Shown: positions 1-64,000 of the stretch, one piece after another
Layout of the letters: each line of letters opens with the position of its first letter
Position numbering within the stretch: position 1 is the stretch's first letter
Origin: Pegea sp. RAD2-039
Lineage: Eukaryota > Chordata > Thaliacea > Salpida > Salpidae
Assembly: GCA_034620365.1 (NCBI GenBank)
Contig: JAQGEQ010000298.1
Coordinates: 55,045 to 119,044 of the forward strand
Length of the DNA: 64,000 nucleotides
Direction of reading: 5' to 3'
Position numbers and translations under genes: made by a program
The notes under the pieces: generated by a model
Told to the model about the DNA's origin: nothing
Databases searched by the model: none
What the model saw: the letters and a program-made list of their open reading frames with translations, nothing else

Positions 1-924
1 GATTTAGAAGATGCCCCGATAGATGAAAACAAAAGTTAGAAGATATTTATTTAGTAAAATAATACTAAATTATTTATGAATTACTTTAATTGAAAAATCG
101 AAAAAGTTAACTAATGTTATTCGTCATAAAGACAATCTCATGAATAACTACAAATAACTTTTTACAGCTAAAAGTCCTCAGAAAGAAATCAAGAATCTGA
201 AAAGGAATCCTGAATTACTCAAAAGAAGTAAATTAAACTTTTTCAATTATTTGTAAAAAAATATATCTTAGTAATGTTTCTAGTACTAGAATAAAATTAA
301 TTTTTGTAATAAAACAATTATTGTGCAGCTGATCTTTATCACTGCGAGTTTTGTGAAGACATTTTTGCTGATAAGAAAGTATTTGAAGTTCATCTTAAAA
401 GAAAACATTCGCCTAATAAAAAGTATCGATGCAATCTCTGTGACTTTTCTGCGGATTATAAATGCTATCTGAAACGACACCAAGTAACCCATAATAAAAT
501 GAAAAATTTTGTTTGTCGCTTGTGTGGAAAAAGCTTTGGACTAAAATGCAATCTCAACAAGCATAATGAGTCAGTTCACTTAAAGGTGACGTATCAATGC
601 GAGCTCTGCGAAAAATCGTTTAGCCACAAATCTAGCAAGCAACAACATATCCGTAATACTCACCAGAAACAAAAAGATTTTGTTTGTAATCAATGTGGAA
701 AGACATTTGGGCAATTATGTAGTCTTACAAGACACAAACGAATCCACACAGGCGAGAAGTTGTTTCATTGTAAGATTTGCTCAAAATCATTTTCGCGATC
801 ATCTACTCTGAAGCAACACGAGATCATCATCCACACCAGAAACTTCCCATATAACTGCAGTGTTTGTAAAAAAGGGTTTATGCGTCCTTCTGTTTTAAAA
901 ACACATCTGAGAAGTCACAATTGA
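1..924 (+). CDS. Homeobox/acidic/C2H2 zinc-finger gene, copy HZ-1, 3' end only
   Basis: This is the 3' end of a spliced nuclear DNA-binding protein gene, cut by the window start. Exons read as 1-34 (end of the acidic exon), 168-227 (Lys-rich linker containing LKRNPELLKR) and 329-924 (zinc fingers); every junction is GT-AG and phase 1. The last exon encodes seven C2H2 fingers and ends HLRSHN-stop at 924. A Lys/Asn-rich inter-finger stretch follows finger 2, and the TGEK-type linker occurs only between fingers 5 and 6. An AATAAA at 990-995 is the likely polyadenylation signal and is conserved in the other copies. The sequence is nearly identical to HZ-2 and HZ-3, but the finger residues that contact DNA differ. 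Exons 1-3 would lie outside the window. No stops are seen in the visible part, so I treat it as coding. Confidence 0.8.
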
Positions 925-1457
925 GTTTATGAAACTTTCATTTGTTTGATTTTTAGTTTATTTGTTGAAATTGTTTATTTTGTTGTTTTAATAAAAGTTT
1001 TAATTCGATTTGTTGTGATGTTAATTTGAGTCTTTAAAAAGTTTTTAGTTGAAAGAATTGTAATTAATAAAATCGAATGATCAATAAACAATTAGTTTTA
1101 AATAATTAGATTAATTTTTAATTGAATCAATTAGTTACTAGCTAAACTGTCCTTTTAAGAAATTTACTTTTATCGCAACTTTCTAATGTCTTTTTAATGA
1201 TCTTTATTATTGTCTTTCTAGACATCCTATCTGATGTTAACTTGGAACCCCGATTAGAAATATTTTGGAATTTTTATTTAAACTTAACAAAAGTTCATTT
1301 TTGAACTATCTTTAAAGTGTTTAAGCTAAAAGAGCTGTCTATAGACTCAAATATCAGTAGATGATGTTAGTTTGTTTGTATACGCAGATGAAATTCAGCC
1401 ATTAGTTAGTTTGTATATTGAAATGATGATGACTCTTTATATAAAGCTTATCATCGG
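925..1457. repeat. 3' flank of the HZ gene, shared by three copies
   Basis: This gene-free stretch matches 14,459-14,993 and 22,059-22,595 almost base for base, so it is part of the duplicated unit. The match stops abruptly at 1,457 after catcggg. It includes a motif around 1,220-1,300 that recurs again at 23,011-23,102. No gene is seen in it apart from the polyadenylation signal noted for HZ-1. Confidence 0.75.
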
Positions 1458-2260
1458 GTTAGCCTCCAGCAATTCAATATTGTTTACACATCATCTTGTT
1501 TGTTGACTAGATTAAGGATAGGAACTTTTAATTAACATCTTTATCTTAAGTGAATGTACAAAGCTCTCTTCTTGCTTTGTCAAATCAATCTCCATTGTGC
1601 TTCCCATTTCATATCAAACTCACTGCCACTTTTACCTCTCATAGAGAATTAATGGACTTTATCTAAAAATTTACAAACACATCTTCCTAAACCAAAAAAG
1701 TCCCTGCGCTCTCTACAAAAAATTGGAATTCTAAGGGGCAGAAGATCTATTAAAAGTTTCAAATGTTTCGGATCAGACTTCATTTAATGTTTTTACACAA
1801 AATAACCTCGGAAAAAAGTTCTTCTTCTCCATATACTGCAATTTGTTAAAAGTAATTTTGTATCTCTGACGAACTAAGTAACTGCGGGTGAAAGGAAAAC
1901 CTCTACCAAAAAATTTGCATACTAAATAAAAGAACCAAGCGAAATGAAACAATACAAAGTATAGGAAGGAAGTTCTAGCGCTACAAAGTTTGTATCTTGC
2001 TTCAGTTGGTTTTTTCTGCTGTAGTTGTGACAATCTATATGGAGTTCACTATTAATCTTTGGGAAAACGCTCATAACTCTCCCGTCTCCATTTGTGAATG
2101 CTTCCATCCTGCTCTTCCTCACAGCGAGAAAGCTCTCGCTTACTTCTTGATCCCTGATTAGATCCAGTAGAGCTTATTGTTTGTCCTGTCGCCCTTGAGC
2201 TAGAATCTATCTGCTTTCCCTTTTTTAGCTTTTCTACTTTTTAATAACCAAAGCGTCAAG
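1458..2260. other. Unique, possibly decayed coding DNA, unidentified
   Basis: This stretch is not shared with the other duplicates and ends where the large inverted duplication begins. Its base composition around 1,560-2,220 is less AT-rich than its surroundings. Both strands show fragments of open frame broken by stops, the longest on the minus strand at about 1,773-2,122. That pattern suggests an old mobile-element or gene remnant, but I recognise no domain. Confidence 0.35.
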
Positions 2261-3104
2261 ATGCTGATGCAAAGCAAAGACTCGTTGACAATTGTTTAAT
2301 GAAAATAATCTTGCTGTAGTTATATGGCATCATTTTGAAAAGAAAAATAATTATTACTGAAGGTTTAGATGTAGTAAATGTATCAGAAGTAATAATGTTG
2401 TTACAAACTAGTATAAAATGATTACACTAAATCATATTAAGCTGAAAAATTGTTGATGGATGTCGTGTTAATTACCCTCAAATATGAGAGATCTAATTGC
2501 TGTTGTTGATTTATTATAAGAACGAAAGATTTATTCAGCTTGATGTTAAAGAAAAACATTTCATTTTAACTTTTATGGTTGAAACTACGCATCATCTATG
2601 TTTAAATAATTCTGTACAAGCAGAAATAATCAATTCAGTTATTTGGAGCAGTATCTACTTTTATACAAACTTTGCAGGATATAAATTACTCAAAGTATCG
2701 GTTTGTAATTTGTCAAATGCTTTTTAGCATCTTAATGAACCACTTGAACCTTGTATGTGAATTATATCTAGAAATTTTATTTTATGAATTTATTTATTCG
2801 AGCTTAATAAGTTCAAAATTTGTCAACAAAAAGTTAATAATTTCAAAACTTTATATCCTTAACTTTTGAAGTTTTTAACCGAAAATAAGTCACGTATTAT
2901 AGTTATACCAATTATATAAACTTATATATTATAGAAATATTAATATTCTTAAATTGAATCAAAATAAAAACTTGTCTCTGCTATGTTTTATTTTATAAGT
3001 CTTTAATAACTTGTATGAACTGAACATTGAGTTTTAATTTAGTAGAAGGAATTTTAAGAAATTTATGTTATATTTAATAAAAGTCGAGTAATTTTAAAAC
3101 ACAT

Positions 3105-3890
3105 TTTATAAATTCGTTTAACATTTTTTATTTGAAAATTGATGATTGATTATCAATGATTCATTGTTCACAGATGAACAGGAATTATTCATACACAAAA
3201 TCAATCGTTAATACATTTGTGGTTACAATCGAATTTTTTGTTCTTCATTGTTTTATAAGGATTAAAATCTCATTTCCTCCCAGCCTAAAATACACAATTT
3301 AATATATTCTTTATTAATTATATATAGTTTTATGTCAGAATCACTCGCGTTGTTCAAGCAGAAGTTGAACTGTTATAATATTACCAACATTGCCATTTCT
3401 AAACTGTGAATTTTTCCTTTTTTTAATATTATTATAATTCTAATTTAAAACAGATTGTATAAATTCTTTTTAATGCTTTTTATTCGAAGTTTGATATTAA
3501 TAGCATTTGTTTAAACTTTCACAGATGAATGGAAATTATTCGAGCACAAAATTGATTGTTAAAATAGTTCAATTTAGTACAGAGATATCAGACTTCTAAG
3601 GTTACTTATTGATTGATGTTAAAAAGCTTACAAGCAATGCTACTCGTCTAAATTTCTTTTTTTATAAAGTGACTTTTGGTATCAACATATAAAAAACTAA
3701 TTAAAATTAATTGATTGAATAATTATTAATAAATAATCAACATTTTTGAATAAATAGTGAAATTTTGCATCATTGTTATTCATCGCGAAATTCTGGTTGC
3801 AATTGAAGTCTTTGTTCCTCATCCTTTTCATAATGATTAAAATCTCATTTCCTCCCAGCCTAAAATACACAATTTACTATATTCTTTACA
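3105..3890. repeat. Duplicated approximately 200-bp motif flanking a LINE relic
   Basis: Segments at about 3,150-3,310 and 3,525-3,880 share the order: acagatgaa, attattc, cacaaaat, then a motif ending atttcctcccagcc and aaaatacacaattta. The copies differ by substitutions and a spacer, so this is an old partial tandem duplication. It lies on both sides of the LINE 3' fragment at 3,331. The same arrangement recurs inverted in the right arm around 34,500-35,220. Confidence 0.6.
3331..3408 (+). mobile_element. LINE 3' end relic
   Basis: The frame from the ATG at 3,331 reads about 25 codons to TGA, with FKQKLNCYNITNIAISKL before the stop. The reverse transcriptase ORF ending at 62,431 finishes FKKKLNCYNIANIAISKL-stop, so this is the tail of the same non-LTR family, strongly 5'-truncated. 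A matching inverted copy lies at about 34,968-35,045 in the other duplication arm, so the insertion predates that duplication. Confidence 0.75.
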
Positions 3891-4421
3891 TGCTTGATAA
3901 AAGCAAAATTCAAATATAGAATTTCGTTTGTAGAATTTAGAATAACATTTTAACAATGAAAATTCAACACTTTCTTCTATTTAAGATAACTATAAAAAAA
4001 TTGTGTTTATTGGGAAAGCAAAAAAGTGTAGAATGGAATATTTATTTACTTAAAATATTTGAAGCATGAAACTTCCAGGAGTATTTAATAGTCTTTGTAA
4101 GATTGATCATAACCATTAAAAACGTTTTTATCATCTTACATGAAATAAGATCTAACAAAAGAAATTCTATTTTTTGTTCTATTTTACCTTTATTAAGAAA
4201 CTCTTTTTTTTAATATTACAAAGTAGAATAATAAGAAAGAAAAAAGATAATTTCACTATTAAAACTAAGCATAGTCTAATCATTGTTGTAAAAAGAAAGT
4301 AGCTAAAAGTATTTCAATTTCTTTCGATTTTAGATAGTCTTATTGGTGGGACTTGATTTTAAACTTTATTTTGAAAGATTTCAACTTAAATATTTAAAAG
4401 ATTTTGCAGGATTTAACAGAA
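3891..4421. other. Gene-free upstream region of the Cys-rich gene
   Basis: This AT-rich stretch is shared with about 33,960-34,490 in inverted orientation. I see no ORF or RNA gene. It should contain the promoter of the ancestral Cys-rich gene, but no TATA or initiator element stands out from the AT-rich background. Confidence 0.4.
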
Positions 4422-7400
4422 ATTAAGTCTATTGTATTAGCTTTAGTAACAGTTTTGATTTATGCTGTGAATACTGCAGGTGAAAATATTCGAATAATTT
4501 ATTATTAATAATATTTGAAAATTTGTTTCTTCTTTAAAATAAACGCAAAATAGTATGCTTGAAAAGAGAACCTCTTACTAACATATATTATCACAAATAG
4601 TATAATAATACTGATAATAGAAGTCTTTTAAATATTTATTAATACACATTCTGAATATTTAATAACGACTTCAAACTAAATATTCTTTAATTTAGATGGA
4701 ATCAAATATGTAGTGTATCGTGGTTTTATAGAAAATGAGACAGAAAAATTAGTTCTACTTGAAAGTGATAAAGCTGACTGTCCTGAATCCACATCTTGCT
4801 ACTTTACAATATATAGATTTCTTTCTGGTAAGAACAAACAATTTAGTCTCAAAAATTTTAAAATAAACAAACTTTAACTCTAAATTTACTATTTGATAAC
4901 TTTTTAAAAAGCGTTTTAAAAACTTACTATTCATTTCTAGAACTTAGTTTAGTGAGTAGAAGTTTGGTGATCAAAAGTAATTTTTTTATCTCAATTGCAG
5001 CACCATACACAGCTTATGTAGCAAACTGTGTCAAGATAGACGATGATTTCAGCGATCCGTCCTTTTGTGAAATAGAAGACATAACAACTTGCTCACAAAG
5101 CATCTGTTCTGAAGATCTATGTAATAATATTTCAACAACTCAGCTACCAACAACTCAGGCACCAACAAATCAGTGTCCAAAAACTCAACTACCAACAACA
5201 ACTCAGCTACCAACTACTCAGCCACCAACAACTCAGCCACCAACAACTCAGCCACCAACAACTCAGCCAGCAATAACTCAGTCACCAACAACTCAGCTAC
5301 CAACAACTCAGCCACCAACAACTCAGCCACCAACATCTCAGCTACCAACAACTCAGCCACCAACAACTCAGCCAGCAATAACTCAGCCACCAACATCTCA
5401 GCTACCAACAACTCAGCCACCTACAACTCAGCCACCAACATCTCAGCTACCAACAACTCAGCTACCAACAACTCAGCCAGCAATAACTCAGTCACAACCA
5501 ACTCAGCTACCAACAACTCAGCCAGCAATAACTCAGTCTCCAACAACTCAGCTACCAACAACTCAGCTACCAATAACTCAGCCACCAACAACTCAGCTAC
5601 CAACAACTCAGCTACCAACAACTCAGCTACCAACAACTCAGCCACCAACAACTCAGCTACCAACAACTCAGCCAGCATTAACTCAGTCACCAACAACTCA
5701 GCCACCAACAACTCAGCTACCAACAACTCAGCCAGCAATAACTCAGTCACCAACAACTCAGCTACCGACAACTCAGCTACCAACAACTCAGCTACCAACA
5801 ACTCAGCTACCAACAACTCAGCCACCAACAACTCAGTTACCAACAACTCAGCTACCAACAACTCAGCTACCAACAACTCAGCCAGCAATAACTCAGCTAC
5901 CAACAACTCAGCTACCAACAACTCAGCCACCAACAACTCAGCTACCAACAACTCAGCCAGCAATAACTCAGTCACCAACAACTCAGCTACCAACAACTCA
6001 GCTACCAACAACTCAGCCAGCAACAACTCAGCTACCACCAACTCAGCTACCAACAACTCAGCCAGCAATAACTCAGTCACCAACAACTCAGCTACCAACA
6101 ACTCAGCTACCAACAACTCAGCTACCAACAACTCAGCTACCAACAACTCAGCCACCAACAACTCAGCTACCAACATCTCAGCTACCAACAACTCAGCCAG
6201 CAATAACTCAGTCACCAACAACTCAGCTACCAACAACTCAGCTACCAACAACTCAGCTACCAACAACTCAGCTACCAACAACTCAGCTACCAACAACTCA
6301 GCCAGCAATAACTCAGCTACCACCAACTCAGCTACAAACAACTCAGCTACCAACAACTCAGCTACCAACAACTCAGCCAGCAATAACTCAGCTACCACCA
6401 ACTCAGCTACCAACAACTCAGCTACCGACAACTCAGCCACCAACAACTCAGCTACCAACAACTCAGCTACCAACAACTCAGCCACCAACAACTCAGCTAC
6501 CAACAACTCAGCTACCGACAACTCAGCCAGCAATAACTCAGTCTCAAACAACTCAGCTACCAACAACTCAGCCAGCAACAACTCAGCTACCACCAACTCA
6601 GCTACCAACAACTCAGCTACCAACAACTCAGCCAGCAATAACTCAGTCACCAACAACTCAGCTACCAACAACTCAGCTACCACCAACTCAGCTACCAACA
6701 ACTCAGCCAGCAATAACTCAGCTACCGACAACTCAGCCACCAACAACTCAGCTACCAACAACTTAGCCAGCAATAACTCAGTCACCAACAACTCAGCTAC
6801 CAACAACTCAGCCACCAACAACTCAGCCAGCAATAACTCAGTCACCAACAACTCAGCCACCAACAACTCAGCCACCAACAACTCAGCTACCAACAACTCA
6901 GCTACCAACAACTCAGCCACCAACAACTCAGCCACCAACAACTCAGTCTCCAACAACTGTGGTTGAAACAACAGCTGAAACAACAACTTATACTTCACCA
7001 TCTTCAAGTATTACCTTCAATCTAATTGTTTAAAGACAAGTTAATTTCATTCTAATATGTTTTTAAGAATGTCCAGCTCTTAGTAAAGATAGAATAGTTG
7101 ACTTCAATTGTTCAAGATTTTATGATGATTCATATAAATGTGGACGTCGCAGAGCATGGTCTTGTGATTATTCTAGTTGGAGAGTTAATATGTTGGAATT
7201 GTTTTTAAAAGAAGTTGCAGACAAAATGTAAATTTACAAACTTTTTTTCAAATTTTTAACTTTTTTATTTTATATAACAAAATTTGTAGTCCTGAAGATA
7301 GTGATTTTAAACTTACTAAATGTGATAATGATGATGGCATCAGTTGTGAATCATCAGAAAAATGTTGTTACATCTCCTACAGTGGATGTCAAATTTGTCA

Positions 7401-7613
7401 TTGCATCGACCATGATTACATTGGTAATTGATGAGTATTATTTTTGAAATAGTTTCTACTTATTATCAATTATTTACTAAAAGTGTATTAATGATCTTAG
7501 ATGAAACATATGTACAAAATATTTGGAAGCGATATCAGCAATTATGGAGGAAACTATACAAGTTATACATCGAAGTTTATCCTGGATAATCTGACTATTT
7601 TTATACTTGTTAA
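4422..7613 (+). pseudogene. Ly-6-like/Cys-rich secreted protein gene, degenerate copy with giant PTTQ array
   Basis: This is the left-arm copy of the intact gene at 32,526-33,959. Exons by homology are 4,422-4,479, 4,696-4,827, 5,001-7,007, 7,068-7,227, 7,290-7,423 and 7,501-7,613, all with GT-AG sites in matching phase. Four lesions are visible. The start codon is ATT instead of ATG at 4,422. The first Cys of the three-finger domain is Tyr (TAT for TGT in exon 2). A TAG interrupts the repeat region at 6,764-6,766. A TAA at 7,587-7,589 removes the last seven residues plus the ancestral stop at 7,611. Exon 3 has grown from 249 bp to 2,007 bp by expansion of a 15-bp unit encoding (L/P/A)P(T/I)TQ. 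Apart from the single TAG the expansion stays in frame. An AATAAA lies at 7,768. It is probably no longer translated from its original start. Confidence 0.85.
5132..6957 (+). repeat. 15-bp minisatellite, about 120 units, encoding xPTTQ
   Basis: The unit is ctaccaacaactcag, with variants ccaccaacaactcag, ccagcaataactcag and gtcaccaacaactca. From about 5,203 to the end every unit is exactly 15 bp, so successive 60-base blocks all end in actca. Irregular units at 5,132-5,202, including one with an extra aca, mark the old edge. Variant units recur in a patterned order: the block at 5,941-6,000 equals the block at 6,181-6,240, which suggests multi-unit duplications. The + strand has few G residues. 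Frames other than the coding one also stay open because of the period, so those ORFs are not genes. Confidence 0.95.
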
Positions 7614-8780
7614 ACAAGCGAAATCTTCCACAATATATTTCTTACATTAGTTACTTACAAACAATTGTAAATATATCAAAACTTTATACTTTGTAAAAGT
7701 GCTAACTGTTGTAACTTGTATATTATAACTGAAAAATATTTGACTAAATTCAGAAGAGCATTAAAAAATAAAACTAAGATCCACTAATAGTGAAATGTTT
7801 TGTTGGTAATATTTGTTCCGTAAAAGTTAGAGGTTTTACGAAAGTTCTTTTATTTTGTTTGTTCTATTCAATGAAGCATAAGCTTCAATCTATTGAAGCA
7901 TAAGCAAAAAAAAGTAGTTAACAAAAAATATCAAATTAAGTGAAAAAATAAACTGGCAGCATTATACATCACTTGTTAAAAAAATTGTCTAAATGTTATT
8001 TATTTCAAACGATGTTGAATTTGTATATCTTGAAAGATTTGTGAATTTGGTGTGAAGCAACTGAACTAGTTCTGAATAAATAATTTTTTTATATGGATGC
8101 ATCTGTATTACTTTTTCAAATTAATTAAAATTCGATATTAGTAGTAAGCAAAACTGATTTAACAATTTTCTATAAGAATATTATTACATAAAGATTTTAA
8201 GTCAGATTTTTAGTTATTAGTAGCATCTTGTGAATAAGAATTGTTTTGGAAGACTTCTTGTTTAGACTTTCTTAAAACAGTTTATAGATTACTCAACAGT
8301 AATTTAGTTATAGAAAATCATTTGGGCAAAACATTATTTGCTCATTTGACAAAGTTGAAATTTGACTCTTAATATCTGAAACATTGAATTAAATCCTGCA
8401 AAAGGCTTCTAAACTAAATCAAGGTAAATAGTTTCAGCTTTTTTATTTATTAGCTTGTTTGAATATAAACACAAACTATTTGAAATCCTGTCTTTAGAAA
8501 AAATTATTAAGATCGAATAAATAGTTAAATAATTAGACAATTAAGTTCTTCAATGTCCAAGATGCACAGAAGACATGTAAATTATTACATCAGAGTTTCA
8601 TTCTGATTTTAGTGTTCGTTATTCTAAAATCAAAAATGTAAAAATACAAATAATATTCAATAAAAAAAAAACTTTCTAAATAATCACCTCTAGTATACTT
8701 TAAATTGCATCTTTCAAGTAAGACAAAGTACAAGTCTAAAACAAATATCGACAAAAACCGCGCTTAGACACCATCGCCAT
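7614..8780. other. Gene-free duplicated DNA
   Basis: The part from about 7,750 recurs directly at 23,130-24,190 and inverted at about 31,210-32,370. Apart from the polyadenylation signal at 7,768-7,773 I see nothing coding. The similarity across three places shows that it is part of a repeatedly duplicated block. Confidence 0.6.
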
Positions 8781-9300
8781 GTGCATTCCAGAGAAAATTG
8801 TAGAATTCCTAACTTTAATGGATATATTAAAGTCATCAACAATACTACCTCTTTGTCTTGCTTCAAAATGAAGGTTAAGATGTACAATAGCGCACTGGAA
8901 GCTCTTGGAGTGACGACTTATGACAGCAAAGACTGCTTCGAAAAAAGAAGCGTCAAGCGCATGTAAAGCACCAAAAACAATCTAGCAATTCTGAGATTTT
9001 GCGCAAAGCTAGAAAAGTATTTGCTGAGCTGCAAGAAAATGTGTCAATGAGTTTTGGCTGTAAAAAATCGAAGCTGTAGCAGCAATAGGTGACACCAGAT
9101 CCGTTTATGATGGTGTTAGATGTGCAATTGAACCCACAAAACGTCTAACAGCCCCTGCAATCTGCCGCAAGAGAAATCTTGTACAAAAATAAGAAACCAA
9201 TAGGGAAGCGTGTGGAACATTTTTAACTCGTTTACTCACTGCAAAACACCGTGATGAACACTATAATGGATAAAATGTAGCAACTACTAGTCATATGAGA
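8781..9300 (+). pseudogene. RTE-like non-LTR retrotransposon relic (linker between endonuclease and RT)
   Basis: Broken frames read YNSALEALGVTTYDSKDCFE and, further on, AVAAIGDTRSVYDGVRCAIEP followed by KRLTAP. This resembles the segment between endonuclease and reverse transcriptase in RTE-type LINEs, where motifs of the form ALExLGxxxxxxxDWFDE and GDxxxxYDGVKxAxGPxxxxxAP are common. Several stops and frame changes make it non-functional. Related copies lie at 30,740-31,186 on the minus strand (a longer open stretch of 100 codons) and at 24,200-24,365 (shorter). The family assignment rests on motif memory rather than alignment. Confidence 0.5.
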
Positions 9301-10137
9301 GCTAGATTGTGGACCAACAAGAGAAGAACCCAGCAAAGCCATTTCATCAATGGGTGTTGAGAAGCATCTGGTAGCGATGGTAAAGTACCTGATCTACTAA
9401 ATGTAAACTTGCTTTTTGTTCATTCTCCGGATATTTTAATTAAATGTTGAAAAAAAGAGCATATATTTAAATTTATTTTATTAAAAAAAACCTGATTTTC
9501 TAGAAAATTCTTTTGTTTTGTTTACAGCTTTTATAAATGTTATATAATATCTGGTATTTATCATTTCTATGGCCATTTACTCATCTATCAGTTGTTCCTG
9601 ATTTTTTCCTTGTTTTCTACATTAATGTTAAGCTGTGATCCTTAAGACCTTTGCATTATTTTTCGGCAATCACAATGTTTCATGTTTGCTGTAAGAGTTG
9701 TACAATTTGTGATTTGCATCCATATGACAAATATACTTTACATAATATTCAAATAGATTATTGAAAGCATACCTCTTATAGTTTCTTACCAAGCTATTTT
9801 TCTATGGTAATCGCAGAACGTATGAACCTTAGATTATTTTCTGCAAAGGTTTCTGAACATTGGGCGCTGTCAGTTCATTCTACATCCTGACAGTTGAGTT
9901 TTTCATTGTTATTTGCCGAGTTTGTTAACAGGAAATTTTTGTGAGTTTTTTATTTAAACATGCTTTCATAGTGATATTAAAATTATTAATTTGAAGTGAT
10001 TAATTCATTTTTTTTAATCTTTTAGTTTCTACAATTATACTTGGGATTTTTATTCATTAGATGATAAACATAATAATAAGTAATTTGTTAAAATTTATTT
10101 TTTTATAAACTTTTTTCATAAACTTTTATAGAAAATG
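9301..10137. other. Gene-free duplicated DNA
   Basis: The stretch is shared inverted with about 29,860-30,700. Its part from 9,706 onward is shared directly with 24,370-24,890, where the preceding 760 bp are missing. No ORF or RNA gene is visible. Confidence 0.5.
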
Positions 10138-10275
10138 GTTGGATTATCAGTTGAATAACTACATATATTGCAGGAAAACTTTTTCTCATTATTTTTGTGT
10201 TTCCTTTTTATATAAGACTTCAAAACTCTTTCATTTCCAAAAATTTCCTCACAAAACTGGCAGTGATGAAGATAA
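10138..10275 (-). pseudogene. C2H2 zinc-finger exon relic
   Basis: Read on the minus strand, this encodes a broken finger pair starting HHC-stop-FCEEIFGNERVLKSYIKRKH and continuing KFSCNICSYSTDN. It matches the first two fingers of the HZ genes (YHCEFCEDIFADKKVFEVHLKRKH, then YRCNLCDYTTD). Related relics are at 16,350-16,476 (minus) and 29,705-29,845 (plus). It is a partial, stop-containing fragment of an older zinc-finger family member. Confidence 0.65.
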
Positions 10276-11210
10276 TTAGAGTTAAAGATTAAACAGTATT
10301 GAAATATTTTTACGACTTTTTACTGTTTCTGCTATTTTTTACTGTTTTTGGTGTCTTTTAACAGTTTCAGGTATCTTAAACTGTTTCAGGTGTTATAGAC
10401 TACTTAAAGAAAGATGCCAATGCAACTATCACTTGTGGTTTATGCTTAGATATCATCAATGATAAGATATTATCATTTATCTATCATAAAACTTATTTGT
10501 TCAGTTGGTTTGCACTTGCATTATGACCAGTAGGTGGTGCAGCCAGATGTTTGACATTTTGTCATTACCAGGTGACTTCAATTTCTGTTTCTTTTTCAGC
10601 CCCTGAGAAACTTTTACAACTGATATTAGATTCCACTGATACTTGGGTATATGTTTCATATCCTCAGCTTCTGTGAGAATCCATTCTTGTTACTAGTTTC
10701 TTTATACTTTTGCTTAGTTGGTTTTGGTAGAAGTTTTTAGAGTTTTTATTAAATAATTGCTCCACAGGTTGTTGAAGTGAAAGTTGACAAACCATTAAGA
10801 AGTAAATATTGATGCATGAGAAAGTTGTTACAGATGCATATTTGCAAATTCAAGTTTATAGTATATACTTTTGACTATAAGAGGAACAGATCTGATCAAT
10901 TTTCTACTTTCTTTAAATGTTTCATTTATTCATAATGTTTTTATCACTTAATTATTATGTAAAGAACATATTGTTGCCTCTGGTAGTGTATTCAGAGTTG
11001 TTTGTAGTATATATAAAACGAATAACAGTAGAATATTTTACCGCATATGTTAATACCTTATCCACGCTAAGCTAGAGCACTTTTATAACTTTGGTTATTT
11101 GCAAATTTTGTAGTTTAATAGAGCTCTCTATTAGAATAGTTTTAATTTATTCAAATGTATAATTGTTTTATTTTCAATTTGTCACCGATTTCTTTGGTGT
11201 TATTGAATCC
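10276..11210. other. Gene-free stretch with possible orphan exons
   Basis: This region is shared inverted with about 28,790-29,700. Two short segments look exon-like on the + strand: one after tttcag at about 10,390 (reading LKKDANATITCGLCLDI) and one after tttttcag at about 10,600 (reading PEKLLQLILDSTDTWVY). The first also occurs next to the SMC6 relic at 16,534. I do not recognise a gene and cannot join them in one convincing frame. Confidence 0.3.
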
Positions 11211-11908
11211 ATAAGTCTAAAAATTTGTTTTTTTTTGTAGATATTAGTTATTTTATATTTGATTAAATTGATAGAACAAGTTTATTAAACTCCAAGTGCA
11301 GTTTATATACGAATAAATGGCATCACTTAAATAAAACTTTTACTACTTAGACAGAGGAATGTAAGTTAAATTGAAGAGAGAAGAAAAATTGGCTAAGTTA
11401 TTTACTGTTGGTATAGTTCTCAATTTATTTCATAAAAAATTTCATTTTAAGATTTATTTTGAATTTTTAAACATTTAAGAGTTTATTTTATTCTAATTCT
11501 ACTGAAAAAAATTGCTTAAATCTTACATAATATCACCAAACTTTATTTCTTAAATTTTAAAGGTTAAGTTACCAGATTATTTTAGTTGCTTTCTTAATCA
11601 TTTAAAAACAGTCGTATACGATGTTTATTAATAAAAAGTATTTTAGCTTTTTATAATAAATGTTTATTCCAGTCACTTTTATTTTCAATGTTTTTTTAGC
11701 ATGATCTTAAAATAATTCATTCTATTTTGAAGTTTGTTTATAGATATTTTTATGCATTTTTATATTTAGATGTACATTAATAAACTGAAATATAAATTAT
11801 ATAATTAAAATTGTTTATATAAGTTATATAGAAAAACTTCTTTTTCAATTAAACTTGAGTTAAGCTTATTAATATTTCTTTTATAAACAGATTTAGTAAT
11901 TGATAATA

Positions 11909-14458
11909 ATGGAAATTCTTCAAGTTGTTACAGCTGATTTGTGGTTAGAAGAGAATAATTTTGCTGTAGCTGATCAAACTCCTGCAGATAATTTTATTCT
12001 TCCCACTATTGAGTTGGAATTTATACAACAATTTTGTGCTTTCCCTTATCCATCAGAGGATCAACTAATTAAACTCTCTGAAAATTCTGGCTATTCATAT
12101 AAATCGATTTAGCGTTGGTTTAACATAAAAAGGCTTCAGAATAACATAAGTTGGAGTCCTTCAGAAATACAATATGCAAAGTGTAAAATCATAAAATATT
12201 ATGAAGAAGAAATTAAAAATATTGGAGATAGTTTAAGGAAATTGGCTTCAAGCGGTGATAATAACATCTCTGAAATTCCATCTAAGGAACCTGTTGCTTC
12301 TACAAGTCAAGGAGAAGACCTAAACACTGTATCTTCATCTGAAACCTTTGTAAGTATCTTTTTTGTTTATATATATTTATTGTCAAAATGTTAGTTGTTT
12401 CTACATAAAAAAAATAATTTAATAGATGGTTTTAGTATTATTTCTATGAATTTCTTTTTAATCTTTTATAAATAAATAATCTAGATTGTATAATTTTACT
12501 GGGATTCTTATTTGCCTCCTAGCTTTGCAAGACAGAAACAATAGAAACTCAAGTTTATTATCAACCTAAACAGAAAGAAGATTTTAATTCTTTTAGTTTA
12601 TTGGTTGAAGAAGGTAATTTTTAATTTTAAATGATCTTATGATGTTATAATATATGATTTTATTGTTTGTTTATGTTTTTGGTGTTTGGTTTTATAACTA
12701 AGTTATTTTAATATTGGAAGTTTAATATAATGAACTGAGAAAACCTTTGAAGTAATATTGTTGAAGTGTTTGATAAATCTTTTATTAAACTGGTTTTTAT
12801 AATTTTGATCTTTTAATAATCTAATGACTGTTAACATTACTGCCTGACCAAGAAATTGTGATACAAGTTTATATTCAACAAAATATTTAAATTTAAACAA
12901 CAAATTTGTTTTAAAAGCATCAAAATCTGATAGTGAAGGTTGTGGTGGATATGAAAGTTGTTTCAATCAACCAGAGATTAAAAGAAGAAAGTTGGAAAGT
13001 AAAACTGTTCTAAGTACAACTTCTAAACTAAAGTTATAATGTTTCTAGTGTTATAAGTAATCACAGATAAGAAAATATTTATGACCAACAGTAACCCGTT
13101 TACATTATAGATAATATATTATTATTAAATAATAGTGATCTGTTTTGATCAGGAATAGCTCTAAAACCCTTAACATGACCAATAGAAATTGCACTGGAGG
13201 TTTTTTAATTAGTCTTATTGTTACAGAATGTCCTGAAGCCATCCAAGAACAACTGGATGATGTTGTTGTTGATGAAGATTCAGTTAAAGATGTTGTTGAA
13301 AGTAATGATTATGAAAATTTTGATGGAAATGTTATTGAGGATGAAGACCTAAATGACGTTAATGATTGCAATTTTGAAGATGGAAATAAAGATCACATTG
13401 AGAATACTCTGGATGGTTGTGAAGATGAAGATCAAATGAAGAACGCTCTTGGTGATGGTGATAGAGATGACAATGAGGATACTGCAGGTGAAAATGAAGA
13501 AATGCTTGAAAATGTTCTTGATAATGAACATGAAGATTTAGAAGATGCCCCGACAGATGAAAACAAAAGTTAGAAGATATTTATTTAGTAAAATAATACT
13601 AAATTATTTATGAATTACTTTAATTGAAAAATCGAAAAAGTTAACTAATGTAATTAGTCACAAAGACAATCTTATGAATAACTACAAATAACTTTTTACA
13701 GCTAAAAGTCCTCAGAAAGAAATCAAGAATCTGAAAAGGAATCCTGAATTACTCAAAAGAAGTAAATTAAACTTTTTCAATAATTTGTAATAAAATATAT
13801 CTTAGTAATGTTTCTAGTACTAGAATAAAATTAATTTTTGTAATAAAACAATTATTGTGCAGCTGATCTTTATCACTGCGAGTTTTGTGAAGAGATTTTT
13901 GCTGATAAGAAAGTTTTTGAACTTCATCTTAAAAGAAAACATCCACCTAATAAAAAGTATCGATGCAATCTCTGTGACTATACTACTGATTTTAAAGGCA
14001 ATCTCAAGCAACACCAATTAACTCACAGTAAAGTGAAAGATTTTGTTTGTCGCTTGTGTGGGAAAAGCTTTGGACTAAAATGCAATCTCAACCAACATAA
14101 TGAGTCAGTTCACTTAAAGGTGACGTATCAATGCGAGCTTTGCGAAAAATCTTTTAGCCAGAAATCTCACAAGCAACAACATATCCGTACTACTCACCAG
14201 AAGCAAAAAGATTTTGTTTGTGATCAATGTGGAAAGACATTCGGGCGATCAGGTCATCTCACAGTACACAAACGAATCCACACAGGCGAGATGTTGTTTC
14301 ATTGTAAGATTTGCTCAAAATCATTTACGGATCCATCTACTCTGAAGCAACACGAGATCAGCATCCACACTAGAAACTTTCCATATAAATGCAATGTTTG
14401 TAAAAAAGTGTTTATGTGTCCTTTTTATTTAAACAAACATCTGAGAAGTCACAATTGA
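11909..14458 (+). pseudogene. Homeobox/acidic/C2H2 zinc-finger gene, copy HZ-2, one nonsense codon
   Basis: Six exons read 11,909-12,349, 12,523-12,613, 12,918-12,998, 13,227-13,568, 13,702-13,761 and 13,863-14,458. They total 1,611 bp (536 codons plus stop) with consistent phases: 0 after exon 1, 1 afterwards. The start is the ATG at 11,909, because the upstream in-frame triplets are TTG-ATA-ATA. Domains are a divergent homeodomain (about residues 30-90), a short basic stretch KRRKLE in exon 3, a 114-residue Asp/Glu-rich exon, a linker with LKRNPELLKR, and seven C2H2 fingers. The only lesion is TAG at 12,110-12,112, replacing the Gln before RWF in the recognition helix (CAG in HZ-3 and HZ-4). 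The rest is open, so the break is young or the zinc-finger part is expressed alone. AATAAA is at 14,524. Its role is inferred to be sequence-specific DNA binding in the nucleus. Confidence 0.85.
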
Positions 14459-14987
14459 GTTTATGAAACTTTCATTTGTTTGTTTTTTTGTTTATTTGTT
14501 AAAATTGTTTATATTGTTGTTTTAATAAAAGTTTCATTTATTCGATTTGTTGTGATGTTAATTTGAGTCTTTAAAAAGTTTTTAGTCGAAAGAATTGTAA
14601 TTAATAAAATCGAATGATCAATAAACAAATAGTTTTAAATAATTAGATTAATTTTTAATTGAATCAATTAGTTACTAGCTAAACTGTCCTTTTAAGAAAT
14701 TTACTTTTATCGCAACTTTCTAATGTCTTTTTAATAATCTTTATTATTGCGTTTCTAGACATCCTATCTGATGTTATCTTGGAACCCCAATTAGAAATAT
14801 TTTGGAATTTTTATTTAAATTTGACAAAAGTTCATTTTTGAACTATCTTTAAAATGTTTAAGCTAAAAGAGCTGTCTATAGACTCAAATATCAGTAGATG
14901 ATGTTAGTTTGTTTATATATGCAGATTAAATTCAGCTATTATTTAGTTTGTATATTGAAATGATGATGACTCTTTATATAAAACTTA
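14459..14987. other. 3' flank of HZ-2
   Basis: This stretch is non-coding DNA shared with the equivalent flanks of HZ-1 and HZ-3. It contains the AATAAA at 14,524-14,529, about 65 bp after the stop. Nothing else is recognisable. Confidence 0.6.
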
Positions 14988-15743
14988 TCATCGGGATATC
15001 ATTATCGGTATAATTAATACCTTTGGAAAGTCCACAAAATCAAGGCTTTGAAAGCACATTTGATGAAAAAACTTACTGTCATCATCTTTATCAGTCTTAA
15101 AGACATTAAAGATAATAACATTGTTTTCTAAGTCCTCACGGTCTAAAGTGAGTTTTTTGCTCGTGTCGGAGGCCTTCTTGGCAAGAAGGTGCACCATGTT
15201 AGCATTTTTCTCGGAACCAGGACCACCGAGGCCCATGTGACTTGTTTCTTTATAGACGCATTCAGTTCGTCCATTGATTTAGACAAACTAAAAACTTTCT
15301 AATCAATCTTGGCAATTTCCGATTTAAGTTTCACTAATTCATCAGATATAGATTTGCTGATGTCTGATAATATTTTTTCATCAGAATTGGGTGAGGGAGC
15401 TGTTGTGGCCATGGTTCTACATTTAATGCAAAACCATTTAAATCCCGTTTGCTTCAAACTGGTTTTTATCAAACATATCATAAATTTTCTTGCTCAGATC
15501 ACTACAGGTGAGATGAAAGCAGGAGAGACATTTAAAGCATTCAATTACAGGATTTTACCAGAGCAAATTTTATTGCAGGATCGGCAATTGCAATCTCGCT
15601 ATGGTAAAGTCGGTTTTTCAGGATTTTTATTTACAGTAGACTGTAAGGTCTTGCCACTTTTATGTGAATCCACCATAGTTTTCATAAAAGATTTTTACTG
15701 TCACCAATCACAATACATATACCATACAAATCACTTCCTATAA
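14988..15743 (-). pseudogene. LINE ORF1-like relic with degenerate zinc-finger motif
   Basis: Read on the minus strand from about 15,700 downwards, broken frames give a Cys-rich segment (CNCRSC and, further on, KQTGFKWFCIKC). Next comes a Ser/Lys-rich coiled stretch (SDISKSISDELVKLKSE, then SLSKSMDELNASIKKQVTW). A segment with ENNVIIFNVFKTD follows. The order PHD-like zinc motif, coiled coil, then an NVIIFNV-type RNA-binding segment resembles ORF1 proteins of CR1-type non-LTR elements. Stops and a frame change make it dead. The downstream half recurs at 22,590-23,015. Whether it belongs with the LINE at 62.3-64 kb cannot be told, because that element's ORF1 is outside the window. Confidence 0.5.
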
Positions 15744-16340
15744 ATAACTATATCACAACTTATAAGCATTTACTCAAATAGAATATAACCTATAACCTGA
15801 AACTTATTCAAATAGAATTATCTAAACAACTTGTAACAGATTATTTTTAACAATTTAAATTAAAAGTAAAATATTTTTACCAAAATTTTGCAACGTTTAG
15901 TTAGATTTTAATTGCTTCAAACTATCTTCATTTAATTTTACTAGCAAATTGTGAAAATGGACTTTCGGTTAATTGGCCCAAGAAGTCAAATTTAAATTTG
16001 CAAACTAAATTAATAATAGAGACTAGATATTGGTTTCTACAAAATAGAGGAATGTTTAAATGTTTCAAAAAATAAGACAATTCCTGAATCTTGAAATTAT
16101 TTTCTTTAAATTTTAGAACAAAACATTAAATAAATAAGAATAAGTAAACTGATTTTATTGATATCACAGTGGGTCTTTAACAAATATAAAGAAATAAAAT
16201 TTTAATTTCTTTTTGAGCCCGAACAACTTTTTAATATAATTTGTTTCAAAGAAAAATAAATTATATATCAGTTCAAACACTGAGTTTAAATAATTCAGTT
16301 AAAACAACTTCAGCAGAAACTTTTGTAGGTTTCTTGAGGC
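15744..16340. other. Gene-free AT-rich stretch
   Basis: This region is unique in the window, between two relics. I see no ORF of substance, RNA gene or clear repeat. Confidence 0.5.
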
Positions 16341-16349
16341 TATTGTCTT

Positions 16350-16476
16350 CCACGAATAACTGCAAATATTGCAGGAAAACTTTTTCTTATTATTTTTGTG
16401 TTTCTTTTTTATATAAGACCAAAAAACTCTTTCATTTCCAAAAAATTCTTCACAAAACTGGCAGTGATGAAGATAA
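16350..16476 (-). pseudogene. C2H2 zinc-finger exon relic beside the SMC6 relic
   Basis: Read on the minus strand, it gives HHCQFCEEFFGNERVFWSYIKKKH followed by KFSCNICSYSW. This is the same first-two-finger module as the start of the HZ zinc-finger exon, and it is closest to the relics at 10,138 and 29,705. It is open across both fingers, but both flanks are lost. Confidence 0.65.
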
Positions 16477-16559
16477 TTAAAGTTAAAGAATTTAACAGTA
16501 TTGAAATATTTTTACGTCTTTTTAATGTTTCAGGTGTTATAGACCTATTAAAGAAAGAT

Positions 16560-17250
16560 ACCAATGCAACTATCACTGCTGGCAAGTATCTAAAGAGCGA
16601 CCTGATATTAAAGAAACCACTGAAGATATCGTAAAAAGAATTTCAGCGATTTAAGAAAACATTAAAAGAAGAGAAAAAACTTTTGGAGATTACGACAAGA
16701 GTTTGGAAGAAGTAAAAACTGCTAAAGAACTCTACCATACTGATAGAAGTCAGATTCAAATTTGCACAAACCAACTGAAAAAATTTTAAGAAAGTTTATC
16801 ATTTAATCTCAGTCGACAAATGAAATTAGTACATATATTAGCTTCACAATTTACTTTCAACTTCATGAAATCCGTTGAGGCTTTTAATATGAAAGGAAGT
16901 GCAAACTTTAATCATACAAAATATTACTTCAACTTGAAGTCAGTCAAAGAGGGGGAGGAGGTGGAAAAGAAATGAAGTTCCTTTCTGGTGGTGAGCGTTC
17001 TTTTAGTACAGTTTGTTTTATGATGTCTTTATTGAAGATTGTGCCTCTTCGTTGTTTGGATGAATTTGATGTCTTTATGGATATTGATAACCATCGTATG
17101 ACTATAGAGGTTTTGCTAGGTTGTGCAAAGACACAACCAAATGTTCAATTTATTTTTCTCACTCCAAATGAAATCTCTAATCTATCAAGAGATCATAAAG
17201 TACAGGTTTGGAAGATGCCTGATCCTGAACGCCACAAGAAAGCAAGATAA
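16560..17250 (+). pseudogene. SMC6: SMC6 C-terminal pseudogene
   Basis: The segment is homologous to the end of SMC6, an ATPase of the SMC5/6 DNA-repair complex. The first frame reads VSKERPDIKETTEDIVKRI and a Lys/Glu-rich coil, then TNQLKKF and the start of the C-terminal head. After a frameshift near 16,950 in a G-rich run, the head continues with the ABC signature LSGGERSFSTVCF and the Walker B region CLDEFDVFMDID. It ends in PDPERHKKAR and a stop at 17,250, as expected for the end of SMC6. Two in-frame TAA codons (16,652-16,654 and 16,787-16,789) plus the frameshift make it a pseudogene. No introns interrupt this part, so it may be a single exon or a retrocopy. Confidence 0.85.
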
Positions 17251-17344
17251 TTTGCTGCAATTTTTTATTTATTTTTTACCGTTTTTTTTAAATCTTTTTT
17301 TTACAAATTCGTTTTTATTTAAATACTTCAAAAAATCTCAATTT

Positions 17345-17945
17345 ACTTCTTGATAGTAATTCTGGGTTCCTTTTCAACTCTGTGATCTCCATTTGAGGAA
17401 TCTCATTAGTAGTTGACGAGCCCAAATTTTGAGCATATTGCTTCCCGTACCAAACAAGCAATTCTGAATTTTTTTTTAAACGTTTTATAATAATTTGCTT
17501 GTTTGTATTGGAAAGCTAAAAGATTTTGTTCTTGTTTATAAAACAAATTATGACTCAAACTTTCGTCAAAAAGTAGAAATAACAACTAATCACCTTGCAC
17601 AATTGAAATAACTCAGCCAATACTGCATCTTCTATCTTTCCCATCAATATAATGAGACAACTTTCATCTCTTGTAAATCTAAAAAACCAAATTGTTTCAA
17701 ATTTCTACAAACTAATTGATGTTGAAGTTATACATCAATAACTCCCAAGCACATCCTCCTTCATACACATGTTTCAATTTTTGTACATCCTGACGATGAA
17801 TCTTTTCACCCTCATATGGTCCAAATACAATACCTTGTGGTCTAGCAACTTCTGTCCAAACTCCTTCACCCCCACCTCTTATAGAGGATTTATCAACTCT
17901 GATCCCTTTTGGGCAGGTAAGTTTTGCTCGTCCCATCAAATTCAC
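17345..17945 (-). pseudogene. PRDM9-like PR/SET domain pseudogene
   Basis: The minus-strand exon at about 17,712-17,945 reads CPKGIRVDKSSIRGGGEGVW and then FGPYEGEKI and YEGGCAWELL. This matches the start of the PR/SET methyltransferase domain of PRDM9-type proteins (GLxVGPSGIxxAGLGVWN, FGPYEG, SGYSWLI). A second segment down to about 17,345, in shifting frames, gives SHYIDGKD, YFNCAR, EQNLLAFQYKQANYYKTF, SELLVWYGKQYAQNLG and finally ITELKRNPELLSRSK. These are in the order of PRDM9 (YVDGKDE, YVNCAR, EQNLVAFQY, CELLVWYGDEYGQELG). Frameshifts and a stop make it non-functional. The terminal ELKRNPELL motif equals the linker exon of the HZ genes, which ties the HZ finger module to a PRDM-type ancestor. 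Confidence 0.8.
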
Positions 17946-17963
17946 AATTTCAAAAAGAAATAA

Positions 17964-18830
17964 ATTTTAGATTTCCAAATTGAATAATTCAATCCAATTT
18001 TAAATTATTTCAAAACAAATATTTGAGAGTATCCATTTTGATTTTGGTATATGGAACTTGACTCATTTTGCCATGTACAGGATAATCACCTAAATGTAGC
18101 TAATTATATTTATTACAAACTAAACTGTAAAAAAACAAATTTACTTTATTGAAAATTGTTTATTTGAAATATTAGCAATCTTATTTAAATGTAGTAAATA
18201 AAATTTACACAAATAATCATCTTCATCTGCACCCTCAGTCTGAGGTACAAATAAATTAATAAGATTTAATCTTAAAGGATAAATATTGCTTAAAATTTCT
18301 AATTTGTAACTTTATTTTATAAAACTTTGAAACACAGCAGTAAAAATATTAAACAATTAAAATATAAATAGTTAGATTAATAATTATAAACTACTCAGAT
18401 ATTTGGTTGAATCATAACAAGTTTTACAACAAACCAACAAACGATATAAACTCATTTAAAGTTTAATTATGTGAAGCATGATTAGATTAAATCAAATTTG
18501 GCATAAAATTGAAGAATTTATTTTGTTAAAACTTATTAGAAGCGAACCAAAACTAAAAGGATTGAAAAAAAATCACTTGTTTAAACAATAAAAGTATAAA
18601 GAAAATATTTCACCATTTTCACACATGATCATAAAATATAAATTATGATTTTCCGAAATAATTTTGTACCTCATATTCATTTACAAATTAATATTCTTGT
18701 TTTTGTAAACAAAATGAAATCATAATTTTTGCTTTTCAAGAATAAAGGATTGATTAATTTTAAAGAAGTGAAAATATTTAAGGACATTCAAAATGTTTAT
18801 TGATAGTGAAACCAAAGATAACAGAGTCTA
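17964..18830. other. Gene-free AT-rich stretch
   Basis: This unique AT-rich DNA ends where direct repeat D2 begins at 18,831. I see no gene, RNA or array. Confidence 0.5.
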
Positions 18831-19510
18831 ATAAGTCTAAAAATTGTTTTTTCTGTAGATATTAGTTATTTTATATCTGATTAAATTGATAAAACAAGTT
18901 TTATAAACTCTAAGTGCAGTTTTTATACCAATAAATGGCGTCACTTAAGGAAAACCTTTACTACTTAGACAGAGGAATGTAAGTTAAATTGAAGAGAGAA
19001 GAAAAATTGGCTAAGTTATTTACCGTTGGTATAGTTCTCAATTTATTTAATAAAATTTCCTTTTAAGATTTATTTTGAATTTTTAAAGTTTTAAGAGTTT
19101 ATTTTATTCTAATTCTACTGAATTATTGTGCTTAAATCTTACATAATATCACCAAACTTTATTTCTTAAATTTTAAAAGTTAAGTTACCAGATTATTTCA
19201 GTTGCTTTCTTAATCATTAAAAAACATTCGTACATGATGTTAAAAAAATAAGTATTTTAACTTTTTATAACAAATTTTTATTCCAGTATCTTATTTTCAA
19301 TGTTTTTTAGCATGATTTTAAAATAATTCATTCTATTTTGAAGTTTGTTTATAGATATTTTTATGCATTTTTATATATAGATGTACATTAATAAACTGAA
19401 ATATAATTTAAATTGTTTATATAAGTTATATCGAAAAACTTCTTTTTCAATTAAACTTGAGTTAAGCTTATTAATATTTCTTTTATAAACAGACTTAGTA
19501 ATTGATAATA

Positions 19511-22058
19511 ATGGAAATTCATCAAGTTATTACTGCTGATTTGTGGTTAGAAGAGAATAATTATGCTGTAGATGATCAAACTCCTGCAGATAATTTTATT
19601 CTTCCCACTATTGAGTTGGAATTTATACAACAATTTTGTGCTTTCCCTTATCCATCAGAGGATCAACTAACTAAACTCTCTGAAAATTCTGGCTATTCAT
19701 ATAAATCGATTCAGCGTTGGTTTAACATGAAAAGGCTTCAGAATAACATAAGTTGGAGTCCTTCAGAAATACAATATGCAAAGTGTAAAATCATAAAATA
19801 TTATGAAGAAGAAATTAAAAATATTGAAGATAGTTTAAGGAAATTGGCTTCAAATGGTGATAATAACATCTCTGACATTCCATCTAAGGAACCTGTTGCT
19901 TCTACAAGTCAGGGAGAATACCTAAACACTGTATCTTCATCTGAAACCTTTGTAGGTATCTTTTTTTTGTTTATATATATTTATTGTCAAAATGTTAGTT
20001 GTTTCTACATAAAAAAAATAATTTAATAGATGGTTTTAGTACTTTTTTTATGAATTTATTTTTAATCTTTTATAAATAAATAATCTAGATTGTATAATTT
20101 TACTGGGATTCTTATTTGCCTCCTAGCTTTTTAAGACAGAAACAATAGAAACTCAAGTTTTCTATCAACCTAAACAAAAAGAAGATTTTAATTCTTCTAG
20201 AATATTGGTTGAAGAAGGTAAATTTTAATTTTAAATGATCTTATGATGTTATAATATATGATTTTATTGTTTGTTTATGTTTTTGGTGTTTGGTTTTATA
20301 ACTAAGTTATTTTAATATTGGAAGTTTAATATAATGAACTGAGAAAACCTTTGAAGTAATATTGTTGAAGTGTTTGATAAATCTTTTATTAAACTGGTTT
20401 TTATAATTTTGATCTTTTAATAATCTAATGACTGTTAACATGTTTGCCTGACCAAGAAATTGTGATACAAGTTTATATTCAACAAAATATTTAAATTTAA
20501 ACAACAAATTTGTTTTAAAAGGATCAAAATCTGTTAGTGAAGGTTGTGGTGGATATGAAAGTTGTTTCAATCAACCAGAGATTAAAAGAAGAAAGTTGGA
20601 AAGTAAAACTGTTCTAAGTACAACTTCTAAACTAAAGTTATAATGTTTGTAATGGTATAAGTAATCACAAAAAAAATATTTATGACTAATAGTAACCCAT
20701 TTAAATTATAGATAATATATTATTATTAAATAATAGTGATCTGTTTTGATAAGGAATAGCATTAAAACCCTTAACATGTCCAATAGAAATTGCACTGGAG
20801 GTTTTTTAATTAATCTTATTGTTACAGAATGTCCTGAAGCCATCCAAGAACAACTGGATGATGATGTTGTTGATGAAGATTCAGTTAAAGATGTTGTTGA
20901 AAGTAATGATTATGAAAATTTTGATGGAAATGTTCTTGAGGATGAAGACCTAAATGACGTTAATGATTGCAATTTTGAAGGTGGAAATAAGGATCACATT
21001 GAGAATACTCTGGATGGTTGTGAAGATGAAGATCAAATGAAGAACGCTCTTGGTGATGGTGATAGAGATGACAATGAGGATACTGCAGGTAAAAATGAAG
21101 AAATGCTTGAAAATGTTCTTGATAATGATAATGAAGATTTAGAAGATGCCACGAAAGATGAAAATAAAAGTTAGAAAATATTTATTTAGTAAAATAATAT
21201 TAAATTATTTATGAATTACTTTAATTAAAAAATCGAAAAAGTTAACTAATGTTATTCGTCATAAAGACAATCTTATGAATAACTACAAATAACTTTTTAC
21301 AGCTAAAAGTCCTCAGAAAGAAATCAAGAATCTGAAAAGGAATCCTGAATTACTCAAAAGAAGTAAATTAAACTTTTCCATTTATTTGTAAAAAATATAT
21401 CTTATTAATGTTTCTAGTACTAGAACAAAATTAATTTTTGTAATAACACAATTTTTGTGCAGCTGATCTTTATCACTGCGAGTTTTGTGAAGACATTTTT
21501 GCTGATAAGAAAGTATTTGAAGTTCATCTTAAAAGAAAACATTCGCCTAATAAAAAGTATCGCTGCAATCTATGCGACTATACTACGGATTATGGAAGCC
21601 ATCTCAAACAACACCAAGTAACCCACAATAAATTAAAAAAATTTATTTGTCGCTTGTGTGGAAAAAGCTTTGGACTAAAAATTAACCTTAACCGGCATAA
21701 TGAGTCAGTTCACTTAAAGGTGACGTATCAATGCGAGCTTTGCGAAAAATCGTTTAGCCAGAAATCTCACAAGCAACAACATATCCGTAATACTCACCAG
21801 AAGCAAAAAGATTTTGTTTGTAATCAATGTGGAAAGACATTTGGGCAATTATGTCATCTTACAAGACACAAACGAATCCACACAGGCGAGAAGTTGTTTC
21901 ATTGCAAGATTTGCTCAAAATCATTTTCGCGATCATCTACTTTGAAGCAACACGAGATCAACATCCACACCAGAAACTTCCCATATAACTGCAGTGTTTG
22001 TAAAAAAGGGTTTTTGCGTCCATCTCATTTACAAAAACATCTGAGAAGTCACAATTGA
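19511..22058 (+). CDS. Homeobox/acidic/C2H2 zinc-finger gene, intact copy HZ-3
   Basis: Six exons read 19,511-19,951, 20,127-20,217, 20,522-20,602, 20,828-21,169, 21,303-21,362 and 21,463-22,058. Together they give 1,611 bp, encoding 536 aa without a stop. All introns are GT-AG, with phase 0 for the first and phase 1 for the others. Residues 1-147 hold a divergent homeodomain whose recognition helix reads SYKSIQRWFNMKR; the Trp-Phe pair is kept but the usual Asn51 is Met. Exon 3 ends in KRRKLE, a possible nuclear-localisation signal. Exon 4 (about 205-318) is strongly acidic and could act in transactivation or chromatin binding. Exon 5 is a Lys-rich linker. Exon 6 (about 339-536) has seven C2H2 fingers. 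AATAAA follows at 22,124. The likely role is a nuclear DNA-binding regulator. I know no named gene with this domain order. Confidence 0.88.
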
Positions 22059-22590
22059 GTTTATGAAACTTTCATTTGTTTGTTTTTTTGTTTATTTGTT
22101 AAAATTGTTTATATTGTTGTTTTAATAAAAGTTTCATTTATTCGATTTGTTGTGATGTTAATTTGAGTCTTTAAAAAGTTTTTAGTCGAAAGAATTGTAA
22201 TTAATAAAATCGAATGATCAATAAACAATTAGTTTTAAATAATTAGATTAATTTTTAATTGAATCAATTAGTTACTAGCTAAACTGTCCTTTTAAGAAAT
22301 TTACTTTTATCGCAACTTTCTAATATCTTTTTAATGATCTTTATTATTTTCTTTCTAGACATCCTATCTGATGTTATCTTGGAACCCCGATTGGAAATAT
22401 TTTGGAATTTTTATTTAAATTTGACAAAAGTTCATGTTTGAACTTTCTTTAAAATGTTTAAGCTAAAAGAGCTGTCTTTAGACTCAAATATCAGTAGATG
22501 ATGTTAGTTTGTTTGTATATCCAGATGAAATTCAGCTATTAGTTAGTTTGTATATTGAAATGATGATGACTCTTTATATAAAGCTTAGCA
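22059..22590. other. 3' flank of HZ-3
   Basis: This stretch is non-coding DNA shared with 925-1,457 and 14,459-14,993. A segment from about 22,358 to 22,440 recurs at 23,011-23,102. Only the polyadenylation signal at 22,124-22,129 is recognisable. Confidence 0.6.
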
Positions 22591-23015
22591 TCGGGATATT
22601 ATTATCGGTATAATTAATACCTTTGGAAAGTCCACAGAATCAAGGCTTTGAGAGCACATTTGATTAAAAGACTTACAGTTATCATCTCTATCAGTCTCAA
22701 ATACATTAAAGATAATAACATTTTTTTCTCAGTCCTCACGGTTCAAAGTGAGTTTTTTGCGCGTGTCGGAGGCCTTCTTGGCAAGAAGCTGCACCATGTT
22801 AGCATTTTTGTCGGAACCGGGACCTCCGAGGCCCATGTGACTTGTTTCTTTATAGACGCATTCAGTTCGTCCATTGATTTAGACAAACTAAAAACTTTCT
22901 CATCAATCTTGGCATATTCCGATTTAAGTTTTACTAATTCATCAGATACAGATTTGCTGATGTCTGATAATAGGTTTTCATCAGAATTGGTTGAGGAAGC
23001 TGTTGTGACAGACAT
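22591..23015 (-). pseudogene. LINE ORF1-like relic, second copy
   Basis: The minus-strand frame from 23,015 to 22,743 is open for 90 codons. It includes SDISKSVSDELVKLKSEYAK and SLSKSMDELNASIKKQVTW, then PRRPPTRAKNSL. Below 22,743 a second frame gives NVIIFNVFET and SLDSVDFPKVLIIPIMIS. It is the counterpart of 14,988-15,405 but lacks the upstream Cys-rich part. The coiled-coil and NVIIFNV-like segments suggest a retroelement ORF1, now frame-shifted. Confidence 0.45.
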
Positions 23016-23102
23016 CGTATCCGATATTATCTTGGATCCCCGATTAGAAATATTTTGGAATTTTTATTTAAACTTGACAAAAGTTCATTTTTAAACTATC
23101 TC

Positions 23103-24195
23103 TAAATTAGCAGAAATAAAATACTTTTTAGAAAGAAAACTAAACATTAAAAATTAAAACTAAAATCCTCTAATAGAGAAATGTTTTGTTGGTATTTTTT
23201 GTTCCGCAAAAGTACAAGTTTTTACTAATTTTTTTTTTCAATTTATTTGTTTTATTCAATGCATGGTTTCAGAAAACAAACTATTCAGCTGTTATAGAAG
23301 ACTGTAAAAAACTGCTGAAGGATGTTGTGAAAGTCTTTAGTATAGTTAATGTAGAAAAAATAACTCTATTGAAGCATAAGTGAATAAAAGTAAATAACAT
23401 AAAATATCAAAATAAGTGAAAAAAGAAGCTGGCAGCATTATACATTACTTGTTAACAAAATTGTCTTAAAGTTATTTATTTCAAAGGATGTTAAATTTGT
23501 ATGTCTTGAAAGATTTGTGAATTTGGTGTGAAGCAACTGAACTAGTTCGGAATAAATAATTTTTTTTATAAGGATGAATCTATATTACTTTTTCAAATTA
23601 AATTAAAGTCAATATTAGTAGTAAGCAAAAATAATTTTACAATTTTTTATAAGTGTATTATTACATAAGGATTTTAAGTCAGATTTAGACTTTCTTAAAT
23701 CAGTTTATAGATTATTCAACAGTAATGTTGCTTCTAGAAAATTATTTGGGCAGAACATTGTTTGCTCATTTGACAAGGTTGAAATTTGACTTTTAATACC
23801 TGAAACACTGAATTAAACCGTGCAAAAGGCTTCTAAACTAAATAAAGGTAAATAGTTTCAGCTTTTTTATTTATTAGCTTGTTTGAATATAAACATAAAC
23901 TATTTGAAATCCTGTCTATAGAAAAAATTAATGAGATCAAACGAATAGTTCAATAATTAGTTGATAAAGTTCTTCACTGTCCAAGATGCACAGAAGACAT
24001 GTAATTAAGTACATCAGAGTTTCATTCTGATTTTAGTGTTCGTTATTCTATAATCAAGATGTAAAAAATACAAATAATATTCAATAAAAGAAAAACTTTC
24101 TAAACAATCACCTCTAGTATACTGCAAATTGCATCTTTCAAGTAAGACAAAGTACAAGTCGAAAAGAAAAATGTAAACTGCGCTTAAACACCATC
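23103..24195. other. Duplicated gene-free DNA with one possible terminal exon
   Basis: The region matches 7,750-8,780 except for an insert around 23,260-23,380. After the acceptor tggtttcag at 23,262-23,270, that insert reads open to a TGA at 23,380-23,382, including VIEDCKKLLKDVVKVF and ending LLKHK. Part of it also occurs inverted near 32,060-32,110. I do not recognise the peptide and call it only a possible exon remnant. Confidence 0.35.
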
Positions 24196-24199
24196 GCCA

Positions 24200-24365
24200 T
24201 GTGCATTCCAGAGAAAATTGTTGAATCCATAACTTTAATAGATAGATTAACATCATCAACACTACTACCTCTTTGTCTTGCTTCAAAATGAAAGTTGAGA
24301 TGTACAATAGCGCACTGTGAGCTCTTGGAGTGATTACTTATGACAGCAAAGACTGCTTCGAAAAA
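24200..24365 (+). pseudogene. RTE-like retrotransposon relic, short copy
   Basis: This is a shortened, further decayed copy of the relic at 8,781. It has the nucleotide pattern of the CFKMKVKMYNSAL segment, with extra substitutions and stops. It ends at about 24,365, where sequence equivalent to 9,706 is joined directly, so about 760 bp is missing compared with the left arm. Confidence 0.45.
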
Positions 24366-25628
24366 TAGAATTTGTGATTTGCATCCATCTGACAAATAAA
24401 AGTTAACTAAAATTTATTTTTTTTATTTATATATAACACATTTATATATAAATAAACATATATAAACATTTATATATGACAAATATGAGTTAACTAATAA
24501 CATTTACTTAACATTCCAAAAGATTATTGAAAGCATATCTCTTAAAGTTTCGTATCTAGCTATTTTTCTATGGTAATCGCAGAACGTATGAACCGTAGAT
24601 TATTTACCGCATAGGTTTCTGCGCATTGCCTGTTGTTAGTTCATTCTGTATCCTGACATTTGAGATTTTCATCGTTATTTGCCGGTGTTGTTAACAGAAA
24701 ACTTTTGTAAGTTTTTTATTTAAAGATAATTTCATAATTATATTAAGATTATTAATTTGAAGTGATTAATTTTTTTTTTACTTTTAATCTTTTAGTTTCT
24801 ATAATTATATTTGGGATTTTTATTTTAATCTAATTTTTTTTCATTAGATGATAACCATAATAATAAGTAATTTGTTAAAATTAATTTTTTATAAACTAAA
24901 TTTTGCATTTAATATTATTTATTACTAAAGTTGTTCTTAAGGAAAACTATGCATTGAAAAAATGTTATGTTTCAAAGTACAAGATTTGTTTTTAATTGTA
25001 GATATGAAAGTATCAATAATATTGTTTAATGGATACTTATTGTGATATTATTAAATTGAAAACAATTTTGTCATATATTTCTAGTTTCATTATTAATAAA
25101 AGTTTTGTAATCTGTTTTTTTCGTCTTAATTTTCTTTAGTTTAGTAATTTTAAACTTTTATACAAACTTTTTTATCGTTTGTGTAGATTTTATTTTTTAT
25201 CAAACTATTCTTTAGTATATATTTATTTGACAAAGTATATTTTTGTTAAAATTGTTCTACATTTTATTTATTTTTGTAATTGTAAAAAATAAACTTATAA
25301 TTTTTGTAACTAAAATAGAAATATTTTATTGAATCAAATGTAGTTTTTATGGATATTTATCCTATAAATTTATCATCAAAATTTAAGCTGATATTTTTGT
25401 TGAATAATTTAAGTATTGTGAATTTTATTAATTTTCAATTTTTCTAAATTAACTATTTTTAAATATATATTTTACTCTGCTATCTTATAATACTTAAATT
25501 TGTAGATTTTTTGAATTTACTTCAAATAAAATCTTATATATTATATATATTTAAATATTAAATTAAAATTGTTTGTCAAATAACTTTTTAAATACTTTTT
25601 AGGTTTACAAATTTGATACAAGTTAATA
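24366..25628. other. Upstream region of the PROPPIN gene
   Basis: The part to about 24,890 matches 9,706-10,120. An A/T-only stretch with tatata runs lies at about 24,415-24,475. From 24,900 the sequence is unique. A splice-acceptor-like ttttttag about 30 bp before the ATG at 25,629 suggests an upstream non-coding exon or a trans-splice site. Confidence 0.45.
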
Positions 25629-26633
25629 ATGTCTTTAGTTAAAGAAAGTTCTCAATTCTTGTCACAAAACAAGAAGTATGTTGCTACCTTGGAAACATTA
25701 AAAGATTTAAATAGAGTGGATATGATGATATCTCCAATGAATTTCGACAAAGTACAAATAATCAATCTCCAGTCAGTTACTGATCTATATATGAAGGAAA
25801 AATCTAATTTGAAGGATGAAGAACAGATTAAGTCTCTCACTAAATGGTGTGCTACAAAAATGCTGCTGAGTCATAGAGAAAATTCGGACATAAAAAAGTC
25901 CATGTTGATTGTAGTTGGTACAGAATCAGATGGTTATCTTGTAATGGTGAATACAAATATGGATCCTCTCAATCTTTATGATTATCTTCCATATATTAAA
26001 GTAACAGCAACTGATACTCTCATTACATTGATTACCAAAGATAATTTTAGAATGTATGAGAGATCAAAGGATGAATCCTTGAATTATCTGAGTCAAAAGC
26101 ATGATAAAAGTGGAACTATTTGCTTTCTAGAAAAACAGAAAATATTAGTGACTTATGGGTATCATTGTGACTGTGGGCATGTAGAAGTATTTGATTTAAA
26201 AAGTATGAAAATTCGTATGGTACTTGAAGCCCATAAACATAAAGTGGTGGCTATTTGTGGTGATTCAAACAGTGATATGATTGCTACTGCTTCTGAACGT
26301 GGAACTGTTATTCGAGTATTTTTTGCTTCAACAGGAAAACTCTTTCATGAGTTTAGGAGTTCTTTAGTTGGAGGAACGATTACTGCACTTGCTATTAGTT
26401 CTGATTGTGAAATAGTAGCAGCTGTTTATTCTGATGGTCTTGTTAATTTATTCAAGCTACCAAAGTTTTGCGAACAGGATGCCGAGTATCCTCTCTGCAG
26501 TATCCTCATTGTCATCTTTATCACCATCACCAAGAGCGTTCTTCATTTGATCTTCATCATCACAACCATCCACCGTACTATCAATGTGATCTTTAGTTCC
26601 ATCTTCAAAATTGCAATCATTAACATCATTTAG
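25629..26633 (+). CDS. PROPPIN (WIPI/Atg18-like) beta-propeller, truncated by a duplication junction
   Basis: A single open frame starts at the ATG at 25,629. Native sequence reaches about 26,494 (288 aa). It then runs for about 45 codons antisense through exon 4 of HZ-4 to a TAG at 26,631. The region AHKHKVVAI, ATASERGTVIRVFFASTGKL, then FHEF matches blades 5-6 of PROPPINs, which bind phosphatidylinositol 3-phosphate in autophagy. The signature FRRG/LRRG is FRSS at residues 242-245, so the basic lipid-binding pair is lost. Full-length relatives are about 340-360 aa, so the last blade or so is missing and is replaced by a hydrophobic Ile-rich tail of unrelated origin. No intron is seen. It may be a decaying copy or a retrocopy, but the native part has no stop. 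Confidence 0.75.
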   Translation: MSLVKESSQFLSQNKKYVATLETLKDLNRVDMMISPMNFDKVQIINLQSVTDLYMKEKSNLKDEEQIKSLTKWCATKMLLSHRENSDIKKSMLIVVGTESDGYLVMVNTNMDPLNLYDYLPYIKVTATDTLITLITKDNFRMYERSKDESLNYLSQKHDKSGTICFLEKQKILVTYGYHCDCGHVEVFDLKSMKIRMVLEAHKHKVVAICGDSNSDMIATASERGTVIRVFFASTGKLFHEFRSSLVGGTITALAISSDCEIVAAVYSDGLVNLFKLPKFCEQDAEYPLCSILIVIFITITKSVLHLIFIITTIHRTINVIFSSIFKIAIINII

Positions 26634-28070
26634 GTCTTCATCCTCAAGAACATTTCCATCAAAATTTTCATAATCATTACTTTTAACAACATCTTTAACT
26701 GAATCTTCATCAACAACATCATCATCAAGTAGTTCTTGGATGGCTTTAGGACATTCTGTAACAATAAGATTAACTAAAAAACCTCCAGTGGAATTTCTAT
26801 TGGTCAAGTTAAGGGTTTTAATGCTATTCCTTATCTAAACTGATCACTATTATCTAATAATAATATATTATCTATAATGTAAATGGTTTACTATTGGTCA
26901 TAAATATTTTCTTATTTGTGATTACTTATAACACTAAAAACATTATAACTTTAGTTTAGAAGTTGTACTTAGAACAGTTTTACTTTCCAACTTTCTTCTT
27001 TTAATCTCTGGTTGATTGAAACAACTTTCATATCCACCACAACCTTCGCTATATGATTTTGATCCTTTTAAAACAAATTTGTTGTTTAAATTTAAATATT
27101 TTGTTGAATATAAACTTGTATCACAATTTCTTGGTCAGGCAGTAAGGTTAACAGTCATTAGATTATTAAAAGATTAAAATTATCAAAAACCAGTTTAATA
27201 AAAGATTTATTAAACACTTCAACAATATTACTTAAAAGGTTTTTTCAGTTTATTATATTAAACTTCCAATACTAAAATAACTTAGTTATAAAATCAAACA
27301 CCAAAAACATAAACAATAAAATCATATATTATAACATCATAAGATCATTTAAAATTAAAATTTACCTTCTTCAACCAATAAACTAGAAGAATTGAAATCT
27401 ACTTTTTGTTTAGGTTGATAATAAATTTGAGTTTTTATTGGTTCTGTCTTGCAAAGCTAGGAAGCAAAAAAGAATCCCAGTAAAATTATACAATCTAGAT
27501 TATTTATTTATAAAAGACTAAAAAGAAATTCATAAAAATAATACTAAAACCATCTAACAAATTATTTTTTTATGTAGAAACAACTAACATTTTGACAATA
27601 AATATATATAAACAAAAAAAGATACTTACAAAGGTTTCAGATGAAGACACAGTGTTTAGGTCTTCTCCTTGACTTGTAGAAGCAACAGGTTCTTTAGATG
27701 GAATGTCAGAGATGTTATTATCACCATTTGAAGCCACTTTCCATAAACTATCTCCATTCTTTTGTGTTTCTTCTTCATAATATTTTATGATTTTACACTT
27801 TGCATATTGTATTTCTGAAGGACTCCAACTTATTTTATTCTGAAGCCTTTTCGTGTTAAACCAACGCTGAATCAATTTATATGAATAGCCAGATTTTTCT
27901 GATAGTTTAATTAGTTGTTCTTCTGATGGATATGGGAAAGCACAAAAATAATTCAAAAATTCCAACTCACTAGTGGGAAAAATATAATTATTTGCAGGAG
28001 TTTGATCAGCTACAGCAAAATTATTCTCTTCTAACCACAAATCAGCAGTAATAACTTGATGAATTTCCAT
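26495..28070 (-). pseudogene. Homeobox/acidic gene copy HZ-4, lacking zinc fingers
   Basis: Exons on the minus strand are 28,070-27,630, 27,456-27,366, 27,064-26,984 and 26,755-26,495 (cut). All splice sites and phases match HZ-3 and there is no internal stop in these exons. The homeodomain helix reads QRWFNTKRLQ, so position 51 is Thr here. Exon 4 is broken after EDTA at the duplication boundary and runs on into PROPPIN antisense sequence (ERILGILFAKLW) to a stop at 26,457. The linker exon and all seven fingers are missing. If transcribed, it would give a homeodomain protein with an acidic tail and no fingers. Confidence 0.8.
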
Positions 28071-29700
28071 TATTATCAATTACTAAGTCTGTTTATAAAA
28101 GAAATATTAATAAGCTTAACTCAAGTTTAATTGAAAAAGAAGTTTTTCGATATAACCTACATAAGCAATTCAAACTATTTAATTTATATTTCAGTTTATC
28201 AATGTACATCTAAATATAAAAATGCATAAAAATATCTATAAGCAAACTTCAAAATAGAATGAATTATTTTAAAATCATGCTAAAAAAACATTGAAAATAA
28301 AATTCACTGAAATAAACATTTGTTATAAAAAGCTAAAATTCTTTTTATTAATACACATCATGTACGACTGTTTTTTAATGATTAAGAAAGCAACTAAAAT
28401 AATCTGGTAACTTAACTTTTAAAATTTAACAAATAAAGTTTGGTGATATTATGTAAGATTTAAGCAAAATAATTCAGTAGAAATAGAATAAAATAAAACC
28501 TTAAAACTTTAAAAATTCAAAATAAATCTTAAAAGGAAATTTTTTATGAAATAAATTGAGAACTATACCAACGGTAAATAACGTAGCCAATTTTTCTTCT
28601 CTCTTCAATTCAACTTACATTCCTCTGTCTAAGTAGTAAAAGTTTTATTTAAGTGACGCCATTTATTGGTATATAAACTGCACTTGGAGTTTAATAAAAT
28701 TGTTCTATCAATTTAATCAGATATAAAATAACTAATATCTACAAAAAAAAACAATTTTTAGACTTAGGGATTCAATAACACCAAAGAAATTGGTGACAAA
28801 TTGAAAATAAAAAATTATACATTTGAATAAATTAAAACTGTTCGAATAGAGAGCTCTATTAAACTATAAAAGTTGCAAATAACCAAAGTTATAAAAGTGC
28901 TCAAGCCTAGCGTGGATAAAATATTAACATATGCGATAAAATATTCTACTGTTATTCGTTTTAAATATACTACAAACAACTCTGAATACACTACCAGAGG
29001 CAACAATATGTTCTTTACATAATAATTAAGTGAAAAAAACATTATGAATAAATGAAACATTTACAGAAAGTAGAAAAATGATCAGATCTGTTCCTCTTAT
29101 AGTCAAATGTATCTACTATAAACTTGAATTTGCAAATATGCATCTGTAACAACTTTCTGATGCATCAATATTTACTTCTTAATGGCTTGTGAACTTTCAC
29201 TTCAACAACCTGTGGAACAATTATTCAATAAAATCCCTAAAAATTTCTACCAAAACCAACTAAGCAAAAGTATAAAGAAACTAGTAACAAGAATAAATTC
29301 TCACAGAATCTGAGGATATAAAACATATACCCAAGTATCAGTGGAATCTAATATCAGTTGTAAAAGTTTCTCAGGGGCTGAAAAAGACACAGAAATTGAA
29401 GTCACCCGGTAATGACAAAATGTCAAACTTCTGGCTGCACCACCTACTGCTCATAATGTAAGTGCAAACCAACTGAACAAATAAGTTTTATGATAGATAG
29501 ATGATAATATCTTATCATTGATGATATCTAAGCATAAACCACAAGTGATAGTTGCATTGGCATCTTTCTTTAAGGAGTTTATAACACCTGAAACAGTTTA
29601 AGATACCTGAAACTGTGAAAAGACACCAAATACAGTAAAAAATAGCAGAAACAGTAAACAATCGTAAAAATATTTCAATACTGTTTAATCTTTAACTCTA
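28071..29700. other. 5' flank of HZ-4, duplicated non-coding DNA
   Basis: This stretch mirrors 10,276-11,908. The 5' flank of the HZ gene (28,071-28,760) is conserved in all three copies and ends with an acceptor-like site just before the ATG. Beyond that I see only the possible orphan exons noted for the left arm. Confidence 0.5.
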
Positions 29701-29704
29701 ATTA

Positions 29705-29845
29705 TCTTCATCACTGCTAGTTTTGTGAGGAAATTTTTGGAAATGAAAGAGTTTTGAAGTCTTATATAAAAAGGAAACACAAAAATAATGAGAAAAAGTT
29801 TTCCTGCAATATATGTAGTTATTCAACTGATAATCCAACCACTTT
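29705..29845 (+). pseudogene. C2H2 zinc-finger exon relic
   Basis: The plus strand reads HHC-stop-FCEEIFGNERVLKSYIKRKH and then KFSCNICSYSTDN. It is the inverted counterpart of 10,138-10,275 with the same stop, so the lesion predates the inverted duplication. Confidence 0.65.
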
Positions 29846-30735
29846 CTAAAAAAGTTTATAAAAAAATAAATTTTAACAAATTACTTATTATTATGGTTAT
29901 CATCTAATGAATAAAAATCCCAAGTATAATTGTAGAAACTAAAAGATTAAAAAAAATGAATTAATCACTTCAAATTAATAATTTTAATATCACTATGAAA
30001 GCATGTTTAAATAAAAACTTACAAAAATTTTCTGTTAACAAACTCGGCAAATAACAAAGAAAAACTCAACTTTCAGGATGCAGAATGAACTAACAGCGCC
30101 CAATGTTCAGAAACCTTTGCAGAAAATAATCTATGGTTCATACGTTCTGCGATTACCATAGAAAAATAGCTAGATAAGAAACTATAAGAGGTATGCTTTC
30201 AATAATCTTTTGGAATATTAAGTAAAGTATATTTGTCATATGGATGCAAATCACAAATTGTACAACTCTTACAGCAAACATGAAACATTGTGATTGCCGA
30301 AAAATAATGCAAAGGTTTTAAGGATCACAGCTTAACATTAATGTAGAAAACAAGGAAAAAATCAGGAACAACTGATAGATGAGTAAATGGCCATAGAAAT
30401 GATAAATACCAGCTATTATATAACATTTATAAAAGCTGTAAACAAAACAAAAGAATTTTCTAGAAAATTAAGTTTTTTTTAATAAAATAAATTTAAATAT
30501 TTGCTCTTTTTTCAACATTTAATTAAAATATCCGGAGAAGGAACAAAAAGCAAGTTTGACATTTAGTAGATCAGGTACTATACCATCGCTACCAGATGCT
30601 TCTCAACACCCATTGATGAAATGGCTTTGCTGGGTTCTTCTCTTGTTGGTCCACAATCTAGATCTTGTATGACTAGTAGTTGCTACATTTTATCCATTAT
30701 AGTGTTCATCACGGTGTTTTGCAGTGAGTAAACGA
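29846..30735. other. Gene-free duplicated DNA
   Basis: This is the mirror image of 9,301-10,137. No gene or RNA is visible. Confidence 0.5.
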
Positions 30736-31192
30736 GTTAAAAATGTTCCACACGCTTCCCTATTGGTTTCTTATTTTTGTACAAGATTTCTCTTGCGGCA
30801 GATTGCAGGGGCTGTTAGACGTTTTGTGGGTTCAATTGCACATCTAACACCAACATAAACGGATCTGGTGTCACCTATTGCTGCTACAGCTTCGATTTTT
30901 TACAGCCAAAACTCATTGACACAATTTCTTGCAGCTCTACAAATAATTTTCTAGCTTTGCGCAAAATCTCAGAATTGCTAGATTGTTTTTGGTGCTTTAC
31001 ATGCGCTTGACGCTTCTTTTCTTCGAAGCAGTCTTTGCTGTCATAAGTCTTCACTCCAAGAGCTTCCAGTGCGCTATTGTACATCTTAACCTTCATTTTG
31101 AAGCAAGACAAAGAGGTAGTAGTGTTGATGACTTTAATATATCCATTAAAGTGAAGGAATTCTACAATTTTCTCTGGAATGCACATGGCGAT
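30736..31192 (-). pseudogene. RTE-like retrotransposon relic, best-preserved copy
   Basis: The minus-strand frame 31,186-30,884 is open for 100 codons. It contains YNSALEALGVKTYDSKDCFE and KARKLFVELQEIVSMSFG. A second frame below it gives AIGDTRSVYDGVRCAIEP. This resembles the region between endonuclease and RT of RTE-type LINEs. No RT motifs remain, and the frame breaks after GCKKSKL. Confidence 0.5.
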
Positions 31193-32525
31193 ATGTCTAA
31201 GCGCGGTTTACGTCGATATTTGTTTTAGACTTGTACTTTGTCTTACTTGAAAGATGCAATTTAAAGTATACTAGAGGTGATTATTTAGAAAGTTTTTCTT
31301 TTATTGAATATTATTTGTATTTTTACATTTTTGTTTTTGAATAACGAACACTAAAATCAGAATGAAACTCTGATGTAATCATTTACATGTCTTCTGTGCA
31401 TCTTGGACATTGAAGAACTTAATTGTCTAATTATTTAACTATTTGTTCGATCTTAATAATTTTTTCTATAGACAGGATTTCAAATAATTTGTCTTTATAT
31501 TCAAACAAGCTAATAGATAAAAAAGCTGAAACTATTTACCTTTATTTAGTTTAGAAGCCTTTTGCAGGATTTAATTCAATGTTTCAGATATTAAGAGTCA
31601 AATTTCAACTTTGTCAAATGAGCAAATAATGTTTTGCCCAAATAATTTTCTATAACTAAATTACTGTTGAGTAATCTATAAACTCTTTTAAGAAAGTCTA
31701 AACAAGAAGTCTTCCAAAACAACTCTTATTCACAAGATGCTACTAATAACAAAAAATCTTTATGTAATAATATTCTTATAGAAAATTGTTAAATCAGTTT
31801 TGCTTACTACTAATATCGAATTTTAATTAATTTGAAAAAGTAATACAGATGCATCCATATAAAAAATTATTTATTCAGAACTAGTTCAGTTGCTTCACAC
31901 CAAATTCACAAATATTTCAAGATATACAAATTTAACATCGTTTGAAATAAATAACATTTAGACAATTTTGTTACCAAGTGATGTATAATGCTGCCAGTTT
32001 ATTTTTTCACTTAATTTGATATTTTTTGTTAATTACTTTTTTTTGCCTATGCTTCAATAGAGTTCTTTTTTCTACATTAACTATACTAAAGACATTTACA
32101 ACATCCTTCAAATTAAAATATTGGTATCCTTTGAAATAAATAACATTTGGACAATTTTGTTAACAAGTGATGTATAATGCTGCCAGTTTATTTTTTCACT
32201 TAATTTGATATTTTTTGTTAATTACTTTTTTTTGCTTATGCTTCAATAGATTAAAGTTTATGCTTCGATGAATAAAACAAATAAATTGAAAGAACTTTCG
32301 TTAAACCTCTAACTTTTAAGGATCAAAAATTACCAACAAAATATTTCTCTATTAGTGGATATTAGTTTTATTTTTTAATGTTCTTCTGAATTTAGTCAAA
32401 TATTTTTCAATTATAATATACAAGTTACAACAGTTAGCACTTTTACAAAGTATAAAGTTTTGATATATTTACAATTGTTAGTAAGTAACTAATGTAAGAA
32501 ATATATTGTGGAAGGTCTCGCTTGT
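31193..32525. repeat. Duplicated DNA with local 187-bp tandem repeat
   Basis: The region mirrors about 7,614-8,775. Here only, a segment with tgatgtataatgctgccag and ttgatattttttgttaattac occurs twice, at about 31,935-32,060 and 32,122-32,245, with a 187-bp period. The matching spacer carries part of the 23,260-23,380 insert. No coding sequence is seen. The polyadenylation signal of the Cys-rich gene (tttatt on this strand) is at 32,367-32,372. Confidence 0.65.
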
Positions 32526-33959
32526 TTAACAAGTATTAAAATAGTCAGATTCTCCAGGATAAACTTCGATGTATAACTTGTATAGCTTCCTCCATAATTG
32601 CTGATCTCGCTTCCAAATATTTTGTACATATGTTTCATCTAAAATCATTAATACACTTTTAGTAAACAATTGATAATAAGTAGAAACTATTTCAAAAATA
32701 ATACTCGTCAATTACCAATGTAATCATGGTCGATGCAATGACAGATTTGACATCCACTGTAGGAGATGTAACAACATTTTTCTGATGATTCACAACTGAT
32801 GCCATCATCATTATCACATTTAGGAAGTTTAAAATCACTATCTTCAGGACTAAAAAATTTGTTATATAAAATAAAAAAGTTAAAAATTTGAAAAAAAGTT
32901 TGTAAATTTACATTTTGTCTGCAAGTTCTTTTAAAAACACTTCCAACATATTAACTCTCCAACTAAAATAATCACAAGACCATGCTCGGCGACGTCCACA
33001 TTTAGATGAATCATCATAAAATCTTGAACAATTGAAGTCAACTGTTCTATCTTTACTAAGAGCTGGACATTCTTAAAAACATATTAGAATGAAATTAACT
33101 TGTCTTTAAACAATTAGATTGAAGGTAATACTTGAAGATGGTGAAGTATAAGTTGTTATTTCAGCTGTTGTTTCAACCACAGTTGTTGGTGGCTGAGTTG
33201 CTGGTAGCTGAGTTGTTGGTAGCTGAGTTGTTGGTGGCTGAATTATTGAAATATTATTACATAGATCTTCAGAACAGATGCTTTGTGAGCAAGCTGTTAT
33301 GTCTTCTGCTTCACAAAAGTACGGATCGCTGAAATCATCGTCTATCTTGACACAGTTTGCTACATAAGCTGTGTATGTTGCTGCAATTGAGATAAAAAAA
33401 TTACTTTTGATCACCAAACTTCTACTCACTAAACTAAATTCTAGAAATGAATAGTAAGTTTTTAAAACGCTTTTTAAAAAGTTATCAAACAGTAAATTTA
33501 GAATTAAAGTTTGTTTATTTTAAAATTTTTGAGACTAAATTGTTTGTTCTTACCAGAAAGAAATCTATATATTGTAAAGTAGCAAGATGTGGATTCAGGA
33601 CAGTCAGCTTCATCACTTTCAAGTAGAACTAATTTTTCTGTCTTATCTTCTATAAAACCACGATACACTACACATTTGATTCCATCTAAATTAAAGAATA
33701 TTTAGTTTGAAGTCGTTATTAAATATTCAGAATGTGTATTAATAAATGTTTAAAAGACTTCTATTATCAGTATTATTATACTATTTGTGAGAATATATTT
33801 TAGTAAGAGGTTCTCTTTTCAAGCATACTACTTTGTGTTTATTGTAAAGAAGAAACAAATTTTCAAATATTATTAATAATAAATTATTCGAATATTTTCA
33901 CCTGCAGTATTCACAGCATAAATCAAAACTGTTACCAAAGCTAATACTATAGACTTCAT
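32526..33959 (-). CDS. Secreted Ly-6-like/Cys-rich protein, intact copy
   Basis: Exons on the minus strand are 33,959-33,902, 33,685-33,554, 33,380-33,132, 33,071-32,912, 32,849-32,716 and 32,638-32,526. They total 846 bp, 281 aa, with all junctions GT-AG and in phase. The protein starts with a hydrophobic signal peptide (MKSIVLALVTVLIYAV). Residues about 20-100 form an eight-Cys domain ending CSEDLCNN, the hallmark of Ly-6/uPAR three-finger folds. A short Thr/Pro/Gln linker with four PTTQ-type units follows. The C-terminal half is a second Cys-rich domain (KCPALSKD, KCGRRRAWSC, EKCCYISYSGCQICHC) that I do not recognise. No transmembrane segment or clear GPI signal is visible, so it is probably secreted. 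The function is unknown. Confidence 0.85.
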
Positions 33960-34960
33960 TTCTGTTAAATCCTGCAAAATCTTTTAAATGTTTAAGTTGA
34001 AGTCTTTCAAAATAAAGTTTAAAATCAAGTCCCACCAATAAGACTATCTAAAATCAAAAGAAATTGAAGTACTTTTAGCTACTTTCTTTTTACAACAATG
34101 ATTAGACTATGCTTACTTTTAATAGTGAAATTATTTTTTTGCTTTTTTATTATTCTGCTTTGTAATATTAAAAAAAAGAGTTTTTTAATAAAGGTAAAAT
34201 AGAACAAAAAATAGAATTTCTTTTGTTAGATCTTATTTCATGTAAGATCATAAAAACGTTTTTAATGGTTATGATCAATCTTACAAAGACTATTAAATAC
34301 TCCTGGAAGTTTCATGCTTCAAATATTTTAAGTAAATAAATATTCCATTCTACACTTTTTTGCTTTCCCAATAAACACAATTTCTTTATAGTTATCTTAA
34401 ATATAAGAAAGTGTTGAATTTTCATTGTTAAAATGTTATTCTGAATTCTACAAACGAAATTCTATATTTGAATTTTGCTTTTATCAAGCATGTAAAGAAT
34501 ATATTAAATTGTATATCTTAGTCTGGGAAGAAATGAAACTTTAATCATTATGAAAAGGATGAGGAACAAAAACTTCAATTGCAACCAGAATTTTGCGATG
34601 AATAACTATGATGCAAAATTTCACTATTTATTCAAAAATGTTGATTATTTATTAATAATTATTCAATCAATTAATTTTAATTAGTTTTTTATATATTGAT
34701 ACCAAAAATCACTTTATAAAAAAAGAGATTAACACGAGTAGCATTGCTTGTAGGCTTTTTAACATCAATCAATAAGTAACCTTAGAAGTCTGATATCTCT
34801 TTACTAAATTGAACTATTTTAACAATCGATTTTGTGCACGAATGATTCCTATTCATCTGTGAAAGTTTAACAAATGCTATTAATATCAAACTTCGGATAA
34901 AAAACGTTAAAAAGAGTTTATACAATCTGTTTTAAATTATATTTATAATAATATTAAAAA
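33960..34960. other. Upstream region of the intact Cys-rich gene
   Basis: This AT-rich non-coding DNA mirrors about 3,410-4,421. No promoter element is distinct against the AT-rich background. Confidence 0.4.
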
Positions 34961-34967
34961 AAGGAAA

Positions 34968-35045
34968 AATCACAGTTTAGAAATGGCAATGTTGGTAATA
35001 TTATAACAGTTCAACTTCTGCTTGAACAACGCGAGTGATTCTGAC
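34968..35045 (-). mobile_element. LINE 3' end relic, mirrored copy
   Basis: The minus strand encodes the same C-terminal peptide as 3,331-3,408 (FKQKLNCYNITNIAISKL, then a stop). It is the inverted-duplication counterpart of that fragment and of the 3' end of the LINE at 62.3 kb. Confidence 0.7.
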
Positions 35046-36117
35046 ATAAAACTATATATAATTAATAAAGAGTATATTAAATTGTGTATTTTAGTCTGGA
35101 AGGAAATGAGATTTTAATCCTTATAAAACAATGAAGAACAAAAACTTCGATTGTAACCACAAATGTATTAACGATTGATTTTGTGCATGAATAATTCCTG
35201 TTCATCTGTGAACAATGAATCATTGATAATCAATCATCAATTTTCAAAAAAAAAATGTTAAACGAATTTATAAAATGTGTTTTAAAATTATTCGACTTTT
35301 ATTAAATATAACATAAATTTCGGGAAATTCCTTCTACTAAATTAAAAGTCAATGTTCAGTTCATACAAGTTATTAAAGACTTACAAAATAAAACATTCCA
35401 GAGAAAAGTTTTTACTTTGATTCAATTTAAGAATATTAATATTTCTATAATATATAAGTTTATATAATTGGTATAACTATAATACGTGACTTATTTTCGG
35501 TTAAAAACTTCAAAGGTTAAGGAAATCAACTTTTGAAATTATAAACTATTTGTTGACAAATTTTGAACTTATTAAGCTCGAATAAATAAATTCATAAAAT
35601 AAAATTTCTAGATATAATTCACATACAAGGTTCAAGTGGTTCATTAAGATGCTAAAAAGCATTTGACAAATTACAAACCGATACTTTGAGTAATTTATAT
35701 CTTGCAAAGTTTGTATAAAAGTAGATACTGCTCCAAATAACTAAATAAATTATTTCTGCTTGTAGAGAATTATTTAAACATAGAAGATGCGTGGTTTCAA
35801 CCATAAATGTCAAAATGAAATGTTTTTCTTTAACATCAAGCTGAATAAATCTTTCTTTCTTATAATAAATTAACAACAGCAATTAAATCTCTCATATTTG
35901 AGGGTAATTAGCACGACATCCATCAACAATTTTTCAACTTAATATGATTTAGTGTAATCTTTTTATACTAGTTTGTAACAACTTATAACTTCTGATACAT
36001 TTGCTACATATAAACCTTCAGTAATAATTATTTTTCTTTTCAAAATGATGCCATATAACTAAACCAAGATTATTTTCATTAAACAATTGTCAACGAGTCT
36101 TTGCTTTGCATCAGCAT

Positions 36118-37430
36118 AGACTTAATCCCTTTTGTTATTAAAGCTCTAGACTTATTTGGTTTGTTTTTATTTCTTTGGGAGTATTTTAAAGTTAAAAGAA
36201 TTTATATTCATTTATTTTTATTCATTTGAAACCTTTAATGACATGCTGGTAACAGTGAAAATCTGTTTTAAGTAAAGTTTGTTTTCAAATGTGTTTTGAT
36301 ATGTTTTGCGAATTGAAAAATAATATAAATATTAGCAACTTTACTATCAAATCATAACAATATTTTGTACCATACAATTAGATGAAACCATTTACAATAA
36401 ATATTTAAACATCATTCTTACAACTAAATTTTTTCAACATTTTTAAAACTTTTAGAAATAGACATAAAACGGTAACTCTGAAAATACTATTTAAATGAAA
36501 GAGAATAAATATTTAACTATCTTTTTAATCTTCATTTTAGAGAGTTAATTGAAAATAAATCAGAATTTCAATGTAATATCATAAGTCATTATCAAATTAT
36601 AAGTTATAATTAAGTAAGATTTAAATTTAGATCAATTTAAATGATAAATTAGATTTATAAAACAGCAAAGACATTCATATTCATAGATTAAGAATGATCG
36701 AAGGTTCCTACTAAAGCAATTTAATACTTTTGAAAATCTTGAAAGAAATCGTCAAAATGAATTCTTTTTCAACAAAAATTCAAAATATTTTTTAAATATT
36801 AATTTCATTGCAATTTTTTCAACTAAAGACATTGATAAGAACTTGCTGAAAAATAAATTCTTGCCGTTAAATCAACCAATAATAATGAAATAATGAACCA
36901 ATTACATAAAAATCCAAAAGTTTTTATTTTTAAGATAATTACTTAAAAGAATGATTTTGATATTTTAGATACAGAAAATTTCTTTAAAGTGGTCTAAAGT
37001 TAATTAATTTATTTGTTCTGTTCAATACAATTATAAAATATGTGATAAATCTAGTAAATGATTATCTTTACATGTTTTGCTTCTGTGACTTCACTAGTTC
37101 TTATTCTAAATTGAATAAAATGTTTTTATAATAGAAACTATAACGAAGAAAATTGATTAATAAGTTACTAAATTTGAGACAAATTTAGTTTATTACCTTA
37201 TAAAGGAATTTAATTTTGTGATTGTTTTTTTCTTGAGAACAACTTTCTTCTAAGATATTTGTTTTTCAAGTAATAAACGTTAATTGATTGTAATGTTTAG
37301 AAGCATATTGTACGAAAGCCCCAAATTTTAAATTTAGAATATAAATAGAAAATTTAATAAAACTTTCAGAATACTTGAATTCAATTTGATCTTTTGTTAA
37401 ATTATTAAGATCTTTCTTTCATTTTTTGAC
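36118..37430. other. Gene-free AT-rich stretch
   Basis: This is unique sequence beyond the end of the duplication arm. I see no gene, RNA gene or repeat array. Confidence 0.5.
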
Positions 37431-38235
37431 AGCTTACATCGCTTTCCTATTCATACTTTTCCACATCTACTAATATAACTGAACTATTAGTTCTTTCAAC
37501 ACATATATCTTTCTTATCACAAATTTTGAGGTCAACTTTTTAAAAACAGTATTCTTTCTTCCTGATATCTCTTATGTCTTTCAAAATCACATCTTCTTGA
37601 ACAATTGGAACCATTTTTGTCTTCCTAAATTTATCATTTTTTCTTTCAGATTTTAAAACTGATCTATTAGTTTTTACTTTTTTTCTTTCTTCTGTCTGAT
37701 AGTATTCTGCTCTTTGCTCTTATTATTTGCCTACAACTATTTGATTTGCTATTACAAATCAAACTCCAAATTTCATTTTGATCTTCAAAATTTCCAAAAC
37801 AGATTCTCTCAAACATCACCTCCACTCAAATTGATGTACAAATTTTTATCATCGCTGTCAATGGTTTTGTCTTCCGCAATTTCTTTAAAATCTTAAATTT
37901 CAGTACTCCATGTTTCAGTTAGTTCTTCTTTCTCTTCTTTTCTTTCCACTTTTTCATCTTCTTCGCTTGATTTCTTTATTTCAAACAACTGTTAATTGAC
38001 TTCTGCGTCTACCTTAAATTGTTTTGTAATGGAATTTTCTACCATTTTAAAACTTCTTCCATTTTCTTTTTAATACATTTCTTCTTTAACTTTAGTTTTA
38101 GCAACGAAACCATTTTGGTGTCTATCATACTTCAATCTTTTAATAATGTAATCACTAACCTCTATGTTATCATAGATGACAATAAAAGTACGGGCAATAC
38201 AAACCATTCTAAGAGTAACAAAATTTGAAAGCATA
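37431..38235 (-). pseudogene. Decayed Lys/Glu-rich ORF, unidentified
   Basis: On the minus strand from 38,230 downward, one frame reads VSDYIIKRLKYDRHQNGFVA, then KTKVKEEMY-stop, KMVENSITKQFKVDAEVN-stop and FEIKKSSEEDEKVERKEEKE. It continues past further stops to DDKNLYINLSGGDV. Below it another frame has KKKVKTNRSVLKSERKNDKF. The regular spacing of long charged stretches broken by single stops looks like a dead coding exon rather than random AT-rich DNA. I do not recognise the family. Confidence 0.4.
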
Positions 38236-39814
38236 ATATTCTTTTAGCAAGCATAAACTTTCATTATATTCAAAAGTGTTTTTTAGTACCAGTAAATTTT
38301 ATGTATTTAGAAAATGTTGTTTATTCTTGGTTTTGATCTATCTTAGCTTCTATAAAGTTAAATTACTAGAGTTACATTCCAAAAATGTTTTATTTAACTA
38401 TTTATGAGGTTTTTCCATCTAAAATTAACTTTTTATAATAATTACACTTGATGAATTTTATAATTTTCAATTCAATCAAAAGTAACTATAAGCAGTTAAT
38501 AATAAACAAGTAATTAAAACTAATCTTACATCAAAATATTTCCAAAGGAGAAAACGCCCATTTTAGTTTGAGTTTTATTAAACTACGTTATTTTGAAAAT
38601 CATAAACAAGTTAAATTTTGTTGAATTTTTTTCGTTATTTAGTTATTAACAAATATTATACAATTTGTTTTGAAAGCTTTATTGAAATAAAATTCGTCAA
38701 ATAAAATTTATTTTTTTGTTTTAAATAGTATATCATAATCAAAAATCGTTTGTAATAGTTAAAATATTAATAAAATTATTACAAATATTTTTGGAATAAT
38801 TATTTAATAATCTATTTTGAAATATTTTTTAGTAATTTAACATTTAAGTTTTCAAAATAAATTATTAACTTAATCATTGTGCCTTATATACTGAATTTTA
38901 AAAATGTTTAAACTAAGTTTGATTAATTAAATTATTTTATTCTTATTTATTAAATATTTTGTTGCTTATTTAACTTGTTATATAATTAAATGTTTTAAAT
39001 AAATATCGAAAATTTTCTTAATTTTCTTTTTTTTTCTACTTTTTGGTTTTTGTTATTTTGTAGAAACAGTTTTCTTTCATTTACAGGTTTATTAAAAAAT
39101 TTGTTTATTATAATTTGTATATAAACTTTTTAACAACAACTTTAAATCATAAACTACTTTGAAGTAGTTTATCTTTTTAATAAATTGATTTTGGGAAATA
39201 ATTTATGTCTAATGAGTTATATTTTAAACTGTTTTTGTGATTTTATCTCTATTTATTTGTTTTATACTTAACAATTGTGTATATTTAAGACTAATTATAA
39301 AAAAATAATTTTTTTTTGTAGTCTATACAAAATAAATATTATTAAATGTATATTTGTATCAATGTATCATTGATAATTTAGTCATTTTTAATTTATATTT
39401 ATACTAAAAATGTTATCATTTCAAATATTAAAAGTAATTATATAAACATTTATGCTTACTAATTTTTACTTTTTCTTTATTAAAATCTATACTTTTAACT
39501 TTAGAATTTCGAATGATATAAGATTATATTTTGATAATAATTGTCTAGAAAAAGTTTGCAAATTAATTTATTTATTTTCTTTGGACCAATTTTGTTTTAT
39601 TTATTGTTTAGTTTTTTTCATTTCGTGGCTTTAAAAATAATAGATCAAAGCCTTGTTTATATTCCAAATATATTTGCTTATAACCATTCATAAAAAACTA
39701 AAAACTATTATTTAAGTTTTATTTCTACAATAACCATTTTAATAATTTATTTTTTAGTGTATATATGTTTGGGGCATTTAGATAAATTGAAGACAAAAAG
39801 AAAGTTAGTGGATT
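38236..39814. other. Gene-free, very AT-rich stretch
   Basis: This is the most AT-rich part of the window, with long T and A runs. Nothing coding is supported. The region just before 39,815 is the presumed promoter or 5' UTR of the RME-8-like gene. Confidence 0.5.
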
Positions 39815-41221
39815 ATGTCACAAATTATTGCTGATAATGTTGATATAGCTTGTTACTATGCAACCAAAAATTCATGGAGAAGAAAGTAATTATTTGTTTA
39901 TATCAGTTAATAAGACTTTATTGTTTATGGTGTAAAACTTAACATCATAATTAAAGAAGTTATTATTTTTAATTTTATAGACTATTTATATATATAAACA
40001 ATACTTATCTTGTTAATACTTTTGTAAATATTTGTTAAATATATATCCATGCCTCTGCAGTGTTCCTATTTTTTACCTTATTGATGTTAAACTATGGTAC
40101 TTGTGACCTTTCATTATAGTCATATGGTTCTGTGATTACCTTAAAAACTAATTTGTTTTGTTATCTGTAGCCATATGTTAATGTTAAGTAAATAAATAAA
40201 TTTCAGATTTTTTAATATATTTTGTTTTCAGATATATAAGGTTATTTGCAGTTGGAACAAAATCTGTTACTATATATAACCCAAGTTCTTTAGAAAGAAC
40301 TAACCAAGTACCTTCAGTTTTCTGATATTTATTTGTTTATTTGATTTATATAAACATATTTATATAACTTTTTAAATATAGTATCGATGTATAGATAACT
40401 TTTATAAAACTTCTTTTTAATTCTAATAATTCATTTTAAAATGTTGGAGTGTATGAATTTTTAGAGGTAGTTTTAGTTGAATTTTCACATTGTAATTTAG
40501 ATTTAATGTAATAATATTTAATTAATGCATTTAAACAAATAAAAAATAAGTAAATGAATAGATCAACCTTCGTTAACATATTGTTTAATTTGGGTTTATT
40601 TTAATGACTTTTTAAATTTCATTTTTTTAGTGGTCCTATAATGACTTTACTGGCATCTTACCTGATAGTAAACCAAAAATTAATAAGTTTATAATATCCT
40701 TGCGTAAAACTGGTGAGAAGAACGAAACCATGAGACTTTCATGTGAATACAGAGAGAATGTGATCACTGAGACACTAGTAAGTACATTTTCATCCTAAAT
40801 TCATCTTAAATGTACAAATGTGGAACCTAAAAATAGTATTTTTTGCTGACAGCGATTTTGTAAACACAGCTTTTCGAAATCTTTTGAAGCAATTGAACCA
40901 GCTCACAATTGAATTTAATAATTAACTTCTAAACCTGCAGCTTTTGCTTTATCATCATAAAATTTCAACTCATCGTTTTTATTACAGAGACATTGTAAAA
41001 CCACTTCAGATTCTTATCATAAAATTAAAAGATTTAATTCACGAAAGTATCACTGGAGTAAAAATCATGTCCCAATTGTTCTAGAGGTATTTATCATCAG
41101 TTTTGATTGGATAAAGACATTTCTGTTGTAGGTTGCAGCCGCATCTATTCGCCAAATACACCCATCATCAAATAAAGTCTTGTCTACTTATGATCATATG
41201 AATATACAGCTTTTTTCTAAG
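39815..41221 (+). CDS. RME-8/DNAJC13-like gene, 5' exons only
   Basis: Five exons (39,815-39,885; 40,232-40,307; 40,631-40,777; 40,988-41,086; 41,132-41,221) total 483 bp and encode 161 in-frame residues. Key segments are DIACYYATKNSW, LFAVGTKSVTIYNPSSLERT NQ and SRKYHWSKNHVPIVLE. They match the N-terminal domain of RME-8/DNAJC13 (ATKHSWKGKYKRVFSVGT, TYNPNTLEVTNQ, HHWSxTRxPVxLE), an endosomal J-domain protein that acts in clathrin removal and recycling. All introns are GT-AG. The rest of RME-8 (more than 2,000 residues, J domain included) is absent. A splice into the next candidate exon at 41,283 would meet a stop after seven codons. It is therefore a truncated copy with intact visible exons. 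Confidence 0.75.
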
Positions 41222-41282
41222 GTGAAAACATATTTCAACTTGATTAAAACTATCTCAACTTGATAACATTTGTATTTATTAG

Positions 41283-42300
41283 TCAACAAAGTCTTTTAGT
41301 GGTTGAAGATGCTGAAGACTCACTTGCTTCTAGCACCTTGACTTGTAAAAACTCCTCGGCCACCAACACCAAGTCAATAAGTTGTCTTACAAACAAATCT
41401 TGTGTTCGGTGGATGAAGGTGCTTTTTGTGTTTAGAGAACGCAGGGAACGAAAAGTTGCCCTGAATCAGTTGAAAGCTCTCGCTGAAGAGAAGAAAGCTC
41501 AAGCTGAAAGAGTCGAACGCAGGGTTAGAAATTTACTACTTTTCTGTTTCTATTCATAAAATATTTTCTAGCTTCAAAGAGCATAAACTCAAGAACAAGA
41601 GACGCTTGGAGATCCATCTAAACATCAAATGACTGAAGAAGATAAAGAGAAGAAGATTTCATCTTATGAAGAAGCGTTTTTGTGTATTAAGGAAGCGACT
41701 GGAGTCTCAGGGATTCAGGTTTTATTTCATAAGAGTTGATTTAAAACTCACAGATTTTATTTTAGGAGTTTGTAGCGAGATTCCGTTCTCAAGGAGAGAC
41801 ACAAAAGCATCTTGAAGAGCTAAAAAAGGAAAATATTATGCATGTGTCCTTAATCTTTTATCTTCTTCTGAAGAGAAGTTATTGAAACTTCTAGAAGATC
41901 TTGACGGCACTGAACTACCTTCAATTCTACGTCAAATGGGAGCTAATGAGGTTCGAATTTAACTTTTGAAAAACTTTTATTTTCAAACTTTTTTCAGTTT
42001 CAAAGTTCGATTGAAACAAAACTTCCTTCTTACAACACCAGAATTGTTTTACCAACAACAACTAAAATTGATACATTAGAAGGTTTGCGGAACAAACTCC
42101 CCAACAAATTTATAATAGTTGAATATCCTCAGATGAGGAAGATAGTGATGATGACACAGCAGGTCCTACAAGAGCTGATCTAAAGCGAAGAGCGCAGCAA
42201 TTAATTGACGCCAAAATAAAAAAGGCCGAAATCGTCCACGAAGAAAGAAATGATTTATCTTTTTGTCTAATATATTTTCGCGCATTTATCTTAACAACTT
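41283..42300 (+). pseudogene. Outer dynein arm docking-complex protein (ODAD3/CCDC151-like) C-terminal pseudogene
   Basis: Exon-like blocks read: RERRERKVALNQLKALAEEK with AQAERVERR (to 41,523); SSYEEAFLCIKEATGVSGIQ (41,572-41,718); EFVARFRSQGETQKHLEELK (from 41,769); EEKLLKLLEDLDGTELPSIL (to 41,950); KLPSYNTRIVLP (41,998-42,082); and SSDEEDSDDDTAGPTRADLK followed by RRAQQLIDAK. The YEEAFxxIKEATGVS and TxxxLKRxxQxxxxxK motifs are typical of coiled-coil proteins that dock outer dynein arms on ciliary doublets. A TAA at 41,584-41,586 and frame changes near 41,855 and 42,085 show decay. It sits directly after the RME-8 fragment on the same strand. The subunit identity (ODAD3 rather than ODAD1) is my best guess. 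Confidence 0.6.
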
Positions 42301-43085
42301 AATTATATGTTAGAGTAAATAGTATCTGAGCTTTTTTGCTTTTTTAAAGTTTCTTCTTTCTGCCACGTTTAATCACTATCAATGAGCACTTTAAAAACCT
42401 CTAAAACCGATTTTCATTACTATTTATAATAATCTTATATTCTTATTTTGTAGATAAAGAAGATGTTAAAAAGATCTAGTTAGATCTAAATCTTGATTTT
42501 TTAAATAAATTCTTTATCATGTTTTTATCATTTGACGAAAATTAATTTTTGAAAATAAAAATGTGACCCAAAAAAGAGTCTTTTAAAGATAATGTCTTTA
42601 ATTATTAAATCTTCGATATGCTGCTACAATTACCAATGGTTTTTCAGGGTCGGTATCTGATTACAATCAATTTAAAACTTTTAAACTTGAAAGTTTTGTT
42701 CTTATTTAATTGATTTTTAGATTTTAACATTCTAACTTATTCTTCAATAATTTCTTTTTAGTTTTATTACTTTAATTTATAATTCAGTTTAATTTTTTAA
42801 ATTATTTTAATAACTAAATATTTATTAGATTATTTTTTTAACTAAGAAATGTTGAATAATCAAATTATTCAAATTCTGCTTGAAATTTATATATTATCGA
42901 AATAATACTCAAAATTAACGTCAAATTGAAAAGTCGAACATTTACTAATAATCAAAACAGCGAAAAGATGGAAAATATTTGATAACAGTAAAGATTTGGT
43001 TAAGATGCGTAGTTTTGTGAGTGATATCAAACAATGAAATTAGGTTACAAGTAAAAAACAAGTTAGAAAAGTTCTAAATTCAATT
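42301..43085. other. Gene-free AT-rich stretch
   Basis: No ORF, RNA gene or array is supported here. Confidence 0.5.
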
Positions 43086-43089
43086 AAGC

Positions 43090-43395
43090 ATCAAAACTTT
43101 TACGTAGTATGTGCGCTGTTTCCAATTTGAATTTCAGCTCCTTGATTTTTTCAAAGTATTTTTTAGTGAACTTTTCAAAATCTTTTGATGTTATTCCTAA
43201 TGCACCAATTACAACTGAAAGTATTTTAGTATTCACTTTCCATCTTCGGATCTTAATTACTTTGTTTTTGGATTTTTCAAATTCCTTGAAACTTTCATTT
43301 GCATTGCTTGGTACTGCAACGTCTATTAGTAAACACGTTTTATTGGTTTTAATCCTTTGGTAACATTATCTGGTCTGCTGGCTCTAATTTATCGA
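43090..43395 (-). pseudogene. LINE C-terminal domain relic
   Basis: The minus strand reads CLLIDVAVPSNANESFKEFE, then KIRRWKVNTKILSVVIGALG and TSKDFEKFTKK. Sequences of the form CLLIDVAxP, K(E)xEK, W.(V/L)xTKxxPVVVGALG are common in the C-terminal part of reverse transcriptase proteins of non-LTR elements. No RT core is left and both sides are truncated with stops. It belongs to a different family from the LINE at 62-64 kb, whose C-terminus is unlike this. Confidence 0.6.
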
Positions 43396-45001
43396 TCTCT
43401 ATTGATGCTAAAGTTTCAAAATGTAATTAGAAATGTAAAAAGTATTGTAAGAGTAAATAAAGTATTGATAAATGATCAGAAGTAAATTAATTTCAAAAAA
43501 TTTTCAAAATCATTTTTTCACGACTAATTAAACTGTAAACCACTAAATATTTCTAGTATAAACTTATCTTTCAATTTTCAATCTGAAAACAAATAAAACT
43601 GAAAAATGTATTTTTTTTTTTTGGTTTTTTAAAAGTTATTTTCTTAAACAAATTCAGCTGTTAAATTTACAATCCGAACAAAAGTATTCAAAGTTCACTT
43701 GAAAGAAATTTATTTAATTATTACAATTTAATTCATATTCATTTATTCAATTCATTTAATTCCAAAATCATATTTAAATAAATGACAAAAGCTAAAAGAT
43801 CTCTTTAATATAAAAACAAACAAATTTATTTTCTTTAAGCTGAGTTACATCAACTACAGAAAAACTTGTCTTTACAAACCAACTTTGCTCCTAGAGACTT
43901 TGATAGAATGGTTGACGCTTGTTTATAAAACGTAGTCTTAGATGTTTAATAGCTATAAACTATCACAATTTTATCAAACTCTTGCTGTTTGTATTTACTT
44001 ACTAGTGTTTATAATTTTGAAAATCGAAAAGTTATTAATAAAATTATCAGCAACCGTTATCAAACAAACTTGTATCTACTACTCATATAGATGCTTCACT
44101 GTGCGTGACCGGTTTATGCTAATTTATTTTTACTAAAAGTATTTCAAGAGAGCCTAGAGACTGATTATGAAAAGTTTAAGAACCAGCGATCTTAAGATTA
44201 GAGGTAAGCTCTTCAACTAACTGTTTGTAAATACATTATTAGTTTTGTCTTTACCAATTATTATTATGGAAAAAATGTAGCTGATCACGTTAGGCTATTT
44301 AATCAAATATTTTTACAAAAGTGTTTTTGAGTTTTGGTTAATGAGTTGTTTAAAATGATTTGATAATAATGAAAGATAAAAGAAATATTCAATTAATCAA
44401 GATAACTAATTCTTTTAATGTTAATAACGAGCTAACTTGAATTATTTTGACAACGATATTAGCATCTATGACGTAATAACCAATATTTCATAACTCGCTT
44501 GTAAAAAAGTTTTTCTTTTAATTGTCTACTTTATTGAGGTTTGTACATCGATCTTTTAAAACTTAATTAAATTAAAATAAATAAGTAAATCTTTCAAAGT
44601 TTTTAATTATATTTCACAATTATGAAATATTCTTGATTAAATTATTAATTTAGAAGGTTACTGAATAACTTAGTATCGATTTATACTTTATATCAATTTT
44701 AAAGTAGAAATTATGCAATTATTCTATTTAATTTTTAATGTTTAGTTTAGATATTTTGAGATCGCAAACAAAGTTGTTAGTAATCTCAAATTGTTTCTTT
44801 GAATACTTTCAAATGTTATTAAGCAGTTTTAGTTTGCTCTTATTTTAAAATATGTGAAAATACTAGGATATAATTAATAGCTTTCATCGCTAACTAAGTT
44901 AATTTTAAAAGTTTATAATTAAAAAGTAGTTGTCAAAAGCAATTTTATGTCTTGCTATTTAAAAATATCTTTTCATCAGATAGAAATATTTATTTTTCGA
45001 G
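43396..45001. other. Upstream region of the micro-exon gene
   Basis: This region is mostly AT-rich and non-coding. One candidate alternative first exon is 44,167-44,203: an ATG, 12 codons (MKSLRTSDLKIR) and a phase-1 gtaagc donor, compatible with the second exon at 45,132. A 64-codon ORF at 43,942-44,136 contains a hydrophobic stretch but no convincing donor. Neither is certain. Confidence 0.35.
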
Positions 45002-48000
45002 ATGGATAAGCAACTAGACTTACTTAGTAAGTATTTTTCAATCTAACATTTTATTTTTAAACCTTGTAATAAATTACAAGTAATATTAATACTTTGTAGT
45101 TCATGAGTAAATGATATTATTTTGATATTAGATCATACTATGGAAGTTCACTTATATGAAGTGAATCACCTACATTTAAACGAAATCTTTTTTCAACTGG
45201 TTAGTCAATAAACTGGTTAACTTTATTAATATCACTTTTAAATAACTATTGTACAGTGGATAACAAGCTTGCTTTGTTTAAATTAATTACTTTTTTATGT
45301 TTCAGCCAAAATTAGTATTGTTTGAAATATCAATGTTTGGTAAGTTTACTTTAGTTTTAAATAGTTAGATTTTAAATTAAATGTCTTAATGTAACTGAAA
45401 AACAGTTTTTAAAACTACATTTTTATTTAAAGGTAATTTTGAACAAACGAAATTTAAAGGTTAGAGAATTAATTAATTGATTGTAACCTCATCTATTAAC
45501 ATATAAAAAATTTTAGGTACAATTCAACAAAACGTTTTTAACCTGCAACAGTGGAAATGTTTGTTGGTAAATTGATTTATTTCAATTATTATGTTAAAAA
45601 CACCAAATAATATATCAAATATTTACTTTTTCAAGTTTATTTAATTATATTTGATTCAATAATCCTATGAATAATTTCTTTTTTAATTTAAGATTCTGTT
45701 AAAAAGTAAAAATAACTTATGATTTTATTTTTAGTTGGAATACATGAAGCACCTAAGTAAGTGTAACAGACAAAATGTTTGTTCTAAAAATAATAAATTT
45801 AATCTGATTTTTCTGAAACTTGTTACTTTTTGGTCATAGTTTTGTAAATATTTTCAATTAAAACGTAGAATTTTAAGTCTTAATACAAAATTAAAAATAT
45901 TTTCAGCTGTTAACAAAGTTGTTGTTGGGGATATTGTTGAAAATGCTATAGACTTCAATACAGTGAGTTAAATAAACATTTTCTTTACTGATAACACTCG
46001 CTTGTCTTTTGTAGTAGTTTTATGACTGATTTGTAAATAAAATTTTAGCATTTTATCAGAAAGTATTTGATTCATCCTTATTCATACTTAATGCAAATTA
46101 ATAAATGATAACAGTTGACTGAATAAGTTATTAAAGTTTTTGTTTAACTCTATTTCTTATAGGAAACCTCATCAGTTGTTGAAGTTATTGAAGAAGAAAA
46201 CGAAATGGTAAATTTTAACCGTTGATATAAAATATGTACATTATAAAACTATTTGTTTATTTTTTTAACTATATAAAAGATTAATTATTTATCTTTAATA
46301 AAATAGTAATGGTCATATTGAAATTAAATCAGCTTAAAATCAAATATTTGTTGAGCTTTCAATACTTTTACAACAAAATAATTTAAGTAGAAGTAAAATA
46401 TGTAAACTGGGAAATATTTTTCAGCTGACTGATTTGGAAGATGGTGGTGATGATTTGAAACCTTCCAGCGTGAGTTTCTTTTTCTTCTAATTTCAGGGTG
46501 TCTTTGATTCTAATTAAAAACTCTTCATCCGTTTGTTAAATTGATTGTATTAATGTTTGTGAAACAAATTTAACTTCTTTTGCTGCTTCACTTGTATTTG
46601 TATAATTTGAGTAGCATTCGCTTTTATTTTATAAAATATTAATTATTCGAGCTTTTCATAGACTAAACAATTATAACAATTATACAGAGACACAAAATAT
46701 AAAACTCAAATACACTCAAATAAAATTCAACAAACGTATACAAAAACCAGTTTTCTAAAATTTTTTGGTTTTATAAAAACCAAACAATTATAAAGAGACA
46801 CAAAATATAAAACTCAAATAAAATATATCACAGTTATACAAAAAATCAGTTTTTTTTCTAGCTATGATGTGTTAACGAAAAACATATTTAAAGTTCTGCT
46901 TACTTTAAATTAAGGTTCAATGTCAGTCTTTTATTTACGGCGGTTTTCCGATTTTAGCATTAGTTTAAATTGTTTAAACTATTAGTTTTAAAGTTATGTT
47001 TAAGCTGCTAAAAAAATTTGAAACTGAAGGTTGTAGTTTAAAGTCAACAAGATTGTAATCAAATTAATTATTTTACAAAACAAAATTGTAATTTATTATT
47101 TTGATAAATGATAAAACTTGAAAATACTTTAATTAAGCCACTAACTTATTCCAAAAAAGTAGTAAAATATATTTGAGTAGTTTAAAAATGGTTTTCAATA
47201 CATATTTTCTTTAGTTATTAGAGTTACTCAAGGAATGTGACAGTGACAGCTCTTCAATTTCTTCATGGGTTAGTTTCTGTGATTAATTTATCATCACCCA
47301 TTTTGTTTATTAAATCTTATATGTACTTTTTGTTTCTAAGAACTTTTTTTCAAGTTATGATAACTGAATTAAATACTTGGTTTTTATACAATGATATCAA
47401 AATTTTGTTGCTACTTTCAAAAGATAAAACATAAAATTGTATTTTTTAGGAAACCGATTGCTCAGAAACCAACAATAATTTGGTGAATCCAGTTTTGGTA
47501 AATATTAATTTGATCGTAAACCTAATTTCTTTTATTTTAAATGTAAATTTGTCTTATTATAACTTACTGAAAATATTTATTTATGATTTTAGATTGAAAA
47601 CGATGAAATGAAAAGCAAAGTCATTTCGATAATTTCAGAACCGGATACAGTAAGTGAAAATTGATTATTTCTATTTGTTCTTTTGACCAAAACCAAAATT
47701 ATTGTAAATTTTAATTATAAAATGTATTTAGAGTTAGCTATTAAGGATATAAAGACAAGTTACTGATGTAATTTTTCATTAAATTTATTTATAATATAGA
47801 AGATAATCTTATAGAAACTGATTTGATTGCTTTAAGACAAAGAGTAAACCATTTTAGCTTCTTTTCAAGAACTTACTAGATTGTCATTATCATACTACAG
47901 ATTATTTAATATTTCATTCATTAATAGTTTAGAAATAAAAAATTTATGATTTAACTTCAATTCATTTTTAATTTAATTAAAATAATTTTCATTTTTATTA

Positions 48001-51000
48001 ACATTTGATATAAAATAGAATATAATTTAAAATTTAATTACTTGTACCTCTGTTTCTATTTCATTTGCTGTTTTTTTTATATTAAAATACAAACAGACTA
48101 ATTTTTCTTTCATTGTTTTCAGGACCAAAGCATAGGTGATAATAGCAATATTCAAAATGTTGAAAGCAAACCAGTTAGTTTTGATTTAATATTGATATTA
48201 CAATGGTTTTACTTCACAAGTTTTTTTTTGATTTAAATATAAATTCTCTGTAAAATTACTGCAAAAAATTAAAGTAATAGATTTGTTATAACTACTTTAG
48301 AAATCGTTTAAAAATTACTTCTTCAAAATAAAATTAATATTATTTTTGCTCTCAACTTTATTTAAATTTCAATCATTTTTTTCAGGATCAAAATATCCCA
48401 TATGAAGAACCTAAGAATATAAATGTTGAAAGCAAACCGGTAAGTTTGGTTATTTGGTTTTTGTTTATCAGATATAAATGACTAACTTTTGAGAAATTAT
48501 TGATAACAAGTTAATGTTTATATAAGAATGAGTCTTCTCAATTATAAATTTAAGTTGTTCAATGCAGGAAACGACTTTCGAGATTTTCAAGAGAAATTTT
48601 TTGAGAATAAGAGCTGTAAGTAAAAACTTATACGTGATTTTGAATATAACGTAAAAAATTTAAAACAATTAATTTCTATCTCTCCATAAACTTTTAAAAT
48701 CTCTGAATTTCATTTTAATGAATTTAAATTCTTTTTTATAGTCAATAATTACGTTACTAAAGTAAAATTAACTATTCTCCATAGACAAAATTAAATCTTA
48801 TAACTTGAAAAATGATAAACTTGAAAATACCTTATTCAAACCATTAACTTATTACAGAAAAGTAGTAAAGTAAATTTGAACAATTTTCATATAGTTTTTA
48901 ACAAATTCTTTCTTTAGGAACAAAAAGCTAAAAAGGAAAGTCAAAGTGACAGGAGTTCAATCTCCTCATTGGTTAGTTTCTGTGATTAATTTATCATCAG
49001 TCATTTTGTTTATAAATTCTGATGTATAGTTTTTGTTAGTCACAACTTTGGTTCAAGTTATATAAATTAGATTAAATAATTGTTGTTTTCATGAATTGAT
49101 CAAATATGTTTTTCTTTTTGCTAATTTATAAGAAAAATAACTCTAAAAAAATATGTGTAAGTTAACACTAATACCTGATGTTAAATAGAACATAAAAATG
49201 TAAAGCAATTAATTTCTAGCTTTCAATAAAATTTATTACCTCTGAATTTTGTTTTAATAAATTTAAAAACATTTTTTTAGTCATGAATTATGTTAAATAA
49301 AGTCAAATTAACTACTTTACAAAAACAAAATTAAATCTTATAACTTGAAAAATGATAAACATAAAAATACTTTATTGAAACAACTAACTTATTACAGAAA
49401 ATTAGTAAAATAAATTTGAATAATTTTCATTTAGTTTTTAAGAAATATTTTCTTTAGGAATCAAATTCTAGCAAGAAAAGTCAAAGTGACATCTGGTCAA
49501 TCTCGTCATTGGTTAGTTTCTGTGATTAATTTATTATCAGTCATTTTGCTTATTAATTCTTAAAAAGGGTTTTTTTAGTTATAACTATATTTCAGGTTAA
49601 ATAAATTTAACTAGATAATAGTTGTTTCCTTGAAAACATCAAATAAGTTGTTTTTGTTATTTTCAAATAATAAAAGATAAACTTGTCTTTTTTAGAAAGC
49701 TGATAGCGAAGAAACCAGCAATAATTTGGTGAATCCAGGTTTGGTAAGTACTAATTTGATCCTAAACCTAATTTCCTTTATCTTAAATATAAATTCGCCT
49801 TATTAAAACTTACTGAAAATATTTATTTATGATTTTAGATTGAAAACGATAAAATGAGAAGCAAAATCACTTCGATAATTTCAGAACCGGATACAGTAAG
49901 TGAAAATTGATTATTTCTTTTTGTTCTTTTGACCAAAACCAAGATTATTGTAAATTTTAATAATAAAATTTATTTAGAGTTAGCTATTAAGGATATAAAT
50001 ACAAGTTACTGATGTAATTTTTCATTAAATTTATTTATAATATAGAAGATAATCTTATAGAAACTGGTTTAATAGCTTTTAGACAAAGAGTAAAACCAAT
50101 TTAGTTTCGTTTCAAAAACTTACTAGATTGTCATTATCATACAATAGAATATTTAATATTTCATTCAATTAATTGTTTCAAAATAATTTGTTGATTTTAA
50201 ACTTTTTGATGTAGCTTCAGTTTGTTGTTAATTTAATCAAGCTAATTTTCATTTTCCTTTAAAGTTTTGACATAAAAGAAAACATAACGTAATAATTATT
50301 TGTTTGTATCTCTGTTGCAGATTTATTTGCTGTTTGTACTATATTAAAATTATAACTGATTAATTATTATTTTATTTTTTGCAGAAACATGGTATAGATG
50401 ATAATAACAATATTCAAAATGTTGAAAGCAAACCAGTTAGTTGTGATTTAGTGTTGATATTATAATATTTTTACTTCACAAGTTTTTTCTGATTTAAATA
50501 TTAACTCTCTGTAAATTTCTTGTAAAAAAATTAAACTAATAAAATTATTGTCACTACATTAGACAACTTTTATAAATTACGACTTCAACATAAAATCAAT
50601 CTTATTTTTTCTCTCAATTTCATTTAAATGTTAATTTTTTTTTCAGGATCAAAATATCCCAGATGAAAAACCTAAGAATATTGTTATTGAAAGCAAACCG
50701 GTAAGTTTCGTTATTTAGCTTTTCTTTGTAAGTTACATAAATGAATCTTTATAATTATTATTGACAAGTTATTGTTTGCATCAAAATTTGATGCTTCTCA
50801 TAAATTGTAAATTTAAGTTGTTCAATGCAAGAAAACGTATTTGAAACTTATAAAAAGATAACTCGAAAAAGTTATCTGTAAATTAACACTATTACATTAT
50901 GTTAAATATAACGTACAAAGTTTACAGTAATTAATTTCTACCTCTCTATAAACGATTAATTTCTCTGATTTTAGTTTTAATGGAGTTTAAATCATTCTTT

Positions 51001-52680
51001 CAGTCATGAATTAAGTTAAATAAAATCAAATTAACTACCTTACAAAGACAAAATTAAATCGTATAACATTAAAAAGAAAAAAAAACTAGAAAACACCTTT
51101 TTAAAACCACTAACGATTTTCATAATAGTAGTAAAATAAATTTGAACAGTTTTCTTACAGTTTTTAACAAATATTTTCTTTAGAAATCAAATGCTATCAA
51201 GAAATGTGACAGTGACAAATGTTCAATATCCTCATTGGTTAGTTTCTGTGATTATTTTATCATCAGTCATTTTGTTTATTAATTATTGTATATAGTTTTT
51301 GTTAGTCATAATTTTACTTCAAGTTATATAAATTTAATTAAATAATAGTTGTTTTCATGAGAAAAATGAACAATTTTTTAACATTTACAACTTTCAAAAG
51401 ATAAAAGATAACGTTTTTTTGTAGAAAACCGATTGCAGAGAAACCAGCAATAATTTGGTGAATCCAGTTTTGGTAAATAATAATTTGATCTTAAACCTAA
51501 TTTATTTTGTTTTAAATTTAATTTTGCCTTCTTAAAACTTACTTCGAATATTTGTTTTGATTTTAGATTGAAAACGATGAAATAAAAAGCAAAGTCACTT
51601 CGATAATTTCAGAACCTGATACAGTTAGTGAAAATGATTGTTTCTATTTGTTGTTCTATTTAAAAATATTTCTTCCTGTTTTTATAAACAGGTTTAATAT
51701 AAAAAAATTATTAATGAAAATTTAGTTATTTGTACTATATTAAAAGTAAAGTTGATTAATTAATTCTTTATTTTTTCAGAAACAAAGCATAGTTGATAAT
51801 AGCAATATTCAAAATGTTGAAAGCAAACCAGTTAGTTGTGATTTAATGTTGATATTATAATGGTTTTATTTGAAAAGTTTTTTTCTGATTTAAATAATAA
51901 TTCTATTCAATATTTCTGTGAAAACATTACACTAATAAAATTATTGTCACTACTTTAGACAACTTTTTTAAACTACAACTTGAATATAGAATTGATATTA
52001 TTTTTTCAGTCAACTTCATTTGAACCTTAATTTTTTTATTCAGGATCAAAATATCCCAGATGAAGAACCTAAGAATATAAATGTCCAAAACAAACCGGTA
52101 AGTTTGGTTTCGTTTATCAGTTACATATATGATTTTTTATAATTATTATTAATAAGTTAATGTTTATAGTGAAAATGATTTTTCTTAAATTAAATTGTAA
52201 AATTAAGTTGTTCAATGCAGAAAAACAAGGTTGAAACTGGGAAAAAAGATGCCATCAAAAAATTATCTGTAAGTTAATTCCTGATGCTAAATATTAATTA
52301 AAGAATATTGAAGCAATTAGGTTCTATTTAACAAAATTTTAATTTCTCTGAATTTTATTTTATTAAAATAAGAATCTTTAGTTCTATAAAATGAATCAAG
52401 TAAAATATTAAATTTAAAAAACAATTTGCAGAAGAAGAAGAGATTTAGAAACCTTTTGATTCGAGTTTTTACTTGTGGATGCGTAAGAAAATGTAAACTG
52501 AAAGTTTATCTTTTATATGATTTACTTATTTTATTTCTTATTTATTTGAAAACCTAGCTTTTGTGTTATAATTTACCAATATAAAAAACATTCTATAATC
52601 TATTTGCTTTTATCATTTAATTTTAATTGAAAATAAAACTTTTGTTTATTTATTTTATTTTTCATTTTCAGAAGCTGTAG
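45002..52680 (+). CDS. Micro-exon gene (29 exons of 9-68 bp), complete copy
   Basis: Starting at the ATG at 45,002, 29 short exons splice in frame to a TAG at 52,680: 1,374 bp, 457 aa, no stop. Exons 1-7 have mixed phases (45,002-45,026; 45,132-45,199; 45,306-45,339; 45,433-45,459; 45,517-45,566; 45,735-45,756; 45,907-45,962). All later exons are multiples of three and begin and end in phase 0: 46,163; 46,425; 47,215; 47,450; 47,593; 48,123; 48,386; 48,568; 48,918; 49,458; 49,696; 49,839; 50,385; 50,647; 51,184; 51,425; 51,567; 51,780; 52,044; 52,221; 52,432 and 52,672 (starts). A six-exon cassette of 54, 48, 57, 51, 54 and 48 bp is repeated three times (SDxxSISSL, ETxNNLVNPVL, IENDEMKSKV, DNSNIQNVESKP, DQNIPDEEPK). 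The protein is Ser/Asn/Glu-rich and probably disordered. I see no signal peptide. AATAAA is at 52,865. It resembles schistosome micro-exon genes in design, not sequence. The function is unknown. Confidence 0.75.
46655..46860. repeat. Imperfect tandem duplication in an intron
   Basis: Two neighbouring copies share gagacacaaaatataaaactcaaat, followed by an a/c-rich stretch and tatacaaaaa-ccagtttt or tatacaaaaaatcagttttt. They lie in the long intron between exons 9 and 10 of the micro-exon gene. This is a simple local duplication about 110 bp apart. Confidence 0.6.
50829..50878 (+). pseudogene. Decayed micro-exon in cassette 2
   Basis: This is the sixth exon of the second cassette, by position and similarity to 52,221-52,268 (AAAC, then ttgaaact, ending aaattatct). 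The acceptor gcag has become gcaag, the length is no longer a multiple of three, and the old frame meets TAA. It is excluded from the gene model because the gene reads correctly without it. The mirrored copy near 59,275-59,325 has the same lesion, so it predates the palindrome. Confidence 0.6.
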
Positions 52681-53492
52681 TTTAATGATGGAACTGAATT
52701 GGAAATATGTTTCCTACATCTGCTGATAAACAAATTTCATTTATTTTGAGAAGTTTTGACGAGTTAAATGCTGACGTAAATGTGACAATATTCATTCTTG
52801 TACCGTTTACATTCGACTATAAACACTATTCAAATCTTAAACATTATTTGTCGAAGCGTATCAGAATAAACAAAAATCTTTCTTAGACTTTTCTTGGTTT
52901 TTGTTTTTGGTTTCAAAAGTATACAAAATTTTCATCAGATATTTTGTAATATAACTTTTCCTCAGATTCTAGATAACTCTGACAGCTCTCAAAGTATTTA
53001 TAGATGTTACATAATTAACGAATAATTAATTAATAATTAATGAGTGCAATCAATGTTCTCATCTTTTCAATCTAACGTAAACTTGTTTATAAAACTTGTA
53101 AAGGTTTTCTTTAAAGAATTGACTTTTCAGCTAATGACACAATCAGGTCGCTGGATTCATTTATTTTTGATTTCTAAATAAATACAAACTCTACTTAATA
53201 TTACTAATGTATCAAAAAACTACGATCAGATAAACTTCTAGTATTTGATTCAAGTATTTGAAGAAAATTCCAGCTTTTATGTCTATCCCTGTCAGAGTAC
53301 TTACCTTCTTGTCTAAGAGGAACTTGTATTAATATTTATGTATTACTAAAAAACAAGTTTTATGAATTTAGAATTTGTATCTAAAATTGTAAAAATGTCT
53401 ATAAGAATGTATTTATTATAGAAAGTTAAAAACTGTTTTTAATTTTACTAAAAAAATTGACAAATGAATAAATTGTAAGTTGCCAAAATAAA
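52681..53492. other. 3' flank of the micro-exon gene
   Basis: This non-coding stretch includes AATAAA at 52,865-52,870 as the likely polyadenylation signal. It is mirrored at 56,656-57,467. No other gene is seen before the tRNA. Confidence 0.55.
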
Positions 53493-53564
53493 CTCCCCGT
53501 CGGGGAATCGAACCCCGGTCTCCCGCGTGACAGGCGGGGATACTCACCACTATACTAACGAGGA
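53493..53564 (-). tRNA. tRNA-Asp (GTC), intact copy
   Basis: On the minus strand the 72-nt sequence runs from TCCTCGTTAG to GACGGGGAG. The acceptor stem TCCTCGT pairs with ACGGGGA, with one T-G wobble. The anticodon loop is CTGTCAC with anticodon GTC, and the T arm contains GGTTCGATTCC. The internal A box (TAGTATAGTGG) and B box (GGTTCGATTCC) are complete. A TTTT run follows within 12 bases as a Pol III terminator. The mirrored copy at 56,585-56,655 is damaged. Confidence 0.95.
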
Positions 53565-53773
53565 CACAGAATTTTTTCATTAATTATTTCATTTATATAA
53601 GCAATGATAGAAACTTTGTAATTTTTTCATTATGAAAGTAAACGTTTATTCAATAAAATTTTAAAAATTCTTATGGAACTTAATTTCAATTTAATAGAAT
53701 TTTATATTTAGAGCAGCTTAACGTTTGAAAATGTTTGCTTAATATAAAATTACTCGAAAAAGTCAAATTAAAG

Positions 53774-54358
53774 TTAAAAAAAAACAATGTTTTTGATTAA
53801 TCTAACAAATATGCCACTTTTATAGAAGAGTTTAGTTCCGTACATATTGCCGAATACATCCAAGATCTGTACTATAAAAAATGAAAACGCGGATAATTTG
53901 TATTTCATTATGGTTTTAGTTGGTTTGAATTTTTCAGCAATCAACAGACAATGTTTTAATAACTCTAAAGCAACAAAATGGCTTTCTACAGATTTGTCCT
54001 TTGTAAAAGAAAACTTTGTTCCAATTTGAAAGAATATTCTCAGTATAGTAAGATCACGTGAGTTACTGCTGGCTTTAAAATCTTTCAATTTGTAAACCTT
54101 TACTAATCCAGATATTTCGTATTTCCAGTGAACAAATCCTGCTGACAAAATATTATCTTTCACAAGTGAATCAGAAAAACAATCAAATCCATCAAAATCT
54201 TTATCTTGGTACTTAAGGTGAAGCTCTATAAGCTCATTTCCAGCCGGTCTCGTAAAAATGTAATCAATTGGACTACCTTGCAATATGAAAGACGTTTTTC
54301 CTCCAACATCTAAAACTTTCACACATTCAGAATATTTATTCATTTGAAAATTGTTCAT
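53774..54358 (-). CDS. Unrecognised 194-aa ORF in the palindrome centre
   Basis: A single frame runs from an ATG at 54,358 to a stop at 53,774, just inside the left palindrome arm. It begins MNNFQMNKYSECVKVLDVGG and contains GSPIDYIFTRPAGNELIELH, FDGFDCFSDSLV, AGFVHWKYEISGL and a hydrophobic C-terminal part (SAFSFFIVQILDVFG). For AT-rich DNA, a frame with this many Asp, Gly, Ser and Trp residues is unlikely to be chance. I see no signal peptide and do not recognise the family. Its last codons lie at the arm boundary, so the native 3' end may have been replaced when the palindrome formed. Confidence 0.5.
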   Translation of the reverse strand: MNNFQMNKYSECVKVLDVGGKTSFILQGSPIDYIFTRPAGNELIELHLKYQDKDFDGFDCFSDSLVKDNILSAGFVHWKYEISGLVKVYKLKDFKASSNSRDLTILRIFFQIGTKFSFTKDKSVESHFVALELLKHCLLIAEKFKPTKTIMKYKLSAFSFFIVQILDVFGNMYGTKLFYKSGIFVRLIKNIVFF

Positions 54359-55559
54359 TTTCTAGCTGATTAATCTACAAATTCAGGAGCTGCTAAAAAT
54401 AAGGCTATAGTTGAATAATTTATTAGACAAAAATAGTACATATACTAATTTCAAAAAGTTCTGACAATATTCTACCTTACAACTTACACCAGGCATTAAG
54501 ATTTAGGTTCAGCTAAGAAGTAGTTTTATCTTTGTTAACTTAAGTTATAAATAAATATTATGAATTCACATCAAATAACTAAAACATGTTCAGTACAAAA
54601 CTAGCAAACAAACGATAAAGTAAAAAAATATAACTTTCAATATAAGAAAAGTTTTCAACACACATGCTTTCATCTTTGGGTTGTTCTTATGTTTATAGTC
54701 TTGCAAATGTAAACCAAATCAACCGAAATAAATATCATGAAAACAGACTTGTTACTTATTCATTCATTTTGTTCAAACTGTAATCATTTCAATATTATAT
54801 TTTCAATTTAAGAACTGATGAAAAGAAAGTTTTATTGTTAACAATTTTGTAAAATCCTATAAAGTGATTTCTTTGCTATTTCTGTTTATATAAATCGATA
54901 TTATATTGATATTAGATAAAGCCTTATGACTATACTTATATTTTGGCAAAAAGCTAAAAATAAATTCTTTGAAATTGTAAAAGTTTTCTTCAGCTTTTTG
55001 AATATATGTTTTTTTACTTTCCGCTAGACGATGTTTATGATTTATGGTAGTAAGTTTTAGATCTAATTGTAGACGTTTTATTTTTAAGTTAATAGCTACT
55101 ATTGCAGCATTAGTTTCATGAAACTTTCTGAATATAAAGTTGAAATTCATGGCAGCAAACTTACAGATTATAACCACTTGGTTGAATAAATAGAATTAAA
55201 CAAAACTAAGGTAAAAGTAAAAGGAATTTTCAATTTACCCTGTTAAGCGCGCAACCCACAATGTGTACTTTTAGTGCTGTCAGATTTATGTAAAAACAGA
55301 AGCGACGCTGAAGCAGTTGTTTGTACAAAACTAAAAGAAAGGTTTGCTCATCAAGAATGTCACTGCAGCAAAACACAGCGATGGTATGGTCAGAGAAGTA
55401 TTCATATATTGACTAATATTACCAGCAACAGTAACAATAAATTACTAATAAAGTGTTAGGGAAACTCACCGCTTAACAAACGGTTCATTTCTTCTAGCAA
55501 GTACTGAACATGAAAATTAAAGTATCAGTTAGATTTTAACAAAAATAAGTTCAACTTAC
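54359..55559. other. Palindrome centre: short ORFs without recognised identity
   Basis: A minus-strand frame at 55,177-54,857 has a helical, Lys-rich stretch (IVAINLKIKRLQLDLKLTTI, then KKTYIQKAEENFYNFKEF) beginning just after a cag acceptor. It could be an exon. A plus-strand frame at 55,274-55,459 reads DAEAVVCTKLKERFAHQECH and QRWYGQRS. I cannot link either to a family, and 54,390-54,850 shows nothing. Confidence 0.3.
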
Positions 55560-55793
55560 ATGTTTGGGATCGACTTTCTTCTTGTTCGATTTATCTTTTC
55601 GGAAGCACTAATTGTTTTTTCTGCTAGCCCTCATTCATTCCATTACTAAGGCACTTTTTTATTCGGTAGTATGAGCAGCATATGCTTCTATTGAATGAAT
55701 TTATTGGACATACCCCTGAACTTTCACAAACAAATGTTTCTCTGTAATTCCACCAGCTGTAGAAAAATACTCTACATGCATCGCATGTTTCTA
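55560..55793 (-). pseudogene. Nuclear-receptor DNA-binding domain exon relic
   Basis: The minus-strand exon from a cag acceptor (55,793) to a gtaagt donor (55,560) reads CDACRVFFYSWWNYRETFVC, then SGVCPINSFNRSICCSYYRI and KKCLSNGM. This is the P-box helix and second zinc finger of a nuclear receptor (CxxCKxFFRR, CxINxxxRxxCxxCRxxKCxxxGM). A TAG follows NEG at 55,624-55,626, before the normal end of the domain, and one zinc-binding Cys of the second finger is Tyr (SYYRIKKC). The first zinc finger, normally on the preceding exon, is missing because the palindrome arm begins there. It is judged a pseudogene. Confidence 0.7.
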
Positions 55794-56004
55794 CTGTTTT
55801 CTTTTTTAACTTTAATTTGACTTTTTCGATTACTTTTTATTGTAAGCAAACATTTTCAAACGTTAAGCTGCTCTAAATATACAATTTTATTAAATTGAAA
55901 TTAAGTTCAATAAAAATTTTTAAAATTTTATTAAATAAACATTTACTTTCATAATGAAAAAGTTACAAAGTTTCTATCATTGCTTATATAGATTAAATAT
56001 TTAA

Positions 56005-56500
56005 TAAATAATAAAAGCTAAGTTTCACGTACATATCTCAATTACCACCAAATCAAAAATCGCTTTTATTCACTTCATTATTTTTTGATAAATAGTTTCT
56101 ATATTATCAATTACTAGCATTAATTTTATGTTTGATTGAAAAAAAAATAGTAGATTACTCCTGATAGACACTTACTTTATTCAAATAGATAAAATTTAGA
56201 AGTCTTAGCTACGTTCATTTATACATTATTAACTCTTTAAGCAAATGTTTGGCGATATCACTTGGACGACTAAAGCATTTTTGATACGCTTTCAAAGCTA
56301 CTAGATAACTAGATTTATATAAATAAAGTTATATCAATAATAATACAATTATAAATACTATATTAGCTACCTTCATATGGATCACATGGCTAGAGATTAT
56401 ATGAAATATAAATATGATAAATATATTTATATTTGGAAAGAATAAGTTTCAAATTAAGTAAACATATTTGGAATAAATTAAAAATTCTAAAGGATTATCG
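56005..56500. other. Insert specific to the right palindrome arm
   Basis: This AT-rich DNA is absent from the left arm, between the inner arm segment and the tRNA genes. I see no ORF or transposon ends in it. Confidence 0.45.
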
Positions 56501-56501
56501 T

Positions 56502-56575
56502 GGCCGGTTAGCTCAGTTGGTTAGACCGTCGTGCTAATAACGCGAATGTCGCGGGTTTGATCCCCGTACTGGCCA
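56502..56575 (+). tRNA. tRNA-Ile (AAT)
   Basis: The 74-nt sequence runs from GGCCGGTTAG to ACTGGCCA. The acceptor stem GGCCGGT pairs with ACTGGCC, with one G-T. The anticodon stem is TCGTG/CGCGA around loop CTAATAA, anticodon AAT. Two deviations stand out: the D stem GCTC faces GACC (one mismatch), and the T loop reads TTTGATC where TTCGATC is nearly universal, so C56 is T. The gene may be weak or a pseudogene. It is followed 9 bp later by a tRNA-Asp copy. Confidence 0.8.
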
Positions 56576-56584
56576 TGTTCGGTA

Positions 56585-56655
56585 TCCTCGTTAGTATAGT
56601 GGTGAGTATCCCCGCCTGTCACGCGGGAGACCGGGGTTCGATTCCCCGACGGGAG
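56585..56655 (+). pseudogene. tRNA-Asp (GTC), copy with acceptor-stem deletion
   Basis: This mirrors the tRNA-Asp at 53,493 and is identical through the anticodon and T arm. The 3' end reads GACGGGAG, one G shorter than GACGGGGAG, which shortens and unsettles the acceptor stem. The downstream TTTT terminator is also changed to TTTA (gtttatttagg). It is probably non-functional or poorly processed. Confidence 0.75.
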
Positions 56656-57467
56656 TTTATTTAGGCAACTTACAATTTATTCATTTGTCAATTTTTTTAG
56701 TAAAATTAAAAACAGTTTTTAACTTTTTATAATATTCTCATTTTTATAGACATTTTTACAAATTTAGATAAAAATTATAAATTCATAAAACTTGTTTTTT
56801 AGTAATACATAAATATTAATACAAGTTCTTCGTAGACAAGAAGGTAAGTACTCTGACAGGGATAGACATAAAAGCTGGAATTTTCTTCAAATACTTGAAT
56901 CAAATACTAGAAGTTTATCTGATCGTAGTTTTATGATACATTAGTAATATTAAGTAGAGTTTGTATTTATTTAGATATCAAAAATAAATGAATCCAGCGA
57001 CCTGATTGTGTCATTGGCTGAAAAGTCACTTCTTTAAAGAAAACCTTTACAAGTTTTATAAACAAGTTCACGTTAGATTGAAAAGATGAGAACATTGATT
57101 GCACTCATTAAATATTAATTAATTATTCGTTAATTATGTAACATCTATAAATACTTTGAGAGCTGTCAGAGTTATCTAGAATCTGAGGAAACGTTAAATT
57201 ATAAAATATCTGATGAAATTTTTAAATACCGTTGAAACCAAAGACAGAAACCAAGAAAAGTCTAAGAAAGATTTTTGTTTATTCTGATACGCTTCGACAA
57301 ATAATGTTTAAGATTTTAATAGTGTTTACAATCAAATGTAAACGGTACAAGAATGACTATTATCACATTTACGTCCGCAATTAACTCGACAAAACTTCTC
57401 AAAATAAATGAAATTTGTTTATCAGCAGATGTAGGAAACATATTTCCAATTCAGTTCCATCATTAAA
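56656..57467. other. 3' flank of the right micro-exon gene copy
   Basis: This non-coding stretch mirrors 52,681-53,492. The polyadenylation signal (tttatt on this strand) is at 57,278-57,283. Nothing else is seen. Confidence 0.55.
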
Positions 57468-60400
57468 CTACAGCTTCTGAAAATGAAAAATAAAATAAAT
57501 AAACAAAAGTTTTATTTTCAATTAAAATTAAATGATAAAAGCAAATAGATTATAGAATGTTTTTTATATTGGTAAATTATAACACAAAAGCTAGGTTTTC
57601 AAATAAATAAGAAATAAAATAAGTAAATCAAATAAAAGATAAACTTTCAGTTTACATTTTCTTACGCATCCACAAGTAAAAAGTCGAATCAAAAGGTTTC
57701 TAAATCTCTTCTTCTTCTGCAAATTGTTTTTTAAATTTAATATTTTACTTAATTCATTTTATAGAACTAAAGATTCTTATCTTAATAAAATAAAATTCAG
57801 AGAAAGTAAAATTTTGTTAAATAGAAATTAATTGCTTCAATATTCTTTAATTAATATTTAGCATCAGGAATTAACTTACAGATAATTTTTTGATGGCATC
57901 TTTTTTCCCAGTTTCAACCTTGTTTTTCTGCATTGAACAACTTAATTTTACAATTTAATTTAAGAAAAATCATTTTCACTATAAACATTAACTTATTAAT
58001 AATAATTATAAAAAATCATATATGTAACTGATAAACGAAACCAAACTTACCGGTTTGTTTTGGACATTTATATTCTTAGGTTCTTCATCTGGGATATTTT
58101 GATCCTGAATAAAAAAATTAAGGTTCAAATGAAGTTGACTGAAAAAATAATATCAATTCTATATTCAAGTTGTAGTTTAAAAAAGTTGTCTAAAGTAGTG
58201 ACAATAATTTTATTAGTGTAATGTTTTCACAGAAATATTGAATAGAATTATTATTTAAATCAGAAAAAAACTTTTCAAATAAAACCATTATAATATCAAC
58301 ATTAAATCACAACTAACTGGTTTGCTTTCAACATTTTGAATATTGCTATTATCAACTATGCTTTGTTTCTGAAAAAGATAAAGAACTTATTAATCAAATT
58401 TACTTTTAATATAGTACAAATAACTAAATTTTCATTAATAATTTTTTTATATTAAACCTGTTTAAAAAAACAGGAAAATATATTTTTAAATAGAACAACA
58501 AATAGAAACAATCATTTTCACTAACTGTATTAGGTTCTGAAATTATCGAAGTTGCTTTGCTTTTTATTTCATCGTTTTCAATCTAAAATCAAAACAAATA
58601 TTCGAAGTAAGTTTTAAGAAGGCAAAATTAAATTTAAAACAAAATAAATTAGGTTTAAGATCAAATTATTATTTACCAAAACTGGATTCACCAAATTATT
58701 GCTGGTTTCTCTGCAATCGGTTTTCTACAAAAAAACGTTATCTTTTATCTTTTGAAAGTTGTAAATGTTAAAAAATTGTTCATTTTTCTCATGAAAACAA
58801 CTATTATTTAATTAAATTTATATAACTTGAAGTAAAATTATGACTAACAAAAACTATATACAATAATTAATAAACAAAATGACTGATGATAAAATAATCA
58901 CAGAAACTAACCAATGAGGATATTGAACATTTGTCACTGTCACATTTCTTGATAGCATTTGATTTCTAAAGAAAATATTTGTTAAAAACTGTAAGAAAAC
59001 TGTTCAAATTTATTTTACTACTATTATGAAAATTGTTAGTGGTTTTAAAAAGGTGTTTTCTAGTTTTTTTTTCTTTTTAATGTTATACGATTTAATTTTG
59101 TTTTTGTAAGCTAGTTAATTTGATTTTATTTAACTTAATTCATGACTAAAAGAATAATTTAAACTCCATTAAAACTAAAATCAGAGAAATTAATCGTTTA
59201 TAGAGAGGTAGAAATTAATTACTGTAAACTTTGTACGTTATATTTAACATAATGTAATAGTGTTAATTTACAGATAACTTTTTCGAGTTATCTTTTTATA
59301 AGTTTCAAATACGTTTTCTTGCATTGAACAACTTAAATTTACAATTTATGAGAAGCATCAAATTTTGATGCAAACAATAACTTGTCAATAATAATTATAA
59401 AGATTCATTTATGTAACTTACAAAGAAAAGCTAAATAACGAAACTTACCGGTTTGCTTTCAATAACAATATTCTTAGGTTTTTCATCTGGGATATTTTGA
59501 TCCTGAAAAAAAAATTAACATTTAAATGAAATTGAGAGAAAAAATAAGATTGATTTTATGTTGAAGTCGTAATTTATAAAAGTTGTCTAATGTAGTGACA
59601 ATAATTTTATTAGTTTAATTTTTTTACAAGAAATTTACAGAGAGTTAATATTTAAATCAGAAAAAACTTGTAAAGTAAAAATATTATAATATCAACACTA
59701 AATCACAACTAACTAGTTTGCTTTCAACATTTTGAATATTGTTATTATCATCTATACCATGTTTCTGCAAAAAATAAAATAATAATTAATCAGTTATAAT
59801 TTTAATATAGTACAAACAGCAAATAAATCTGCAACAGAGATACAAACAAATAATTATTACGTTATGTTTTCTTTTATGTCAAAACTTTAAAGGAAAATGA
59901 AAATTAGCTTGATTAAATTAACAACAAACTGAAGCTAAATCAAAAAGTTTAAAATCAATAAATTATTTTGAAACAATTAATTGAATGAAATATTAAATAT
60001 TCTATTGTATGATAATGACAATCTAGTAAGTTTTTGAAACGAAACTAAATTGGTTTTACTCTTTGTCTAAAAGCTATTAAACCAGTTTCTATAAGATTAT
60101 CTTCTATATTATAAATAAATTTAATGAAAAATTACATCAGTAACTTGTATTTATATCCTTAATAGCTAACTCTAAATAAATTTTATTATTAAAATTTACA
60201 ATAATCTTGGTTTTGGTCAAAAGAACAAAAAGAAATAATCAATTTTCACTTACTGTATCCGGTTCTGAAATTATCGAAGTGATTTTGCTTCTCATTTTAT
60301 CGTTTTCAATCTAAAATCATAAATAAATATTTTCAGTAAGTTTTAATAACGCAAATTTATCTTTAAAATAAAAGAAATTAGGTTTAGGATCAAATTAGTA

Positions 60401-62026
60401 CTTACTAAAACTGGATTCACCAAATTATTGCTGGTTTCTTCGCTATCGGCTTTCTAAAAAAGACAAGTTTTTCTTTTATTATTTGAAAATAGCAAAAACA
60501 ACTTATTTGATGTTTTCATGGAAACAACTATTATCTAGTTAAATTTATTTAACCTGAAATATAGTTATAACTAAAAAAACCCTTTTTAAGAATTAATAAG
60601 CAAAATGACTGATAATAAATTAATCACAGAAACTAACCAATGAGGAGATTGACCAGATGTCACTTTGACTTTTCTTGCTAGAATTTGATTCCTAAAGATA
60701 ATATTTCTTAAAAACTAAATGAAAATTATTCAAATTTATTTTACTAATTTTCTGTAATAAGTTAGTTGTTTCAATAAAGTATTTTTATGTTTATCATTTT
60801 TCAAGTTATAAGATTTAATTTTGTTTTTGTAAAGTAGTTAATTTGATTTTATTTAACTTAATTCATGACTAAAAAAATGTTTTTAAATTTATTAAAACAA
60901 AATTCAGAGATAATAAATTTTATTGAGAGTTAGAAATTAATTGCTTTACATTTTTATGTTCTATTTAACATCAGGTATTAGTGTTAACTTACACATATTT
61001 TTTTAGAGTTATTTTTCTTATAAATTAGCAAAAAGACCAAAATATTTGATCGTTTCATGAAAACAACAATTATTTAATCTAATTTATATAACTTGAACCA
61101 AAGTTATGACTAACAAAAACTATACAGCAGAATTTATAAACAAAATGACTGATGATAAATTAATCACAGAAACTAACCAATGAGGAGATTGAACTCCTGT
61201 CACTTTGACTTTCCTTTTTAGCTTTTTGTTCCTAAAGAAAGAATTTGTTAAAAACTATATAAAAATTATTCAAATTTATTTTACTAATTTTCTGTAATAA
61301 GTTAATGGTTTGAATAAGGTATTTTCAAGTTTATCATTTTTCAAGTTATAAGATTTAATTTTCTCTATGTAAAATAGTTCATTTTACTTTATTTAACGTA
61401 ATTCATGACTATATAAAAGAATTTAAATTCATTAAAATGAAATTCAGAGATTTTAAAAGTTTATGGAGAGATAGAAATTAATTGTTTTAAATTTTTTACG
61501 TTATATTCAAAATCACGTATAAGTTTTTACTTACAGCTCTTATTCTCAAAAAATTTCTCTTGAAAATCTCGAAAGCCGTTTCCTGCATTGAACAACTTAA
61601 ATTTATAATTGAGAAGACTCATTTTTATATAAACATTAACTTGTTATCAATAATTTCTCAAATGTTACAAATTTGTATCTGATAAACAAAAACCAAATAA
61701 CCAAACTTACCGGTTTTCTTTCAACATTTATATTCTTAGGTTCTTCATATGGGATAATTTGATCCTGAAAAAAATGGTTGAAATTTAAATAAAGTTGAGA
61801 GCAAAAATAATATTAATTTTATTTTGAAGAAGTAATTTATAAAACATTTCTAAAGTAGTTATAACAAATTATTTACTTTAATTTTTTTCAGTAATTTTAC
61901 AGAGAATTTATCTTTAAATAAAAAAAAACTTGTGAAGTAAAACCATTGTAATATCAATATTAAATCAAAACTAACTGGTTTGCTTTCAACATTTTGAATA
62001 TTGCTATTATCACCTATGCTTTGTTC
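57468..62026 (-). CDS. Micro-exon gene, right-arm copy (exons 13-29)
   Basis: Minus-strand exons mirror exons 13-29 of the left gene: 62,026-61,976, 61,764-61,711, 61,582-61,535, 61,231-61,178, 60,691-60,638, 60,453-60,406, 60,310-60,254, 59,764-59,714, 59,502-59,449, 58,965-58,912, 58,724-58,677, 58,582-58,526, 58,368-58,318, 58,104-58,051, 57,927-57,880, 57,716-57,666 and 57,476-57,468. Every exon keeps its length, phase 0 and GT/AG sites, with no stops. Amino-acid differences are few (for example SKL for SKP, SEPNT for SEPDT). Exons 1-12 are not in the window. The LINE at 62,269 sits in the intron between exons 12 and 13, so the 5' part may lie beyond 64,000 and the gene could still be whole. 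Confidence 0.7.
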
Positions 62027-62268
62027 CTGAAAACAATGAAATAAAAATTAATATGTTTTTATTTTGATATAGTACAGACAGCAAATAAAATAGAAACATA
62101 GGTACAAGCAATTAAATTTTAACTTATATTCTATTTTATATCAAATTTTATATCAAATATTAATAAAAATGAAAATTAGTTTAATTAAATTAAAAATGAA
62201 TTGAAGTTAAATCATAAATTTTTTATTTCTTAGCTATTAATGAATGAAATATTAAATAATCTGTAGTA

Positions 62269-64000
62269 TTTATTTATTTATTTATTACAATAAATGTGAA
62301 GGAGGGTGCCTAAAAAGAGCACCTCTCGCTAACACACATTCTCACAAATTAGATCTATTTGACGTGTAAACGAAAAAGCATATGACAATGAAGAACTGCA
62401 CAGAATCATAGTATTGTAAAAGAGAAAAATTCACAGTTTAGAAATGGCAATGTTGGCGATATTATAACAATTCAGCTTTTTCTTGAACAGCATAAGTGAT
62501 TTTGACATGACAATCTCTGATGGCAGATTGTTCCATGTACTGATTATGCGGTATGAGAAAAAACTTAATCTGGTTAACGTAGCTGGTGGAGTGGGCTTAT
62601 TAAGATGTAATTTATGTCTTCTAAGTTGATATAACTTGAGGGAGGGACTAATGGAGAAAAAGTCATCAAACTGAAGATCAATTAGGTTGTGAATAATTTT
62701 AAAAATCAGAATAAGGTCGTATTTGATTCTTCGGATTTCCAAAGAATCTAGATTGAAGAAGCTGAGACGATGGTTATAACTCCCGTATTTGATATTAAGT
62801 TTCCTGCAAACCAATCTCGTAAATGTTGCCTGAACAGATTCGATTTTTCTGATATCACCAACTTGATATGGCATCCATGCACTGATATTGTATTCAAGAA
62901 TAGGGCGTATGTACAGTTTGAAAAGGTTGACGAAAAACCATGGATCTTTAGAATTAAAAGTCTTTATGATGAGGTGGACAAGCTTGATAGATTTTCCAAA
63001 GATTCTGGAAACATAACTGTGCCATTTGAAGTCAGATGTCAGAGTAATGCCGAGGTCTATGACTGAGGATACTCGTTCAAGAATGGATCCATTGATGTAG
63101 TATTGGTTGCTGAAGTTGGCCGCTGGCTTACGGGAGAATGTTATAACTTCAGACTTTGTTGGCTGGATTTTAAGTTGCCAATTCGCAGACCAGTTTTCTA
63201 CAATGTTTAGTGCAGTTTGGAGTTTTGAGTGAGAACCAGATAATAGCTTGATGTCATCTGCATACACAAACACACTGACATTGTCTACTGTTATTAGTCT
63301 TCTGATGAGGTCTTCAATGAAAATCAAAAAGAGAAGTGGACCCAGGACGGAACCTTGAGGAACGCTGCTGGTGACTTTACTAGGAGTAGATAAAGATCTT
63401 TCTACACGGGTTCGTTGGGTTCTACCTGATAAGAAATCTTCAATCCATTTTAAGATAGAGTTGCTGATTTTTATGTTTTTCAATACAGTAATGAGCTTGT
63501 TGTGTGGAACAGAATCAAACGCTTTAGCAAAATCAAGGTATATGATGTCACATGGAGTATTACTTCCGTAATGAGCTGTAAGCTCATTGAAAAACGTGAG
63601 ATGTTGAGTCAAAGAAGATCTTTGCTTAACAAAGCCATGCTGGGCATCAGATATTAGATGATGCTCCGTCAAATGGCTAGTTATATGGTTGTGAATGATA
63701 TGTTCTTGAGTTCTGCAGATAACCGAAGTCAGCGAAACTGGTCTGTAGTTAAGTGCAGTGTTTCTGGGACCTTTCTTATAAATTGGAGTAATAATAGCAT
63801 TCTTCCAAATTTGTGGAAGTCTTCCCCGCTTAAGAGTCATGTTAAAGAGTAGCGATAAGGGTAGCGCTAAAGAAGAAGTACTTTTTCTTAAAAACAAAGC
63901 TGGGATTTGATCTGGGGTGTTGGAAACTGTTGATTTTAGAGAAGAAATAGCCTTAGATACTATATCAGCTGTTATGTCTAGATCTACCATCTCAGAGATA
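62269..64000 (-). mobile_element. Non-LTR retrotransposon (LINE), 3' part
   Basis: The element lies on the minus strand. Its 3' end is a short (TAAA)n-type tail (tttatttatttattta on the plus strand at about 62,269-62,288), and its ORF runs off the window end. The left palindrome arm at about 47,893 shows the uninterrupted site, so the insertion point is known precisely. The target-site duplication cannot be checked because the 5' end is outside the window. Confidence 0.9.
62431..63990 (-). CDS. Reverse transcriptase of a jockey/CR1-like LINE, N-terminus cut
   Basis: A 519-codon open frame runs from near the window end to a stop at 62,431. RT blocks appear in order: TPDQIPALFLRK, NYRPVSLTSVICR, DAQHGFVKQRS, IIYLDFAKAFDSVPH (catalytic Asp), SSVPQGSVLGPLLFLIFI, FVYADDIKLL (YADD active site) and LKIQPTKSEVI. 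A C-terminal region, STWNNLPSEI to NIANIAISKL, follows. The endonuclease domain would lie upstream beyond 64,000, so the first Met is probably not the real start. The intact frame and catalytic residues suggest a recent insertion. The clade is uncertain: jockey, CR1 or related. Confidence 0.92.
   Translation of the reverse strand: MVDLDITADIVSKAISSLKSTVSNTPDQIPALFLRKSTSSLALPLSLLFNMTLKRGRLPQIWKNAIITPIYKKGPRNTALNYRPVSLTSVICRTQEHIIHNHITSHLTEHHLISDAQHGFVKQRSSLTQHLTFFNELTAHYGSNTPCDIIYLDFAKAFDSVPHNKLITVLKNIKISNSILKWIEDFLSGRTQRTRVERSLSTPSKVTSSVPQGSVLGPLLFLIFIEDLIRRLITVDNVSVFVYADDIKLLSGSHSKLQTALNIVENWSANWQLKIQPTKSEVITFSRKPAANFSNQYYINGSILERVSSVIDLGITLTSDFKWHSYVSRIFGKSIKLVHLIIKTFNSKDPWFFVNLFKLYIRPILEYNISAWMPYQVGDIRKIESVQATFTRLVCRKLNIKYGSYNHRLSFFNLDSLEIRRIKYDLILIFKIIHNLIDLQFDDFFSISPSLKLYQLRRHKLHLNKPTPPATLTRLSFFSYRIISTWNNLPSEIVMSKSLMLFKKKLNCYNIANIAISKL

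What the first reader, a model, noticed from the sequence alone, without database searches (positions are those of the whole stretch)
45002..52680. A 29-exon micro-exon gene with phase-0 symmetric exons
Exons of 9-68 bp, separated by introns of about 60-750 bp, chain from an ATG to a stop with no reading-frame break (1,374 bp, 457 aa). From exon 8 on, every exon is a multiple of three in phase 0, so any exon can be skipped without a frameshift. Schistosome micro-exon genes use this logic to make protein variants, but this protein has no visible signal peptide and its exons are longer than theirs. It could be a new family of combinatorial proteins.
Basis: partly seen in the sequence, partly recalled or inferred. 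Interest (0 to 1): 0.92.

Follow-up and report, generated by a model that had tools for sequence, protein, structure and literature searches.

The report
Micro-exon cassette gene family
An animal genome carries a family of unusual genes cut into about 20 to 30 tiny, interchangeable coding pieces, and the copies show pieces being lost and blocks being fused without breaking the protein, which makes the family a natural test case for how proteins evolve by swapping small parts.

Summary
It belongs to a multicopy family in a 105.7-Mb eukaryote assembly (at least 23 matches to exon 5; 27 gene-like and 13 fragment-like matches to exon G). Splice sites and frame persist in 14 aligned copies. Two uninterrupted JGI proteins from unnamed relatives align with the whole model and differ from each other by one exact 19-aa cassette plus three residues.

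The body is a repeated exon cassette A-B-C-D-E-(F). Two paralogs fused blocks 2 and 3 in frame at different breakpoints, and exon X3 is intact in some copies but has lost its acceptor here. Diversification by recombination and exon loss is thus shown at DNA level; alternative splicing is only suggested. The protein is an orphan without signal-peptide-like start, with acidic modular middle and basic C-terminus. It is built like schistosome MEGs and aphid bicycle genes but fails tested defining features of both. Function and taxon remain unidentified.

The parts
45002..45026 (+). exon 1 (N1), 25 bp, start codon
   Evidence: same N-terminus in P0001/P0002
45132..45199 (+). exon 2 (N2), 68 bp
   Evidence: residues present in P0001/P0002
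45306..45339 (+). exon 3 (N3), 34 bp
45433..45459 (+). exon 4 (N4), 27 bp
45517..45566 (+). exon 5 (N5), 50 bp, encodes most of the conserved NVFNLQQWKCLL stretch
45735..45756 (+). exon 6 (N6), 22 bp
45907..45962 (+). exon 7 (N7), 56 bp, last exon that changes phase
46163..46207 (+). exon 8 (N8), 45 bp, first of the phase-0 run
46425..46469 (+). exon 9 (N9), 45 bp
47215..47268 (+). exon 10, cassette type A, block 1, 54 bp
47450..47497 (+). exon 11, type B, block 1, 48 bp
47593..47649 (+). exon 12, type C, block 1, 57 bp
48123..48173 (+). exon 13, type D, block 1, 51 bp
48386..48439 (+). exon 14, type E, block 1, 54 bp
48568..48615 (+). exon 15, type F, block 1, 48 bp
48918..48971 (+). exon 16, extra type A, 54 bp
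49458..49511 (+). exon 17, type A, block 2, 54 bp
49696..49743 (+). exon 18, type B, block 2, 48 bp
49839..49895 (+). exon 19, type C, block 2, 57 bp
50385..50435 (+). exon 20, type D, block 2, 51 bp
50647..50700 (+). exon 21, type E, block 2, 54 bp
51184..51237 (+). exon 22, type A, block 3, 54 bp
51425..51472 (+). exon 23, type B, block 3, 48 bp
51567..51623 (+). exon 24, type C, block 3, 57 bp
51780..51830 (+). exon 25, type D, block 3, 51 bp
52044..52097 (+). exon 26, type E, block 3, 54 bp
52221..52268 (+). exon 27, type F, block 3, 48 bp
52432..52482 (+). exon 28 (G), 51 bp, basic C-terminal segment (KKKRFRNLLIRVFTCGC)
52672..52680 (+). exon 29 (H), 9 bp, stop codon
47784..47843 (+). relic of exon type X3 in block 1: frame still open, but the AG acceptor used in other copies is lost
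   Evidence: and the letters; live 60-bp X3 in 7 of 16 full-length models (L033, L039, L041, L043, L045, L047, L048), a 51-bp form in L049
50030..50089 (+). second X3 relic, block 2, acceptor lost in the same way
   Evidence: and the letters
50832..50877 (+). relic of an F exon after block 2 (46 bp, in-frame stop, read by eye)
57468..62026 (-). second family member in the window, exons D (block 1) to H; nothing upstream of that D was matched; a reverse-transcriptase ORF lies at 62431-63990 on the same strand and the contig ends at 64000
47892..53571 (+). arm of a 97.3% inverted repeat carrying most of the gene; partner arm 56578-62269
56578..62269 (-). partner arm of the inverted repeat

Best explanation
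A multicopy, apparently lineage-restricted protein-coding family whose genes consist of (i) a conserved 94-aa N-terminal region spread over seven exons of mixed phase, (ii) a repeated array of phase-0 symmetric micro-exons (A54 B48 C57 D51 E54 F48, plus X1-X3 in some copies) encoding a hydrophilic acidic tail built of 16-20-aa modules, and (iii) a constant basic C-terminal exon. Because every cassette exon is a multiple of three in phase 0 and its introns are alike between blocks, unequal crossing-over, exon duplication and loss of a splice site all change the module string without a frameshift. SHOWN: gene structure, family, in-frame block fusions with different breakpoints, live and dead exon states. 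INFERRED: that P0001/P0002 are spliced transcripts, and that modules can also be skipped in RNA. SPECULATIVE (about 25%): the product is an intracellular protein held at a membrane or in the nucleus by its basic C-terminus, the modular tail being a variable array of short motifs or phosphosites, with variation favoured by rapid evolution or conflict.
For: Exact 29-exon model. At least 23 genomic matches to exon 5, and 40 to exon G, of which 27 at 89-100% identity look gene-like; I read 20 of these 27, the seven on C171 not. Same kind of exon order in the copies fetched. Splice-site conservation and in-frame exon indels. dN/dS 0.29-0.59 against 12 close copies, Fisher p<0.05 in 8 of the 12 (uncorrected, all against the same window gene). 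JGI proteins P0001/P0002, E 1.6e-70 and 4.9e-65; P0001 can be cut by eye into the same module types, and the 19-aa difference between the two starts and ends at module borders. L045 and L039: block 2 joined to block 3, switch in exon B in L045 and between exon D and its following intron in L039, both reading through. X3 acceptor lost in the window, present in other copies. No Pfam family above its cut-off and no PDB match.
Against: No RNA from this species was available. P0001/P0002 carry no sample information and could be intronless copies rather than cDNA. Between the internal blocks dN/dS is 0.82-1.49, and 0.83-0.97 against the C26 subfamily, so parts may be near neutral. Between blocks, exons are 83-90% and introns 82-85% identical; for blocks 1 and 2 the exons are even slightly less alike than the introns (83.3 vs 84.5%). 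L033 carries a 1-nt exon deletion. The structure model of P0001 was uninformative (mean pLDDT 28), so neither domain nor disorder is shown.
Confidence: 0.8

Rival explanations
1. Combinatorial alternative splicing is the main source of variety: any cassette can be skipped, as proposed for schistosome MEGs.
For: 22 successive phase-0 exons; P0001 and P0002 differ by exactly one C-type cassette with both edges at module borders.
Against: P0001/P0002 also differ by three substitutions in the next two modules, so they may be alleles or paralogs. By eye, the donor sites of cassette exons do not look weaker than those of the other exons; no scoring was done. No isoform data for this species.
Confidence: 0.35
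2. Decaying or neutrally drifting repeat family: an ampliconic duplication whose copies are mostly pseudogenes carried along by segmental duplication.
For: Copies lie in inverted duplications; 13 of 40 G-exon matches lie on two contigs where the one place read (L053) holds only exons F and G in other DNA, with G's AG acceptor missing; dN/dS near 1 against C26 and between blocks; L033 frameshift; changed stop codons in L041 and L044 and no final exon found in L035, L038 and L046.
Against: 15 of 16 models from exon 1 to G are open, with the modulo-3 caveat given above; the six scored exon indels are multiples of three; dN/dS below 1 between close copies; full-length relatives in JGI data.
Confidence: 0.12
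3. Spurious chain: AT-rich DNA let a reader thread a long open path through GT/AG dinucleotides.
For: Mean of 1.38 open frames per exon, so a single exon taken alone proves little; my own first chain was wrong at exons 2 and 3 although open throughout.
Against: P0001/P0002 independently support the corrected chain including exons 2 and 3; paralog conservation.
Confidence: 0.02
4. The N-terminal region is a diverged F-box, making the family substrate adaptors with a variable tail.
For: The stretch LPKLVLFEIS resembles the first helix of F-boxes; hhalign aligned 12 columns at 42% identity.
Against: 18 of 200 column-shuffled controls scored as high or higher; hhalign probability 0.64%; no F-box hit in Pfam.
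Confidence: 0.05

Closest known systems
Schistosome micro-exon genes (MEGs)
   Same: Many short symmetric exons separated by longer introns; about 80% of the coding region in short symmetric exons (PMC5825161, passages read; 81% in symmetric exons here); multigene family; variation by adding or dropping modules.
   Different: MEG symmetric exons are given as 6-36 bp (PMC5825161), or 6-81 bp and mostly 15 bp (PMC10526429, passages read); the cassette exons here are 48-57 bp. MEG proteins carry a signal peptide, here none is visible; the longest MEG protein is given as 189 residues against 457 aa. I did not compare MEG sequences directly.
Aphid bicycle genes
   Same: Large rapidly evolving family with many small internal exons nearly all of one phase (PMC9168663, passages read).
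   Different: Bicycle exons are phase 2, about 17 per gene on average, with N-terminal secretion signal and CYC motifs; here phase 0, no CYC string, no such start; the published classifier gives a logit of -106.7.
Collagen-type successive symmetric exons
   Same: [quoted passage not shown] That fibrillar collagen exons are often 54 bp in phase 0 is recalled.
   Different: No collagen family match; acidic Ser/Glu/Asn/Lys-rich tail instead of Gly-X-Y.
Titin PEVK region and tropoelastin (recalled, not tested)
   Same: Many short symmetric exons encoding flexible protein, with variable exon use.
   Different: Single structural genes of vertebrates; no sequence relation was sought.

Membership tests
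Schistosome MEG | Most of the CDS in short symmetric exons | tested here: met
   81% of the CDS in 22 symmetric internal exons
Schistosome MEG | Symmetric exons mostly 6-36 bp | tested here: not met
   5 of 29 exons are 36 bp or less; of the 22 symmetric internal exons one is 27 bp, the rest 45-57 bp
Schistosome MEG | N-terminal signal peptide, secreted product | tested here: not met
   Hydropathy only: best 11-residue mean starting at residues 1-20 is 0.45; no dedicated predictor was run
Schistosome MEG | Skipping isoforms in RNA | tested here: inconclusive
   P0001/P0002 differ by one cassette plus three residues
Schistosome MEG | Occurs in trematodes | tested here: inconclusive
   Organism unnamed; the marker searches did not identify it
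Bicycle genes | Internal exons in phase 2 | tested here: not met
   Internal exon start phases 0/1/2 = 23/4/0; published GLM logit -106.7 (coefficients, computed)
Bicycle genes | CYC motif | tested here: not met
   No C-Y-C string in the 457-aa product (sequence)
Bicycle genes | N-terminal secretion signal | tested here: not met
   Hydropathy only
Collagen | Collagen triple-helix repeat (Pfam) | tested here: not met
   No collagen family among the matches (E up to 0.1 and 10)
F-box proteins | F-box domain | tested here: not met
   No F-box family; hhalign was equalled or beaten by 18 of 200 shuffles

The most novel reading that the evidence does not exclude
An orphan animal gene family in which diversity is written into the genome by recombination between phase-0 exon cassettes, across some two dozen or more paralogs partly arranged as inverted pairs, and then read out further by exon skipping: a two-level (DNA and RNA) module-shuffling system for an intracellular protein, evolved independently of schistosome MEGs and aphid bicycle genes.
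Probability: 0.3. Interest if true: 0.82.

Novelty: new variant of a known kind. Interest (0 to 1): 0.64.

Why it matters
Micro-exon families with uniform phase are known to me mainly from parasites and plant-feeding insects, where they are tied to secretion and host contact. A family with the same architecture but no signal-peptide-like start would suggest that this design is a general solution for modular protein regions rather than a parasite trick. The paralogs also catch the process in the act: two block fusions with different breakpoints, an exon alive in some copies and silenced by acceptor loss in others, and subfamilies with extra exons. That makes the idea that phase symmetry protects a gene against recombination directly testable by comparing copies and haplotypes.

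Tried and rejected
Chance chain of splice dinucleotides: rejected. MEG and bicycle membership: rejected on tested features. F-box N-terminus: not supported. Known domain: nothing above a Pfam cut-off; with E up to 10 five sub-threshold families appeared, best the XH domain (E 0.034, in 3 of 5 members), which I take for chance. Solved structures: none at E up to 5. The structure model of P0001 with P0002 was of very low confidence (mean pLDDT 28.1), so no fold search was made. Gene conversion as a rule within inverted pairs: of six pairs the arms are unusually close in two (intron divergence 2.2% in the window, 1.3% in C159) but not in C272 (4.1%), C165 (4.2%), C90 (4.8%) or C70 (7.9%), against about 4-5% between most copies, so not general. 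C159b and C165a differ by only 0.4% and may be alleles, so counts are assembly counts.

Organism: not identified. The bdelloid spliced leader (recalled) is absent, as is the nematode SL1 (recalled) and a B. manjavacas guide target from PMC10395877 (passages; search); a B. plicatilis EF1-alpha primer from PMC11219915 (passages) had one match with 3 mismatches whose translated surroundings did not look like EF1-alpha. Nematode cuticle collagen and arthropod cuticle families were not found (the tool says this does not show absence), nor COX1. U3 RNA is present. The window's GC of about 27% and the assembly size fit monogonont rotifers (PMC11954553, section 6 read; these lack a spliced leader according to PMC1925144, passages) but other animals too.

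Print: that such a family is undescribed rests on searches 13 (micro-exon, gene family, rotifer: 0 papers), 54, 55, 86 and 87, of which I opened PMC10526429, PMC5825161, PMC9168663 and PMC4838654 (passages only); most subscription papers are not in that library. Protein databases: only P0001 and P0002 at E up to 1, among the 7,988 and 7,994 best candidates that searches scored (capped lists).
Full report
OBSERVATION. The window is part of contig C70 of a 105.7-Mb, 387-contig assembly, AT-rich throughout. Exons 8 to 29 are multiples of three in phase 0.

INDEPENDENT SUPPORT. A search of about 5.8 billion predicted proteins found two relatives, P0001 (369 aa, contig 1,230 bp, 39% identity over the whole query) and P0002 (350 aa, contig 1,173 bp, 32% over 69% of it), E 1.6e-70 and 4.9e-65, source JGI, unnamed. 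Their contigs are hardly longer than their reading frames, so they are most simply spliced transcripts; I could not read the contigs, and intronless genes are not excluded. P0001 can be cut by eye into the same module types as the exons (one C module is 16 aa instead of 19, the F module 14 instead of 16), and P0002 lacks one 19-residue C-type module exactly between a B and a D module, with three further substitutions in the two following modules. A second search with a five-sequence alignment found no others.

FAMILY. A 30-bp pattern from exon 12 matched 51 places with up to three mismatches. Exon 5 with flanks matched 23 places. Exon G matched 40 places, 40 of 47 candidates being scored: 27 at 89-100% identity on 11 contigs, and 13 at 86-87% on contigs C102 and C247. 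The one C247 place that I read (L053) holds only exons F and G, with G's AG acceptor missing, so I count those 13 as probable fragments; the other 12 were not read. Of the 27, I read 20; the seven on C171 I know only from the first halves of six genes. Twenty loci were fetched. One search modelled 28 sequences; 16 reach from exon 1 to exon G, and 15 of these 16 are open. The model builder accepted only exon lengths that agree modulo 3 with the query exon, and it missed exon N4 in L047. L033 has one A fewer in a run of A in exon 3. The final 9-bp exon was seen in 17 of 20 sequences examined; in L041 and L044 its stop codon is changed, and in L035, L038 and L046 it was not found within 420 bp. 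In the gene and 14 copies (six of the 20 fetched loci left out), GT or GC donors stand at 404 of 405 aligned sites and AG acceptors at 402 of 404. Six exon indels were scored, all multiples of three, while 305 of 357 intron indels are not (overhangs of my slices not counted, and the L033 deletion was missed by this count). Exon divergence from the window gene is 2.2-3.5% for ten full-length copies against 4.7-5.6% in introns, and 10.6-11.1% against 15.5-16.5% for the two C26 copies; the two block-deleted copies align less cleanly (2.8 and 6.1% against 6.0 and 8.9%).

CASSETTES. The window gene reads N1-N9, A B C D E F, A, A B C D E, A B C D E F, G, H. Between blocks, exons are 83-90% and introns 82-85% identical; for blocks 1 and 2 exons are slightly less alike than introns. 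dN/dS between blocks is 0.82-1.49, whereas the gene against its 12 close paralogs gives 0.29-0.59 (Fisher p<0.05 in 8 of 12, uncorrected and not independent) and against the C26 copies 0.83-0.97. So frame and length are kept while module sequences diverge rather freely. Paralogs differ in module string (N1 to G): 8 of the 16 full-length models, the window included, have the window's order; three more add exon X3 (L033, L041, L043); L039 and L045 have X3 and lack one block; the two C26 copies lack the first F and one A and have X3; L049 (C31) reads N1-N9, X1, X2, B, C, X3, B, D, E, F, G; the six C171 copies, known only in their first part, carry X1 and X2.

MECHANISM OF CHANGE. In L045, exon A and its intron match block 2, the intron after exon B and all that follows match block 3, and exon B lies between; in L039 everything up to exon D matches block 2 and the intron after D and what follows match block 3. 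These are two in-frame exchanges between homologous blocks with different breakpoints, each leaving one hybrid block and an open protein. Exon X3 is preceded by AAG in seven copies but by AAA in the window at both of its places (47784 and 50030), where its frame is still open: an exon lost by a splice-site change without harm to the frame. An F-exon relic with an in-frame stop lies at 50832. Phase-0 symmetry is what makes all of these tolerable. The run of phase 0 is partly explained by cassette duplication itself, so it is not a series of independent events.

PROTEIN. 457 aa, pI 4.9; N-terminal 94 aa of neutral hydropathy, 53 of 94 residues identical in P0001, with the conserved stretch NVFNLQQWKCLLLEYMK; acidic hydrophilic middle (pI 4.5, GRAVY -1.0, Ser 15%, Glu 11%, Asn 11%, Lys 11%); basic C-terminus (pI 11.2). 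No hydrophobic start by hydropathy. No Pfam family above its cut-off and no PDB relative. A two-sequence AlphaFold2 model was of no use (mean pLDDT 28; helices drawn at 33-75 and 350-367 with pLDDT under 50 nearly throughout). An F-box resemblance at LPKLVLFEIS did not beat shuffled controls. Membrane or nuclear targeting by the basic tail is speculation.

SETTING. The gene's larger part lies in a 97.3% inverted repeat (47892-53571 with 56578-62269) whose other arm holds a second, minus-strand member. Inverted pairs recur on C90, C159, C165, C272 and elsewhere on C70. The two arms are closer than other copies in two of six pairs only. Some loci may be alleles, so gene number is uncertain.

VERDICT. 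A real, multicopy, orphan micro-exon family. It works like schistosome MEGs and bicycle genes in architecture, and is a member of neither by the tested features. Shuffling at DNA level is shown; shuffling at RNA level, product localisation, function and host taxon are open.

Noticed in passing
2240-13487 and 26495-36142: A second pair of inverted repeats in the same window, in pieces about 95% identical; together with the gene's own inverted repeat this makes the contig look ampliconic.
   Followed up: partly
313-924, 13847-14458, 21447-22058: Three open frames that read as C2H2 zinc fingers (by eye, not scanned), in DNA copies about 94% identical; a PR/SET-like fragment at 17715-17966 (-) gave a sub-threshold Pfam match.
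   Followed up: no
11900, 19502 (+) and 28079 (-): Three copies of a short homeodomain-like frame; the copy at 19502 scored just below the Pfam homeobox cut-offs, the others were not scanned.
   Followed up: no
5133-6958: About 121 copies of a 15-bp repeat, open in several frames, one reading a Thr/Pro/Gln-rich mucin-like protein.
   Followed up: no
62431-63990: Reverse-transcriptase ORF (RVT_1) on the minus strand upstream of the truncated second family member; described only.
   Followed up: no
L053 and 12 further matches on C102 and C247: The one place read (L053) holds only exons F and G of the family; the other 12 G-exon matches have the same identity (86-87%), as if a mobile or duplicated element had picked up the 3' end.
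   Followed up: partly
53493-53564 and 56584-56657: tRNA-Asp genes at the inner ends of the two inverted repeat arms, one in each arm, with a tRNA-Ile just outside at 56501-56576.
   Followed up: no
25629-26500: PROPPIN-type beta-propeller gene with unnamed ENA relatives at 92, 79 and 64% identity, against 39% for the micro-exon protein's best relative; whether these come from the same species is unknown.
   Followed up: partly
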